DNA of 44,681 bases, taken from assembly GCA_017435865.1 (NCBI GenBank), contig JAFSEF010000087.1, positions 1-44,681 of the forward strand, read 5' to 3'. The notes below the pieces were generated by a model. It was not told the DNA's origin. It made no database searches and was given only the letters and a program-made list of their open reading frames with translations. This stretch comes from Clostridia bacterium (GTDB lineage Bacteria; Bacillota; Clostridia; Oscillospirales; Acutalibacteraceae). The translations under genes were made by a program, and so were the position numbers. Shown piece by piece: positions 1 through 44,681 of the stretch (position 1 is its first letter; the number at the start of each line of letters is the position of its first letter).

Positions 1-353
1 AAAAGTAGTGTTTTGAGCGATTAAAACAGAATAAATGACCAACGAGAATTGCTGTCTACTATATATTGTGTCCTTTTGAAGTATTGTTTTTATATGTGGT
101 AGGTTTTCGTAAGAATTGTCCCCTGTTAATTGTCACTTAATCGCTTTTTGAAAAAAAATGGACTTTTTCAGCGGTTTCGTACCGTCCCCGTGATTGGCTA
201 CATCCTGCCAAAACTTCCTATTTCTTAAGTTGACGACATTGCCCTGAAAGGGGCGACAAGGGGCCAGGTGGAGCAACAAGGAATTGAGTTGAGCGACAAG
301 GGAAAGTTGTCTGACTATCCGTGTAAAACCAAATATCCGCACGGATGCAAACC
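1..353. other. Gene-free left edge of the window
   Basis: I see no convincing gene here. The one short minus-strand open frame (133-342) has no ribosome-binding site and no recognisable motif. The stretch contains a degenerate copy of the CCCCTGAAAGGGG / GCGACAAGGGG repeat family found again near 31000-31365, and it ends at the terminator of the cell-wall operon. Confidence 0.6.
242..302. repeat. Degenerate REP-like repeat (CCCTGAAAGGGGCGACAAGGGG family)
   Basis: Positions 242-263 read CCCTGAAAGGGG followed by CGACAAGGGG. GCGACAAGGG-type motifs recur at about 270 and 291. The same motifs build the larger repeat cluster at 31008-31365, so this appears to be a decayed member of a dispersed intergenic family. 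I cannot tell from the sequence whether it is mobile. Confidence 0.5.
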
Positions 354-384
354 AAAAAGGAGCTGTGAAAACAGCTCCTTTTTT
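354..384 (-). terminator. Intrinsic terminator of the GTPase/SEDS/PBP operon
   Basis: A perfect stem GGAGCTGT/ACAGCTCC with a GAAA-type tetraloop is flanked by A and T runs. On the minus strand the stem is followed by a T tract, so it should stop transcription of the operon ending at 529. The A/T symmetry means it could work in both directions. Confidence 0.85.
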
Positions 385-422
385 AATGTGTTATGGTATT
401 GAATTGTATGTCGCTTATGAAT

Positions 423-541
423 TTGCAGCTTCGGTGCCGATCATTCGTATGTTGCAGCTTCGGTGTCGATCATTCATATGTTGCAGCTTCAGTGCTGATC
501 ATTCATATGTTGCGGATTTATTGCACGATTATTCGTATGTT
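423..541. repeat. 29-bp tandem repeats overlapping the 3' end of the PBP gene
   Basis: Four head-to-tail units start at 423, 452, 481 and 510 (period 29), and a partial unit starts at 540 (step 30). Read on the minus strand, each unit begins with a near-copy of GCTGCAACATACGAAT, which encodes the last residues (AATYE) of the PBP. The array therefore looks like repeated duplication of the gene's 3' end into its untranslated region. There are no variable spacers, so it is not a CRISPR array. Confidence 0.85.
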
Positions 542-2016
542 GCAGCGAGGTAGTCGATGACCGTCTGGATGTCGTCCACCAGTGCACCGCTGAGCTGCAG
601 GCCGTCGAGCTGCACCATCGTCAGGGTGTATTGCGGGTCTTCGGCAGGGAAGCTGCTTGTCAGCCAGATGTTGTTGCGGGTGTCGGACACCTCGGCGGTG
701 CCTGTTTTTGCATACACCGAGCCGGGTTGGTTGTTCCACTGCAGGCCGTAGTCATCGCCTGCCTGCAGCATACCTTTGCGGATGACTTCGCAGGCGGTTT
801 CGGACACGGTGAAACCGAGTTTGTGGGGTTTGCCCTCTTCACTTGTTTTGTTGGCGGGGTCGATCGAACGCAGCAGCATATAGGGGACAAGCATTTTGCC
901 GTCCGTCACGGCTGCGGACACAAAGATGTTCATGTACATGGGACTCAGCAGGAGCTTGCCTTGACCGAACGAGCTTTGCAGCAGTTCCCAACGGTCGTTT
1001 TCCGTGATGCCGTGGGACTGCACGAGCGTACCGAACTGTGTGGGAATGGTGCTGCCGATGCCGAGAGATTCAATGCCGTCGGTGTAAGCGAGCATATTTT
1101 TTTGTGTCACAAGGTCATAGGCTGCACGGCTGAACCACACGTTCGAGGACTTCTGAATGGCTTTGTAGATGTCCACATTGGTGTAATAATAATCGCCGTA
1201 GTTTGCGATGGTGCCCAGTCCCTCAAAGGTGTATTTGCCGCCGTCGTTGTCAAGCACGGGGAAGATGCCGTTGTCGGCAAAAACGGCAGCACTGACAAGC
1301 TTGAAAACCGAACCGGGGGTCAGTGCGGCGGTTGCGTTGTTGACGTATTCGCCGTTCTGATACAGCTGTTCTGCTTCCTCATTGGTCACGGACGGGTCAT
1401 AAGACGGGGTGCTGACCATGGCAAGCAGTTCGCCTGTTTTGCAGTTGGTCAGTACGCCTGCACCGATGTGATCCTGCAGCAGGGTATACAGCAATTCCTG
1501 CAGGTTGACGTCAATGGTCAGGTATACGTTGTCACCGCGTTGTGCATCGATGTTTTTCTTCTTCAATCCCACAAGCAGCTGATTGAAATAAACTTCCGCA
1601 CCTTCGCTGCCGTAGTATGCATCGGGTTGTGAGCCGATGACGTGGGCAACGCTGTGGGTGTAATAAAGCTGCCGTTGGGTGGTTCCGTCTTCATTCTGCA
1701 GCGTTTCGGCAAGCAGTTTGCCGTTGCGGTCATAAATCGGACCACGCAGATGCTCACGTTCAAGACTGGTGCTGACAATGCTCTTGTATTTTGCACTGTC
1801 GCCGTCCATGCGGTTGTTGAGCATGACCGAAAATGTGACGGGAATCAGCAGGCAGATGATCAGAAACAGGGAAAATGACATTCGCGTCAGAATGTACAGG
1901 GATCGGGTCGTCATGGTCGGACGCGGATTGTCAAGCAGCAGACGGAATCTGCCGGGCATCTGTGTTGCTTTGCGGACCGGGGAAGGTCGGTTATCCTTTT
2001 GCGAACGGTTCGTCAT
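529..2016 (-). CDS. pbpA: Class B penicillin-binding protein (PbpA/FtsI-type transpeptidase)
   Basis: This is a DD-transpeptidase that cross-links peptidoglycan from outside the membrane. Counting from the ATG at 2016, one membrane segment lies at about residues 39-64. The three penicillin-binding motifs are present: SVFK at about 236-239, SSN at about 290-292 and KTGTAE from about 437. The serine of SVFK is the predicted acyl-enzyme nucleophile. The protein is about 495 residues, usual for monofunctional PBPs that pair with a SEDS glycosyltransferase. The start overlaps the end of the upstream ftsW-like gene by 26 bp. AAAGGAGG lies 14 bp before the ATG at 2016, but a TTG at 2022 sits at a better 8-bp spacing and may be the true start. 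It is the last gene of the six-gene operon. The last codons lie inside a 29-bp tandem repeat. Confidence 0.93.
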   Translation of the reverse strand: MTNRSQKDNRPSPVRKATQMPGRFRLLLDNPRPTMTTRSLYILTRMSFSLFLIICLLIPVTFSVMLNNRMDGDSAKYKSIVSTSLEREHLRGPIYDRNGKLLAETLQNEDGTTQRQLYYTHSVAHVIGSQPDAYYGSEGAEVYFNQLLVGLKKKNIDAQRGDNVYLTIDVNLQELLYTLLQDHIGAGVLTNCKTGELLAMVSTPSYDPSVTNEEAEQLYQNGEYVNNATAALTPGSVFKLVSAAVFADNGIFPVLDNDGGKYTFEGLGTIANYGDYYYTNVDIYKAIQKSSNVWFSRAAYDLVTQKNMLAYTDGIESLGIGSTIPTQFGTLVQSHGITENDRWELLQSSFGQGKLLLSPMYMNIFVSAAVTDGKMLVPYMLLRSIDPANKTSEEGKPHKLGFTVSETACEVIRKGMLQAGDDYGLQWNNQPGSVYAKTGTAEVSDTRNNIWLTSSFPAEDPQYTLTMVQLDGLQLSGALVDDIQTVIDYLAATYE

Positions 2017-3568
2017 TGACAAGGAAACAACCTCCTTTCGTTTCGGCAGCTTCGGCAAAGTTGTCTGTATATTTTTTGTTTGTGCGGTGGTAATGCAGGT
2101 CGGTCACAAGAATCACGGCAAGCATCATAAAGCTGACCGCAAGGCTGGAACCGCCCTTACTGACAAGCGGAATGGTAATACCCGTCAGCGGCAGCAGGTT
2201 GTTGACACCCAGCACGTTGATGCACATCTGCACCACAAGGGTGGCTGCCATGAGGAATGCACCGTAGCGGCCGAACAGAGGACAGTTGCGGCAGACGATG
2301 TCGAGTGTGGTGTCGGCAAGAATCAGGAAGGCTGCAAGCATGACGAGGATGCTCAGGTAGCCGCCTGTCTGCAGAATGGACGTGTAGATGTAGTCCGATT
2401 CCCCGACGGGCACATAGGTGAACACGGGTCCTGTCGAAAACAGACCGCTGATGCCGATGGCATTGAGTGCACAGCGTGCCTGATACACATAGTATTCCTG
2501 AATAACGTCACGCAGCGTCTGACTCAGGTTCGGGTCGGTGCCGTCAATGTCCACGCAGACCATGAAACGCATATAAACCTTTTCGTAGTTGGATGTGAAT
2601 TTGTCGAGCACGGTGTTGATGAGCTTGCCGTGATCCTGCTCAAAGAAAGAGGGTTCTTCCTGCGTGATTTCTTCACCCTCTGCAGGCGGATCGGCATAGA
2701 CTTCTTCAATGTAGCTGTTGCCGAAGCTGATGACCACTGCCATCACCACGCAGACGAACACCGCGATGAAGCCGAGCAGACCGCCTGTCAGCAGCCAGCT
2801 TTTGCTGTAAATGATCAGAAACAGTGCAAACACGGCTGTCACGACCAACAGGCTGCCCAGTTCGCTCTGTGCGACATAGGTCAGGGCAAGCAGCAGGTAA
2901 ACGCTGACAAGGTAAAACAGTTTTTTGCGGTAGCTCATGTATTCTTCCGCAACACCTGCCACAAGGGCGGTGAAAAACAGAAAACCGAATTTGATGAATT
3001 CACCCGGCTGCAGGCGGCCGTTGAAGAGCCACTGCGAGCCTGTTGCAAGGGAATACCCTGCCGTTGCAATGGCGGCAAGACACAGCAGAATGCAAAAGAA
3101 CGGAACGGCTTTTGCCTGCAATTGCTGCCTGCCTGCGTGCATGACCCAGTAGCAGACCGCCATGCACACCGCACCTGCAACAATGCCGACCCCGATGAAC
3201 AGCAGGCTGTCGGTGACAATTTCACGCACATCCGTACCCGTGGTTTCGGGGAAGGTATCCACAAAAACGCACTGTGCGGAAAATCCCGTTGTCAGCAGCA
3301 AATCAGCCGCAAACAGCAAGGGTGCGTTGAGTTTTATGAGCCTTGACACACCGAGGAACAGGATGTCGGTAACACCGAACAACAGGGCAATCGAGGCAAT
3401 GTCGGCACGGATGTTGAACCGCAATGCAAGGCAATACAGCAGGTACAACTGATATACAAGGGTAAAACCGACCTGCACCAGAGGATTTGCAATCAGGGTG
3501 CGGAAAGTCAGCAGCACACGGTTGCCCGTGACGGGAAGTTGCTGCAAGGACAGTTTATTGCTCTGCAT
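1991..3568 (-). CDS. FtsW/RodA/SpoVE-family SEDS peptidoglycan glycosyltransferase
   Basis: This is a polytopic membrane protein of 525 residues with about ten hydrophobic segments. It should polymerise lipid II into glycan strands together with the class B PBP encoded next. Diagnostic sequences are LQPGEFIKFGF in the middle, QSELGSLL after it (family usually QPDLGT), and GITIPLVSKGGSSL at about residue 463, which corresponds to the family's C-terminal SYGGSS signature with Lys in place of Tyr. A large loop of roughly 100 residues rich in Glu/Asp precedes the last membrane segments. The start at 3568 is chosen for AAGGAGG eight bases upstream; it overlaps the preceding gene by 14 bp. Whether it serves elongation, division or sporulation cannot be told from the sequence. 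Confidence 0.92.
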   Translation of the reverse strand: MQSNKLSLQQLPVTGNRVLLTFRTLIANPLVQVGFTLVYQLYLLYCLALRFNIRADIASIALLFGVTDILFLGVSRLIKLNAPLLFAADLLLTTGFSAQCVFVDTFPETTGTDVREIVTDSLLFIGVGIVAGAVCMAVCYWVMHAGRQQLQAKAVPFFCILLCLAAIATAGYSLATGSQWLFNGRLQPGEFIKFGFLFFTALVAGVAEEYMSYRKKLFYLVSVYLLLALTYVAQSELGSLLVVTAVFALFLIIYSKSWLLTGGLLGFIAVFVCVVMAVVISFGNSYIEEVYADPPAEGEEITQEEPSFFEQDHGKLINTVLDKFTSNYEKVYMRFMVCVDIDGTDPNLSQTLRDVIQEYYVYQARCALNAIGISGLFSTGPVFTYVPVGESDYIYTSILQTGGYLSILVMLAAFLILADTTLDIVCRNCPLFGRYGAFLMAATLVVQMCINVLGVNNLLPLTGITIPLVSKGGSSLAVSFMMLAVILVTDLHYHRTNKKYTDNFAEAAETKGGCFLVNDEPFAKG

Positions 3569-4154
3569 CCGTATCGCCTCCTTGTATTGCCGCAACGGCA
3601 AGTTGTTTTGTCTCTTTTTCAGCGGCAGATTCCGTAATAAAGGCTTTGAAACGGAATGTCTGCGCGATGTTGAAATAAACGGGTTCGTCCCTTACAAGCA
3701 CCGCATCGGCCGCAACGGGGTCAAAGCGGCTTTCGCCTGCCGCAATGGAATAATCCCCGGGACGGTAGACCTTTTTGTTGGTGTCGGGCAGCAGCAGGAA
3801 TTCACCCGTGGGCTGCACAAACACATAGGCATGACGGCGGTTGTCATAAAAAACGGAACAATAGATGTCACCCACCTCATAAGAGGGGTCCAGTGACAGG
3901 TAAAATCCTTCGGCATTGCCGATGGTAAAGCTTTCTTCGCGGATGTAAACGGTGCGGCGGTTGGCTGCGTTTTCACCCGTCCACACCGTCAGGCACAGTA
4001 CGGGGATGTCGGTTCGCTCACGCTGTGTGGCGGCATCCTTGGTGCCGAAGCGGAAGACGGCAAGCATTTCCTGCCATTGCCGGGCAAACCCGCGTTTTAT
4101 TTTTTGCAGCATCACACCGATGCTTTTCAGAAGGGCAAACAACAGGTCAGTCAT
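3555..4154 (-). CDS. FHA-like domain protein of the cell-wall operon
   Basis: A 199-residue protein with a basic amphipathic N-terminal helix (about 1-35) and a beta-rich C-terminal domain. The pattern ESFTIGNAEG, LSLDPSYEVGD, CSVFYDNRRHAYVF and a late YRPGDYSIAAGESRF follows the strand order of forkhead-associated domains, with TIGN in the place of the usual IGR. The conserved Arg and Ser that bind phosphothreonine are not evident, so it may be a degenerate or non-phosphopeptide-binding FHA fold. AGGAGG six bases before the ATG at 4154 supports the start. In Actinobacteria, FHA proteins sit beside rodA-pbpA, which makes the neighbourhood suggestive. The FHA call is an inference from pattern only. 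Confidence 0.55.
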   Translation of the reverse strand: MTDLLFALLKSIGVMLQKIKRGFARQWQEMLAVFRFGTKDAATQRERTDIPVLCLTVWTGENAANRRTVYIREESFTIGNAEGFYLSLDPSYEVGDIYCSVFYDNRRHAYVFVQPTGEFLLLPDTNKKVYRPGDYSIAAGESRFDPVAADAVLVRDEPVYFNIAQTFRFKAFITESAAEKETKQLAVAAIQGGDTDAEQ

Positions 4155-4167
4155 TGCAATCCTCCTT

Positions 4168-6501
4168 TCAGCAGACAAGCGACACAACGGCCGCTGTCAG
4201 CATGGTAAGACCGGGGGAAAGCAGAAGTCCTGACAGGCTTTTTTTACGTAGAACAAGGTGCAGCACCACCAGTACGGCACCGACGGCTGCAAACAAATAC
4301 GGTGCAATCGTCTGCCATGTTGAGGGGGCAAGTTCCTGCGGCAGGCTTGCGGGCTGCACAAACAGCACCATCACGCACAGCACCGTGACCGCACACTGCA
4401 GCAACCACGGCAGGACTTTTCCCACAGCCGAAAGGAAGCGACGCGGTACGGATTTGTTGTTGACCGAAAGGTCGGCGGCATTGGTTGCAGGATACAACCG
4501 CAGGCAGAAATCTTTACGCATCTGCACCAGAAAACGTGCATAGGCAATGTATTCTTTTTCGCCCGTAAGCACGTCGGGAGCCAACACAACAAGCTGTCTG
4601 CACAGCAGCGTTTCAAGCCGCAGGTGCATGGGTGTTGCAGGCAGGTAACCGACAGCGTTGAGAATGGCAGGCACAAGGGTGTGAATATCTTCCCATGTGC
4701 AGTCTTTTGCAAGCAATTCCGCAAGGCGGCTGACGGCACTCTCACGCACACGCTGTGCTTTTTCGGGGTCGGTCGGCAGATGCAGCTCGCTGAGCTTTTG
4801 CAGGGAATCGTATTTTGCGGCAAGCGGTTCAACGGGGCCTGACGAGGGCAGGTCTTCTTCACGAAGCTGCAAGGCTTTGATGCACACAAGCAGGTCATCG
4901 TAAGCGATGTGCTTGTGCAGGAGTATTTCTGCGGCGGCCGTGAGTCTTGCCTTGTCATTCTGCAATCCGACCGCACACGCACCGCAGAACCATGCAAGAG
5001 CGGTTTTGTCGGTGGTTTTTTCGAGCAATGTTTCAAAACGGGCAAGCAGGCAGGAAAGCACCGCCTGTGCCGTGGACGGACGTTTGTAGAGTTTGTTGAT
5101 GCAGCCGAGCCAATCGTCGTTGCCGTCTTCAAAATAGGCATCGAGTGCACGGTTGGTGACTGCCTGTGCATAGGCGGGATTGTCCGCTTCGAGAACACGC
5201 AGACCCTCATAGAAAGAGGTTGGGGTGGGTTTTTCGGGCAATGCAAAGGTGAAGTGCATTTTCATTTTCATGTCACGCAACAGGGACAGACTCTGCTGCG
5301 AGTCGCCGAGTTTTTCGGACAGAATGTGCAGGAAGTCGGTTTTCTCGCCGGTTTCGGCAAACACATAGCTTGCCGCAAGCAGTGCAAGGTAGCCGTCCTG
5401 CTCTTTGTTTTCGTAGGCATCAATGCCGCGTTCTGCCAATGCGTGGACGTTGGAAAGCAGCAGAGAACGCACTGTTTTTGCCTGTTCGGCAGAGGACAGA
5501 CCCATGCCGACGGCAGCACCGCACAGATCAAACCAATCCGCATCGGCGTTGGTGAAATAGAAAGAAAAAGCAGTCACATCCGCTGTCTTTACGGCAGGCA
5601 GAATGCCTTTTTCGGCAAGCATCAGTTCCAGAAGCGGCAGGCGGAGTTCTTTTTCGCCGCTGCAGCACAGCACCCAGTTTTCAAGAATCGGGCAGATCTT
5701 TTTGCGGTAGGCGGTCAGACCGTTTGCTGCAATGTATGTGCCGAGTTTTTCGAACACGGCAGCGATTGCATAGGAGGGCACAGGGTGCAGCAGGTCAAAA
5801 ACCGCTTCGGGTGCGTTGGCAAGCAGAAGATGGCTGCAATCGAAGCTCTTGTTGTAGGTTTCTTTTTCTGCCGAAAAACGCAGACGAACCTGTTTTTGCA
5901 GGCTGTCGGGCAGCAGCAGAAGCAGAAGGGATGCAAGGGCAAGCATCTCGTCGGATGCTCGGAAGTCATCGTCGGATGCACCGCCGTAAGGTACGGACAT
6001 GGTGACGGGAATACCGCCGTTCATAAACGGAGCAAAGGCACATTGCAGCAGGGCTGCCACGGCACGTGCATCTTTACCGAGCAGGTCGCAAAGGCTGTCG
6101 GCAGGAACGGAAAGCCGTCTGTTTTCGAGTTTGGGAAGCAGGCGGGTTTCGTGGATGACCGCAGCATCGCTTCGCAAGGTCAGCGTTGCGATGAGGTGGT
6201 CTGCTTTGTGTTGTACGGTGGCGGCTGCTTTGTAAGCACCTGTTTCGTCCGGGATGGTCAGATGAAAAAACTGACCGCGGCCGTCACGTCTGATGAACAC
6301 CTTGCAGAATCTGCCGAGAACGGGGCAGAACAAAAAGCGTTCTTCATTGCGGTAGCCGCTGAATGAAATGCGGCAGACAAAGTCACGCAGTGCCGTGTGC
6401 AGACGTTCATCGGTGATGCTGCCTGCAAGGATCTGCTGACCGACTTCAGGCAGGCTGCCGTAATAAAACTGATCAAAACGCAGTGAAATTTCCTGACTCA
6501 T
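4168..6501 (-). CDS. Large membrane-anchored protein, GAP1-like GTPase partner (tentative)
   Basis: A 777-residue protein. The N-terminal about 100 residues (FDQFYYGSLPEVGQQIL, then VLGRFCKVFIRRDGRGQFF) resemble the N-terminal domain of the predicted GTPase-associated protein 1 (GAP1) family. The middle is a long alpha-helical region with no motif I recognise, and the last about 80 residues hold two or three membrane segments (about 695-777). The next gene upstream encodes a zinc-ribbon P-loop GTPase only 13 bp away, matching the known pairing of GAP1 proteins with such GTPases. AGGAGG lies eight bases before the ATG at 6501. I infer that it is a regulatory or scaffold partner of the GTPase that tethers it to the membrane near the FtsW-like and PBP proteins. 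The family assignment needs a profile search. Confidence 0.5.
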   Translation of the reverse strand: MSQEISLRFDQFYYGSLPEVGQQILAGSITDERLHTALRDFVCRISFSGYRNEERFLFCPVLGRFCKVFIRRDGRGQFFHLTIPDETGAYKAAATVQHKADHLIATLTLRSDAAVIHETRLLPKLENRRLSVPADSLCDLLGKDARAVAALLQCAFAPFMNGGIPVTMSVPYGGASDDDFRASDEMLALASLLLLLLPDSLQKQVRLRFSAEKETYNKSFDCSHLLLANAPEAVFDLLHPVPSYAIAAVFEKLGTYIAANGLTAYRKKICPILENWVLCCSGEKELRLPLLELMLAEKGILPAVKTADVTAFSFYFTNADADWFDLCGAAVGMGLSSAEQAKTVRSLLLSNVHALAERGIDAYENKEQDGYLALLAASYVFAETGEKTDFLHILSEKLGDSQQSLSLLRDMKMKMHFTFALPEKPTPTSFYEGLRVLEADNPAYAQAVTNRALDAYFEDGNDDWLGCINKLYKRPSTAQAVLSCLLARFETLLEKTTDKTALAWFCGACAVGLQNDKARLTAAAEILLHKHIAYDDLLVCIKALQLREEDLPSSGPVEPLAAKYDSLQKLSELHLPTDPEKAQRVRESAVSRLAELLAKDCTWEDIHTLVPAILNAVGYLPATPMHLRLETLLCRQLVVLAPDVLTGEKEYIAYARFLVQMRKDFCLRLYPATNAADLSVNNKSVPRRFLSAVGKVLPWLLQCAVTVLCVMVLFVQPASLPQELAPSTWQTIAPYLFAAVGAVLVVLHLVLRKKSLSGLLLSPGLTMLTAAVVSLVC

Positions 6502-6514
6502 TCGCGATCCCTCC

Positions 6515-8470
6515 TTATTCGTAGATTTTGTTGAGGAACCAGTACAGCGGTTCCGTCAGGTTGACAGGGTCCCAACCCTCTGCGAAGAAACGCAGAACGG
6601 AGTTTTCTTCAAATGCTTCCATGCCCAGAGCCGACACGGGGAACACGCTCAGGTCGCGTGCATGGCGGATGCAGGCAGAAAGATTGATGCTGTCATCGGG
6701 GAAAATATGCCGCAGATAATACTGCCGCAGCATATTCGCCTGCTCGTCAAACTGCACTTCGCAACCCGTGGACTGTGCGGGTCTTTCGTTGTGCGTGAAC
6801 AGACGGTTTTCGGCAATGGCGGCAAGTCGGAAACTGCCTTCGGACGGCACAAAACGCTTACGCATTTCTTCGTCCTCGCAAACGGCAGTGATGACATCCT
6901 GTAAGGTGACATTGGTTTGTGTTTCTTCGGGTTCGACGCTGTATCTGACAATGGAACTGCGGAACAGAAGATCCGAAAAGCGGTTGATGACATAGCCTGC
7001 GATCTCCTCGGGGGAACAGTGCAGATATTCGGCAACAAGGCGGTTGCACAGCTGCGAGAGTGCATTGGTCTGCACCGTTGCGGTGGGAGTCGTCAGGTGG
7101 AAACGCATGATGCGGGTGAATGTATCGCTGAAATCCTTTTCAAAAGATTGGGTCAGCCGTTGCAGAAAAGCCTCCTTGTCGGCCTTGGGAATGATCAGTG
7201 CAAGGTGCGGCAGACCGTGACTCAGGGAGTTTTCGATGAAACTGTTGACGGATGCAAGTCCTGTTTCCGAGGTGCACACGTCTGCAAACAGGAACAGGGC
7301 ATCGGCAGTGCGGTAAAGGTCTGTGTTGTTGACACCCTCAATGTGCATGGCAAGGTTTTCACCGGGGAAGTCACAGATGTTGACGAAACGGCGGCGGACT
7401 TTGCCGTTTATTTTTTTGTGCAGCACAAACAAAAACGGAATCGGACGGGTGTCGAGTGTGCCGCTGCCTGCCGCTGTCCCGGTTTGCGTAAAAGAAAACA
7501 CATCGGGTGTTGCAGGGGCAGGCGTCATGGCTGCGTTGAAAACATCCACAGGCGACATGGGCTGCTGTGAACGGTTGCCCACGGAAAAAGAGGATTTACG
7601 CAGATTCTGCTCGTCAATGGCTTCACGGGCGGTCTGATTGGGGATGATGCCTTTGGAAAACTTGTCGATCCGTTCGGCAAGCTCGGCATCCAGCGGTTCG
7701 GGAATGCTCAGCCAGCAATCGTTGTTGACGGGCACATTTCTGTTTTTGTAAAGGTAATAAAGCAAAGCGGTCTGCCATACGGTTTTGCCGACCTTGGGAT
7801 CACCGATGAGGTTGATGCTCAGCGGATCGTCCGTGATATCCAGAAATACGTTCGGCAGCAGACGTTTGCAGTAGGGGCACACGGGGGTCAGGGCAAGTGC
7901 AAGAATGTATTTGTCGCTTTTGAGCTCCTTGTCACGGAATCGAAGCTCCATTCTGTCCATGCCGTCAATGCGGTTGCGGATGACCTGCAACTGCGGCATG
8001 GAGGCGTTTTTGCCCGAACGCATTTTTTTGCGTCTGAGGTAGGCATCGCGGAATGCCCAGTACCAGACCGCATTCAGCACATGGCTTTTTGCGGTGCCTG
8101 TGTAGTTGACGGGATCAAAAGAAAAACGGGTACCCAGGGAATACTGTGCAAGGTCAAACAATTCCTTGTAGTCCTGCGGAATGTCATTGTGAATGATCAT
8201 CCATGCAATGCTGCGGTGTTTGTTTTTTTCGGTCAAGGACTGCACAAACGCAAGCGAACGGTTGAAATTGGTGGTGTCATGCAGTGCATCGGCTGCTTTT
8301 TGTGCACCCAGACGGTCGGCAACACCGTTTTTGCCGCGGTTCTGCTTTGCACCGTTTTCGATTGCCTGTTTGTTGGCTTTGAAGGCGGTTTTTTCAATGC
8401 GGCCGCCGTCAAGCAAATCCATGGCAATGGTTTCGCGGCAGTACGGACAGCGTTTGAGTTCATATTCCAT
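6515..8470 (-). CDS. Zinc-ribbon P-loop GTPase (double-GTPase/TRAFAC-like)
   Basis: A 651-residue predicted GTPase. A CPYC pair at residues 8-11 and a second CPYC at 198-201 could together form one zinc ribbon split by a helical insertion. The nucleotide-binding domain follows at once: P-loop GDPKVGKT (223-230), a DFPG switch II motif (367-370) and PKADK (428-432) in the place of the base-recognition NKxD motif. A poorly conserved segment rich in Ser/Pro/Thr (about 295-345) interrupts the domain. This order resembles the double-GTPase proteins found next to GAP1-type partners. GGAGG seven bases before the ATG fixes the start. There are no membrane segments, so recruitment to the membrane would have to come from the partner protein. 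The role in cell-wall synthesis is inferred from the operon only. Confidence 0.75.
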   Translation of the reverse strand: MEYELKRCPYCRETIAMDLLDGGRIEKTAFKANKQAIENGAKQNRGKNGVADRLGAQKAADALHDTTNFNRSLAFVQSLTEKNKHRSIAWMIIHNDIPQDYKELFDLAQYSLGTRFSFDPVNYTGTAKSHVLNAVWYWAFRDAYLRRKKMRSGKNASMPQLQVIRNRIDGMDRMELRFRDKELKSDKYILALALTPVCPYCKRLLPNVFLDITDDPLSINLIGDPKVGKTVWQTALLYYLYKNRNVPVNNDCWLSIPEPLDAELAERIDKFSKGIIPNQTAREAIDEQNLRKSSFSVGNRSQQPMSPVDVFNAAMTPAPATPDVFSFTQTGTAAGSGTLDTRPIPFLFVLHKKINGKVRRRFVNICDFPGENLAMHIEGVNNTDLYRTADALFLFADVCTSETGLASVNSFIENSLSHGLPHLALIIPKADKEAFLQRLTQSFEKDFSDTFTRIMRFHLTTPTATVQTNALSQLCNRLVAEYLHCSPEEIAGYVINRFSDLLFRSSIVRYSVEPEETQTNVTLQDVITAVCEDEEMRKRFVPSEGSFRLAAIAENRLFTHNERPAQSTGCEVQFDEQANMLRQYYLRHIFPDDSINLSACIRHARDLSVFPVSALGMEAFEENSVLRFFAEGWDPVNLTEPLYWFLNKIYE

Positions 8471-8487
8471 TGTGTAGCCTCCTTCTT

Positions 8488-9090
8488 TTATGTTACGGGC
8501 AGTTGCCAGCAGCAGTGTCCCGAACAGATGAATTTCAGTGTGAAGCTGCGTTCGGTGTCCGTCAGCAGGTAGGATGTGTCGAGTGTGATGTACAGCGGAC
8601 GGTCATTGAGCTTCTGCGGATTGCCGATGCTTTTTCCGTTGGGCTGCAGCTCATACAGGTACAGGTCGGGACCGCTGTACTGCACCGTACGCAGGTTCAT
8701 GCCCTTGCCGACACGGTTCGGAGCCGTCCAGATCCGCAGGCGGTTGCCTTTTGTGCGGCGGACGGTGACAAAGGAAATGCTCACACCGTCGTTTTCTTCG
8801 AGTCCTGTTTTGTTCGGGGTTGCAATGTGCAGTGCTTCAAAACGGAAAAAGTCACTGTTGAATGCAATGTTTTGCGGCTTTGCATTGGGGACGGCAGCAA
8901 AACCGAGATACGTCCGTCCCGGCTGCACGGGGTCCTCGGGCAGAACAAAATACTGGCATTGTATGTAGAGCGTCTGCGGACAAAGTTGCAGCAACATTTT
9001 TTCACCCAATGAACGGGTGGACTTTTTGTCTGCCAACCGCAATGCCCACTTTTTTGTGCTCTTCTGCAGGCTGCTGCGCAACGAATTCAT
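8488..9090 (-). CDS. Unknown protein, first gene of the GTPase/SEDS/PBP operon
   Basis: A 200-residue protein I do not recognise. It has a basic N-terminus, no signal peptide and no membrane segment, and a beta-strand-rich body with several short alternating hydrophobic stretches. It could be a small beta-sandwich adaptor, but no motif confirms this. The start at 9090 is chosen because CGGAGG lies seven bases upstream; a longer frame reaching 9168 would run through the promoter. It is the first gene after the consensus promoter at 9140-9168 and ends 17 bp before the GTPase gene. Confidence 0.75.
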   Translation of the reverse strand: MNSLRSSLQKSTKKWALRLADKKSTRSLGEKMLLQLCPQTLYIQCQYFVLPEDPVQPGRTYLGFAAVPNAKPQNIAFNSDFFRFEALHIATPNKTGLEENDGVSISFVTVRRTKGNRLRIWTAPNRVGKGMNLRTVQYSGPDLYLYELQPNGKSIGNPQKLNDRPLYITLDTSYLLTDTERSFTLKFICSGHCCWQLPVT

Positions 9091-9139
9091 GTGACAACCT
9101 CCGTTTTTTGTATTTTTAAAGAATAATAATCTAATATAT

Positions 9140-9168
9140 ATTATATTATGAGGCTTGCACTTTGTCAA
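9140..9168 (-). promoter_or_regulatory. Consensus sigma-A promoter of the cell-wall operon
   Basis: On the minus strand, TTGACA (9168-9163) and TATAAT (9145-9140) are separated by exactly 17 bp. Both hexamers match consensus perfectly. It lies about 50 bp upstream of the start at 9090. Confidence 0.92.
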
Positions 9169-9287
9169 TTCACAAAATGCCGTTCACTATATAATAAACA
9201 TAAAACAGCAGAGTATTACATATTCTGCACCTGCTTGCATAAATCAGGCTGAGAAAGCGTTTTGTTCCGATAAAGAAAGCTGCAAGC

Positions 9288-9316
9288 TTGACAAATTGAG
9301 TAAATAATAATATAAT
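9288..9316 (+). promoter_or_regulatory. Consensus sigma-A promoter of the citrate synthase operon
   Basis: TTGACA (9288-9293), a 17-bp spacer and TATAAT (9311-9316) give a perfect consensus promoter. It fires away from the equally perfect promoter at 9140-9168, with about 120 bp between the two -35 boxes. Confidence 0.92.
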
Positions 9317-9360
9317 ATAGATTCAAATTGTATTCATTAAATCCGGAGTTGAAACAAATT

Positions 9361-10725
9361 ATGATCTTTGATGACAATCTGTATGAAGCGGAGTTTTTGT
9401 CCGATCTTTGCGAACAATACCGCGATTCATTGCATATAAATGCGGAAGATTTCAGCCGCTATCACATAAAAAGAGGCTTGCGTAACGATGACGGTACGGG
9501 TGTTATGGCCGGTCTGACACAGATCTGTAACGTTGACGGTTACTACATTGACGACGGTGAACGCATCCCCCGTGAAGGCAGACTGTCTTACCGCGGTGTC
9601 AATATTTATGATTTTGTCGGTGCCTGTGTGAACGAAGACCGTTTCGGTTATGAAGAACTGACCTTTTTGCTGCTGTTCGGTTTTTTGCCGACGGCAGACC
9701 AGCTGCAGCGTTTCCGCAACGTGCTTTCGCATTATCGTGAGTTGCCAAGTGCGTTCATTGAAGACGTTATCATGAAAGCACCGTCCCCGTCGGTCATGAA
9801 CCGTATGCAGAGTGCGGTTGCGGCCTTGTATGCCTACGATCCGCAGCCCGATGACCTGTCGCCCGAAAACATCATGCGTCAGAGCATTCAGATCATCGGC
9901 AGACTGCCTGCCCTGATGACCTATTCCTATCAGGTCAAACGCCGCAACTACCTCAACAAGAGTATGTATATCCACCCCGTCAAACCCGAACACAGCACGG
10001 CGGAAAGCATTCTCAATTCCGTCCGTTCCAACCGCCAGTTCACCGACGAAGAAGCAAAGCTGCTTGACCTGTGCATGATGCTGCACGCAGAACACGGCGG
10101 CGGTAACTGCTCCACCTTTGCAGTGCGTACGCTGACCAGTGCAGGTACGGATTCCTACGCTGCCATTGCGGCCGGTATCGGTGCACTCAAGGGACCCAAA
10201 CACGGCGGTGCAAACATGAAGGTTGCCGAAATGGTGGAAGCCATCCGCGAAGACGTGACCGACATCACCGACGAAGACCAAGTCGAAAACGCATTGCGTA
10301 AGGTGGTTCGCCGTGAAATCGGTGACAAATCGGGTCTGATTTACGGTATGGGACATGCCATTTACACCCTCAGTGACCCCAGAGCCGTTCTGCTCAAGGA
10401 AAATGCAAAGGCACTTGCCGAAAAGAAGGGCTACGGCGACGAATGGAAGCTGCTTGACAGCATTGAACGTCTGACCCCCAAGGTATTCCTTGAAGAAAAA
10501 GGCAACAGCAAGAAAATGTGTGCGAATGTTGACTTGTATTCGGGTCTTATTTACCGCATTCTTGCATTGCCCGAAGATCTGTATACACCCATTTTTGCCT
10601 GTGCAAGAGCTGCCGGCTGGTGTGCACATCGCATGGAAGCTCTTATTACCGACGGCAGAATCGTCCGTCCCGCATTCAAGAGTCTTGCCCAAAAACAGAA
10701 ATATGCCGCTCTTGCCGACCGTTGA
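9361..10725 (+). CDS. gltA: Citrate synthase
   Basis: Condenses acetyl-CoA and oxaloacetate to citrate, probably for glutamate synthesis in an anaerobe. The 454-residue protein carries HAEHGGGNCSTFAVR followed by GIGALKGPKHGGAN, with the catalytic histidines of the family, and MGHAIYTLSDPRA with the third active-site histidine and a substrate-binding arginine. The length is slightly above the 370-440 typical of bacterial enzymes and fits the clostridial form with an N-terminal extension. The ATG at 9361 is 12 bp after a CGGAG; a TTG at 9328 in the same frame has no ribosome-binding site. It is the first gene of a plus-strand run reaching ricT and has its own consensus promoter. Confidence 0.95.
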   Translation: MIFDDNLYEAEFLSDLCEQYRDSLHINAEDFSRYHIKRGLRNDDGTGVMAGLTQICNVDGYYIDDGERIPREGRLSYRGVNIYDFVGACVNEDRFGYEELTFLLLFGFLPTADQLQRFRNVLSHYRELPSAFIEDVIMKAPSPSVMNRMQSAVAALYAYDPQPDDLSPENIMRQSIQIIGRLPALMTYSYQVKRRNYLNKSMYIHPVKPEHSTAESILNSVRSNRQFTDEEAKLLDLCMMLHAEHGGGNCSTFAVRTLTSAGTDSYAAIAAGIGALKGPKHGGANMKVAEMVEAIREDVTDITDEDQVENALRKVVRREIGDKSGLIYGMGHAIYTLSDPRAVLLKENAKALAEKKGYGDEWKLLDSIERLTPKVFLEEKGNSKKMCANVDLYSGLIYRILALPEDLYTPIFACARAAGWCAHRMEALITDGRIVRPAFKSLAQKQKYAALADR

Positions 10726-10766
10726 GTCTGCGTGTGCGGAGAATTAAGAAGGGAAGCGTTTTTTGT

Positions 10767-11720
10767 ATGAAAAAAATAACCATCAAGGGCAGTGTCGAAA
10801 AACTGTCACCTGCTGCTCCCATGATCGTTGCAGCCGTTGCTGCTGCCGTTCTGTTGCCCATCCGTATCTGGCAGCTTTTTGCCAATACCGATCTTGCAAC
10901 CGGCTTTTTTGTTGAAAAGAATGCGATCGTTTACATCTTTTATATTGTAGCCGTTCTTGCCTGTCTGGCTGTTGTGGTGCTTTCGTACCTCAGCGGCAAA
11001 ATGCCCGGCTCCAAGCCTGCCGAAGTCAAGGCGGTTTTCAGCGGTATTGCATCGCTGCTGCTTGCATTCGGTTTCGGTTACACGGTGCTGCCGCTGCTGA
11101 GTGATCTGCAGAACGAAGCCATCAACACGGGGCTTGGTATGTTTGAAGCCGCCAAGCTCAGCGGCAACCTGCGTAATATGCTCGAAATGGTTTTCAGTGC
11201 CGTTGCCATGGTTGCATTCGTGCTGTATGCCGTTTCCTGCTTCACGGGCAAAAGAGAATGGCTCAAATACACCGCTGTTCTGTTCCTTGCAGCACCCATG
11301 TGGGGTGTGTTCCGCATTCTCTCTTATTTTTCTTACACCATCAGCTATCTTGTGTCTGCAGAGCTTTTCTGTGAACTGTATGCAGCACTGTTTTTGATGC
11401 TGTTTTTGTTCAGCTATTCCCGTTTCATTACTCGTACGGGTTCGGAAGGCAATACGTGGGCTGTTGTGTCAACCGGTCTTATCAGCACGCTGTTCTGTGT
11501 GCTCGCAAGTGTGCCGCGTATTTTTACAAGCGTTGTCGGTCTCGGTACCGTCGAAGGCTTCGGTATTGACTGGCTGTATGTCACAGGTGCTGTTTTCTCG
11601 CTGACGGCTGTGCTGTCCTGCGTTTTCAGAGGTGTGCAGGACAAAACCCCCGAAGAAAGAATCCCCGAATCCGCAGGCGAAGACGGCGATATTCCCGTTC
11701 AGCCCTTTACCGTTGAATGA
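10767..11720 (+). CDS. Polytopic membrane protein of unknown function
   Basis: A 317-residue protein with roughly seven or eight hydrophobic segments, starting with a basic N-terminus and ending with an acidic soluble tail of about 35 residues (rich in Pro, Glu and Asp). I recognise no transport or enzyme motif. The ATG at 10767 follows a weak purine stretch (AAGGGAAG), 41 bp after the citrate synthase stop. Its TGA overlaps the start of the AEC transporter gene, so the two are probably translationally coupled. Confidence 0.8.
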   Translation: MKKITIKGSVEKLSPAAPMIVAAVAAAVLLPIRIWQLFANTDLATGFFVEKNAIVYIFYIVAVLACLAVVVLSYLSGKMPGSKPAEVKAVFSGIASLLLAFGFGYTVLPLLSDLQNEAINTGLGMFEAAKLSGNLRNMLEMVFSAVAMVAFVLYAVSCFTGKREWLKYTAVLFLAAPMWGVFRILSYFSYTISYLVSAELFCELYAALFLMLFLFSYSRFITRTGSEGNTWAVVSTGLISTLFCVLASVPRIFTSVVGLGTVEGFGIDWLYVTGAVFSLTAVLSCVFRGVQDKTPEERIPESAGEDGDIPVQPFTVE

Positions 11721-12661
11721 TGGAAGTTTTCTTTTCAAATGTATGGATCGCTGCACGGCAGGTGCTGATCCTGTATATCATGGTCGCCATCGGTTTTTTG
11801 TGCGACAAAACGAAGCTGTTTACCGAAAAAACGGCTCGTTTGACCAATAATCTTTTGTTTTATGTCATCACCACGGCGGTGATCGTCAAATCTTTTGCAA
11901 CCACCCCCTTTACCCCCGAAACCGCAAAGCAGCTGCTCATTGCCTCTTTGTGTGCGGTCGGCACGCACGTACTGGGAATTGTGCTGACCCTGCCGTTGTA
12001 CCGCAAAGGCAAAACCGCACATGATGTGGTTTATAAGTATGCCTGCATTTACGGCAATTTCGGTTACATGGCATTGCCGCTTGCACAGGCACTTCTCGGT
12101 GACGAGGGTGTGCTGTACTGTTCGATGGGTGTGCTTGTGTTCCAGGTTTTCTGTTTCACACACGGCATCAGCATGATGAACCGTTCGGAAGAAAAAACAA
12201 AATTCAGCATCAAAAAAATCCTGCTCAACCCCGGTATCATCGGTGTTCTGCTCGGTCTGCCGTTCTTTGCGTTCGGCATTCAAATGCCCGAATTTGTACT
12301 CGAACCCGTCTCTGCCGTTGCATCCATGAACACCCCTCTTGCTATGATTCTGTTGGGTACGTATATGTCCAACTGCGGCCTCAAAGGTCTACTCTCCGAC
12401 AAAAACAATTATTTTGTGACTCTTGTCAAAAATATCATCATTCCCATGATCATGCTTGCCGTTCTCAAGGGCACAGGCATTGTCACGGGTACGCTGTTGG
12501 TGTCCACGCTCATTCAGGCGAGTGCACCCTCAGCCAACAACACCGTCATGTTTTCCGCCATGTACGGACATGACACGGGTGTTGCCACCAAAACCGTCAC
12601 CTTTTCAACCTTTGCAAGTGTGCTGACAATGCCCTGCATTATCGCACTTGCTCAGCTGTGA
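11717..12661 (+). CDS. AEC-family (auxin efflux carrier) permease
   Basis: A 314-residue integral membrane protein of the AEC family (bacterial relatives of plant PIN carriers), which usually export or import small carboxylates such as malate. About ten hydrophobic segments are arranged as two inverted halves. NNLLFYVITTAVIVKSF near the N-terminus and ASAPSANNTVMFSAMYG near the C-terminus match the family's helix-break regions with conserved Asn and Pro. The start is one of two adjacent ATG codons (11717 or 11720) overlapping the preceding stop. The position behind citrate synthase would fit an organic acid substrate, but the substrate is not shown by the sequence. Confidence 0.85.
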   Translation: MMEVFFSNVWIAARQVLILYIMVAIGFLCDKTKLFTEKTARLTNNLLFYVITTAVIVKSFATTPFTPETAKQLLIASLCAVGTHVLGIVLTLPLYRKGKTAHDVVYKYACIYGNFGYMALPLAQALLGDEGVLYCSMGVLVFQVFCFTHGISMMNRSEEKTKFSIKKILLNPGIIGVLLGLPFFAFGIQMPEFVLEPVSAVASMNTPLAMILLGTYMSNCGLKGLLSDKNNYFVTLVKNIIIPMIMLAVLKGTGIVTGTLLVSTLIQASAPSANNTVMFSAMYGHDTGVATKTVTFSTFASVLTMPCIIALAQL

Positions 12662-13458
12662 GTGCTGTCGGCAGGGAAGACCTGCAGGCTGTATTTGCAG
12701 AATATCCGTGGGGAATCTGTCCGTTTGAGGCAATACGCGACCGCCTGTTGCCCGTACGCAGTCTGCAAAGGCTGCCCGACGGGGCAAAAACCGTCTTTTT
12801 GGTGCTTTTTCCGTATCTGCTGGACGAGGATGTGTATGCACAAACGCAACTCTCACGCTATGCCGTGTCGGCGGATTATCATCTGTTGTGCGGTGAAAAG
12901 CTCGATGCCATGTGCACCCGTCTGCAGGAGATGTTCCCCGGAAACACCTTTGTCCGTTTTACGGATGCATCCCCCATTCCCGAAGTGTATGCGGCTGCCT
13001 GTGCAGGTCTGGGAAAGATCGGCAAAAACGGTCTGCTGCTGCACAAAGACTTCGGTTCATGGGTTTTTATAGGCGAAATCGTCACGGATCTGTGCGTGCC
13101 GTGTGAAGCGGCTGCACCTGTGTTGTGTGACGGCTGCAATGCCTGTGTGCAGGCTTGCCCTACGGGGGCTTTGTCTGCAGACGGTGTTTGTGTGCAGCGT
13201 TGTCTTTCGCATATTTCCCAAAAAAGAAAGCTGACAGACGATGATGTTTCCCTCTTACGTGCACATACTGTATTGTGGGGATGCGACCGCTGCCAGCTTG
13301 CCTGTCCGCAAAACAGGAACGCAAAAACAACTTTTGATATTTCTTTTAAATCTACCGTAAAAACCGTTCCGGACAGGGACGATCCGCAACGTGCGTATGC
13401 ATGGCGTGGGGAAGCCGTGTTCCGCAACCTCGGTCTGCTTGAACAGGAGAAGGAATGA
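12658..13458 (+). CDS. queG: Short QueG-like epoxyqueuosine reductase
   Basis: QueG reduces epoxyqueuosine to queuosine in tRNA, using cobalamin and two [4Fe-4S] clusters. The 266-residue protein has the N-terminal region with GLGKIGKNGLLLHKDFGSW, then CDGCNACVQACPTGAL and a second group CDRCQLACPQNR, which together supply the cluster cysteines. It is shorter than proteobacterial QueG (about 350-380) and lacks the C-terminal HEAT-like part; such short versions are common in clostridia. The start is a GTG at 12658 that overlaps the AEC stop as GTGA, and the stop overlaps the holB start as ATGA. The epoxyqueuosine substrate is assumed from the family. Confidence 0.82.
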   Translation: MSAVGREDLQAVFAEYPWGICPFEAIRDRLLPVRSLQRLPDGAKTVFLVLFPYLLDEDVYAQTQLSRYAVSADYHLLCGEKLDAMCTRLQEMFPGNTFVRFTDASPIPEVYAAACAGLGKIGKNGLLLHKDFGSWVFIGEIVTDLCVPCEAAAPVLCDGCNACVQACPTGALSADGVCVQRCLSHISQKRKLTDDDVSLLRAHTVLWGCDRCQLACPQNRNAKTTFDISFKSTVKTVPDRDDPQRAYAWRGEAVFRNLGLLEQEKE

Positions 13459-14324
13459 AACAACCAACCGCCAAGACCGATATCCTGCCTGCTGCTCTGC
13501 TGTCGCTGATCCGCACAGGGCGTTGTCCCCATGCGGTGCTGCTTGCCGGCGGCGACGAACGAAGCCGCAAAAAAGCCTGCGAAACAGCGGCTGCCGCCTT
13601 GCTGTGCGAAAACCGCGAGCAAGCTCCCTGCGGCAAATGCAAAGCCTGCATCAAAACCAAGGCAGGCACCCATCCGGATATCAGCATCTTTACGGGAACG
13701 GAAAAAACACATTCCGTGGGCATTGCCACCATCCGCGATTCCATCCGTTCGGGACTTTATATTTCGCCCAATGAGGCACAACGAAAAGTCTATGTGCTGC
13801 CCGATGCCGACGGCATGACCCGTGAAGCACAGAACGCTTTCCTCAAAACACTGGAAGAACCGCCTGCTTATGTCAGTTTTGTATTGGGAGCAGACAGCAA
13901 ACAAAAACTGCTTTCGACCGTGCTTTCACGCTGCACCGCATTTTCATTGGGTGAAAAGACGGAAAAGGAAGGCACGGAACGTGACATTGCGGCTGCCCTT
14001 GCGGCTGCACTTGCACGAAAGAACGAGTTTGAACTGATCAATGCCGCTGCACCTTTGCAGAAAAACCGTAAACTGATTAAAAAAACGGCGGTGTACCTGC
14101 AGACCTTGCTGCGTGATGCGGCAGCAAGCGATGCCAACGTGCCGACCTTGTCGGGACTTGAACGTGAAGCCGTGCAGCTCGGTACAGCGTTCAATATGCA
14201 TCAGATTACGCAGTTGATGTCTGTGCTGCGTGATATCTGCGAATATGCAGACAAAAATGCAAACGAAAATCTGTTGCTCTGCGTGCTGACATCGCGTCTT
14301 GCAGCAGTCTGGAAAGCAGAGTAA
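13455..14324 (+). CDS. holB: DNA polymerase III delta' subunit
   Basis: Clamp-loader subunit of the replicative polymerase. The 289-residue protein shows the family features: a degenerate nucleotide-binding loop (AGGDERSRKKA, no GKT), a zinc module CGKCKAC with an upstream Cys, VLPDADGMTREAQNAFLKTLEEPP, and the SRC sensor region at LSTVLSRC. Loss of the P-loop lysine is normal for delta'. The gene overlaps queG by four bases (ATGA) and lies directly before ricT, a pairing conserved across many Bacillota. The length is a little short compared with typical delta' (about 320). Confidence 0.93.
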   Translation: MKQPTAKTDILPAALLSLIRTGRCPHAVLLAGGDERSRKKACETAAAALLCENREQAPCGKCKACIKTKAGTHPDISIFTGTEKTHSVGIATIRDSIRSGLYISPNEAQRKVYVLPDADGMTREAQNAFLKTLEEPPAYVSFVLGADSKQKLLSTVLSRCTAFSLGEKTEKEGTERDIAAALAAALARKNEFELINAAAPLQKNRKLIKKTAVYLQTLLRDAAASDANVPTLSGLEREAVQLGTAFNMHQITQLMSVLRDICEYADKNANENLLLCVLTSRLAAVWKAE

Positions 14325-14373
14325 TCTCTGCATGAAACGGCAGCCCGACGGCTGCATGAAAGGAAGATGTATT

Positions 14374-15237
14374 ATGGCTGAAGTCATCGGCGTACGCTTT
14401 AAAGATGTCGGCAGAGTGTACTATTTTGACCCCATCGGTTATAAAATTGAAAAAGGCAAAAAGGTCATTGTGGAAACCGTCCGCGGTGTGGAATGCGGTA
14501 CGGTTGCACAGGAAAACAAAGAGGTTTCCGACGAAGAAATCGTAAAACCTCTGAAACCCATCATCCGTCCTGCCACCGAACAGGACGAAAAGCAGCTGAT
14601 CGTCAATGCCGAAAAAGAGAAAAAGGCATTTGCCATCTGCGAACAAAAAATTGCCGCCCATAAGCTCGATATGCACCTTGTGGAGGCTGAATACACATTT
14701 GACTGTGCAAAGCTGCTGTTCTTCTACACAGCTCCCAACAGAGTCGATTTCAGAGGCCTTGTCAAGGATCTTGCTTCCGTATTCCGTGTACGCATTGAAC
14801 TGCGTCAGATCGGTGTGCGTGACGAAGCAAAGATGCTCGGCGGCTTAGGAATCTGCGGCAGACCCTTCTGCTGTAAGGAATTTTTGTCCGATTTCCAGCC
14901 GGTGTCCATCCGTATGGCAAAAGAACAGGGCTTGTCGTTGAATCCCGTCAAAATCAGCGGTACCTGCGGCAGACTGATGTGCTGCCTGAAATACGAACAG
15001 TCTTCCTATGAACATCTGCTGCGTATCACACCCAAAATCGGTGCCCTTGTGGACACGGTGGAAGGCAAGGGTGTGGTTGTGGATAACAACCTGCTGACAG
15101 GCATTCTGAAGGTCCGCCTTGATCGCAGACCCGATGCGGCTCCCTTTGTTGTCAGCCGCAAAGACTGCAAGCTTATCAAGGACGGACGCATTCATGTGGA
15201 CAAGGCAGAGCTGGAAGCATTGAAAGATATTGAATAA
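14374..15237 (+). CDS. ricT: PSP1-domain protein RicT (YaaT)
   Basis: RicT is part of the RicAFT (Y-) complex, which in Bacillus subtilis carries [4Fe-4S] clusters and acts with RNase Y on mRNA maturation. The 287-residue protein has the PSP1 fold and the cysteine-rich block GGLGICGRPFCC followed by GTCGRLMCCLKYEQ, supplying the cluster ligands. AAAGGAAG lies eight or nine bases before the ATG at 14374. It follows holB by 49 bp, in keeping with the holB-yaaT order of Bacillota. An AT-rich hairpin with a T run follows at 15265-15290. Confidence 0.93.
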   Translation: MAEVIGVRFKDVGRVYYFDPIGYKIEKGKKVIVETVRGVECGTVAQENKEVSDEEIVKPLKPIIRPATEQDEKQLIVNAEKEKKAFAICEQKIAAHKLDMHLVEAEYTFDCAKLLFFYTAPNRVDFRGLVKDLASVFRVRIELRQIGVRDEAKMLGGLGICGRPFCCKEFLSDFQPVSIRMAKEQGLSLNPVKISGTCGRLMCCLKYEQSSYEHLLRITPKIGALVDTVEGKGVVVDNNLLTGILKVRLDRRPDAAPFVVSRKDCKLIKDGRIHVDKAELEALKDIE

Positions 15238-15264
15238 ATGATCTGAATTTAATGATAAATCGAT

Positions 15265-15290
15265 AATATTATGTTGTAATATTTCTTTTT
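15265..15290 (+). terminator. Weak AT-rich terminator after ricT
   Basis: AATATTA and TAATATT form a 7-bp stem around a 5-base loop, followed by TCTTTTT. The stem is all A/T, so it is a weak candidate. It is the only hairpin between ricT and the ferredoxin promoter. Confidence 0.4.
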
Positions 15291-15295
15291 CCATA

Positions 15296-15323
15296 TTGAT
15301 ATTTATATAGCATGTGCTAAAAT
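15296..15323 (+). promoter_or_regulatory. Promoter of the ferredoxin gene
   Basis: TTGATA (15296-15301), a 16-bp spacer and TAAAAT (15318-15323) lie 34 bp upstream of the ferredoxin ATG, so the ferredoxin has its own transcript. Confidence 0.7.
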
Positions 15324-15357
15324 GTTAGATACATCAATGAAAAAGGAGGCAACTAAA

Positions 15358-15528
15358 ATGGCATACATTATTTCCGATGCTTGCATTTCCTGCGGCGCTT
15401 GTGCAGGTGAATGTCCGGTAGAAGCTATCTCCGAAGGCGACGGCATTTATGTTATTGATGCAGATGCTTGCATCGAATGCGGCGCTTGTGCAGATGCTTG
15501 CCCCGTAGGTGCTCCGGCTGCTGAATAA
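15358..15528 (+). CDS. 2[4Fe-4S] clostridial-type ferredoxin
   Basis: A 56-residue electron carrier. It has two CxxCxxCxxxCP motifs: CISCGACAGECP and CIECGACADACP, each binding one low-potential [4Fe-4S] cluster. Size and spacing match clostridial ferredoxin exactly. AAGGAGG is eight bases before the ATG. It is monocistronic, with a promoter at 15296-15323 and a strong hairpin at 15550-15581. Such ferredoxins are the low-potential partners of electron-bifurcating enzymes like the Stn-like complex encoded at 20656-24870. Confidence 0.96.
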   Translation: MAYIISDACISCGACAGECPVEAISEGDGIYVIDADACIECGACADACPVGAPAAE

Positions 15529-15549
15529 GCAATCAAACACTTCAACAAA

Positions 15550-15581
15550 AAAGACCTCCCGTCAATCGACGGGAGGTCTTT
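15550..15581. terminator. Strong convergent terminator between ferredoxin and lipoprotein genes
   Basis: GACCTCCCGTC and GACGGGAGGTC form an 11-bp GC-rich stem with a 4-base loop. A runs before and T runs after the stem let it act on both strands. The minus-strand T6 is better than the plus-strand TTT. It separates the converging genes ending at 15528 and 15616. Confidence 0.88.
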
Positions 15582-15615
15582 GCCTTTGGTTGTAATGTCA
15601 GGTGATCCGCTGATA

Positions 15616-16026
15616 TCAGTCGTTTTCTTCGTTGAGTGCACTGTTGACTTTGTCTGCAGCACCTGCAAGTGCTTCTTCAACAACGTCTGCTGCACCGCCG
15701 AGTGCTTCACCGACCACATCTTCCACACCGCCCAACACGGTATCAAGGAAAGAAGAACCGGTGCCCGAAGAGCTGCTTGTCTTTTCGGAGACATCTTCTG
15801 CATCGCCGGAAGCATCAACATCTGCATCTGCATCTGCATTTTCGTCATCGACGTTTTCTTCGTTTTCGTCTGTATCCGCATCTGCATCCTTTTCGGTTGC
15901 ATCGGCAACAACGGCATCATCGGGATCGGTGATGTTCACTTCGTTTCTGTTGCCGCAGGAGGCAAATACAACGATCATAATCATAGCCAGTGAGAAACAT
16001 CCGATAATAGCAAGAAAATTTTTCAT
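15616..16026 (-). CDS. Acidic low-complexity lipoprotein
   Basis: A 136-residue predicted lipoprotein. It has a basic N-terminus, a hydrophobic stretch and a lipobox VFASC at about residues 19-23. The mature part is dominated by Asp, Glu and Ala (a DADAD-type run), then a Ser/Gly linker and an Ala/Val-rich amphipathic helix at the C-terminus (about 90-130). I recognise no domain. Of the two in-frame ATG codons, the one at 16026 is preferred because AAGGGG lies eight bases upstream, while the one at 16032 is too close. It has its own promoter (16076-16104). Confidence 0.85.
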   Translation of the reverse strand: MKNFLAIIGCFSLAMIMIVVFASCGNRNEVNITDPDDAVVADATEKDADADTDENEENVDDENADADADVDASGDAEDVSEKTSSSSGTGSSFLDTVLGGVEDVVGEALGGAADVVEEALAGAADKVNSALNEEND

Positions 16027-16075
16027 TCTCATAACCCCTTATAATAAAAAACTGATTGCATGAACATACACTTTC

Positions 16076-16104
16076 ATTATAACACAGAAAAAAGAAAAAT
16101 ACAA
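16076..16104 (-). promoter_or_regulatory. Promoter of the acidic lipoprotein gene
   Basis: On the minus strand, TTGTAT (16104-16099) and TATAAT (16081-16076) are 17 bp apart, about 50 bp upstream of the start at 16026. Confidence 0.75.
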
Positions 16105-16139
16105 GTCTTCTCTGTTATATTAAATAAAGAAAGACGTGA

Positions 16140-17225
16140 TTATTTGGTCAAAACGTCAAATCTTCCCGCAAAATCTTCGCTTGCACAGTCCTCTGTCATC
16201 GGCAAAGTCACGGGTTTGCCTTCGGCTGCGGACTTGTAAATGGCAAGCACCGTTTCGAGGGCACTTCTGCCGGCTTCGGCATCGACATAAGGTTTTCTGC
16301 CGTCACGGACAGCTTCGGCAAAATCGCGGAACAGGCTTGTGTGGCCGTTGCCGTACACATTTTCGGTCTGTTCAATGAGTCCGCTGACATCTTCCAGTGC
16401 ATGCGGCATCTGCCAGACTTCCACCGTGTTGGCACTTGTGCCGCCGAGTTTGCACATACCTGTTGTGCCGAAGACGGAAAGATGTTCTTCGAGGTTGCGT
16501 TCGGCACAGTTGACCGTGCCTTCCACCGTTGCGACGGCTCCGTTGGCAAATTTGAGCACCGCAACACCGATGTCTTCCGCTTCAATATAGGGATGCTGCC
16601 TGCGTTCGGTAAAACCGAAAACCTCTTTCAGTTCGCCGCCGAGCATCCAACGCAGCAGGTCAATGCCGTGGATGCACTGATTCATCAGCGTGCCGCCGTC
16701 AGAAGCCCATTTTCCTCTCCAGTCAGCCTGGTCATAATAGTCCTTACCGCGGCACCAGCGTACCGTGATCGCACCGTGTGACAGCTGACCGAACCAGCCT
16801 GCATCAATGGCTTTACGCATTTCCTGTACGGCAATATTGAATCGGTTCTGGTGGCAGACACCGACGGTGACGTTGTGATTTTTGGCTTCTTCGATGATTT
16901 TGTCGGCATCGGACAAACGCATTGCCATCGGCTTTTCGATCAGTGTGTGAATACCGCGGCGGATGCAGTCGAGTGCAGCCTGTGCGTGCAGTCCGCTCGG
17001 CAGAGCAATGCTGACAAGGTCGGGTTTTTCGGTGTCGAGCATTTCGTTCCAGTCAGCGTAGCGGTGCAGGTCTGAAAAATCACGGTCAAGTGCAGCACGG
17101 TCGAGCATATCGTCAATATGACTGTTGTCGGTATCGCAGACGGCAACAATGTCAAAACCGTTTGCGTTTGCTGCTTTGAGATGGTTCGGCGATACTCTGC
17201 CGCAACCGATGAGTGCGTATTTCAT
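16140..17225 (-). CDS. Gfo/Idh/MocA-family oxidoreductase
   Basis: A 361-residue NAD(P)-dependent dehydrogenase of the glucose-fructose oxidoreductase / inositol dehydrogenase family. The N-terminal Rossmann motif is GCGRVSPNHLKAA (residues 8-20). The family signature EKPMA lies near residue 92 and GGTLMNQCIHGIDLLRWMLGG near 190, including the conserved catalytic-site histidine. GGGAGG is seven bases before the ATG at 17225. The substrate is probably a sugar or sugar-derived acid but cannot be named. It is transcribed alone from a promoter at 17271-17299. Confidence 0.9.
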   Translation of the reverse strand: MKYALIGCGRVSPNHLKAANANGFDIVAVCDTDNSHIDDMLDRAALDRDFSDLHRYADWNEMLDTEKPDLVSIALPSGLHAQAALDCIRRGIHTLIEKPMAMRLSDADKIIEEAKNHNVTVGVCHQNRFNIAVQEMRKAIDAGWFGQLSHGAITVRWCRGKDYYDQADWRGKWASDGGTLMNQCIHGIDLLRWMLGGELKEVFGFTERRQHPYIEAEDIGVAVLKFANGAVATVEGTVNCAERNLEEHLSVFGTTGMCKLGGTSANTVEVWQMPHALEDVSGLIEQTENVYGNGHTSLFRDFAEAVRDGRKPYVDAEAGRSALETVLAIYKSAAEGKPVTLPMTEDCASEDFAGRFDVLTK

Positions 17226-17270
17226 AACAAAACCTCCCGAAAAGAAAATAGGTTTGTGTCAACTGACAAT

Positions 17271-17299
17271 ATTTTAACACAATGCAATATGAAAATCAA
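17271..17299 (-). promoter_or_regulatory. Promoter of the Gfo/Idh/MocA gene
   Basis: On the minus strand, TTGATT (17299-17294) and TAAAAT (17276-17271) are separated by 17 bp, about 45 bp upstream of the start at 17225. Confidence 0.7.
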
Positions 17300-17346
17300 G
17301 AAAAAACGGGTAACAATATAAGTGCTGTGTCTTGATTTGAAAAACA

Positions 17347-17373
17347 TTAGCACTCTGATTGTCAGAGTGCTAA
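17347..17373. promoter_or_regulatory. CIRCE operator (HrcA-binding site)
   Basis: TTAGCACTC, nine bases, GAGTGCTAA: an exact match to the CIRCE consensus bound by the heat-shock repressor HrcA. It lies about 200 bp upstream of hsp20 and about 120 bp upstream of the divergent oxidoreductase gene. The distance implies a long hsp20 leader. Confidence 0.95.
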
Positions 17374-17575
17374 TGTTTACAGTTTCGCAATAGTTTCGTC
17401 ATTAAATAGCAACAAATATCGGGTATTATAAAACTGCGGAAGGGAAGAACACCTTCCCGGAAATCAATCAGGAGATGAGTCCGATGTCTTTATAAAAGGC
17501 TTCCTTGCGAAGCACAGATTACGATAAATATACCACCACTTCAAAATACGATTTACTTTACAGGAGGAATTTATT
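17374..17575 (+). promoter_or_regulatory. Long 5' leader of hsp20
   Basis: About 200 bp without a gene between CIRCE and the hsp20 ATG. It contains a perfect small hairpin GGGAAG/CTTCCC at 17442-17458. I find no clear -10/-35 pair and no obvious pairing of the AGGAGG ribosome-binding site, so a thermosensor is possible but not shown. Confidence 0.4.
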
Positions 17576-18022
17576 ATGTTAGAAATCAGACCCGCCGTAC
17601 GCAAAAATGTATATGCCAATCCGTTCCGTTTGTTTGATGATTTTGACCGTGCCTTTTTCGGCAGCCCCTTCGGCACCATGAACGAAAGAACCGCAGCCAT
17701 CCGTACCGATATCACCGAAACCGCTGACGGCTACCTGCTTGAAGCAGAGTTGCCCGGATTCAGCAAAGAGGAAATTTCCTTGTCCGTGGACGGCGATATG
17801 CTGACCATATCTGCCGAACGCAAGAGTGAAACGGAAGAAAAAGACAGCGAAAACCGCGTCATCCGCAGCGAAAGACGTTACGGCAGCTGCTCGCGCAGAT
17901 TTGACATTTCGGGTGTCAATGCCGAAGCCATTTCCGCAAAATATGAGGACGGCATTCTCAGCCTGACGCTTCCCAAAAAAGAGGAAGAAGTACCGCACAG
18001 CCGCCGCATCGACATTCAGTAA
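17576..18022 (+). CDS. Hsp20-family small heat-shock protein
   Basis: A 148-residue ATP-independent holdase chaperone. The N-terminal arm (about 1-40, with NPFRLFDDFDRAFFG) is followed by the alpha-crystallin domain (about 43-140), including EAELPGFSKEEISLSVDGD and the closing YEDGILSLTLPKK, with the GILSLTLPK signature of the family. AGGAGG lies eight bases before the ATG. The upstream CIRCE element predicts repression by HrcA and induction by heat. Two hairpins follow the stop; the second (18056-18093) is a terminator. Confidence 0.95.
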   Translation: MLEIRPAVRKNVYANPFRLFDDFDRAFFGSPFGTMNERTAAIRTDITETADGYLLEAELPGFSKEEISLSVDGDMLTISAERKSETEEKDSENRVIRSERRYGSCSRRFDISGVNAEAISAKYEDGILSLTLPKKEEEVPHSRRIDIQ

Positions 18023-18055
18023 CGCCCTCTCTTTTATGGCACAAAAGTGCCGTTT

Positions 18056-18093
18056 CCCCGGTTCTGTATTTTGCAGGACCGGGGATTTTCTTT
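18056..18093 (+). terminator. Intrinsic terminator after hsp20
   Basis: CCCCGGTTCTG pairs with CAGGACCGGGG (one G-T wobble) around a 7-base loop and is followed by ATTTTCTTT. A smaller hairpin GGCAC/GTGCC precedes it at 18038-18051. Confidence 0.85.
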
Positions 18094-18117
18094 GTATTAA
18101 TAAAAGAAAGTAAACTA

Positions 18118-18146
18118 TTGACAATTATTTATAATATGTGTATAAT
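18118..18146 (+). promoter_or_regulatory. Consensus promoter of the dockerin protein gene
   Basis: TTGACA (18118-18123), 17 bp, TATAAT (18141-18146), 30 bp before the start at 18176. Both boxes match consensus perfectly. Confidence 0.92.
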
Positions 18147-18175
18147 ATATCCAAATGACCGAAAGGGTGATTTTT

Positions 18176-19864
18176 ATGAAAAAAATGAAAGCTTTCCTTT
18201 GCCTGCTGATGAGTGCATTGATGCTGTTCGGCTGTGTACAGACTGTTCTTGCACTGCAGGTTGAACCTCTTGAAATCACTGATGATGCCGCATACAATTA
18301 TCGTCCTGCCGACATCAACAACGACGGTGCCGTCACTGCTGACGACGCTCGTGTGATTCTGCGTCTTTCCGTTAACCTTGAAAGATGGGAAGATGTTGCA
18401 AAACGCTGCAACTATTCCTACTGGTATGACTATAAATCCGCTGCTGACCCCGATGGCGACGGCAACGTCACTGCTGCTGACGCACGTATTACCCTGCGTA
18501 TTGCTGTTGGTCTGCAGAAGTGGGAAGATGCCAATGAATCTGCTCTTTCTTCCAAGCACTACATCATTGACTTCTACACCAAGGCTGTCAACAACGTCAA
18601 GTTCGGCGGTGTTGCAGGGTATTCCACAAAAGCATGGCAGTACATCAAGGATGAAGAATGCAATATCTTCACTCTGTGCAACGGCTCTTTTGTAAAGGAC
18701 ATCAAAAAGGAACTTGTTGCTGAAGGCGATGCGAAGACCTCCACGTACTGCATCGGTTCCCGTGAAGCCCGCAAGTACTTCCCCAACTTCACCCTCGGTG
18801 ACTACTCCAAGGTCAAGAGTGCCACCTGCCACGTCAACGCAACCGGTAACTATGTGATCAGCATTGTCATGTTTGACTCTGATACCACCAGTATCAACAA
18901 CGACAGCTTCATCTACAAAGTAACCGATCAGCACGTTACCTGGAAAGAAGATGTTGAACCCGTTCTTGCTAAGAGCACCCGTGTGAAGAACTGGTCCGGT
19001 GAATCCGTCATCACCAAGAACTTCACCATCACTGCCGAAATCACTCCCAACGGTAAGTTCGTTTCCCTTACCCACGCAGGTGATGCTGTGATCTCTGCTG
19101 AAAAGTTGACCGTTTACGAACTGCTTCTCATCCCCACCACCTACGAAAACAAGACGGCTACCGTTCACACTTCCACCACCTACACCGGTTTTGATTATTC
19201 TCCCTGCTTCAAGGGCTTCCACTGCGGCTATGTTCCGCAGGCTTACGGCACCATCGACGGTATCGGCGATTACCTCGGTGCCTGCATCCGCAACATTTCC
19301 AACTTCGGCATTGCCGGTTACACCAAGACTCCCAAAGTCGAATATGACAGCAAGAATTCCAATCTGACCTGCATCGCAAGCAATCAGATCAGCAACTATT
19401 TCAAGGGTGACACCGTCACCACCGTCAAGGGTAGCAACGAAAGCTGGGCACTGTTCCCGCCGTTCGGCATGAAGAAGTACGATGCCATCAAGACCGCTAC
19501 CTGTGCTGTCAACGAAGCAGGCAACTACTACATCGAAATGGTATTCCACGATGTTGATACCACCAAGTCCACCAAGTACAACGACCTGCAGCTTGTTACA
19601 ACGGATCTGATCTACTTCGATCAGGATGTCGCTCCCATGCTGCGTGACATGGACAATGTCAAGGCGTATGATCCCAACGGCACCGTCACTTACACCAACT
19701 TCACCATCCATGCAGAAGTGACTCCCGACGATAAGATCGTTTCCATGACCCAGGAAGCAACCGTTACCATTTCCGTACCGTTCATCCGCACCCTTCTCAT
19801 CAACCACAAGGATCAGAAGATCGTTCTGAAAGTAACGGAAAGCTACACCGGTTTCACTTATTAA
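18176..19864 (+). CDS. Secreted dockerin protein with a duplicated unknown domain
   Basis: A 562-residue exported protein. The signal region is residues 1-27. LFGC at 17-20 could be a lipobox, but cleavage after VLA near 26 is also possible. A type I dockerin follows at about 46-117, with two calcium-binding segments DINNDGAVTADDAR and DPDGDGNVTAADAR, which would dock it onto a cohesin scaffold. The rest is two diverged copies of one domain of about 200 residues (about 128-345 and 360-562); both contain SATCHVN/TATCAVN-type, SDTTS/DVDTTK and NFTI-AE-TP motifs and end in YTGF-Y. I do not recognise the domain. AAAGGGTG precedes the ATG at 18176. Codon use (AAG, AAC, ACC, TTC) is more biased than in its neighbours, suggesting high expression. 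Confidence 0.9.
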   Translation: MKKMKAFLCLLMSALMLFGCVQTVLALQVEPLEITDDAAYNYRPADINNDGAVTADDARVILRLSVNLERWEDVAKRCNYSYWYDYKSAADPDGDGNVTAADARITLRIAVGLQKWEDANESALSSKHYIIDFYTKAVNNVKFGGVAGYSTKAWQYIKDEECNIFTLCNGSFVKDIKKELVAEGDAKTSTYCIGSREARKYFPNFTLGDYSKVKSATCHVNATGNYVISIVMFDSDTTSINNDSFIYKVTDQHVTWKEDVEPVLAKSTRVKNWSGESVITKNFTITAEITPNGKFVSLTHAGDAVISAEKLTVYELLLIPTTYENKTATVHTSTTYTGFDYSPCFKGFHCGYVPQAYGTIDGIGDYLGACIRNISNFGIAGYTKTPKVEYDSKNSNLTCIASNQISNYFKGDTVTTVKGSNESWALFPPFGMKKYDAIKTATCAVNEAGNYYIEMVFHDVDTTKSTKYNDLQLVTTDLIYFDQDVAPMLRDMDNVKAYDPNGTVTYTNFTIHAEVTPDDKIVSMTQEATVTISVPFIRTLLINHKDQKIVLKVTESYTGFTY

Positions 19865-19883
19865 GAAATAACGCATTCTCTTT

Positions 19884-19912
19884 GGAGCTGTTGCAAAACA
19901 GCTCCTTTTTTT
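19884..19912 (+). terminator. Intrinsic terminator after the dockerin gene
   Basis: GGAGCTGTT/AACAGCTCC 9-bp stem, GCAA loop, then seven T residues. The stem is almost the same as in the terminator at 354-384. Confidence 0.95.
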
Positions 19913-19928
19913 GTGCGGAAAAGGCAGG

Positions 19929-19974
19929 TTGGTATACCATGTGGCAGACTACGGTCTGCATTCCTGTATACCAA
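19929..19974. repeat. 46-bp interrupted palindrome
   Basis: Outer arms TTGGTATAC (19929-19937) and GTATACCAA (19966-19974) enclose inner arms GCAGAC (19944-19949) and GTCTGC (19954-19959) around TACG. It is not followed by a T run. The GTATACC core recurs in the 12-bp repeats at 20042-20065. Confidence 0.8.
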
Positions 19975-20041
19975 ACGGAAGACTGCCGTGTGTTGCAAAG
20001 TCCCGTCAGCAAAGGGTTTTTTGCGGGGATGCGTCTTCTGT

Positions 20042-20106
20042 TTTTGTATACCGTTTTGTAAACCGACCCCTGTTTTTTGTCAGACCGACTGACAGAGCGT
20101 ACATAC
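20042..20106 (+). repeat. Iteron-like 12-bp repeats, block A
   Basis: TTTTGTATACCG (20042-20053) is directly followed by TTTTGTAAACCG (20054-20065). TTTTGTCAGACCG lies at 20075-20087. The block ends in TACATAC (20100-20106), then TACTATAGTA and a GAAA-rich tract. Confidence 0.7.
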
Positions 20107-20361
20107 TACTATAGTAAGAAAGAAAGACAAGAAAGAATTGAAAGAATGTTATACATATACGCGTACGCAAAATAAAATAAATAATAAAAGATTCTTTTAA
20201 TTCTTTTGTGCGTGTTCTTTTTTCCGTTGTCGTTTTTCGCAAAGCTTTCTGTTTTTTTATCTTTTGAAGCTTCTTCGGAGATGATGGTAACACCGAACGT
20301 ACTACCGAAAAAGTGGCACGAAGTCCGCTATATAAGGCTTTTCGGGGTGTCTGATTTTTTG

Positions 20362-20405
20362 TTTTGTAACTCCGTTTGTAGCACTGTTTGTCACACCGTA
20401 CATAC
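20362..20405 (+). repeat. Iteron-like 12-bp repeats, block B
   Basis: TTTTGTAACTCCG (20362-20374), TTTGTAGCACTG (20375-20386) and TTTGTCACACCG (20387-20398) run head to tail. They are followed by TACATAC (20399-20405) and a GAAAGAAAGAGAAG tract, repeating the order of block A. Confidence 0.7.
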
Positions 20406-20606
20406 AATTATATATAGAAAGAAAGAGAAGAATGATAAGAAGAATGTATAAGAAGAAAGAGAGAGAAGGAAGAAAAATCACACGCGAAAAAATAAGTGTA
20501 TTATTTTTGTAAATTTTAAAAACTTTTAATAACTGACGACAGCCAAAAGTCAGCTGTAAACCGCAACTATCATTTATGAATTTCTTTTGTTTTTGTGAAG
20601 AATATT

Positions 20607-20641
20607 AAAAAAAGGAGTTGCCGACCGTGGCAACTCCTTTT
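20607..20641 (-). terminator. Terminator of the Stn-like operon
   Basis: GGAGTTGCC/GGCAACTCC 9-bp stem with a 6-base loop. On the minus strand it is followed by T7, ending transcription 15 bp after the stop of the last gene at 20656. Confidence 0.93.
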
Positions 20642-20655
20642 GGGTATGAGAAATA

Positions 20656-22689
20656 TTATTTTTTCAGAATCCGCAACGCACCTGTCGGGCAAGCATACAC
20701 ACACTGCAGGCAATCCGCACACTGTGCAACAATGCTCTCATCCCTCGTTTCGGGGCGGATGACGGTTGTGAATCCTCTGCCTACAAGACCGAGCAGTTCT
20801 TTGCCCGTAGCAGCACACGCACGCACACAGTTGTTGCACAGAATGCACTTGTTCTGATTGCGTTCAATGGAAACAAGGCGTTCTTCGGTGAAACAGGGAT
20901 GATATTCGCCGTCCATCTTTTTGCAGTTGATGTCAAATTTGTCGGCATAATGAATGAGCCTGCAATGGCCGTAGTCATGGCAGCCGCATTCGAGGCAGCG
21001 TTTTGCTTCTGCCATTGCCTGTTCGGGAGAGAAGCCGAGGTTGACCTCTTTGAAGTCGTGCTTTCTCTCCTGTGCACTGCGGTGCGGCATGACAGCTCTT
21101 GCCTGTTTTTCACGGTCGGAGAAATCAAGCACTTCTTCCTTGCGTACGGACAAAACGGGTTCTTTGTAGTTCCAGTCATATCCGCACAAGTACGCATCGA
21201 TCGCTTTGGCGGCTCTGCCTGCTTCTGCGATGGCCTGAATGGCAATGGATGCACCTTTGTTGGTGGCATCGCCCACGGCAAACACACCGTCAAGGGATGT
21301 CAGCCCCGTTTTGTCATCGGCAAGAATGGTGCCCCACTTGGTGACGGGCAGATCTTCAAACCCTGTCGGATCGTTTTTCTGACCGACGGCAACAATCAGG
21401 GAATCAAGGTCAAGGGTCACAAATTCGCCCTCTACGGGCACAGGGGCACGTCTGCCGCGTTCGTCGGGCTCACCGAGCTGCATGACCTGCAGCTTCACAC
21501 CCGTGACCTTGCCGTTGGCACCGAGCACTTCGGCAGGATTGGTCAGGAAACGGAACACAACGCCCTCTTCTTCGGCTTCTTTGATTTCAATGTCTTCGGC
21601 AGGCATTTCGGCTTTTGTGCGGCGGTAGATGATGCTGACTTCTTCCGCACCCAGTCGCACAGCCGTGCGGCAGGCATCCATGGCGGTGTTGCCGCCGCCG
21701 ACAATGGCGGTCTTTTTGCCGATGGCAGGTTTTTCACCGAGGGCAACCGCACGCAGGAAATCGATGCCGCCGAACACACCGTCAAGGTGTTCACCCTCGC
21801 AACGCAGTGCACTGCTTTTCCATGCACCGTTGGCAACCAACAGGGCATCGTGTTTTGTACGCAGTGCAGCAAAGGATGCGTCTTTGCCGATGGTGAAGTT
21901 GTTGACAAGGGTAACACCGAGTTTTTCGATTTCTTCGATTTCGCGATCAAGAATTGCCTTGGGCAATCTGTATTCGGGAATGCCGTAACGCAGCATACCG
22001 CCCATCTTCGGCATCTTGTCATACACCGTGACGGCATGCCCCGACAAAGCGAGGTAATACGCAGCCGTCAGTCCTGCAGGACCGCCGCCGATAATTCCGA
22101 CGGTTTTGCCTGTGGTGGCTGCTTTTTCGGGGATGACATCGGTGTTGGTTTTGTATATTTCATCGGCTGCAAAAGCCTTTAAAAACGCAATGGAAACGGG
22201 TTCTTCCACCTTTTGTCTGCGGCAGGCGGTCTCGCAGGGATGCGGACAGACTCTGCCGATGGAGGCAGGCAGCGGAATTTTTTCGCGGATGGTGGAAACC
22301 GCCCCTGCAAAATCACCCTCTGCGATCTGACGGACATATTTCTGGCAATCCGTGTGTGCGGGACAGTTGATTCTGCACGGACCGAGGCAGTCGCCGTCGT
22401 GGTCACTCATGATCAGTTCAAAGGCAATGTCACGCACTTTTCTGACCTTTTCGGAGTCGGTGTGGATGACCATGCCTTCGCTGACGGTAGCAGAGCAGGC
22501 ACGCAGCAGCTTTGGCATATTTTCGGCTTCGACCACGCACACACCGCACGCACCGTAGGGAGCGTATTCTTTCATGAAGCAAAGGGTCGGGATGTCGATA
22601 CCGTTTGCGGCAGCAACGGACAGAATGGTTTGTCCTTTTTCGGCAACACAGGGTTTGCCGTCAATGATGAGATTCACTTTGTCAGCCAT
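20656..22689 (-). CDS. stnC: StnC-like NAD(P)H/FAD oxidoreductase subunit with Fe-S domains
   Basis: A 677-residue flavoprotein. An N-terminal [2Fe-2S] ferredoxin domain (CFMKEYAPYGACGVCVVE near residue 38) and a GltD-type helical Fe-S domain (GDCLGPCRINCPAH, GRVCPHPCETACRR) precede an NfnB/GltD-like core. In the core, GIIGGGPAGLTAAYYLALSG binds FAD, and AIVGGGNTAMDACRTAVRLG with YRRTKAEMPA binds NAD(P). Two [4Fe-4S] motifs at the C-terminus (CILCNNCVRACAATG, CADCLQCVYACPTGAL) finish it. Together with the NuoE- and NuoF-like genes immediately upstream, this matches the Stn transhydrogenase known from Sporomusa, which couples ferredoxin, NAD and NADP by electron bifurcation. GGAGG eight bases before the ATG at 22689 fixes the start; an upstream GTG at 22698 is less well placed. 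Overlap with the stnB-like gene is 8 bp. Confidence 0.82.
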   Translation of the reverse strand: MADKVNLIIDGKPCVAEKGQTILSVAAANGIDIPTLCFMKEYAPYGACGVCVVEAENMPKLLRACSATVSEGMVIHTDSEKVRKVRDIAFELIMSDHDGDCLGPCRINCPAHTDCQKYVRQIAEGDFAGAVSTIREKIPLPASIGRVCPHPCETACRRQKVEEPVSIAFLKAFAADEIYKTNTDVIPEKAATTGKTVGIIGGGPAGLTAAYYLALSGHAVTVYDKMPKMGGMLRYGIPEYRLPKAILDREIEEIEKLGVTLVNNFTIGKDASFAALRTKHDALLVANGAWKSSALRCEGEHLDGVFGGIDFLRAVALGEKPAIGKKTAIVGGGNTAMDACRTAVRLGAEEVSIIYRRTKAEMPAEDIEIKEAEEEGVVFRFLTNPAEVLGANGKVTGVKLQVMQLGEPDERGRRAPVPVEGEFVTLDLDSLIVAVGQKNDPTGFEDLPVTKWGTILADDKTGLTSLDGVFAVGDATNKGASIAIQAIAEAGRAAKAIDAYLCGYDWNYKEPVLSVRKEEVLDFSDREKQARAVMPHRSAQERKHDFKEVNLGFSPEQAMAEAKRCLECGCHDYGHCRLIHYADKFDINCKKMDGEYHPCFTEERLVSIERNQNKCILCNNCVRACAATGKELLGLVGRGFTTVIRPETRDESIVAQCADCLQCVYACPTGALRILKK

Positions 22690-24445
22690 TTGCTTCACCT
22701 CCGTTTTTTGTGACCGCTTTCACGGGGCAGACCGTGAAGCAGACACCGCATTTGATACATTTTTCGGGATCAATGGTGTGCGGCTGTTTGCGTTCGCCCG
22801 TGATGGCTGCAACGGGACATTTCTTTGCACACAGACCGCAGCCGATGCATTTCTCTTTATTGATGGCAAACGAACGCAGTGCTGCACATTCGTCTGCAGG
22901 ACATCTCTTTTCGTTGATGTGGGCTTCGTATTCGTCGCGGAAATAACGGATGGTGGTCAGCACGGGGTTGGGAGCCGTTTGTCCCAGACCGCACAACGCA
23001 CCGCCGCGGATTCCCTCGCAGAGTTCTTCGAGCAGTTCAATGTCGCCCGTCTGTCCCTCACCGTTGGTGATGCGGGTGAGAATTTCAAACATTCTGCGTG
23101 TGCCGATGCGGCAATGTACGCACTTTCCGCAGGATTCCTTGGTGGTGAAATCAAGGAAGAAGCGTGCCATGTTGACCATGCAGGTGTTTTCGTCCATGAC
23201 GACCATACCGCCCGAACCCATGATGGCACCCGTTGCAGACAGAGCTTTGTAGTCGATGATTGTGTCGAGCAGTTCTTCGGGAATGCAGCCGCCTGACGGA
23301 CCGCCGAGCTGTACGGCTTTGAACTTTTTGTCGTCACGGATACCGCCGCCGATATCGTAAATGACTTCACGCAGTGTCAGACCCATGGGGATTTCCACAA
23401 GACCGCCGCGTTTGATTTTGCCCGTCAGTGCAAACACCTTTGTACCCTTGCTGTTTTCGGTTCCCATGGCGGCAAAAGCAGCACCGCCGTGGTTTATGAT
23501 CCATGCGACATTGGCAAAGGTCTCGACGTTGTTGATGTTGGAAGGCTTGTCTTCGTAGCCTTTCTGTGCAGGGAAGGGCGGTTTCAGACGCGGCATACCG
23601 CGTTTGCCCTCAAGGGATTCAATGAGTGCGGTTTCTTCACCGCAGACGAATGCACCTGCACCTGCTTTGATTCTGACATGGCAGGAAAAACCGCTGCCGA
23701 GAATATTTTCTCCGAGATACCCTTTGGCGGTTGCATCTTCAATGGCTTTCTGCAAGCGTACAATGGCAAGCGGATATTCCGCACGCACATACACGAAGGC
23801 TTCTTTTGCACCGATGGCATAGGCTGCAATGAGCATACCCTCCAAAAGTGCATGGGGATCGCTTTCAATGACAGCTCTGTCCATGAACGCACCGGGGTCA
23901 CCCTCGTCCGCGTTGCAGATGAGGTATTTTTCTTCCCCCTCACTCTGACGGGCAGCGTTCCACTTGAACCATGTCGGGAAGCCTGCACCGCCGCGACCTG
24001 CAAGACCCGAAACCTTGATTTCTTCAATGACGTCTTCGGGGGACATGGCAAGTGCTTTGCCGAGTGCCTTGTAGCCGTCGGCTTCGATGTAAGCATCTAT
24101 ATTTTCGGGGTCGATCAGACCGCAGTTACGCAGTGCAATGCGTGTTTGCTTTGCAAGGAAGGTGTTGTCCTCGTCCGAAACGGTCAGATCGTCAACCAAA
24201 GAAAGGTTTTCGGTTTTCACAGCCTCGGCAATGGTTTTGCAATCGCTTTGGCTGACTCTGACAAGGCGACGCAGCAGCACACCGTGGGCATAAATGTCCA
24301 CAATGGGTTCGAGGAAACACATACCGATGCAGCCTGCAATGCCGATTTCGCAAGCGTTGTCGGCAAGCAGCGTACGCAGTTCGGATTCAATTTTCAGAGC
24401 ACCTGCCGCAATACCGCAGCTGCCCTTACCGATGACTATTTTCAC
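22682..24445 (-). CDS. stnB: StnB/HydB/NuoF-like FMN and Fe-S subunit
   Basis: A 587-residue NuoF-family flavoprotein that binds NAD(H), FMN and Fe-S clusters. It begins with a thioredoxin-like [2Fe-2S] domain (GKGSCG near residue 8, GCIGMC near 38). The NuoF core includes SGLAGRGGAGFPTWFKW, CNADEGDPGAFMDR and AGAGAFVCGEETALIESLEG, and the [4Fe-4S] site ESCGKCVHCRIGTRRM with a later GGALCGLGQ. Two further [4Fe-4S] motifs at the C-terminus are CIGCGLCAKKCPVAAI and CIKCGVCFTVCPVKAV. This order is that of the HydB/HndC/StnB group. The start is a GTG at 24445, seven bases after AAAGGGGG, overlapping the stnA-like stop as GTGA. A partner hydrogenase gene is absent, which favours Stn over Hyd. Confidence 0.87.
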   Translation of the reverse strand: MKIVIGKGSCGIAAGALKIESELRTLLADNACEIGIAGCIGMCFLEPIVDIYAHGVLLRRLVRVSQSDCKTIAEAVKTENLSLVDDLTVSDEDNTFLAKQTRIALRNCGLIDPENIDAYIEADGYKALGKALAMSPEDVIEEIKVSGLAGRGGAGFPTWFKWNAARQSEGEEKYLICNADEGDPGAFMDRAVIESDPHALLEGMLIAAYAIGAKEAFVYVRAEYPLAIVRLQKAIEDATAKGYLGENILGSGFSCHVRIKAGAGAFVCGEETALIESLEGKRGMPRLKPPFPAQKGYEDKPSNINNVETFANVAWIINHGGAAFAAMGTENSKGTKVFALTGKIKRGGLVEIPMGLTLREVIYDIGGGIRDDKKFKAVQLGGPSGGCIPEELLDTIIDYKALSATGAIMGSGGMVVMDENTCMVNMARFFLDFTTKESCGKCVHCRIGTRRMFEILTRITNGEGQTGDIELLEELCEGIRGGALCGLGQTAPNPVLTTIRYFRDEYEAHINEKRCPADECAALRSFAINKEKCIGCGLCAKKCPVAAITGERKQPHTIDPEKCIKCGVCFTVCPVKAVTKNGGEANG

Positions 24446-24870
24446 TGCTGTTCCCCCTTTCTGATTTCTCGCAGGATTTCCACTGCCTTGGCAGGGGTCA
24501 GCGAGCCGTAGGTGTCGTCGTTGATCATCATGGCGGGGGAAAGACTGCAGCAGCCTAAACACGCAACCGTTTTCAGCGAAAACAGACCGTCTTCGGTGGT
24601 GCCGCCGTCTGCAATGCCGAGTTCTTCGCAGATGGCTTTTTCAATGCCGTCCGCACCGTTGACATGGCAGGCGGTGCCTTTGCAGAGCATGATGAGGTAT
24701 TTGCCGACGGGTTGCAGGCGGAACTGCGTATAAAAGGTGGCAACACCCAGTACACGGGCAGGTGCGTTCCCTGTTTCTTCCGCGATTTTGTAGAGCGTAT
24801 CCGTTGAAAGATAGCCCAGTTCTTCCTGCTTTTCCTGCAGGATGGTAATGAGCGATTTTTTTTCTGCCAT
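24442..24870 (-). CDS. stnA: StnA/HydC/NuoE-like [2Fe-2S] subunit
   Basis: A 142-residue thioredoxin-fold [2Fe-2S] protein of the NuoE family, the small electron-transfer subunit of the complex. The N-terminal helical part (LQEKQEELGYLSTDTLYKIA) precedes the cluster ligands CKGTACHV and CLGCCSLSPAM. AAGGAAAAAACA precedes the ATG at 24870. It is the first of three overlapping genes and lies 19 bp behind the lipoprotein gene, so it probably shares that transcript. Confidence 0.9.
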   Translation of the reverse strand: MAEKKSLITILQEKQEELGYLSTDTLYKIAEETGNAPARVLGVATFYTQFRLQPVGKYLIMLCKGTACHVNGADGIEKAICEELGIADGGTTEDGLFSLKTVACLGCCSLSPAMMINDDTYGSLTPAKAVEILREIRKGEQQ

Positions 24871-24889
24871 TGTTTTTTCCTTCTTTGTT

Positions 24890-26710
24890 TTAAGCTGTTT
24901 CATTTAAATAATATACATAGAAAGTGCCGTATTCATCACCTTTATAAGCACTTTCCGATGAAAGTTGTGACAATACAAGCAAATTGCCGAACATGTTGAT
25001 TCTGTAAGAACAAGTCAGATTTTCACGTCCCGGAGTCGTAACATCCGGTTGGGTGGGCATGGAATAGGAGTCGATGTTGACCGTACAGGTACCTTCCGTA
25101 TCGATATCATAGGAAACACTTGCCGTTTCATACCATTCACTTGCGTACCATCCGCTTGCAAAAATACCTGTATCAGCATCAAAATCAACGCAACGGATGT
25201 TCATGAACGCGGTTTCGTCCACTTTGTATAAATGCCACCATGCCGCTTTACCGAGCTGTTCTGCGGTGGGAACGGTGAGTGTCTCCTCTACGGAAAACTC
25301 TGCATCGAATATGTGCATACCGAAAGCACCCGGACCGAGTTCGTATTTGTTATAAATATAAGCAATATCTCCGTCGGTGTCTATATAGTAATTGATCGTG
25401 TCCGAAGACAAAGCAGCCAGTACATCATGCAAAAAGGATGCATCGAACATCAGATTGTTTTTGTCAAGATAGTGCAGCAATGCCTGTTTGCAGCAATCTG
25501 TCAGGATTTCTTTGTCCACATGGCTGAAAAGTTGTGTCAGGGTGGGTTTTTCAAACGTGTCCAGCCTGTAGGTGTAACCGGTGGTATTTTCACTTGCAAC
25601 ACCGCCCATATAATAGGGACTGCTGATTGTGAAAGAAAGAATATTGTTTTGGTTGTATCGGACAAGCGTATCAAAGTGATAGTAATACTTATAATTCAGG
25701 TCTCTTACTCCCTCCTGTGCCGTTCGTGCATATTCGGGTAAGTTGGCGGTGTATTGCTCATACAATTCCAGCATTTCCTGATTGATGGCTTGTGCTGCAG
25801 GGCTGTTGCCTTTTATTTGCAAAAGATCAAAATAGAAGATTGCCTTTTCTTCGCTGTTGTCAATTCTCACAATGGAGTAAAGGTCTGTATCTTCAATAAG
25901 GGTTTCGTTTGCAGCAAGAACCGTGGTTTCTTGTGTCGGCTCGGTTACTTGGCTTGCAGGATGTTTTTCATACCAGTTCTGCAGGTCGTCTGTGTGGCAG
26001 CTTTTTTTGTGATATCCGTCTTTTTTGCTGCGGTATTGGCTTTCGTCAATCTCGCCGCCTGTGCCGTCGGCATCAAAGCGGTAGAAGGTTTCTTTGTCGC
26101 CGTTCTTTTCCCAACGCAGCTGTTCGATCAGCACGGGGTCGGTGTTGTTCTTTGCGAGTTCGTAATAAATGCAGTGGTTGGTGTTGGCGGTGTCCTCTTC
26201 GGTGAAGCAGAATCTGCCGTCGGAGAAAAATTCATAATGACCGCAGCGGAAGTCCCTGTCGCCGAACAGACGGTGCGGTTTGCCGTCTTTGCAACCCCAG
26301 GCATCGTACATACGGAACTTGTCGGGGTGGTGTTTGTGCCGTCTGCCGATGAACAGTTCCGGTTCGTTGTCGTCGCACAAGTCAACATAGACGTAAACGA
26401 TCACCAATTCGTATTCGCTGTTCTCTGCGGTGTCGGTCTGCATTTCTTCGACAAGTGACGGACTGATGTTGCCGCATTGTTGCACGTCACCGCCGTAATA
26501 ATCCGCTGCCTGTGCCTGTGCATAGACAGAAAGAATATCGTCATACAGGGTATAGCTTTCGTAGTTTTCTTCAAAATATCCGAACACGGAATCAGCAGGA
26601 TCGGTGGTCGGGTTTTCGGTGTCCGCGTTGTCCTTTTGGCAGGCTGCGAGTGAAAACAGAATGCACTGCACAAGAAGCAGGGACACAAAAACAGACAGTC
26701 TCTTTTTCAT
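24890..26710 (-). CDS. Large lipoprotein with a DUF3298-like C-terminal domain
   Basis: A 606-residue predicted lipoprotein with lipobox LAAC at about residues 21-24. The first about 240 residues are a Cys-, His- and Tyr-rich region I do not recognise (repeated D/E-G-x-F and HKHHPDKF elements). A Thr/Pro linker follows near 255. The rest resembles the DUF4163/DUF3298 pair found in PdaC and RsiV: YYMGGVASENTTGYTY, then LTQLFSH and YIDTDGDIAYIYNKYELGPGAFG. In RsiV the domain binds lysozyme; that function is not implied here. The ribosome-binding site before the ATG at 26710 is weak (GAAAGAGAG). It sits 13 bp after rsmI and 19 bp before the stnA-like gene. Confidence 0.82.
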   Translation of the reverse strand: MKKRLSVFVSLLLVQCILFSLAACQKDNADTENPTTDPADSVFGYFEENYESYTLYDDILSVYAQAQAADYYGGDVQQCGNISPSLVEEMQTDTAENSEYELVIVYVYVDLCDDNEPELFIGRRHKHHPDKFRMYDAWGCKDGKPHRLFGDRDFRCGHYEFFSDGRFCFTEEDTANTNHCIYYELAKNNTDPVLIEQLRWEKNGDKETFYRFDADGTGGEIDESQYRSKKDGYHKKSCHTDDLQNWYEKHPASQVTEPTQETTVLAANETLIEDTDLYSIVRIDNSEEKAIFYFDLLQIKGNSPAAQAINQEMLELYEQYTANLPEYARTAQEGVRDLNYKYYYHFDTLVRYNQNNILSFTISSPYYMGGVASENTTGYTYRLDTFEKPTLTQLFSHVDKEILTDCCKQALLHYLDKNNLMFDASFLHDVLAALSSDTINYYIDTDGDIAYIYNKYELGPGAFGMHIFDAEFSVEETLTVPTAEQLGKAAWWHLYKVDETAFMNIRCVDFDADTGIFASGWYASEWYETASVSYDIDTEGTCTVNIDSYSMPTQPDVTTPGRENLTCSYRINMFGNLLVLSQLSSESAYKGDEYGTFYVYYLNETA

Positions 26711-26723
26711 AACAATCTCTCTT

Positions 26724-27548
26724 TCAGTGAAGCAAAGCTTTGTAAATATCTCCTTTTTTCATGCCCGTGAGCTTGGCTGCCTGCTTGGCGGCTTCGCTTG
26801 CGGACATTCCCTTTTCAAGCAGGCTCTTTGCAAGGGCAATAGGGTCTTCGGACTCCTGTTCTTCGTTGTCTGCCTGCGGTTTTGCATCGATGATGAGCAC
26901 GTATTCCCCCTTGGGGCTGACAAGCGAATACTTTTCGGCAGCCTCTTTGAGGGTGGTGCGTTCCACGGTTTCGTGGATTTTGGTGATCTCCTTGACAAGG
27001 GCAATCCTGCGGTCGCCGAAGGTTTCGTACATATCCCTGAGGGTGGCAGGCAGCTTGTGCGGTGCTTCGTAAAAAACCATGGTGCGTGTTTCGTTGAGCA
27101 GACTTGTCAGGTGTTCGCGGCGGCTTTTTTTGGAGACGGACAAAAAGCCCTCAAAAGTGAACCGCGATGTGTGCAGACCCGACAAAGCCAGTGCCGTGAC
27201 CACCGCACTCGGTCCGGGTACGCTTGCAACGGGAATGCCGTTTTCGTGGCAGAGGTTGACAAGGTCCTCACCGGGGTCGGAGATGGCAGGCATGCCTGCA
27301 TCGGTCACAAGTGCACAGCTTTCGCCTGCAAGCAGACGTTGCGAAATCTGCTCACCTGCCTGTTTGCGGTTGTGCTCATGGTAGGGAACCAGTTCGTTCT
27401 TAAAATCAAACCGGGTCAGCAGCTTGCGTGTTACGCGGGTGTCTTCGGCTGCAATGAAATCACAGGTGCTCAGTATTTCGAGTGCTCTCGGGGACAGGTC
27501 GGACAGATTCCCGATGGGAGTGCCGACAATATAAAGTGTTCCTGCCAT
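26724..27548 (-). CDS. rsmI: 16S rRNA (cytidine-1402-2'-O)-methyltransferase
   Basis: RsmI transfers a methyl group from S-adenosylmethionine to the ribose of C1402 in 16S rRNA, helping shape the P site. The 274-residue protein has the family's YIVGTPIGNLSDLSPRA N-terminus, AAEDTRVTRKLL, VTDAGMPAISDPGEDLV and VPGPSAVVTALALSG, all typical of this tetrapyrrole-methylase-fold enzyme. The start ATG shares one base with the stop of the upstream alpha-galactosidase gene (TAATG), implying translational coupling. Its place in a sugar-hydrolase operon is unusual but not unique. Confidence 0.96.
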   Translation of the reverse strand: MAGTLYIVGTPIGNLSDLSPRALEILSTCDFIAAEDTRVTRKLLTRFDFKNELVPYHEHNRKQAGEQISQRLLAGESCALVTDAGMPAISDPGEDLVNLCHENGIPVASVPGPSAVVTALALSGLHTSRFTFEGFLSVSKKSRREHLTSLLNETRTMVFYEAPHKLPATLRDMYETFGDRRIALVKEITKIHETVERTTLKEAAEKYSLVSPKGEYVLIIDAKPQADNEEQESEDPIALAKSLLEKGMSASEAAKQAAKLTGMKKGDIYKALLH

Positions 27549-29551
27549 TATTCTTCCTCACTTTGGCGTTCATGACGGTAAAACCACAGTTCCGCACTGC
27601 GTCTTTCAAGGTAGAACTGCAGTCCTTTTTCGAGCTGTGAGCTTGTCAGCATCACGGTTTCGCCCGTGACGGCATTGACAAGACGGTATTTTCTGCCCGG
27701 ACGGACTTTGGGGCGGATGTTGAACCGCGGCTGTGCGGCCTGTGTGTTGCGGATGATCTGAATGTAGCCCTCGTGTTTTTCGGGGCAGTCAAACTGCACG
27801 GCATACCAGTCTTTGGGGTCGTTGTTGCATTCACTCAACGGATAATAGTCACCGCTGAGCTGCATGGTCGCGGCTTTTCTCCAGATGGGGACCATTTTGC
27901 GTGTCAGTTCAAACAGGGGTTCGGGATCGTTGTATTCGAGCATGGTGGTCATGGCGGGTACCATGGCAGAGTGGTAGGCAAATTCGTCCATCGGTTTGTT
28001 GCTTTCGGGTTCGTAACCGCCCTCTGCATTGTCCCCGTTCATGACGTGTGAACGGAAGTAGGGAATCCATTCAAACATCAGCCTGTATTGTTTTTGTTTG
28101 AGGACGTGGTTACGCAGACCCACATCCGTATATTGCAGCGGTACACTGCGGCGCATGATGTCAAGGTCATTGCGTGTGCCGCCCGATGCACATGAGTCAA
28201 TCAGCAGACCCGGATTGCGTTCAAGCAGCGAATCCCAGAGCTGCAGAAGTCCTTGTGTGTGCAGGTTTTCGAGCATACCCGTTCTGCCTTCTTCTTCGTG
28301 CTGCAGCCAGTACTGCAGGGGGACGGTATAGGTAAAATTAAAATCCTGTCGGAAGATGGTCACACCGTATGCCTTGATGCGTTTGTCGAGCAGGTCTGTC
28401 ATGTAAGCAAGACAATCGGGGTCAGCGTAATTGACAAGGTAGTTGTTGTCTTCGTTGCCCTCGGCATCGGTCAGGTTCAGCAGCCATTCGGGATGCTCTT
28501 TGTAAAGCAGTGTATCTTTTTTACAGCGTTCGGGTTCAAACCACAAAAGCAGATCCATGCCTTTTTCTTTGCACAGCTTGCCGATGGGACCCAGTCCTGC
28601 AGGCATACGCTGTTTGTCGGCTTTCCATGTGCCGGTGGTTGTCCATTCGCCGTCACAGGGATACCAGCCTGCATCGATCCACCATGCATCGGGTTTTGCT
28701 TCGCGGCGGTCATATTCGTTGATCGCACGCAGCTGATTGTCTTCGGTGATGCCTGTGAATTCGTCCATGTCGTTGATGCGGTACGTGTGTGCAAACAGAC
28801 GCGGACGCATACCCTCACCGTTTTTCTCACGCGGGAGAATATGCCTGAGATACCACCGCCGCCACAGGTTTCTGCCGCGGCTGTCGTCCCCCGTGAAGCA
28901 AAGAACGGTCAGACGGGGTGTGCGGATGCTTTCGCCGGGTTTGAGGTAGGCATTGAAGGACTGCTGCGACACACGCAGGGAAACACCCGTTTCGTTCGGG
29001 GTGAAAACAGCTTCCCACTGTGCAGGCCAGCCGATGGCAAGGTCAAGGCCGTAGCTGTCAAAATCAAGCCGCATATAGGGGAATGCACCGAAACAGGATC
29101 TTCCGTTTTCGGGTGCAAGCGTGATCTGTTCGTTGACGGGGTCGGTGACAACGGAATAACCGCTTTTTCTGCAGTTGTCGCCGTTGGAATGTTCAAGGGT
29201 CGGATGCTGTCCGTCAAACTGCACGGCAATGGTCGGTTTTTTGATGTGCAGGCTGTTTTTTCTGCTGCGGTTGGTGAAGAAAAAACACCATTCATACACA
29301 GGAAAATCCCGGTACTTTGTCAGTTGTGCACGGATTTCAAGACCGTTTTTGTCGATGCCCGACCAGGTTGTGCGGACAATTTCGGATGAGATGCGTTCTT
29401 TGTGACAGACACACTTGAACGCATCGGTCATGCCGCGTACGGTCTGTCCGCCGTAAGAAAAACGCAGCGGCAGGTCACGTGCGGACAGCTGCGGACAAAG
29501 CCGTGCAAGCAGTTGCATATCGTCTGCGGTGGGAAGATTGGTGTGGATCAA
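27548..29551 (-). CDS. GH36 family alpha-galactosidase
   Basis: A 667-residue glycoside hydrolase of family GH36, which removes alpha-galactosyl residues from raffinose-type sugars or galactomannan. There is an N-terminal beta-sandwich (about 1-270). The catalytic barrel follows with WWIDAGWYPCDGEW, LLLWFEPERC and FRQDFNF (Asp nucleophile), then LLIDSCASGGTRNDLD, whose late Asp is the acid/base. A C-terminal beta domain closes it. There is no signal peptide, so it acts in the cytoplasm on imported sugar. The start is a TTG at 29551, nine bases after CCGGAGG; the first in-frame ATG (29518) has no ribosome-binding site. No sugar transporter lies nearby. Family members also include related alpha-glycosidases, so the exact substrate is not certain. 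Confidence 0.92.
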   Translation of the reverse strand: MIHTNLPTADDMQLLARLCPQLSARDLPLRFSYGGQTVRGMTDAFKCVCHKERISSEIVRTTWSGIDKNGLEIRAQLTKYRDFPVYEWCFFFTNRSRKNSLHIKKPTIAVQFDGQHPTLEHSNGDNCRKSGYSVVTDPVNEQITLAPENGRSCFGAFPYMRLDFDSYGLDLAIGWPAQWEAVFTPNETGVSLRVSQQSFNAYLKPGESIRTPRLTVLCFTGDDSRGRNLWRRWYLRHILPREKNGEGMRPRLFAHTYRINDMDEFTGITEDNQLRAINEYDRREAKPDAWWIDAGWYPCDGEWTTTGTWKADKQRMPAGLGPIGKLCKEKGMDLLLWFEPERCKKDTLLYKEHPEWLLNLTDAEGNEDNNYLVNYADPDCLAYMTDLLDKRIKAYGVTIFRQDFNFTYTVPLQYWLQHEEEGRTGMLENLHTQGLLQLWDSLLERNPGLLIDSCASGGTRNDLDIMRRSVPLQYTDVGLRNHVLKQKQYRLMFEWIPYFRSHVMNGDNAEGGYEPESNKPMDEFAYHSAMVPAMTTMLEYNDPEPLFELTRKMVPIWRKAATMQLSGDYYPLSECNNDPKDWYAVQFDCPEKHEGYIQIIRNTQAAQPRFNIRPKVRPGRKYRLVNAVTGETVMLTSSQLEKGLQFYLERRSAELWFYRHERQSEEE

Positions 29552-29583
29552 AAGAATGCACCTCCGGAATGAATTTTTTTATT

Positions 29584-30261
29584 TTATATTTCCGATTCGG
29601 GAAGAATGTTTTCAAATTCACCGTTTCGCAGCACACGCACGAGTGTTTCAACCGAATCGAGTCTGCAATCGGTGAGAATGCCGCCCATACGCGGCTTTTT
29701 GGTGTGGTGAAAATCACCGCCGCCCGTTTGCAGGCGGATGCCGTTTTCGTTTGCCCACTGACGGGCTTTTTCGCGTTCTTCGGGACTGTCCTTGCCGTTG
29801 AGGACTTCCACGCCGTCAAGCAGTGTCGGGTCACAGCAGGTCATCCATTCACGGAAGGGATGTGCCTGAATCATCACAATGCCCTGTTCGCGGCACAGTG
29901 CGGACAGTTTTTTCGGATAGGCTCTCAACAGGTTGCCGTTGGATTGCAGAAACCGCTGTACATCTCCGAACAGAAGATAGTCGTTGATGGTGGCATAAAA
30001 GCGGATTTCGCAGCCGGGCAGCACGGTAAAGTCGGTTCCCTCGGCGGCTTCTTTGGCGGCACGGTAACCGCGGAAGTAAAAGTCGGTGTGCTTTTGCGGA
30101 CAAAACAGCTTTGTCAGCGGAAAGGTCATGGGTGAAAAATGGTCGGTCACTACCAGACCGTCGTAGCCGTGTTCGCGGTACATTCTGACAACGTCTGCTG
30201 CAGGTGCGGTGGCACAGACACTGGTCTCGGCTGTATGGCAATGCAATTCGTATTTATACAT
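29584..30261 (-). CDS. PHP-domain phosphoesterase
   Basis: A 225-residue metal-dependent hydrolase of the polymerase and histidinol phosphatase (PHP) family. Metal-binding motifs are ELHCHTAETS at the N-terminus, VVTDHFS near 38-44, GCEIRF near 83, MIQAHPFREW near 130 and GGGDFHH near 180. The members of this family hydrolyse various phosphoesters; the substrate is unknown. The gene overlaps the HD gene by 8 bp and has a weak ribosome-binding site (AAAGAGAG), so it is probably coupled to it. Confidence 0.88.
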   Translation of the reverse strand: MYKYELHCHTAETSVCATAPAADVVRMYREHGYDGLVVTDHFSPMTFPLTKLFCPQKHTDFYFRGYRAAKEAAEGTDFTVLPGCEIRFYATINDYLLFGDVQRFLQSNGNLLRAYPKKLSALCREQGIVMIQAHPFREWMTCCDPTLLDGVEVLNGKDSPEEREKARQWANENGIRLQTGGGDFHHTKKPRMGGILTDCRLDSVETLVRVLRNGEFENILPESEI

Positions 30262-30817
30262 CGGACTCTCTTTCTTTCATCAGTTCTTTTGCAATTTTTT
30301 GCACGGTCGGGGTTTTAAGCTGCTGCAATCCCTGCAACCATGCGGCCGTATCTTCGTCCGTAAACAGGGACGGATCGTTTTTTTGCAGGCAGCAGAATGT
30401 GTAAATGGCCTGCAGGTTGTCTATGTCTTTGGCAACGAGTGCGTTGTAGGTGCTTTGTGTGTCCCACTGCTGCCACAAGGTGCGTTGCTGCGGTGTGCAC
30501 TCGCCCGACAGCAGGCTGCGTTCGGCAGCTTCGCGTTCAAGTCGGTCATAATAGTCCGGGTTCTGTTTTTTTACGGGTCGCGGAATGTCCCCCGTGATCG
30601 CTTCGGGCAGGTCATGCAGCAAAAGCATGGCAAGAATGTCCTGTTTGTCGTAATCGGGATGCTTGTCTTGTTCGGGCAGCAAAAAGGTGCCAAGCAACCA
30701 GCAGCCGTAAATGTGTTCGGCAACGCTTTCGGGATTCTGCACACCGCGTTGCACCCAGCCTGTGCGGCTGACTTGTGAGAGCGATGCGAAGAGTCTGTAT
30801 TTTTCGGCTCCGGTCAT
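30254..30817 (-). CDS. HD-domain hydrolase (YfbR/HDDC2-like)
   Basis: A 187-residue HD-domain phosphohydrolase. ESVAEHIYGCWLL near residue 30 and MLLLHDLPEAITGDIP near 64-79 supply the His/Asp metal ligands in the pattern of 5'-deoxynucleotidases YfbR and HDDC2. A probable role is nucleotide house-cleaning, but the substrate is not fixed by the sequence. GAGGA precedes the ATG at 30817. It is the first gene of the leftward run that continues through PHP, GH36, rsmI, the lipoprotein and the Stn-like genes, with gaps of at most 32 bp. Confidence 0.87.
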   Translation of the reverse strand: MTGAEKYRLFASLSQVSRTGWVQRGVQNPESVAEHIYGCWLLGTFLLPEQDKHPDYDKQDILAMLLLHDLPEAITGDIPRPVKKQNPDYYDRLEREAAERSLLSGECTPQQRTLWQQWDTQSTYNALVAKDIDNLQAIYTFCCLQKNDPSLFTDEDTAAWLQGLQQLKTPTVQKIAKELMKERESDV

Positions 30818-30874
30818 AAAACTGTCCTCTGCTTTTTATATATAATTATTATTAACATCTGCGGGTATTATAAT

Positions 30875-30903
30875 ATTATACACTTTTAATTATAAAAAAG
30901 CAA
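30875..30903 (-). promoter_or_regulatory. Promoter of the HD-PHP-GH36-rsmI-stn run
   Basis: On the minus strand, TTGCTT (30903-30898) and TATAAT (30880-30875) are 17 bp apart, about 58 bp upstream of the start at 30817. No other promoter or terminator is evident before 20656, which suggests one long transcript. Confidence 0.7.
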
Positions 30904-30907
30904 CACC

Positions 30908-30959
30908 GCAACGAAAGCAGATTTGGCGGCGAGAGCAACGAAAGCAGATTTGGCGGCGA
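30908..30959 (+). repeat. 27-bp direct tandem repeat
   Basis: GCAACGAAAGCAGATTTGGC and the following GGCGA occur at 30908-30932 and again at 30935-30959. Confidence 0.85.
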
Positions 30960-31007
30960 AGTGACAGAGAGTCGGAATGACATCTAAGTAAATTATCCTC
31001 TCAAACA

Positions 31008-31276
31008 CTTGTCGCCCCTGATTGGCGGTTACGCACTTCACCGACCTCTACCATCCCTTGTCGCCCCTGAAAGGGGAGATGTCACGAAGTGACAGAGGGG
31101 TTCACCCAAGTCTGCACAAAGTTGGTCTCTTCGCCCTTGTCGCCCCTGAAAGGGGAGATGTCACGAAGTGACAGAGGGGTTAACAGAGTCTGCACAAAGT
31201 CGTTCAACAAAGTCTGCTCTTGCCGTGTCAACCCCTCTGCCCTTTGGGCATCTCCCCTTTCAGGGGCGACAAGGGG
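31008..31276. repeat. Cluster of REP-like repeats with hairpins
   Basis: Two near-identical 48-bp copies lie at 31055-31102 and 31134-31181. Each has a CCCCTGAAAGGGG hairpin followed by TGTCAC-GAA-GTGACA and ends in AGAGGGGTT. A fragment lies at 31008-31021 and a partial inverted copy at 31230-31276. The copies are separated by AGTCTGCACAAAGT repeats. No coding sequence is visible. The family resembles REP or MITE-type intergenic repeats, and a decayed relative lies at 242-302. Confidence 0.8.
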
Positions 31277-31365
31277 TTAAGCGGATCGTTTTAAGTAAAA
31301 TCAAGCAGTTGCGACAAGAGGGTTAAGCGGATCGTTTTAAGTAAAATCAGGCAGTGGAGACAAGG
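31274..31365 (+). repeat. 46-bp tandem repeat
   Basis: Two head-to-tail 46-bp units (31274-31319 and 31320-31365) share GGGTTAAGCGGATCGTTTTA and the following AGTAAAATCA, and each ends in a GACAAG motif linked to the REP-like family. They lie just upstream of the phage cassette. Confidence 0.85.
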
Positions 31366-31433
31366 TTTTTTTTGCAAAAAATTAAAATTTTAAAATCCCG
31401 CAAAGCCCGATATCAAAGGCTTTTCGGCACTTG

Positions 31434-31463
31434 CTGCTCCGTAAACCGGGGCAGAATTTTTTT
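31434..31463 (+). terminator. Intrinsic terminator in the leader of the phage operon
   Basis: CTGCTCCG (31434-31441) and CGGGGCAG (31447-31454) form an 8-bp stem (one G-T) around TAAAC, followed by AA and seven T residues. It stops plus-strand transcription about 60 bp before the first phage gene. No plus-strand gene lies upstream for it to serve. Confidence 0.8.
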
Positions 31464-31524
31464 GCGTTTTGCGGTATTCTTCAGATGCTGTCGGACGGGC
31501 AAAAAAACACAAGGAGATTTATGT

Positions 31525-31785
31525 TTGAAAAAGAAACCGAAAAATTGTGCCGATGCATTGCTTGACAGCCTTCTTGAAACCGCCGCGGCTCTTGTCCGGA
31601 CATTGCACGAGGCGGCGACAGCCAAGGACAGCGATGCCGCACAGGTCCGCAGCATCAAAGAACTGACAGGGGCAGCAAAGGAGCTGACGGCTCTTGTCAG
31701 GAGCATCGGAGAGCGGACTTCCGTACAGAGTGCATCCGACGAAATCACGGTACGCTTTGTCAATTCCGATGACTACACAAACTGA
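31525..31785 (+). CDS. Putative terminase small subunit
   Basis: An 86-residue, mostly helical protein with a Lys-rich start, then an Ala/Leu-rich pair of helices (about 10-65) and a short acidic tail. I see no clear helix-turn-helix. The call as small terminase rests on position: it ends 11 bp before the large terminase gene. The start is a TTG at 31525, eight bases after AAGGAG. An ATG at 31521 is in another frame and leads to a 14-codon frame only, so it is not the start. Confidence 0.55.
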   Translation: MKKKPKNCADALLDSLLETAAALVRTLHEAATAKDSDAAQVRSIKELTGAAKELTALVRSIGERTSVQSASDEITVRFVNSDDYTN

Positions 31786-31796
31786 AAGGAGAAAGC

Positions 31797-33176
31797 ATGG
31801 AAAAAATACTCTGTTTCCCCGAACCGAATGAAAAACAGAAATTATTTTTGCGTGATACGCACAAGTATGTTGCCTTCGGCGGTGCCAGAGGCGGCGGCAA
31901 AAGCTGGGCGGTGCGTGTGAAGTCGATTCTTTTGTGCCTGAAATATCCGGGCATCAAAATCATGATCGTGCGACACACCTATCCCGAACTCAGGGCAAAT
32001 CACATTGTCCCCATGCGTGAAATGCTCTCTTCCTTTGCCGTCTACAAGGAAACGGCAAAAGAGTTTCATTTTCCCAACGGCAGCGTCATTCTGTTCCGTC
32101 ACTGTCAGACGGACAAGGATGTTGACAAGTACCAGGGAACAGAGGTGGACGTGCTGTTTCTGGATGAAGCAACGCAGCTCAGCGAAGAACAGTACAACCG
32201 ATTCAAAGCCTGTGTACGCGGTGTCAACAAGTTCCCGAAACGCATTTACCTGACCTGCAATCCCGGTGGGGAAGGTCACGGCTGGGTCAAGCGGCTGTTC
32301 ATTGACCGCAACTACAACATGGGTGAAAACGCACAGGAATATTCTTTCATCCAGTCCCTTGTCACCGACAACAAAGCCTTGCTTGCAAGCGACCCCGACT
32401 ATGTAAAACAGCTCGAAGCATTGCCGCCCAAACTCCGCAAAGCATGGCTGGAAGGTGACTGGAACATTTTTGAAGGACAGTTTTTTGAGGAGTTTGCCGA
32501 CCGTCCCGAACACTATGCCGACCGCCGCTGGACACACGTCATTGAACCCTTTGAAGTACCGTCCGACTGGAACATTGTGCGTTCGTTCGACTTCGGTTAT
32601 TCCAAACCTTTTTCCTGTGACTGGTGGGCGATCGATTATGACGGCAGAGCGTATCTGATTCTGCAGCTTTACGGCTGCACGGCAAATCCCGACGAGGGTG
32701 TGCGTTGGTACCCGGACCGCATTTTCAAGGAGATCAGACGCATTGAGTGTGAGCATCGGTGGCTGAAAAACCGCCGCATCACAGGGGTTGCGGACCCGTC
32801 CATCTGGGATGACTCACGCGGAAATGCCGTCATTGACAGTGCCGACCGCCACTTTGTGTATTTTTCAAAAGGGGACAACCGCCGTCTGTCGGGCTGGATG
32901 CAATGTCACTACAGGCTCGCTTTTGACGAAAACGGCTTTCCGATGGTCTATTTCTTCAATACCTGCCGCCATGCCATCCGTACCCTGCCGCTGCTGCAGT
33001 TTTCCGAAACCGACCCCGAAGATCTCAACACGCACATGGAGGATCACTTTGCGGATTCTTTCCGCTATTTCTGTATGTCGCGGCCCGTTACACCCGTGCG
33101 TGTGCAGAACACGTATGAACTGGGTGATGATCCGCTTGACCAACGTGTGCGGTATGCCCCTTACACCTACCGCTGA
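31797..33176 (+). CDS. terL: Phage terminase large subunit
   Basis: The 459-residue packaging motor: an ATPase that pumps DNA into the prohead and a nuclease that cuts it. The ATPase domain has Walker A GGARGGGKS (about 28-36) and Walker B VLFLDEAT (about 118-125), with a coupling motif around LTCNPGGEGHG. The nuclease domain has the acidic residues of SFDFGYSKPF (about 263), GVADPSIWD (about 328) and DHFADSFRY near 420. AAAGGAG precedes the ATG. It is full length and shows no decay. Confidence 0.96.
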   Translation: MEKILCFPEPNEKQKLFLRDTHKYVAFGGARGGGKSWAVRVKSILLCLKYPGIKIMIVRHTYPELRANHIVPMREMLSSFAVYKETAKEFHFPNGSVILFRHCQTDKDVDKYQGTEVDVLFLDEATQLSEEQYNRFKACVRGVNKFPKRIYLTCNPGGEGHGWVKRLFIDRNYNMGENAQEYSFIQSLVTDNKALLASDPDYVKQLEALPPKLRKAWLEGDWNIFEGQFFEEFADRPEHYADRRWTHVIEPFEVPSDWNIVRSFDFGYSKPFSCDWWAIDYDGRAYLILQLYGCTANPDEGVRWYPDRIFKEIRRIECEHRWLKNRRITGVADPSIWDDSRGNAVIDSADRHFVYFSKGDNRRLSGWMQCHYRLAFDENGFPMVYFFNTCRHAIRTLPLLQFSETDPEDLNTHMEDHFADSFRYFCMSRPVTPVRVQNTYELGDDPLDQRVRYAPYTYR

Positions 33177-33196
33177 AAACCGAAAGGAGAGAATCA

Positions 33197-34888
33197 ATGA
33201 AAGAAACCCCGAACCAATCCGCTGCAGTTGTCACTGCCGAAACCGTCCGTGAAGCGGCACGCATTCTCGAACGCTACAAGGCAGGCAAAGCATCGCTTGA
33301 ACAACGGATTGTTGAAAATGAGATGTGGTTCCGTATGCGTCACTGGGATCGTCGCGCCGGTGACAGAAAAAAGAACGCATCTGCGTGGCTGTTCAATTCC
33401 ATTGCCACCAAACACGCCGATTTTATGGATGCACTTCCCGAATGCACAGTGCTGCCCCGTGAGGAATCCGATATCCCTGCCGCCGAAATCCTCAGCAAGG
33501 TTGTCCCTGTCATCCTTGAAAACAACGGTTTTGAACGTGTGTATTCGGATGCGACCATGTACAAGCTCAAAACAGGTACGGCGGTGTATGCCGTGTTGTG
33601 GAATCCGCAGGCTGACCGCGGTCTCGGTGACATTGAGATTGCACAGACGGATCTGCTGAACCTGTTCTGGGAACCCGGCATCAGAAAAATTCAGGACAGC
33701 CGCCACCTGTTCCACGTCAGCATCACCGACAACGAAACGCTGATCGAAACCTATCCCTTCCTTGCAGGCAAGCTTTCGCAGCCCTTGGTGGACATCAAAC
33801 AGTACATCAGCGACGATGCCGTCGAAAACGGTGACAAGTCCGCTGTTGTGGACTGGTACTACAAAAAGCGTGTCAACGGACAGCAGGTGCTGCATTATTG
33901 CAAGTTTGTCGGCAGCGAAGTGTTGTATGCATCGGAGAACGATCCGCAATATGCACAACGCGGTTACTATGACCACGGAAAATATCCCTTTGTGTTCGAT
34001 CCGCTGTACAACGAGGAGGGATCGCCTGTCGGCTTCGGCTTCATTGACGTTATGAAGGATGCCCAGGAGGCAATCGACGTGCTCGGTACGGAAGTGCTCC
34101 GCAACGCACGCATGGCTGCCAGACGGCGTTATTTTACCCGTACCGACGGTGCAGTCAACGAAGCGGAATTTGCCGACTGGGACAAGGATTTTGTACACGT
34201 CAGCGGCTCGTCCCTCGGTGAGGAAAGCCTGCGTGAAATCGACACCCAACCTCTGCCGGGTGTGTATCTGACCGTTCTGCAGAGCAAAATTGAAGAACTC
34301 AAGGAAACGAGTGCCAACCGCGATTTCTCACAGGGCGGCACCATGGGCGGCGTTACCTCGGGTGTTGCCATTTCGGCTCTGCAGGAGGCAGGCAGCAAGC
34401 TTTCACGCAGCATGGTCAACGCATCCTACCGTTCTTTTTCGGAGCTGTGCCTGTTTGTCATTGAGCTGATCCGACAGTTCTACAACACACCGCGTATGCT
34501 GCGTATCACCGATCCCAACGGGATTGAGCAGTTCGTTTCGCTTGACAATTCTGCATTGCTTGCCCGTCCGCAGACAGGCGATTTCGGTGTGGAATACGGC
34601 GACCGTATGCCCGTGTTTGATGTCCGTGTCAAGGCACACAAGATGAATCCGTTTTCACGTACGGCACAAAACCAGGATGCCATCAACTTTTTCCAGATGG
34701 GTATGTTTGATCCTGCCCGTTACAAGCAGGCACTCGCGTGTCTTGAGCTGCTGGACATTGAAAACAAGGACAGACTCATTTCCGCCATCACACGCAACGG
34801 CATGGAATATGAAGCACAGCAGGCGGCCGCTGCTGCAAATGCCGCTGCCTTTGCACAGTCTGCTCAAAACGGAGAAACGCAGATATGA
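33197..34888 (+). CDS. Phage portal protein
   Basis: A 563-residue protein forming the ring through which DNA enters and leaves the capsid. The position directly after terL, the length, the N-terminal basic region with RKKNASAWLFNSIATKHADF, the long stem-like helices (LQSKIEELKETSANRDF, then a Gly-rich GGTMGGVTSGVAISAL loop) and an Ala/Gln-rich C-terminus fit the larger podovirus-type portals. AAAGGAGAG lies upstream of the ATG. The stop overlaps the next start as ATGA. Confidence 0.9.
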   Translation: MKETPNQSAAVVTAETVREAARILERYKAGKASLEQRIVENEMWFRMRHWDRRAGDRKKNASAWLFNSIATKHADFMDALPECTVLPREESDIPAAEILSKVVPVILENNGFERVYSDATMYKLKTGTAVYAVLWNPQADRGLGDIEIAQTDLLNLFWEPGIRKIQDSRHLFHVSITDNETLIETYPFLAGKLSQPLVDIKQYISDDAVENGDKSAVVDWYYKKRVNGQQVLHYCKFVGSEVLYASENDPQYAQRGYYDHGKYPFVFDPLYNEEGSPVGFGFIDVMKDAQEAIDVLGTEVLRNARMAARRRYFTRTDGAVNEAEFADWDKDFVHVSGSSLGEESLREIDTQPLPGVYLTVLQSKIEELKETSANRDFSQGGTMGGVTSGVAISALQEAGSKLSRSMVNASYRSFSELCLFVIELIRQFYNTPRMLRITDPNGIEQFVSLDNSALLARPQTGDFGVEYGDRMPVFDVRVKAHKMNPFSRTAQNQDAINFFQMGMFDPARYKQALACLELLDIENKDRLISAITRNGMEYEAQQAAAAANAAAFAQSAQNGETQI

Positions 34889-35229
34889 CGAATGTTGTTT
34901 TTACCCGTACACCCGATGCACTGATTCTGAGCTGTCACGGTCATGCGTGTTATGCGGAGTACGGAAAAGACATTGTGTGTGCTGGCATTTCGGCACTTTG
35001 CATGGCACTCGCACAGGGGCTGCGATTGATGGATGAACAGGGTCTGCTGACGGAGCATTTCTGCGAGTACAGTGACGGCTATTTCCGTGCAGCGGTCAGC
35101 GGCAAACAGACCGCAGCGGTGCGGACGGTCTTTGAAACCGTGTATGCAGGCTTGTGTGCGGTACAGGACGAGTACCCCGAAAACATATCCTGCAGGAAAG
35201 AAAACAGTAAAAAAGGAGTGAAAGTATGA
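34885..35229 (+). CDS. prp: Phage-encoded Prp-type cysteine protease
   Basis: A 114-residue homologue of Prp, the protease that trims the N-terminus of ribosomal protein L27 in Staphylococcus and other Bacillota. GHACYAEYGKDIVCAGIS at about residues 19-36 carries the catalytic His (20) and Cys (32) at almost the same positions as in the host enzyme. It overlaps the portal stop and the scaffold start by four bases each, placing it where tailed phages usually encode the head maturation protease. The scaffold and capsid proteins encoded downstream both begin with an L27-like cleavage sequence, so it probably processes those. Confidence 0.88.
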   Translation: MTNVVFTRTPDALILSCHGHACYAEYGKDIVCAGISALCMALAQGLRLMDEQGLLTEHFCEYSDGYFRAAVSGKQTAAVRTVFETVYAGLCAVQDEYPENISCRKENSKKGVKV

Positions 35230-35834
35230 TGTATTTTGATTTGCAGTATTTTTCGCAGGGAGCAGAGGGTGCACAGGCAACACAGGGCACTGCAGAAGCT
35301 GCGGAAAATGCAGACAATGCGGCAGACGAACAGGAATCGCAACCCGTCACGGATGTACTTCAGCAGGAGAGCAACGCACAGCCTGACGAAGAACAACCCG
35401 ACCCTGTTTTCGGCGGCGACGAAAGAATCGACCGTCTGCGTGAGCAGATCCGTATGCGTGGCAGGGAACGGATGCGTGACTGGCTTGCACAGGAGGAAAA
35501 AATGCAGGAATTTTACCCCTCTTTTTCTTTCCATGCCGAGTACAACACCAACGAAACCTTTGCAAACCTTCTGCGTGCGGGTGCAGATGTCAGGCAGGCA
35601 TACGAGGTGGCACATCTGCCGCAGATTCTCACCACCGCCATGCAGTATGCTGCCGCAAAAGCAGCCGAAAAAACCGCCGCAGGCTTCCGTACGGGTGCCA
35701 ACCGTCCGCTTGAAAACGGACTTTCCGAAAAACGGACGCAGTTGCCTGCGGAAAAACGTGTGGATGCCCTCACACAGGCCGATATCATCCGTATTCTTGA
35801 ACGGGTCGGCAAGGGCGACAAAGTTACATTCTGA
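35226..35834 (+). CDS. Capsid scaffolding protein with a Prp cleavage sequence
   Basis: A 202-residue protein placed between the protease and the major capsid gene. It is acidic and Gln/Ala-rich at the N-terminus (about 12-65), then charged and helical (RIDRLREQIRMRGRERMRDW), with a basic C-terminus, as usual for scaffolds. The first residues MMYFDLQYFSQG match the L27 processing pattern x-[N/D]-L-Q-x-F|[A/S], predicting cleavage after Phe-9. Two ATG codons (35226 and 35229) follow AAAGGAG; the first overlaps the preceding stop as ATGA. Confidence 0.8.
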   Translation: MMYFDLQYFSQGAEGAQATQGTAEAAENADNAADEQESQPVTDVLQQESNAQPDEEQPDPVFGGDERIDRLREQIRMRGRERMRDWLAQEEKMQEFYPSFSFHAEYNTNETFANLLRAGADVRQAYEVAHLPQILTTAMQYAAAKAAEKTAAGFRTGANRPLENGLSEKRTQLPAEKRVDALTQADIIRILERVGKGDKVTF

Positions 35835-35876
35835 GCAAGTATATTTTTTCTTTGAATCTGAAAGGAGATTATTTTT

Positions 35877-37154
35877 ATGAAACTTTTTAATTTGCAGCTT
35901 TTTGCAGCAGGAGATGTCATCAACACCACGGGCGGTCTGATGGAAAACGGCAACATCACCGATGCCAATACCCTCTCTGCGGAAATGAAAACATTCTACG
36001 ACAAGACACTCATCACCCTTGCAAGTGCCAATCTTGTCCACGAACAGTTCGGTCAGAAGCGACCCATTCCCGCCAACAACGGCAAGACCATTCAGTTCCG
36101 CAAGTTCTCCCGACTTCCCAAGGCACTCACCGCCATCACCGAAGGCATTACCCCTGCAGGCAACAAGCTTTCCGTTACGGGTGTGACCTGCACGGTCGAT
36201 CAGTACGGCGACTACATCGAACAGACCGATATGCTTGAACTGACTGCGGTGGACAACACCATTGTCGAAGCCACCAAGGAGCTTGCAGGGCAGGCAGGTC
36301 TGACACTTGACACCGTTGTCAGAAACGAAATCGTCGGCGGTACCAACGTCTGCTATGCACCCTCTGTTGAGGGCGACACCGTCACCGAAATCACCTCCCG
36401 TGCAGACATCAACGCCAACTGCCGTCTGCGTGTGAAGGATGTTTTCCGTGCTGCAGCGGAACTCAAGGCGATGAACGCACCCAAATTCGGCGGCAGCTAC
36501 GTTGCCATTATCCATCCTTACGTTGCCTATGACCTCATGCAGGATGCAGGCGAACAGTGGATCGGTATTCAGAAGTATGCCGATCCGCAGACCATTCTGC
36601 GTGGTGAAGTCGGTACGCTTGCAGGTGTGCGTTTTGTGGAATCCACCGAAGCGAAGATCTACGGCCCGTGTGAGATCGGTGACGGTCTGAGCCGTCTGCA
36701 CGTCAAGACCGCCGTCACCTCTTCTTCCTCCAAGATCAAGGTCAGCGAAACCATGACCCCTGTCAGCTTTGCACAGCCTGTTGATTGTTATGTCAACGGT
36801 GTTGCCAACACCATCACCTCTGTCACTTCCGAGGGCGGTGAAACCTTTATTCATCTCGGTACTGCCGTAACAAGCCTTGCAGCAGGTGATCTCATCTGCG
36901 GTGCAGGCGGCGGTAAGGACGGCAGTGCGGTCTTCTGCACCTTGTTCCTGGGCGAAAATGCCTACGGTGTCACCGATGTCGAAGGCGGCGGTCTTGAACA
37001 CATTGTCAAGCAGCGCGGTTACGGCAATGATCCTCTCAACCAGAGAAGCTCCGTGGGCTGGAAAGCAACCAAGGTTGCCAAGCGACTCATCGAAGAATAC
37101 CTGCTTCGTTACGAATCCGGCAGCGAATTTTCCGCCACCGCGGAAACCAACTGA
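35877..37154 (+). CDS. Major capsid protein, N4-gp56 family
   Basis: The 425-residue shell protein. The family-defining segment is clear: FYDKTLITLASANLVHEQFG, QKRPIPANNGKTIQFRKF, then AGLTLDTVVRNEIVGGTN and a late KQRGYGNDPLNQRSSVGWKA. An inserted beta-rich stretch (about 280-340) may be a surface domain. The N-terminus MKLFNLQLFAAGD matches the L27 motif (NLQFF|A) and should be cut by Prp after Phe-9. AAAGGAG is eight or nine bases before the ATG. A 10-bp hairpin without T run follows at 37181-37205. Confidence 0.94.
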   Translation: MKLFNLQLFAAGDVINTTGGLMENGNITDANTLSAEMKTFYDKTLITLASANLVHEQFGQKRPIPANNGKTIQFRKFSRLPKALTAITEGITPAGNKLSVTGVTCTVDQYGDYIEQTDMLELTAVDNTIVEATKELAGQAGLTLDTVVRNEIVGGTNVCYAPSVEGDTVTEITSRADINANCRLRVKDVFRAAAELKAMNAPKFGGSYVAIIHPYVAYDLMQDAGEQWIGIQKYADPQTILRGEVGTLAGVRFVESTEAKIYGPCEIGDGLSRLHVKTAVTSSSSKIKVSETMTPVSFAQPVDCYVNGVANTITSVTSEGGETFIHLGTAVTSLAAGDLICGAGGGKDGSAVFCTLFLGENAYGVTDVEGGGLEHIVKQRGYGNDPLNQRSSVGWKATKVAKRLIEEYLLRYESGSEFSATAETN

Positions 37155-37180
37155 TGTCCCTGTAAATCGGACACCACAGG

Positions 37181-37205
37181 CAGGGTGCGGCACAACCGCA
37201 TCCTG
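37181..37205 (+). promoter_or_regulatory. Stable hairpin after the major capsid gene
   Basis: CAGGGTGCGG and CCGCATCCTG form a 10-bp stem (one G-T) around CACAA, in the longest gap of the structural cluster (84 bp). There is no T run, so it is more likely a 3'-end stabiliser or processing site that raises capsid mRNA levels than a full terminator. Confidence 0.65.
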
Positions 37206-37238
37206 TCATAACAAAACAAATTGAAGGAGTTTATTATT

Positions 37239-37466
37239 ATGGCTAATCAGAAAAAGAAAACACTTGAAACCGCAACCGTTCCCGTATTCATTCCCAAAAC
37301 CGACAAAAATGACGATGCCCTTTTTGTTGCCGTCAACGGCAGAAGAATGCTCATCCGCAAGGGTGAAACCGTGGAAGTGCCGCCTGCTTTTGCAGAGGTC
37401 ATTGCCCATTCCGTACAGGCAGGACAGGAAGCCGAACAGTTCATCAGCTCCGTTGCCAACACATAA
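37239..37466 (+). CDS. Small phage structural protein, unknown
   Basis: A 75-residue protein with a Lys-rich start and two beta-like segments (VPVFIPKTDKNDDALFVAVN, then RMLIRKGETVEVPPAFAEVI), and an acidic helical end. I do not recognise it. Small proteins at this place often decorate the head or complete it. GGAG is nine bases before the ATG at 37239. Confidence 0.8.
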   Translation: MANQKKKTLETATVPVFIPKTDKNDDALFVAVNGRRMLIRKGETVEVPPAFAEVIAHSVQAGQEAEQFISSVANT

Positions 37467-37477
37467 GGGGATGCACT

Positions 37478-37849
37478 ATGACGATCAGAATGGCAATTTC
37501 CCGTTTTGATACCCTGTATCCGAACGAAATCCCTTATGAACGCAAAATCGAATGGCTGTCCGAACTCGACGGCAGGGTCCATGAGGAGATCATTGCTTTG
37601 CATGAAGGTGCACCGCCGACCGCCTTTACGGGCTACATCATGGCAACACCGGGCAATACGGAATTGCTGGTTCCTTTTCCGTTTGACAAGCTGTATATCG
37701 AATACATGCACGCCATGCTTGAGCTTGTGCGTTCCAACGCCGCACAGTACAACAACTGTATGCAGCTTGCCGCACTGACGTTTGATTCCTTTGCAGCCGA
37801 ATACAACCGTGAGCATATGCCTTTGCAGAAGGCTGTCATCACGTTCTGA
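37478..37849 (+). CDS. Probable head-completion or connector protein
   Basis: A 123-residue, mixed alpha/beta protein with no motif I can name. Its position after the capsid genes and the size fit an adaptor that binds under the portal, but this is by context only. AAGGGG lies seven bases before the ATG. It starts 11 bp after the preceding gene and is followed after 14 bp by the large beta-rich protein. Confidence 0.7.
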   Translation: MTIRMAISRFDTLYPNEIPYERKIEWLSELDGRVHEEIIALHEGAPPTAFTGYIMATPGNTELLVPFPFDKLYIEYMHAMLELVRSNAAQYNNCMQLAALTFDSFAAEYNREHMPLQKAVITF

Positions 37850-37863
37850 AAGGGGGAACAGGT

Positions 37864-39750
37864 TTGCATTATGCAAAACAGAAGAACGTCGGCAAAAAAA
37901 CGTGCCGCGTGAAACCGCTGTACGGCATTGACCGCAGCAGTTTTGCACCGCCGGGCAGCCTGCAGGATTGCAGCAACCTGACCTCAGACGGGCTGCCTTA
38001 TTGGAAAGTGCGACCCGAACGCGGCAGATGGCGGCTCAGTGACGGCACAACGGATGCCGAAAAAAGCGGTTTTTTTCCGCTCGGAAAATACATACGCGGT
38101 GCCTGCTCCCTTGCGGAAGGTCTTTGCTGGGCAACCGACACCGAACTCTACATCGGCGGCAGACCCGTGGAAAATGTTGTGCTGACTCCCTCCGACCGCA
38201 AACAGCTCATTCCTGTCGGGAAGGATCTTTTCATTGCACCCGACGGCTTGTACCTGCACCGTGAAAGCGGATCCTGGCAGGTGCTGTCGGTCGGCAGACG
38301 CTTTGCTTCGGGCGAAAACCGCGTATACTGCGGCCCGTGCACCGAAGAGGGCAGACCGATCTGGTTTTCGGCAGCTTCTTCCGCAGCACCCGAAGAACCC
38401 GAAGAGGGTGAATACTGGGTCGATACAAGCGGTATGCAATCCGTTGTCAAACGCTATTTTGCCGCAACAGGCTGGGAAGTCTATGAGCCTGACAGGCTGT
38501 ATCTGACGGCTGCAAACATCGGGGCAGGTTTTCAGACAGGCGATCTTGTCACCATCCATGCCGAACCTTTTGTGCAGAATGTAAGCACCGTGCTTCTGCA
38601 CGCAGAACGGTCTTACGTTGTGTTCAGCGGCACGTTTGAATATCCCATCGGTGTGCCGTCTTCCGAAACGGTGATCGAACGCAAATGTCCCGTTATGGAT
38701 TTTGCCGTCGAATGCAACAACCGCATCTGGGCGTGCCGCTACGGTGATGACGGCAACGGCAATTTCGTCAATGAGATTTTCTGCAGTGCCCCCGGAGATC
38801 CGATGACATGGCACCGTTTCGGTACAGGGGAAGCAGACTGCTACCGTGCTTCCCTCGGTTGTCCGGGTGCGTTCACGGGTGCCGCCGTTTTGTTTGATGA
38901 CATCCTGTTTTTCAAAGAGAATCACATGGTGTCCGTCAGCGGTTTGTTTCCTGCCAATTTCCGTGTCAGTGAGCAGCAGGTACACGGTGTGCGGGCAGGC
39001 TGTGAGAGAAGCATTGCAAAGCTCGGGACGGCGATTGTCTATTGCGGTGTGGACGGTGTTTACAGAACCAACGGCAATGTCTGCACACGTCTTTGCGACG
39101 GTTTTCCCGTGGAAGCGTTGAACAATGCCGCAGGCGGTGTGCTCGGAGAAAAGTATTACCTTGCAGCCGATTGGGCGGACGGCAAACGCAGAATCGCCGT
39201 CTTTGACATCGGCTCGGACACATGGTTCAGCGAGGATGACCGTTTCAAAACGCAGTTTTTCATAACACAACGCAATGCACTGTATATGCTTTGTCTGCCG
39301 CAATCGGTCACGCTGGCAGGTGTGCAGATTCTGTGGTACTGCATCTGCGTAAGCGACGTCAACGCACCGGGCAAGAGTACAAACTGTCTGCTTGCAGACG
39401 GTACGGATGAAAGCGATTATATGTATGAGCCGCTGCGTGATTGTGCGTGGTATGCCCTGACCAATCCGCTGGACGATGACTCCGCGGAATGCAAAAGAAT
39501 CCGCAATGTGTATATCCGTTTTTGCCTTGAAGCAGGTGCAAATCTCAGCGTGCAGGTGCTTACCGACAACGGACAAAAACGCGAAGTCGGCAAGTTTGTC
39601 GGTTACGGTCAGCGACGCAGGATGATGCGTGTGAACGTGCTGCCGTGTACAAGCCTGCAGTTTCTGTTGTCGGGCAGCGGAATGTGTACGATTCAGGAGA
39701 TCGGTTTTGAATATGAACAGGTGAAAGGAGAAGATGCGTATGACCAATGA
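37864..39750 (+). CDS. Large beta-rich tail or stabilisation protein
   Basis: A 628-residue protein dominated by short beta strands, with repeated aromatic/Gly turns (for example IVYCGVDGVYRTNG and RIAVFDIGSDTWFSEDD), suggesting a beta-propeller like the packaged-DNA stabilisation or tail hub proteins of short-tailed phages. The position after the connector candidate supports this. The start is a TTG at 37864, seven bases after AAAGGGGG; a nearby ATG is out of frame. No enzymatic motif is visible. The fold is inferred from pattern only. Confidence 0.65.
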   Translation: MHYAKQKNVGKKTCRVKPLYGIDRSSFAPPGSLQDCSNLTSDGLPYWKVRPERGRWRLSDGTTDAEKSGFFPLGKYIRGACSLAEGLCWATDTELYIGGRPVENVVLTPSDRKQLIPVGKDLFIAPDGLYLHRESGSWQVLSVGRRFASGENRVYCGPCTEEGRPIWFSAASSAAPEEPEEGEYWVDTSGMQSVVKRYFAATGWEVYEPDRLYLTAANIGAGFQTGDLVTIHAEPFVQNVSTVLLHAERSYVVFSGTFEYPIGVPSSETVIERKCPVMDFAVECNNRIWACRYGDDGNGNFVNEIFCSAPGDPMTWHRFGTGEADCYRASLGCPGAFTGAAVLFDDILFFKENHMVSVSGLFPANFRVSEQQVHGVRAGCERSIAKLGTAIVYCGVDGVYRTNGNVCTRLCDGFPVEALNNAAGGVLGEKYYLAADWADGKRRIAVFDIGSDTWFSEDDRFKTQFFITQRNALYMLCLPQSVTLAGVQILWYCICVSDVNAPGKSTNCLLADGTDESDYMYEPLRDCAWYALTNPLDDDSAECKRIRNVYIRFCLEAGANLSVQVLTDNGQKREVGKFVGYGQRRRMMRVNVLPCTSLQFLLSGSGMCTIQEIGFEYEQVKGEDAYDQ

Positions 39751-39877
39751 GAACAACCGTTCGTCGCGGTCTGACGATGCACTGCATTTTATGGTCCGCA
39801 GGTTGCTGACACTGACAGAACATCTGTATACAGAGGTCATCTCTTTGCGTAAGCAGATGCAGGAGGTGAGCAAATGA
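39740..39877 (+). CDS. Small phage protein, 45 residues
   Basis: A short gene that overlaps its neighbours on both sides: it starts 11 bp before the end of the beta-rich protein gene and its stop overlaps the next start as ATGA. AAAGGAG is nine bases upstream of the ATG at 39740. The protein has a polar start followed by one amphipathic helix (about 16-40). Its function is unknown. Confidence 0.7.
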   Translation: MTNENNRSSRSDDALHFMVRRLLTLTEHLYTEVISLRKQMQEVSK

Positions 39878-40764
39878 GTGTCAAAAAAAAGGAAGAAGAG
39901 CTGCTCGAACAGGAGCAAAAGCAAACGGGCAGCTATGCACAGATGCGTGACGAGCTGCTCGAAGGCCTTCTGAATGCGGAGCCGTTTGCATTCGACCTGA
40001 ACGCGGATGCTCTTTACCGACAGTACCGCGATGCCTATACCCGTCAGGGTCTTGCAGGTGCACGCAATGCCTATGCAGGGGCTGCTGCCCTGACAGGCGG
40101 TTATGCAAATTCGTATGCCGAAAGCGTGTCCGCACAGACCTACAACAGCTACATGGATATGCTCAATGAACGCGGCACCGAAATGTATGATGCTGCCTAC
40201 AAACGTCATACCGATGCCAACAGTGACCGTCTTGCTCTCATACGGCTGCTCAACGGTCTTGACAGCGAAGAATATGACCGCCTGCAGGACGAAAAGAAAG
40301 CACAAAAGGAAGCCGAGCAGACAGCGTATGACCGTCAGCAGGACGAAAAGAAAGCACAAAAGGAAGCCGAACAGACAGCGTATGACCGCCTGCAGGACGA
40401 AAAAGAGCAGCAGCGTAAAGACGAAAACGAGCAGTACGACCGCGACAAGGATGCCTATGAAGCACAGCAGGCAAAACAAAAAGCGGACTATGACTTTGCT
40501 TTCAAAATGGCACAGCTCGGAGATTTCTCGTATCTCAAAAAGCTCGGTGCGGATGTATCCGTACTCGAAAAAGAAGCCGCCGCAAAAGAGAATGCACCCG
40601 AAAAAATCAGCGTGACCATTCAGAATACGGCGGAAGAAACCTATTGTTACTACGGTTATTATTCACTTGTCAGGTACCTTGACCGTCAGATTGCCTACGG
40701 ACAGCTCACCGAAAAGGGAAAAAATCAGATCATCAATGCCCTGACAAGCGGCAGCCGGTGGTAA
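39874..40764 (+). CDS. Coiled-coil phage protein with 18-residue repeats
   Basis: A 296-residue protein. The N-terminal half is helical with a Gly/Ala-rich segment (LAGARNAYAGAAALTGGYAN). The centre (about 134-185) is a highly charged coiled coil made of 18-residue units YDRLQDEKKAQKEAEQTA, two nearly perfect and a third diverging. A compact C-terminal domain with many Tyr follows. It may be an internal ejection protein or a structural fibre of a short-tailed phage. AGGAGG lies seven bases before the ATG. The unit is 54 bp at the DNA level, so copy number may vary between strains. Confidence 0.75.
   Translation: MSVKKKEEELLEQEQKQTGSYAQMRDELLEGLLNAEPFAFDLNADALYRQYRDAYTRQGLAGARNAYAGAAALTGGYANSYAESVSAQTYNSYMDMLNERGTEMYDAAYKRHTDANSDRLALIRLLNGLDSEEYDRLQDEKKAQKEAEQTAYDRQQDEKKAQKEAEQTAYDRLQDEKEQQRKDENEQYDRDKDAYEAQQAKQKADYDFAFKMAQLGDFSYLKKLGADVSVLEKEAAAKENAPEKISVTIQNTAEETYCYYGYYSLVRYLDRQIAYGQLTEKGKNQIINALTSGSRW
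40273..40415 (+). repeat. 54-bp in-frame tandem repeat in the coiled-coil gene
   Basis: Units begin at 40273, 40327 and 40381, each with TATGACCG and GAAAAGAAAGCACAAAAGG-type sequence. The first two differ at only a few bases; the third diverges after about 30 bp. Confidence 0.88.
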
Positions 40765-40779
40765 AGGAAAGGATGTAAA

Positions 40780-41124
40780 ATGGCAAAAATCACAACCGCC
40801 TGTGACTGTGTGTTGCAGGCAGGCTTCACAATCAGGAACAAGGTGCTTGCAGAGGGCGAATACCTTGTTTTCAGGACGGTGCTGCTGACCGATGACGGTG
40901 CTGTTTTTGTCCGCGAAGTCATGACGGCAGACGGTACGGGGGATGCTTCGGACACCCACTGTACACTGCGGTATGACCTTGGCGGCAAACAGGTGGTCGC
41001 AGGCAATTATGCGTGGGAGCTGCTTTTTTATGACAGCGACGGAAATGCACACTGCCTGTTGCCTGCCGAGGACGGCAAGCTGACCGTGTATGACCGCATT
41101 GCAAACGGGGAGGACACGGCATGA
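40780..41124 (+). CDS. Phage protein, unknown (beta-rich)
   Basis: A 114-residue protein with alternating strands (FTIRNKVLAEGEYLVFRTVL, LRYDLGGKQVVAGNYAWELL), compatible with a small beta-sandwich such as a tail or baseplate appendage. I do not recognise it. AAAGGA precedes the ATG and the stop overlaps the next start as ATGA. Confidence 0.75.
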   Translation: MAKITTACDCVLQAGFTIRNKVLAEGEYLVFRTVLLTDDGAVFVREVMTADGTGDASDTHCTLRYDLGGKQVVAGNYAWELLFYDSDGNAHCLLPAEDGKLTVYDRIANGEDTA

Positions 41125-41183
41125 CACAAATCATTCTTGCTTTCCCCGACAATGAAGTCGAAATTGATTTTTTTACTTTATAG
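41121..41183 (+). pseudogene. Small phage gene cut off by the three-hairpin element
   Basis: An ATG with GGGGAGG seven bases upstream and an ATGA overlap with the preceding gene starts a frame of 20 codons that stops inside the repeat element at 41174-41300. After the element, the same frame runs from about 41301 through KMHKIIPVHKLKGG to a TGA at 41349-41351, which overlaps the next ATG, as elsewhere in this operon. This suggests an originally short coupled gene split by insertion. The original product is unknown. Confidence 0.55.
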
Positions 41184-41300
41184 GAAACTGCGTTTCCATA
41201 AAGTAAAAAATATTGTATGTCCCTCCGAACGCACGCTTCACGTGCTCGGAGATGGACGAATCGAAAACGGTCGCCGCGTTACGGCGAAGCCGTTTTCTTG
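41174..41300 (+). repeat. Three-hairpin repeat element, copy 1
   Basis: A 127-bp element. It has hairpin 1 (TACTTTATAGGAAAC with GTTTCC-ATAAAGTA), hairpin 2 (CTCCGA..GCACG-CTTCA-CGTGC..TCGGAG) and hairpin 3 (GAAAACGG-TCGCCG..CGGCGA-CCGTTTTC). A nearly identical copy lies at 44084-44212. It contains no gene and interrupts a small phage gene. Confidence 0.9.
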
Positions 41301-41347
41301 AAGATGCACAAGATCATTCCCGTGCATAAACTGAAAGGAGGACGTTT

Positions 41348-41638
41348 ATGAAAAAACTGACGATCATCACCGGCAACAAATGCAGTGGTGAAGTACAGGT
41401 AAAGGTTACCGAAAACGGTGAAAAAACAATCTATTCTATTCCCGTGGGGGTGGAGCTGACGGTGTCCGATTCCGTAGCACAGGCAGCCATCGGACAGTAT
41501 GATTGCCTGGTGGGCTATTACGAACAGGATGAAACCGCGGTTTCCGCACTTCCCGTAAGCGGCATTGCAGACGGCAGCTATTGCTTCTGCATGAAAACAG
41601 GTGCAGTAAAATTCCTGAGCGACGGAGCGTGGAGGTAA
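41348..41638 (+). CDS. Phage protein, unknown
   Basis: A 96-residue protein with a beta-rich fold pattern (EVQVKVTENGEKTIYSIPVG) and no motif I can name. AAAGGAGG lies seven bases before the ATG at 41348. It is the first intact gene after the repeat element and begins the adhesion and lysis half of the cassette. Confidence 0.78.
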   Translation: MKKLTIITGNKCSGEVQVKVTENGEKTIYSIPVGVELTVSDSVAQAAIGQYDCLVGYYEQDETAVSALPVSGIADGSYCFCMKTGAVKFLSDGAWR

Positions 41639-41642
41639 ACGG

Positions 41643-41942
41643 ATGGATATTGTAACGTACGCTGCTTTGCAGAATAAAATAAAACAGAGTATCGGGGAAA
41701 TCAACATTCCCGAAAATGTATCCGAATTCAACAACGATGCAGACTATCAGAGCTTTCAGCAGGTGCTGTCATTGCTGCAGGGCGGAATTGTGCGCTCGCT
41801 GTCTGTCAATTCCACACACGCACAGTGTCCGTCTGCAAAATGTGTATATGACAGAATGGGCGGTTTGAAGTTTGAGGTCAGCACTACCGTACCGGCTTAT
41901 AGTGACAATCAGATCATTACCTTTCTGGTGGAGGATGACTGA
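41643..41942 (+). CDS. Phage protein, unknown
   Basis: A 99-residue protein. The N-terminal half is helical and polar (ALQNKIKQSIGEI) and the C-terminal half is beta-like. Such small proteins often link a fibre to the particle, but nothing confirms that here. GGAGG precedes the ATG, and the stop overlaps the next start as TGATG. Confidence 0.75.
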   Translation: MDIVTYAALQNKIKQSIGEINIPENVSEFNNDADYQSFQQVLSLLQGGIVRSLSVNSTHAQCPSAKCVYDRMGGLKFEVSTTVPAYSDNQIITFLVEDD

Positions 41943-42586
41943 TGGCGAATGGGCATATTTTTTGCGGCAAAACAGCAGTGACAAATGTGTTCTGCGGCAA
42001 AACTCCCGTCCTTGCCGTGTACAACGGCAAGAAGTGTTTGTATGAGGCTGAATCGTTGCTTGCATGGGGGTTCGCGAAAGAAAACCTGTTCTGGAAGATC
42101 ACGCAGGACGGTGTGCTGTATGTTCTGGGTGACACCAATATGAAGATCGATTCCGTAATTGAGTATCCGTGGAAAGCATACAAGGACAACATCGTAAAAA
42201 TCATTGTCGGGAACAATGTGCAGACTCTTTCTGCGGATGCTTTCAATAATTATCCGAATCTCCTCGAAATTGTCATCGGTGACGGGGTGAAAACCATTGA
42301 AAGCGGTGCCCTTGACGGGAACGCAGCCCTGAAAAGGGTTGACATCGGCACAGGTCTCAGTTCGCTTCCGGCAGCGTGTTTTACGGGTTCGACAAACATC
42401 AGCACACTCATTCTCAGACACAGTGGTCTTGTCGGATTCGAAGTGATCAACGATAACCAGCTGGGTGCGGTTTTGCCTGCAGAAGGTTGTTGCGTATATG
42501 TGCCTTCCACGTATCTGAATGCGTACAAGGCAAGTGAAAACTGGAGTTGTTTTACGGATATCCGTGACATTACGCTTCAAATCTGA
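41942..42586 (+). CDS. BspA-type leucine-rich-repeat protein, putative receptor-binding
   Basis: A 214-residue protein. The N-terminal part has three short FCGKT/YNGKK-type repeats. From about residue 55 it carries BspA/LRR_5-type repeats (VQTLSADAFNNYPNLLEIVI, VKTIESGALDGNAALKRVDI), ending with the characteristic VYVPSTYLNAYKASENW. Such repeats bind surface ligands in gut bacteria. In this place, before the lysis genes, it is probably a host-recognition or tail-tip protein. There is no signal peptide, which supports a virion role. GGAGG is seven bases before the ATG. Confidence 0.8.
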   Translation: MANGHIFCGKTAVTNVFCGKTPVLAVYNGKKCLYEAESLLAWGFAKENLFWKITQDGVLYVLGDTNMKIDSVIEYPWKAYKDNIVKIIVGNNVQTLSADAFNNYPNLLEIVIGDGVKTIESGALDGNAALKRVDIGTGLSSLPAACFTGSTNISTLILRHSGLVGFEVINDNQLGAVLPAEGCCVYVPSTYLNAYKASENWSCFTDIRDITLQI

Positions 42587-42610
42587 TTGTTTTTTAAAGG
42601 AGGCATTTTT

Positions 42611-43507
42611 TTGGCAGAAAAATGTATTGATGTCAGTACCCACAACGGCTACATTGATTTTAAAAAAGTCAAGGCTGCGGGTATTGACAACTGTATCATC
42701 CGCTGCGGCTTCACAGGCTACGGCAGTGCACAGTCGCTGAACAAGGATGATAAGTTTGAAATAAACTACAAAAACGCAAAGGAGGCAGGACTCCGTGTTG
42801 GAGCATATTATTATGCGGTCGCTACTTCCGAAGCGGATGCAGACCGCGAAGCTGCTTTCGTTCTTTCGCTTCTGAAAGACAAGCAGTTTGAGCTGCCCGT
42901 TTATTACGATGTGGAAGATAACCACGACGTCACCGCAGCGGGTGTGCATCCGCAGAATATGCAGAATCTCGGCAAAGCAAAGCTGACGGCTGTTGTGGAC
43001 CGCTTCTGCAGCACCGTGGAAAAAGCAGGCTATTTCACAGGCTTTTACACATCGACATGGTGGGTGAACAATTTGCTTGATATGTCTGTGCTGTCGCGGT
43101 ATACGCTCTGGCTTGCACAGTGGGCTGCGGCCGTGACCTACAAAGGCAGCTACGGCATCTGGCAGTACAGCAGCACGGGCAGCGTGGACGGCATCACGGG
43201 CAATGTGGACATGAACTATGTCTATCAGGACTTCACAACGCCCATCAGACGGCTGGGACTCAACGGGTTTGCCGCACAGACACCCGAACCGCCTGCAGAA
43301 CCCGAAGAACCCACCGTGGTCATGGGCGATGTGAATGCGGACGGCAAAGTCACAGAAGAAGATGCACGGCTGATTCTGCGTGCAGCAGCGGGACTGGAAA
43401 AATTCACACCGCTGCAGAAAGAGGCTGCCGACATGGACGGGGACGGCAGAATCACGGCAGAGGATGCAAGACTTGCTTTGCGGAAGAGTGCAGGATTGGA
43501 GAGCTGA
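42611..43507 (+). CDS. GH25 endolysin with a C-terminal dockerin
   Basis: A 298-residue lysozyme of family GH25, cutting the glycan chain of peptidoglycan to release phage. The catalytic domain (about 1-210) has CIDVSTHNG at the start and YYDVEDN with Asp-100 and Glu-102. A Pro/Glu linker (about 222-236) leads to a complete type I dockerin (about 239-298) with calcium loops DVNADGKVTEEDAR and DMDGDGRITAEDAR. Lysins usually end in a wall-binding module; a dockerin here is unusual. The start is a TTG at 42611, seven bases after AAAGGAGG. There is no signal peptide, so export needs the holin encoded next. Confidence 0.93.
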   Translation: MAEKCIDVSTHNGYIDFKKVKAAGIDNCIIRCGFTGYGSAQSLNKDDKFEINYKNAKEAGLRVGAYYYAVATSEADADREAAFVLSLLKDKQFELPVYYDVEDNHDVTAAGVHPQNMQNLGKAKLTAVVDRFCSTVEKAGYFTGFYTSTWWVNNLLDMSVLSRYTLWLAQWAAAVTYKGSYGIWQYSSTGSVDGITGNVDMNYVYQDFTTPIRRLGLNGFAAQTPEPPAEPEEPTVVMGDVNADGKVTEEDARLILRAAAGLEKFTPLQKEAADMDGDGRITAEDARLALRKSAGLES

Positions 43508-43509
43508 GT

Positions 43510-43758
43510 ATGCAGGAAAACAAAATACAGGATACCGCCAAGCAGCAGGACAGCGGCATTTCTTTGCAGGAAAGACTCAAAAGCCGGGCTGTCTGGGTGT
43601 CGGTGTTCGGTGCCCTTACGGTGATTCTCAATGCCTTCGGTTTGTTTGAGAAAATCGGAATTGATTGTGCACAGTTTGATGCGATTGTCAACTCCGTCTG
43701 CACCGTGCTCATTGCATTCGGCATTCTCAACAATCCCACAGACAGGACTGCTTTCTGA
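43510..43758 (+). CDS. Phage holin (phi LC3 family)
   Basis: An 82-residue membrane protein with a polar N-terminus, two hydrophobic segments (about 28-47 and 56-74) and the family pattern SRAVWVSVFGALTVILNAFG and GILNNPTDR. It should open the membrane for the endolysin encoded just upstream. The ATG is two bases after the endolysin stop, with GGAGAG as ribosome-binding site. Confidence 0.9.
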   Translation: MQENKIQDTAKQQDSGISLQERLKSRAVWVSVFGALTVILNAFGLFEKIGIDCAQFDAIVNSVCTVLIAFGILNNPTDRTAF

Positions 43759-44027
43759 TGACGGATCCTGTTGTACGCAGCACGCATGAAAAAGCTCCCT
43801 GTCCCTGTGAAGCGGTGCGTGAACTGAAAAAAACGGTCGAACGCCACGAACACGAGCTTGCCCTCGGCTCGACTTCCTTTGCCCTCATCAAGCAGGACCT
43901 TGAACACATCAAAGCCGCTGTCGAGAAAAAGGACCGTTTCGGTGCGAATCTCCTGAGCAGCATTGTCAATATCATCCTGAGCCTTGTACTGGGCTGGCTT
44001 GCGATCCGTCTGGGCATGCCGACATAA
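43758..44027 (+). CDS. XhlA-like lysis accessory protein
   Basis: An 89-residue protein with a helical, charged region (about 17-58, a probable coiled coil: REIKKT-like heptads in VRELKKTVERHEHELALG) and one C-terminal membrane segment (about 66-85). This layout is that of hemolysin XhlA-type proteins, which act with holins. The start shares one base with the holin stop (TGATG). It is the last gene of the cassette and is followed by a terminator. Confidence 0.82.
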   Translation: MTDPVVRSTHEKAPCPCEAVRELKKTVERHEHELALGSTSFALIKQDLEHIKAAVEKKDRFGANLLSSIVNIILSLVLGWLAIRLGMPT

Positions 44028-44036
44028 GCTAAAAAA

Positions 44037-44080
44037 GTCTGCTTTCTCCGTGCAGGGAGAGAGCAGACAGCTTTTGTTTT
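44037..44080 (+). terminator. Terminator at the end of the phage cassette
   Basis: GTCTGCT/AGCAGAC with an inner TCTCC/GGAGA stem, followed by CTTTTGTTTTT. It lies 10 bp after the last phage gene. Confidence 0.82.
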
Positions 44081-44083
44081 TGG

Positions 44084-44212
44084 TACTTTATAGGAAACTG
44101 CGTTTTCTATAAAGTAAAAAAATATTGTATGTCCCTCCGAACGCACGCTTCACGTGCTCGGAGATGGACGAATCGAAAACGGTCGCCGCGTTACGGCGAA
44201 GCCGTTTTCTTG
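44084..44212 (+). repeat. Three-hairpin repeat element, copy 2
   Basis: A 129-bp copy of the element at 41174-41300, differing mainly by an extra T and small changes in hairpin 1. It lies between the cassette terminator and the chromosomal YdcF/SanA-family gene, in direct orientation relative to copy 1. Confidence 0.9.
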
Positions 44213-44218
44213 TTCAAT

Positions 44219-44681
44219 TCATTTATCGTCCGTCAGTGTGCCGTCGCCCGAAATGGGGATGGCTTCACCGAGGTAGGTCGGTTCGGGTTTTACAAGGCAC
44301 ATTCCGAAGTCCTTGACCCTTGCGAGCACTTCGCGTACGTCACGCATGAATTGCCCTGCATACTCACGGTAATCGCAGGCGACACCCCATGCTTCCAGAC
44401 CGAGTTTTTCGGCAATGTATACGGCACGGTAAAGGTGGTATTGCTGGGTGACGATGATGACTTTTTCAGCCTGAAAGATTTCTTTTGCACGGTACATACT
44501 TTCGTAGGTCGAAAAGCCTGCGTGGTCCATGAATACGTCTTTGGTGTCAATGCCGCGGTCGAGTGCATACTGTTTCATGGTGTTGACTTCGTCATAATGC
44601 TCTCTGCCGTGGTCGCCTGTCATCAGCAGCTTGGGGGAAGCGTTGTTTTCAAACAGCGAAACCCCTCTTTGCAGGCGGTCG
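44219..44681 (-). CDS. YdcF/SanA-family (DUF218) protein, cut by the window edge
   Basis: A partial gene that runs off the right edge; at least 153 codons are in view. Family sequences are KLLMTGDHGREHYDEVN, MDHAGFSTYESMYRAKEIF and VIIVTQQYHLYRAVYIAEKL. SanA/YdcF/ElyC proteins affect envelope integrity; their enzymatic activity is not well defined. The N-terminus, with a probable membrane anchor, is outside the window. The gene converges on the phage cassette, separated by the repeat element. Confidence 0.9.
   Translation of the reverse strand, partial: DRLQRGVSLFENNASPKLLMTGDHGREHYDEVNTMKQYALDRGIDTKDVFMDHAGFSTYESMYRAKEIFQAEKVIIVTQQYHLYRAVYIAEKLGLEAWGVACDYREYAGQFMRDVREVLARVKDFGMCLVKPEPTYLGEAIPISGDGTLTDDK

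Follow-up and report, generated by a model that had tools for sequence, protein, structure and literature searches.

Among the closest described relatives of the locus reported here are the DO-GTPase/GAP1-N2 systems (Kaur et al., 2020, PMC7159879), computational predictions for which the portion of that paper drawn on here gives no functional test. According to the same portion, the GAP1 gene usually lies downstream of the DO-GTPase gene, and the membrane is the presumed site of action of GAP1-N2 systems; the terms FtsW and penicillin have zero occurrences in the main text. Excerpts of a second paper place a DO-GTPase gene in some psp envelope-stress operons and refer to a crystal structure of YcjX, a related protein (PMC11237479). 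With regard to wall synthesis, the actinobacterial pstP-rodA-pbpA-kinase locus, with fhaA and fhaB, encodes a SEDS protein and a PbpA-like class B PBP (bPBP) beside their regulators, a kinase and a phosphatase (PMC6554272, excerpts). In Myxococcus the Ras-like GTPase MglA and its partner MglB steer a SEDS-bPBP machine, the Rod complex, via MreB and gliding motors (PMC8144978, excerpts).

In the window, the whole 44,681-nt stretch of clostridial DNA that was analysed, a six-gene co-directional unit (g1 to g6, in order) was found on the minus strand at 529-9090. Its features are as follows:

9140..9168, minus strand: promoter of the operon, TTGACA-17-TATAAT, 12/12 consensus matches
8488..9090, minus strand: g1, soluble protein of 200 aa, ATG with a GGAGG site
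6515..8470, minus strand: g2, 651 aa, predicted split zinc ribbon and GTPase of DO-GTPase2 type (motifs, hhalign)
4168..6501, minus strand: g3, 777 aa, putative GAP1-like N-terminus (hhalign, hydropathy)
3555..4154, minus strand: g4, soluble protein of 199 aa, start by Shine-Dalgarno site
1991..3568, minus strand: g5, 525 aa, SEDS (FtsW/RodA/SpoVE) glycosyltransferase (PF01098, 1.7e-30)
529..2016, minus strand: g6, 495 aa, class B PBP of PbpA-like layout (PF00905, 3.6e-35)
about 354..384, minus strand: terminator-like hairpin, 13-bp stem and T run, read off the sequence

The ATG of g1 lies approximately 50 nt past the second promoter hexamer. Starts were set by Shine-Dalgarno sites at 9090, 8470, 6501, 4154, 3568 and 2016 for g1 to g6, and with the starts so fixed, g1, g4, g5 and g6 come out a little shorter than their ORFs as listed. 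The g4/g5 and g5/g6 pairs overlap, with gaps of 17 nt between g1 and g2, 13 nt between g2 and g3 and 13 nt between g3 and g4. The hairpin is absent from the list of the consensus scan that gave the promoter. With six minus-strand ORFs set between a full-consensus promoter and a terminator-like hairpin with its T run, the proposal of the initial annotation that these genes form one promoter-to-terminator unit was upheld.

Both proteins of the wall-synthase pair, identified as had been proposed, pass their Pfam cut-offs and keep their key residues. The g5 protein carries an additional N-terminal stretch and an extended loop ahead of a conserved Asp, D392, which is invariant in four orthologues and aligns with the corresponding Asp in solved RodA structures and in two SEDS proteins of the same genome; we take this residue to be the catalytic one. 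Of these two other SEDS, whose neighbouring genes were inspected, one is dcw-encoded and the other RodA-like. For g6, the SxxK, SSN and KTG motifs are invariant in four orthologues, a single N-terminal hydrophobic segment is present, and the PbpA dimerisation family (PF21922) was matched at 0.0033, below the family cut-off. The NCBIfam matches of g6 to resistance-type PBPs reflect the shared transpeptidase domain and lie far below cut-offs, and no resistance is inferred.

None of g1 to g4 reached a cut-off in Pfam, NCBIfam or PADLOC, and comparison of their alignments with solved structures gave nothing better than E 0.013. The zinc ribbon of g2 is split (C8/C11 and C198/C201, window numbering) and its GTPase motifs read GDPKVGKT, DFPGE, PKAD and SALG; the key residues of the ribbon, P-loop, DxxG with following Glu and KxD are invariant in 4/4 orthologues. 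The window protein is not matched by DO-GTPase2 (PF19993) among Pfam families at E <= 1, one of four orthologues reaches E 0.15, under the curated cut-off, and g2 alone has no sequence match among solved structures at E <= 1. By hhalign, g2 aligns co-linearly with a DO-GTPase2 protein at E 8.5e-7, and in comparisons with two family members none of 60 shuffles did as well in either case. This profile-profile comparison firmly ties g2 to DO-GTPase2 as a predicted relative, and together with the invariant motifs it confirms the zinc-ribbon GTPase claimed initially. A small GTPase in another genome (G300, L047) was tried as a g2 relative and rejected, an hhalign E of 0.24 being no match.

The membrane partner g3, with three C-terminal hydrophobic segments by hydropathy, had been called GAP1-like. 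Its N-terminal part matches the GAP1-N2 domain of one Pfam-confirmed GAP1 (hhalign E 8e-4, 0/60 shuffles as good; one of nine cells tried), and full-length g3 scored 29.2 against a GAP1 reference, thinly ahead of the 27.7 reached by the top-scoring one of 60 shuffles. The middle and C-terminal parts have no hhalign match to the reference GAP1; with the GAP1-M domain, 35/60 shuffles equalled or bettered the middle part. Pfam gave no GAP1 match for g3, nor did g3 match the putative GAP1 of a genome of the same genus (G304), a protein itself lacking a Pfam match. The label is therefore kept, as putative, for the N-terminal domain, whose predicted resemblance to GAP1-N2 has moderate support, and was withdrawn for the remainder.

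Of the small soluble proteins, g1 has no Pfam family at E <= 1, and its orthologues in three genomes share 22-26% identity with it. The FHA-like label given to g4 found no support at sequence level: HMMER found no FHA (PF00498) match, and hhalign gave E 0.76 at full length. The core of g4 reached 0.057, which g1 equalled or bettered with 0.047, whereas five positive controls ranged from 1.4e-18 to 2e-6. An SFTIGN motif of g4 is in register with the FHA start, a correspondence that is not significant.

Set beside the DO-GTPase/GAP1-N2 systems as excerpted (PMC7159879), the operon shares a zinc-ribbon GTPase with a Glu after Walker B, a downstream gene combining a putatively GAP1-N2-like N-terminus with C-terminal hydrophobic segments, and a membrane-linked variable module. 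It differs in its output, SEDS-bPBP here as against tubulin, HSP70 and kinase/PP2C themes, and in the FNIII partner of those systems; Pfam found no FNIII (at E <= 1), tubulin or vWA match among the six proteins and no second GTPase, and g2 and g3 stay below the Pfam cut-offs. Within the same genus, a DO-GTPase2 locus (G304, L046) encodes a GTPase related to g2 but includes a Tubulin_2 protein and has no match to the operon SEDS/PBP profiles in the 17 kb covered. The actinobacterial locus (PMC6554272, excerpts) likewise encodes its SEDS and PbpA-like bPBP beside regulators, but those are a kinase and phosphatase, whereas here a GTPase module is found and FHA is not demonstrable. With MglA/MglB (PMC8144978, excerpts) the operon would share the theme of a GTPase and partner acting on a SEDS-bPBP machine, although the GTPase here is of DO-GTPase2 type and shares an operon with its own synthase. 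GTP-regulated wall synthesis had been put forward as undescribed; GTPase control is already described for MglA/MglB, and therefore only the six-gene arrangement, which was not found in the literature searched, would be new.

This set of six genes, in unchanged order, occurs in the window and three further genomes, 4/26 of the genus. The g3 gene is present in those four only among the genus genomes, as is a SEDS of g5 type (E <= 1e-20), which was found in 0/33 other relatives. At least three of the four carrier genomes are metagenome-derived, and some carriers come from goat gut. Samples of the family, order and class gave no further occurrence that held up. Weak g3-profile matches in order-level genomes were rejected, one (L045) being a C-terminal hydrophobic stretch over a membrane protein called metalloprotease-like from an HExGH motif read in it, the other (L044) having an internal stop and lying opposite a longer ORF. 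The linkage to wall genes is thus not a one-genome chance, though it is confined to one genus and not general in the family. The four carriers look like one clade; as two of them are close to each other and ancestry is shared, the co-occurrence counts as about one origin, not four. The operon proteins are 22-47% identical between lineages, and four of five shared neighbour genes are 78-89% identical (ORFs antisense to better genes were left out of this flank comparison: 12879-13904, 13944-14387 and 30209-30778 of the window and two in L039). All six operon genes are intact, and dN/dS values of 0.10-0.17, from a comparison of the two closest genomes, show them to be under purifying selection.

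Given this evidence, we put at about an even chance that the operon is a lineage-specific offshoot of DO-GTPase/GAP1-type systems, with an extra SEDS-bPBP peptidoglycan synthase as output on the same transcript as the switch. The GTPase probably gates the synthase at the membrane. In such an arrangement g3 would anchor g2 at the inner membrane via its C-terminal helices and sense envelope state; once loaded with GTP, g2 would open or position the g5/g6 synthase by way of g3 and the two small proteins, g1 and g4, and GTP hydrolysis would shut it. Because the synthase is extra to the dcw-encoded and RodA-like SEDS, it would be expected to serve a conditional task, e.g., repair of the wall or growth in a special mode.

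Alternatively, the kinship of g2 and g3 with DO-GTPase2 and GAP1-N2, the restricted distribution, the marked divergence of the six operon proteins next to neighbours that are mostly better conserved, and the pairing in such systems of a constant switch with variable outputs (PMC7159879, excerpts) would suit a conflict (defence) system, in which the SEDS-bPBP pair locally builds or disturbs the wall upon an invader or wall attack. We consider this unlikely, though not negligibly so, as PADLOC over the operon gives a sole weak match, to g5 (E 0.064), dN/dS is low, and citrate synthase adjoins the operon in 3/4 genomes. Furthermore, no g2 or g3 relatives were found in viral contigs or plasmids, for which reason a mobile-element origin was also rejected. 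Plasmid searches with the G304 GTPase and with a Rhodococcus GAP1 returned the same two Rhodococcus records (100% and 94% for the latter), a 772-aa neighbour of the G304 GTPase had no plasmid match, and viral contigs yielded no further GTPase/GAP1 family references.

The small sample with its shared ancestry would also fit a promoter shared for co-expression only, e.g., as part of development or a stress response, with neither the GTPase/GAP1-like pair nor the wall enzymes directly controlling the other. This too is rather unlikely, since gene order is kept across 22-47% protein identity and 0/26 genus genomes searched for both carry g3 or the g5-type SEDS alone. It is highly improbable that the operon corresponds to the actinobacterial locus, with g4 as a degenerate FHA protein and the GTPase standing in for phospho-signalling: the PbpA-like bPBP with its SEDS partner and the register of the SFTIGN motif agree with it, but neither HMMER nor hhalign supports FHA in g4, and Pfam detects neither a kinase nor a phosphatase in the six proteins.

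Returning to the offshoot of DO-GTPase/GAP1-type systems, it is possible, and proposed here only tentatively, that the DO-GTPase2/GAP1-like switch directly controls its own SEDS-bPBP pair, forming a GTP-gated peptidoglycan synthase. This would represent a further DO-GTPase output theme beside tubulin, HSP70 and kinase, and a fast-evolving one, of which related species share a quarter to under half of residues. Were one version of the DO-GTPase/GAP1 systems coupled to a wall synthase, these systems would gain an output that can be measured, and a GTP switch would join the known controls of SEDS-bPBP synthases.

Six genes (g1-g6) were found on the minus strand at 529-9090 of the window, with 17 nt between g1 and g2 and with 13-nt gaps or overlapping genes from g2 onward. 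The initial annotation had described a promoter-to-terminator unit here, and this was borne out, as a consensus promoter and a hairpin with a T run flank the six same-strand genes, which look like a single transcription unit. The signals were located as follows:

9168-9140, minus strand: operon promoter, 12/12 consensus match
9090, 8470, 6501, 4154, 3568 and 2016, minus strand: ATG starts of g1 to g6, respectively, with Shine-Dalgarno sites
about 354-384: 13-bp hairpin and T run, read by eye in the sequence and absent from the list of the consensus scan

The divergent citrate synthase gene has its own 12/12 consensus promoter at 9288-9316 (plus strand), so that the two promoters stand back to back. 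A 29-bp unit repeated in tandem (4.2 copies, 423-546) runs across the end of the PBP gene, g6.

The labels of FtsW/RodA-type glycosyltransferase and class B PBP previously given to the last two genes were upheld by Pfam, with g5 being a SEDS protein (PF01098, 1.7e-30) and g6 a class B PBP (PF00905, 3.6e-35). The PbpA dimerisation model scored 18.1 bits on g6, below its cut-off of 27. The SxxK, SSN and KTG motifs of g6 are retained in four orthologues, as is the Asp D392 of g5, which aligns with the Asp of RodA in solved structures and of two other SEDS proteins from the same genome, and which we take to be the catalytic one. These two further SEDS genes were found in an assembly that is ~85% complete; judged from neighbours rather than by a family test, one sits among dcw-type genes and the second is RodA-like. 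Compared with both, g5 has an additional N-terminal part and a loop before the conserved segment that is tens of residues longer. The operon SEDS profile scored 50.9 bits on the RodA-like protein and 33.7 on the dcw protein, and the operon SEDS is therefore distant from both.

The zinc-ribbon GTPase label of g2 was likewise retained. Its split zinc ribbon (C8/C11 and C198/C201) and GTPase signatures (GDPKVGKT, DFPGE, PKAD and SALG) have key residues that are invariant across the four orthologues. No Pfam family was matched at its cut-off; profile-profile comparison with a Rhodococcus DO-GTPase2 (identified as such by PF19993, 30.2 bits, cut-off 27) gave an E-value of 8.5e-7, co-linear over the zinc ribbon, P-loop, DxxGE and KxD, with a score of 56.5 against at most 23.2 for 60 column shuffles. 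A second DO-GTPase2, from the genus of the window's genome, was matched in the region of the zinc ribbon and P-loop (E 1.2e-6, 0/60 shuffles as good). According to passages of PMC7159879, DO-GTPases are marked by N-terminal zinc ribbons and by a Glu conserved in the Walker B motif, and g2 possesses both.

Directly downstream of g2 lies g3, with three C-terminal hydrophobic segments in 4/4 orthologues and no Pfam family at cut-off. It was compared, in a 3 x 3 grid of parts, with a GAP1 reference confirmed by Pfam (PF20013, 1.8e-18; PF20014, 1.3e-8). The single significant cell was that of the N-terminus with GAP1-N2 (score 26.4, E 8e-4; 60 shuffles reach at most 15.7), while 35 of 60 shuffles were as good for the middle against GAP1-M, and the C part matched none of the GAP1 parts. 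At full length the same best alignment was obtained by a thin margin, 29.2 against 27.7 for shuffles (0/60). For the N-terminal part, comparison with the putative GAP1 encoded by G304 (a genome of the same genus) was not significant (5/60 shuffles as good), that protein itself having no Pfam match. The description of g3 as GAP1-like thus has moderate support, and for the N-terminus only; from its sequence we call the protein GAP1-like rather than GAP1.

The naming of g4 as FHA-like was not sustained. None of its four orthologues gave an FHA match, and hhalign gave an E-value of 0.76 at full length; the core, at 0.057, did not outperform g1 (0.047), with five FHA positive controls at 1.4e-18 to 2e-6. 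As the weak alignment falls in the expected register (SFTIGN), it is possible that g4 carries a degenerate FHA fold. For g1, no match was found in Pfam or by sequence search of solved structures. In G302, a relative with the same operon, g4 (L012 5293-6504, minus strand) is extended by a Pro/Glu-rich tail almost 200 residues long, absent from the other three.

The g3 gene is present in 4/26 genomes of the genus (3/12 among the more complete ones), and in all four the six genes occur in identical order. SEDS of the operon type (E ≤ 1e-20) were found in 4 of 59 relatives, these being the same four of the 26 genus genomes and none of 33 others, and g2 in 3/300 sampled family genomes (a sample that excluded G302), all three of this genus. 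No further match that stands up was obtained with the profiles of g3 (394 order genomes), g2 (391 class genomes) or g5 (at 1e-28, 345 order genomes). Scanning of a species-genome collection with two short g3 peptide patterns, of a kind that overlooks distant relatives, returned three loci, which belong to the three known relatives (two genomes from goat caecum metagenomes and one metagenome genome of Oscillospiraceae). The linkage to wall genes that had been proposed was found, as a constant gene order, in these four genomes only. A PHP-like neighbour gene (a label read from the sequence, Pfam having no match at 1e-5) is 78-80% identical to its counterparts in the three relatives, and no other match among 17 genomes exceeds 50%. 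On this single gene the four genomes appear to form one clade, and the co-occurrence therefore reflects about one origin.

Between the three lineages (the window's genome, G302 and the close pair G187/G261) the operon proteins share 22-47% identity, and within the pair 76-89%. Five neighbour genes were comparable between the window and the relatives. Identity is 84-89% for citrate synthase, for a PSP1 protein and for a membrane protein of 314 aa, 78-80% for the PHP-like gene and just 50% for a 366-aa membrane protein, so that fast evolution is not confined to the operon. For other flanking genes, compared among the relatives, identity spans 39-98%. Between G187 and G261, dN/dS was 0.10-0.17 for the six operon genes and 0.08-0.28 for three neighbours, and the operon values indicate functional genes with no sign of positive selection at this distance. 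Synonymous divergence of the pair (L006/L007) was higher in the operon genes (0.67-0.90) than in the three neighbours (0.20-0.55), which could represent recombination or operon replacement. In the pair the operon is flanked by the PHP-like gene on one side and citrate synthase on the other, and all run in the same direction; in the window it adjoins citrate synthase but inverted, with the PHP-like gene ~20 kb away. In G302 the operon has the PHP-like gene upstream, and citrate synthase was not seen. The PHP-like gene of the pair and g1, at its listed GTG start, overlap by 4 nt (L007 12138-12141; L006 12153-12156), and the operon may therefore include one more gene at its start in these two genomes than it does in the window. 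Elsewhere on the window's contig, an adjacent gene pair points to a prophage or remnant:

31797-34888, plus strand: phage terminase large subunit (PF04466, 3.4e-15) and P22-like portal (PF16510, 2.6e-35)

The GAP1-N2 systems in the passages of PMC7159879 have tubulin, HSP70 and kinase themes, and "FtsW" and "penicillin" have zero occurrences in its main text. At the DO-GTPase2 locus of G304 (L046 3813-14100) there are a 772-aa neighbour as well as a Tubulin_2 protein of 1176 aa, and no match to the operon SEDS or PBP profiles, and in another genome, G300 (L047 8857-12959), a 352-aa protein with 22.8 bits for DO-GTPase2, below cut-off, lies among co-directional unknown genes. Among the rival readings of the operon, a conflict system whose output is wall building is somewhat unlikely, and mere co-expression is unlikely. 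A counterpart of the actinobacterial rodA-pbpA locus that works with a GTPase is very improbable.

In the open-licence literature searched, mostly in the form of listings, no description was found of a GTPase/GAP1-like and SEDS-bPBP arrangement. Some psp operons include a DO-GTPase with a predicted role in membrane stress (PMC11237479, in part), and MglA/MglB are described as steering the Rod complex in passages of PMC8144978. The reading that we prefer, with about an even chance of being correct, is that of a GTPase/GAP1-like switch that would be anchored in the membrane and that, going by operon structure and family knowledge, would gate a dedicated, conditional peptidoglycan synthase.
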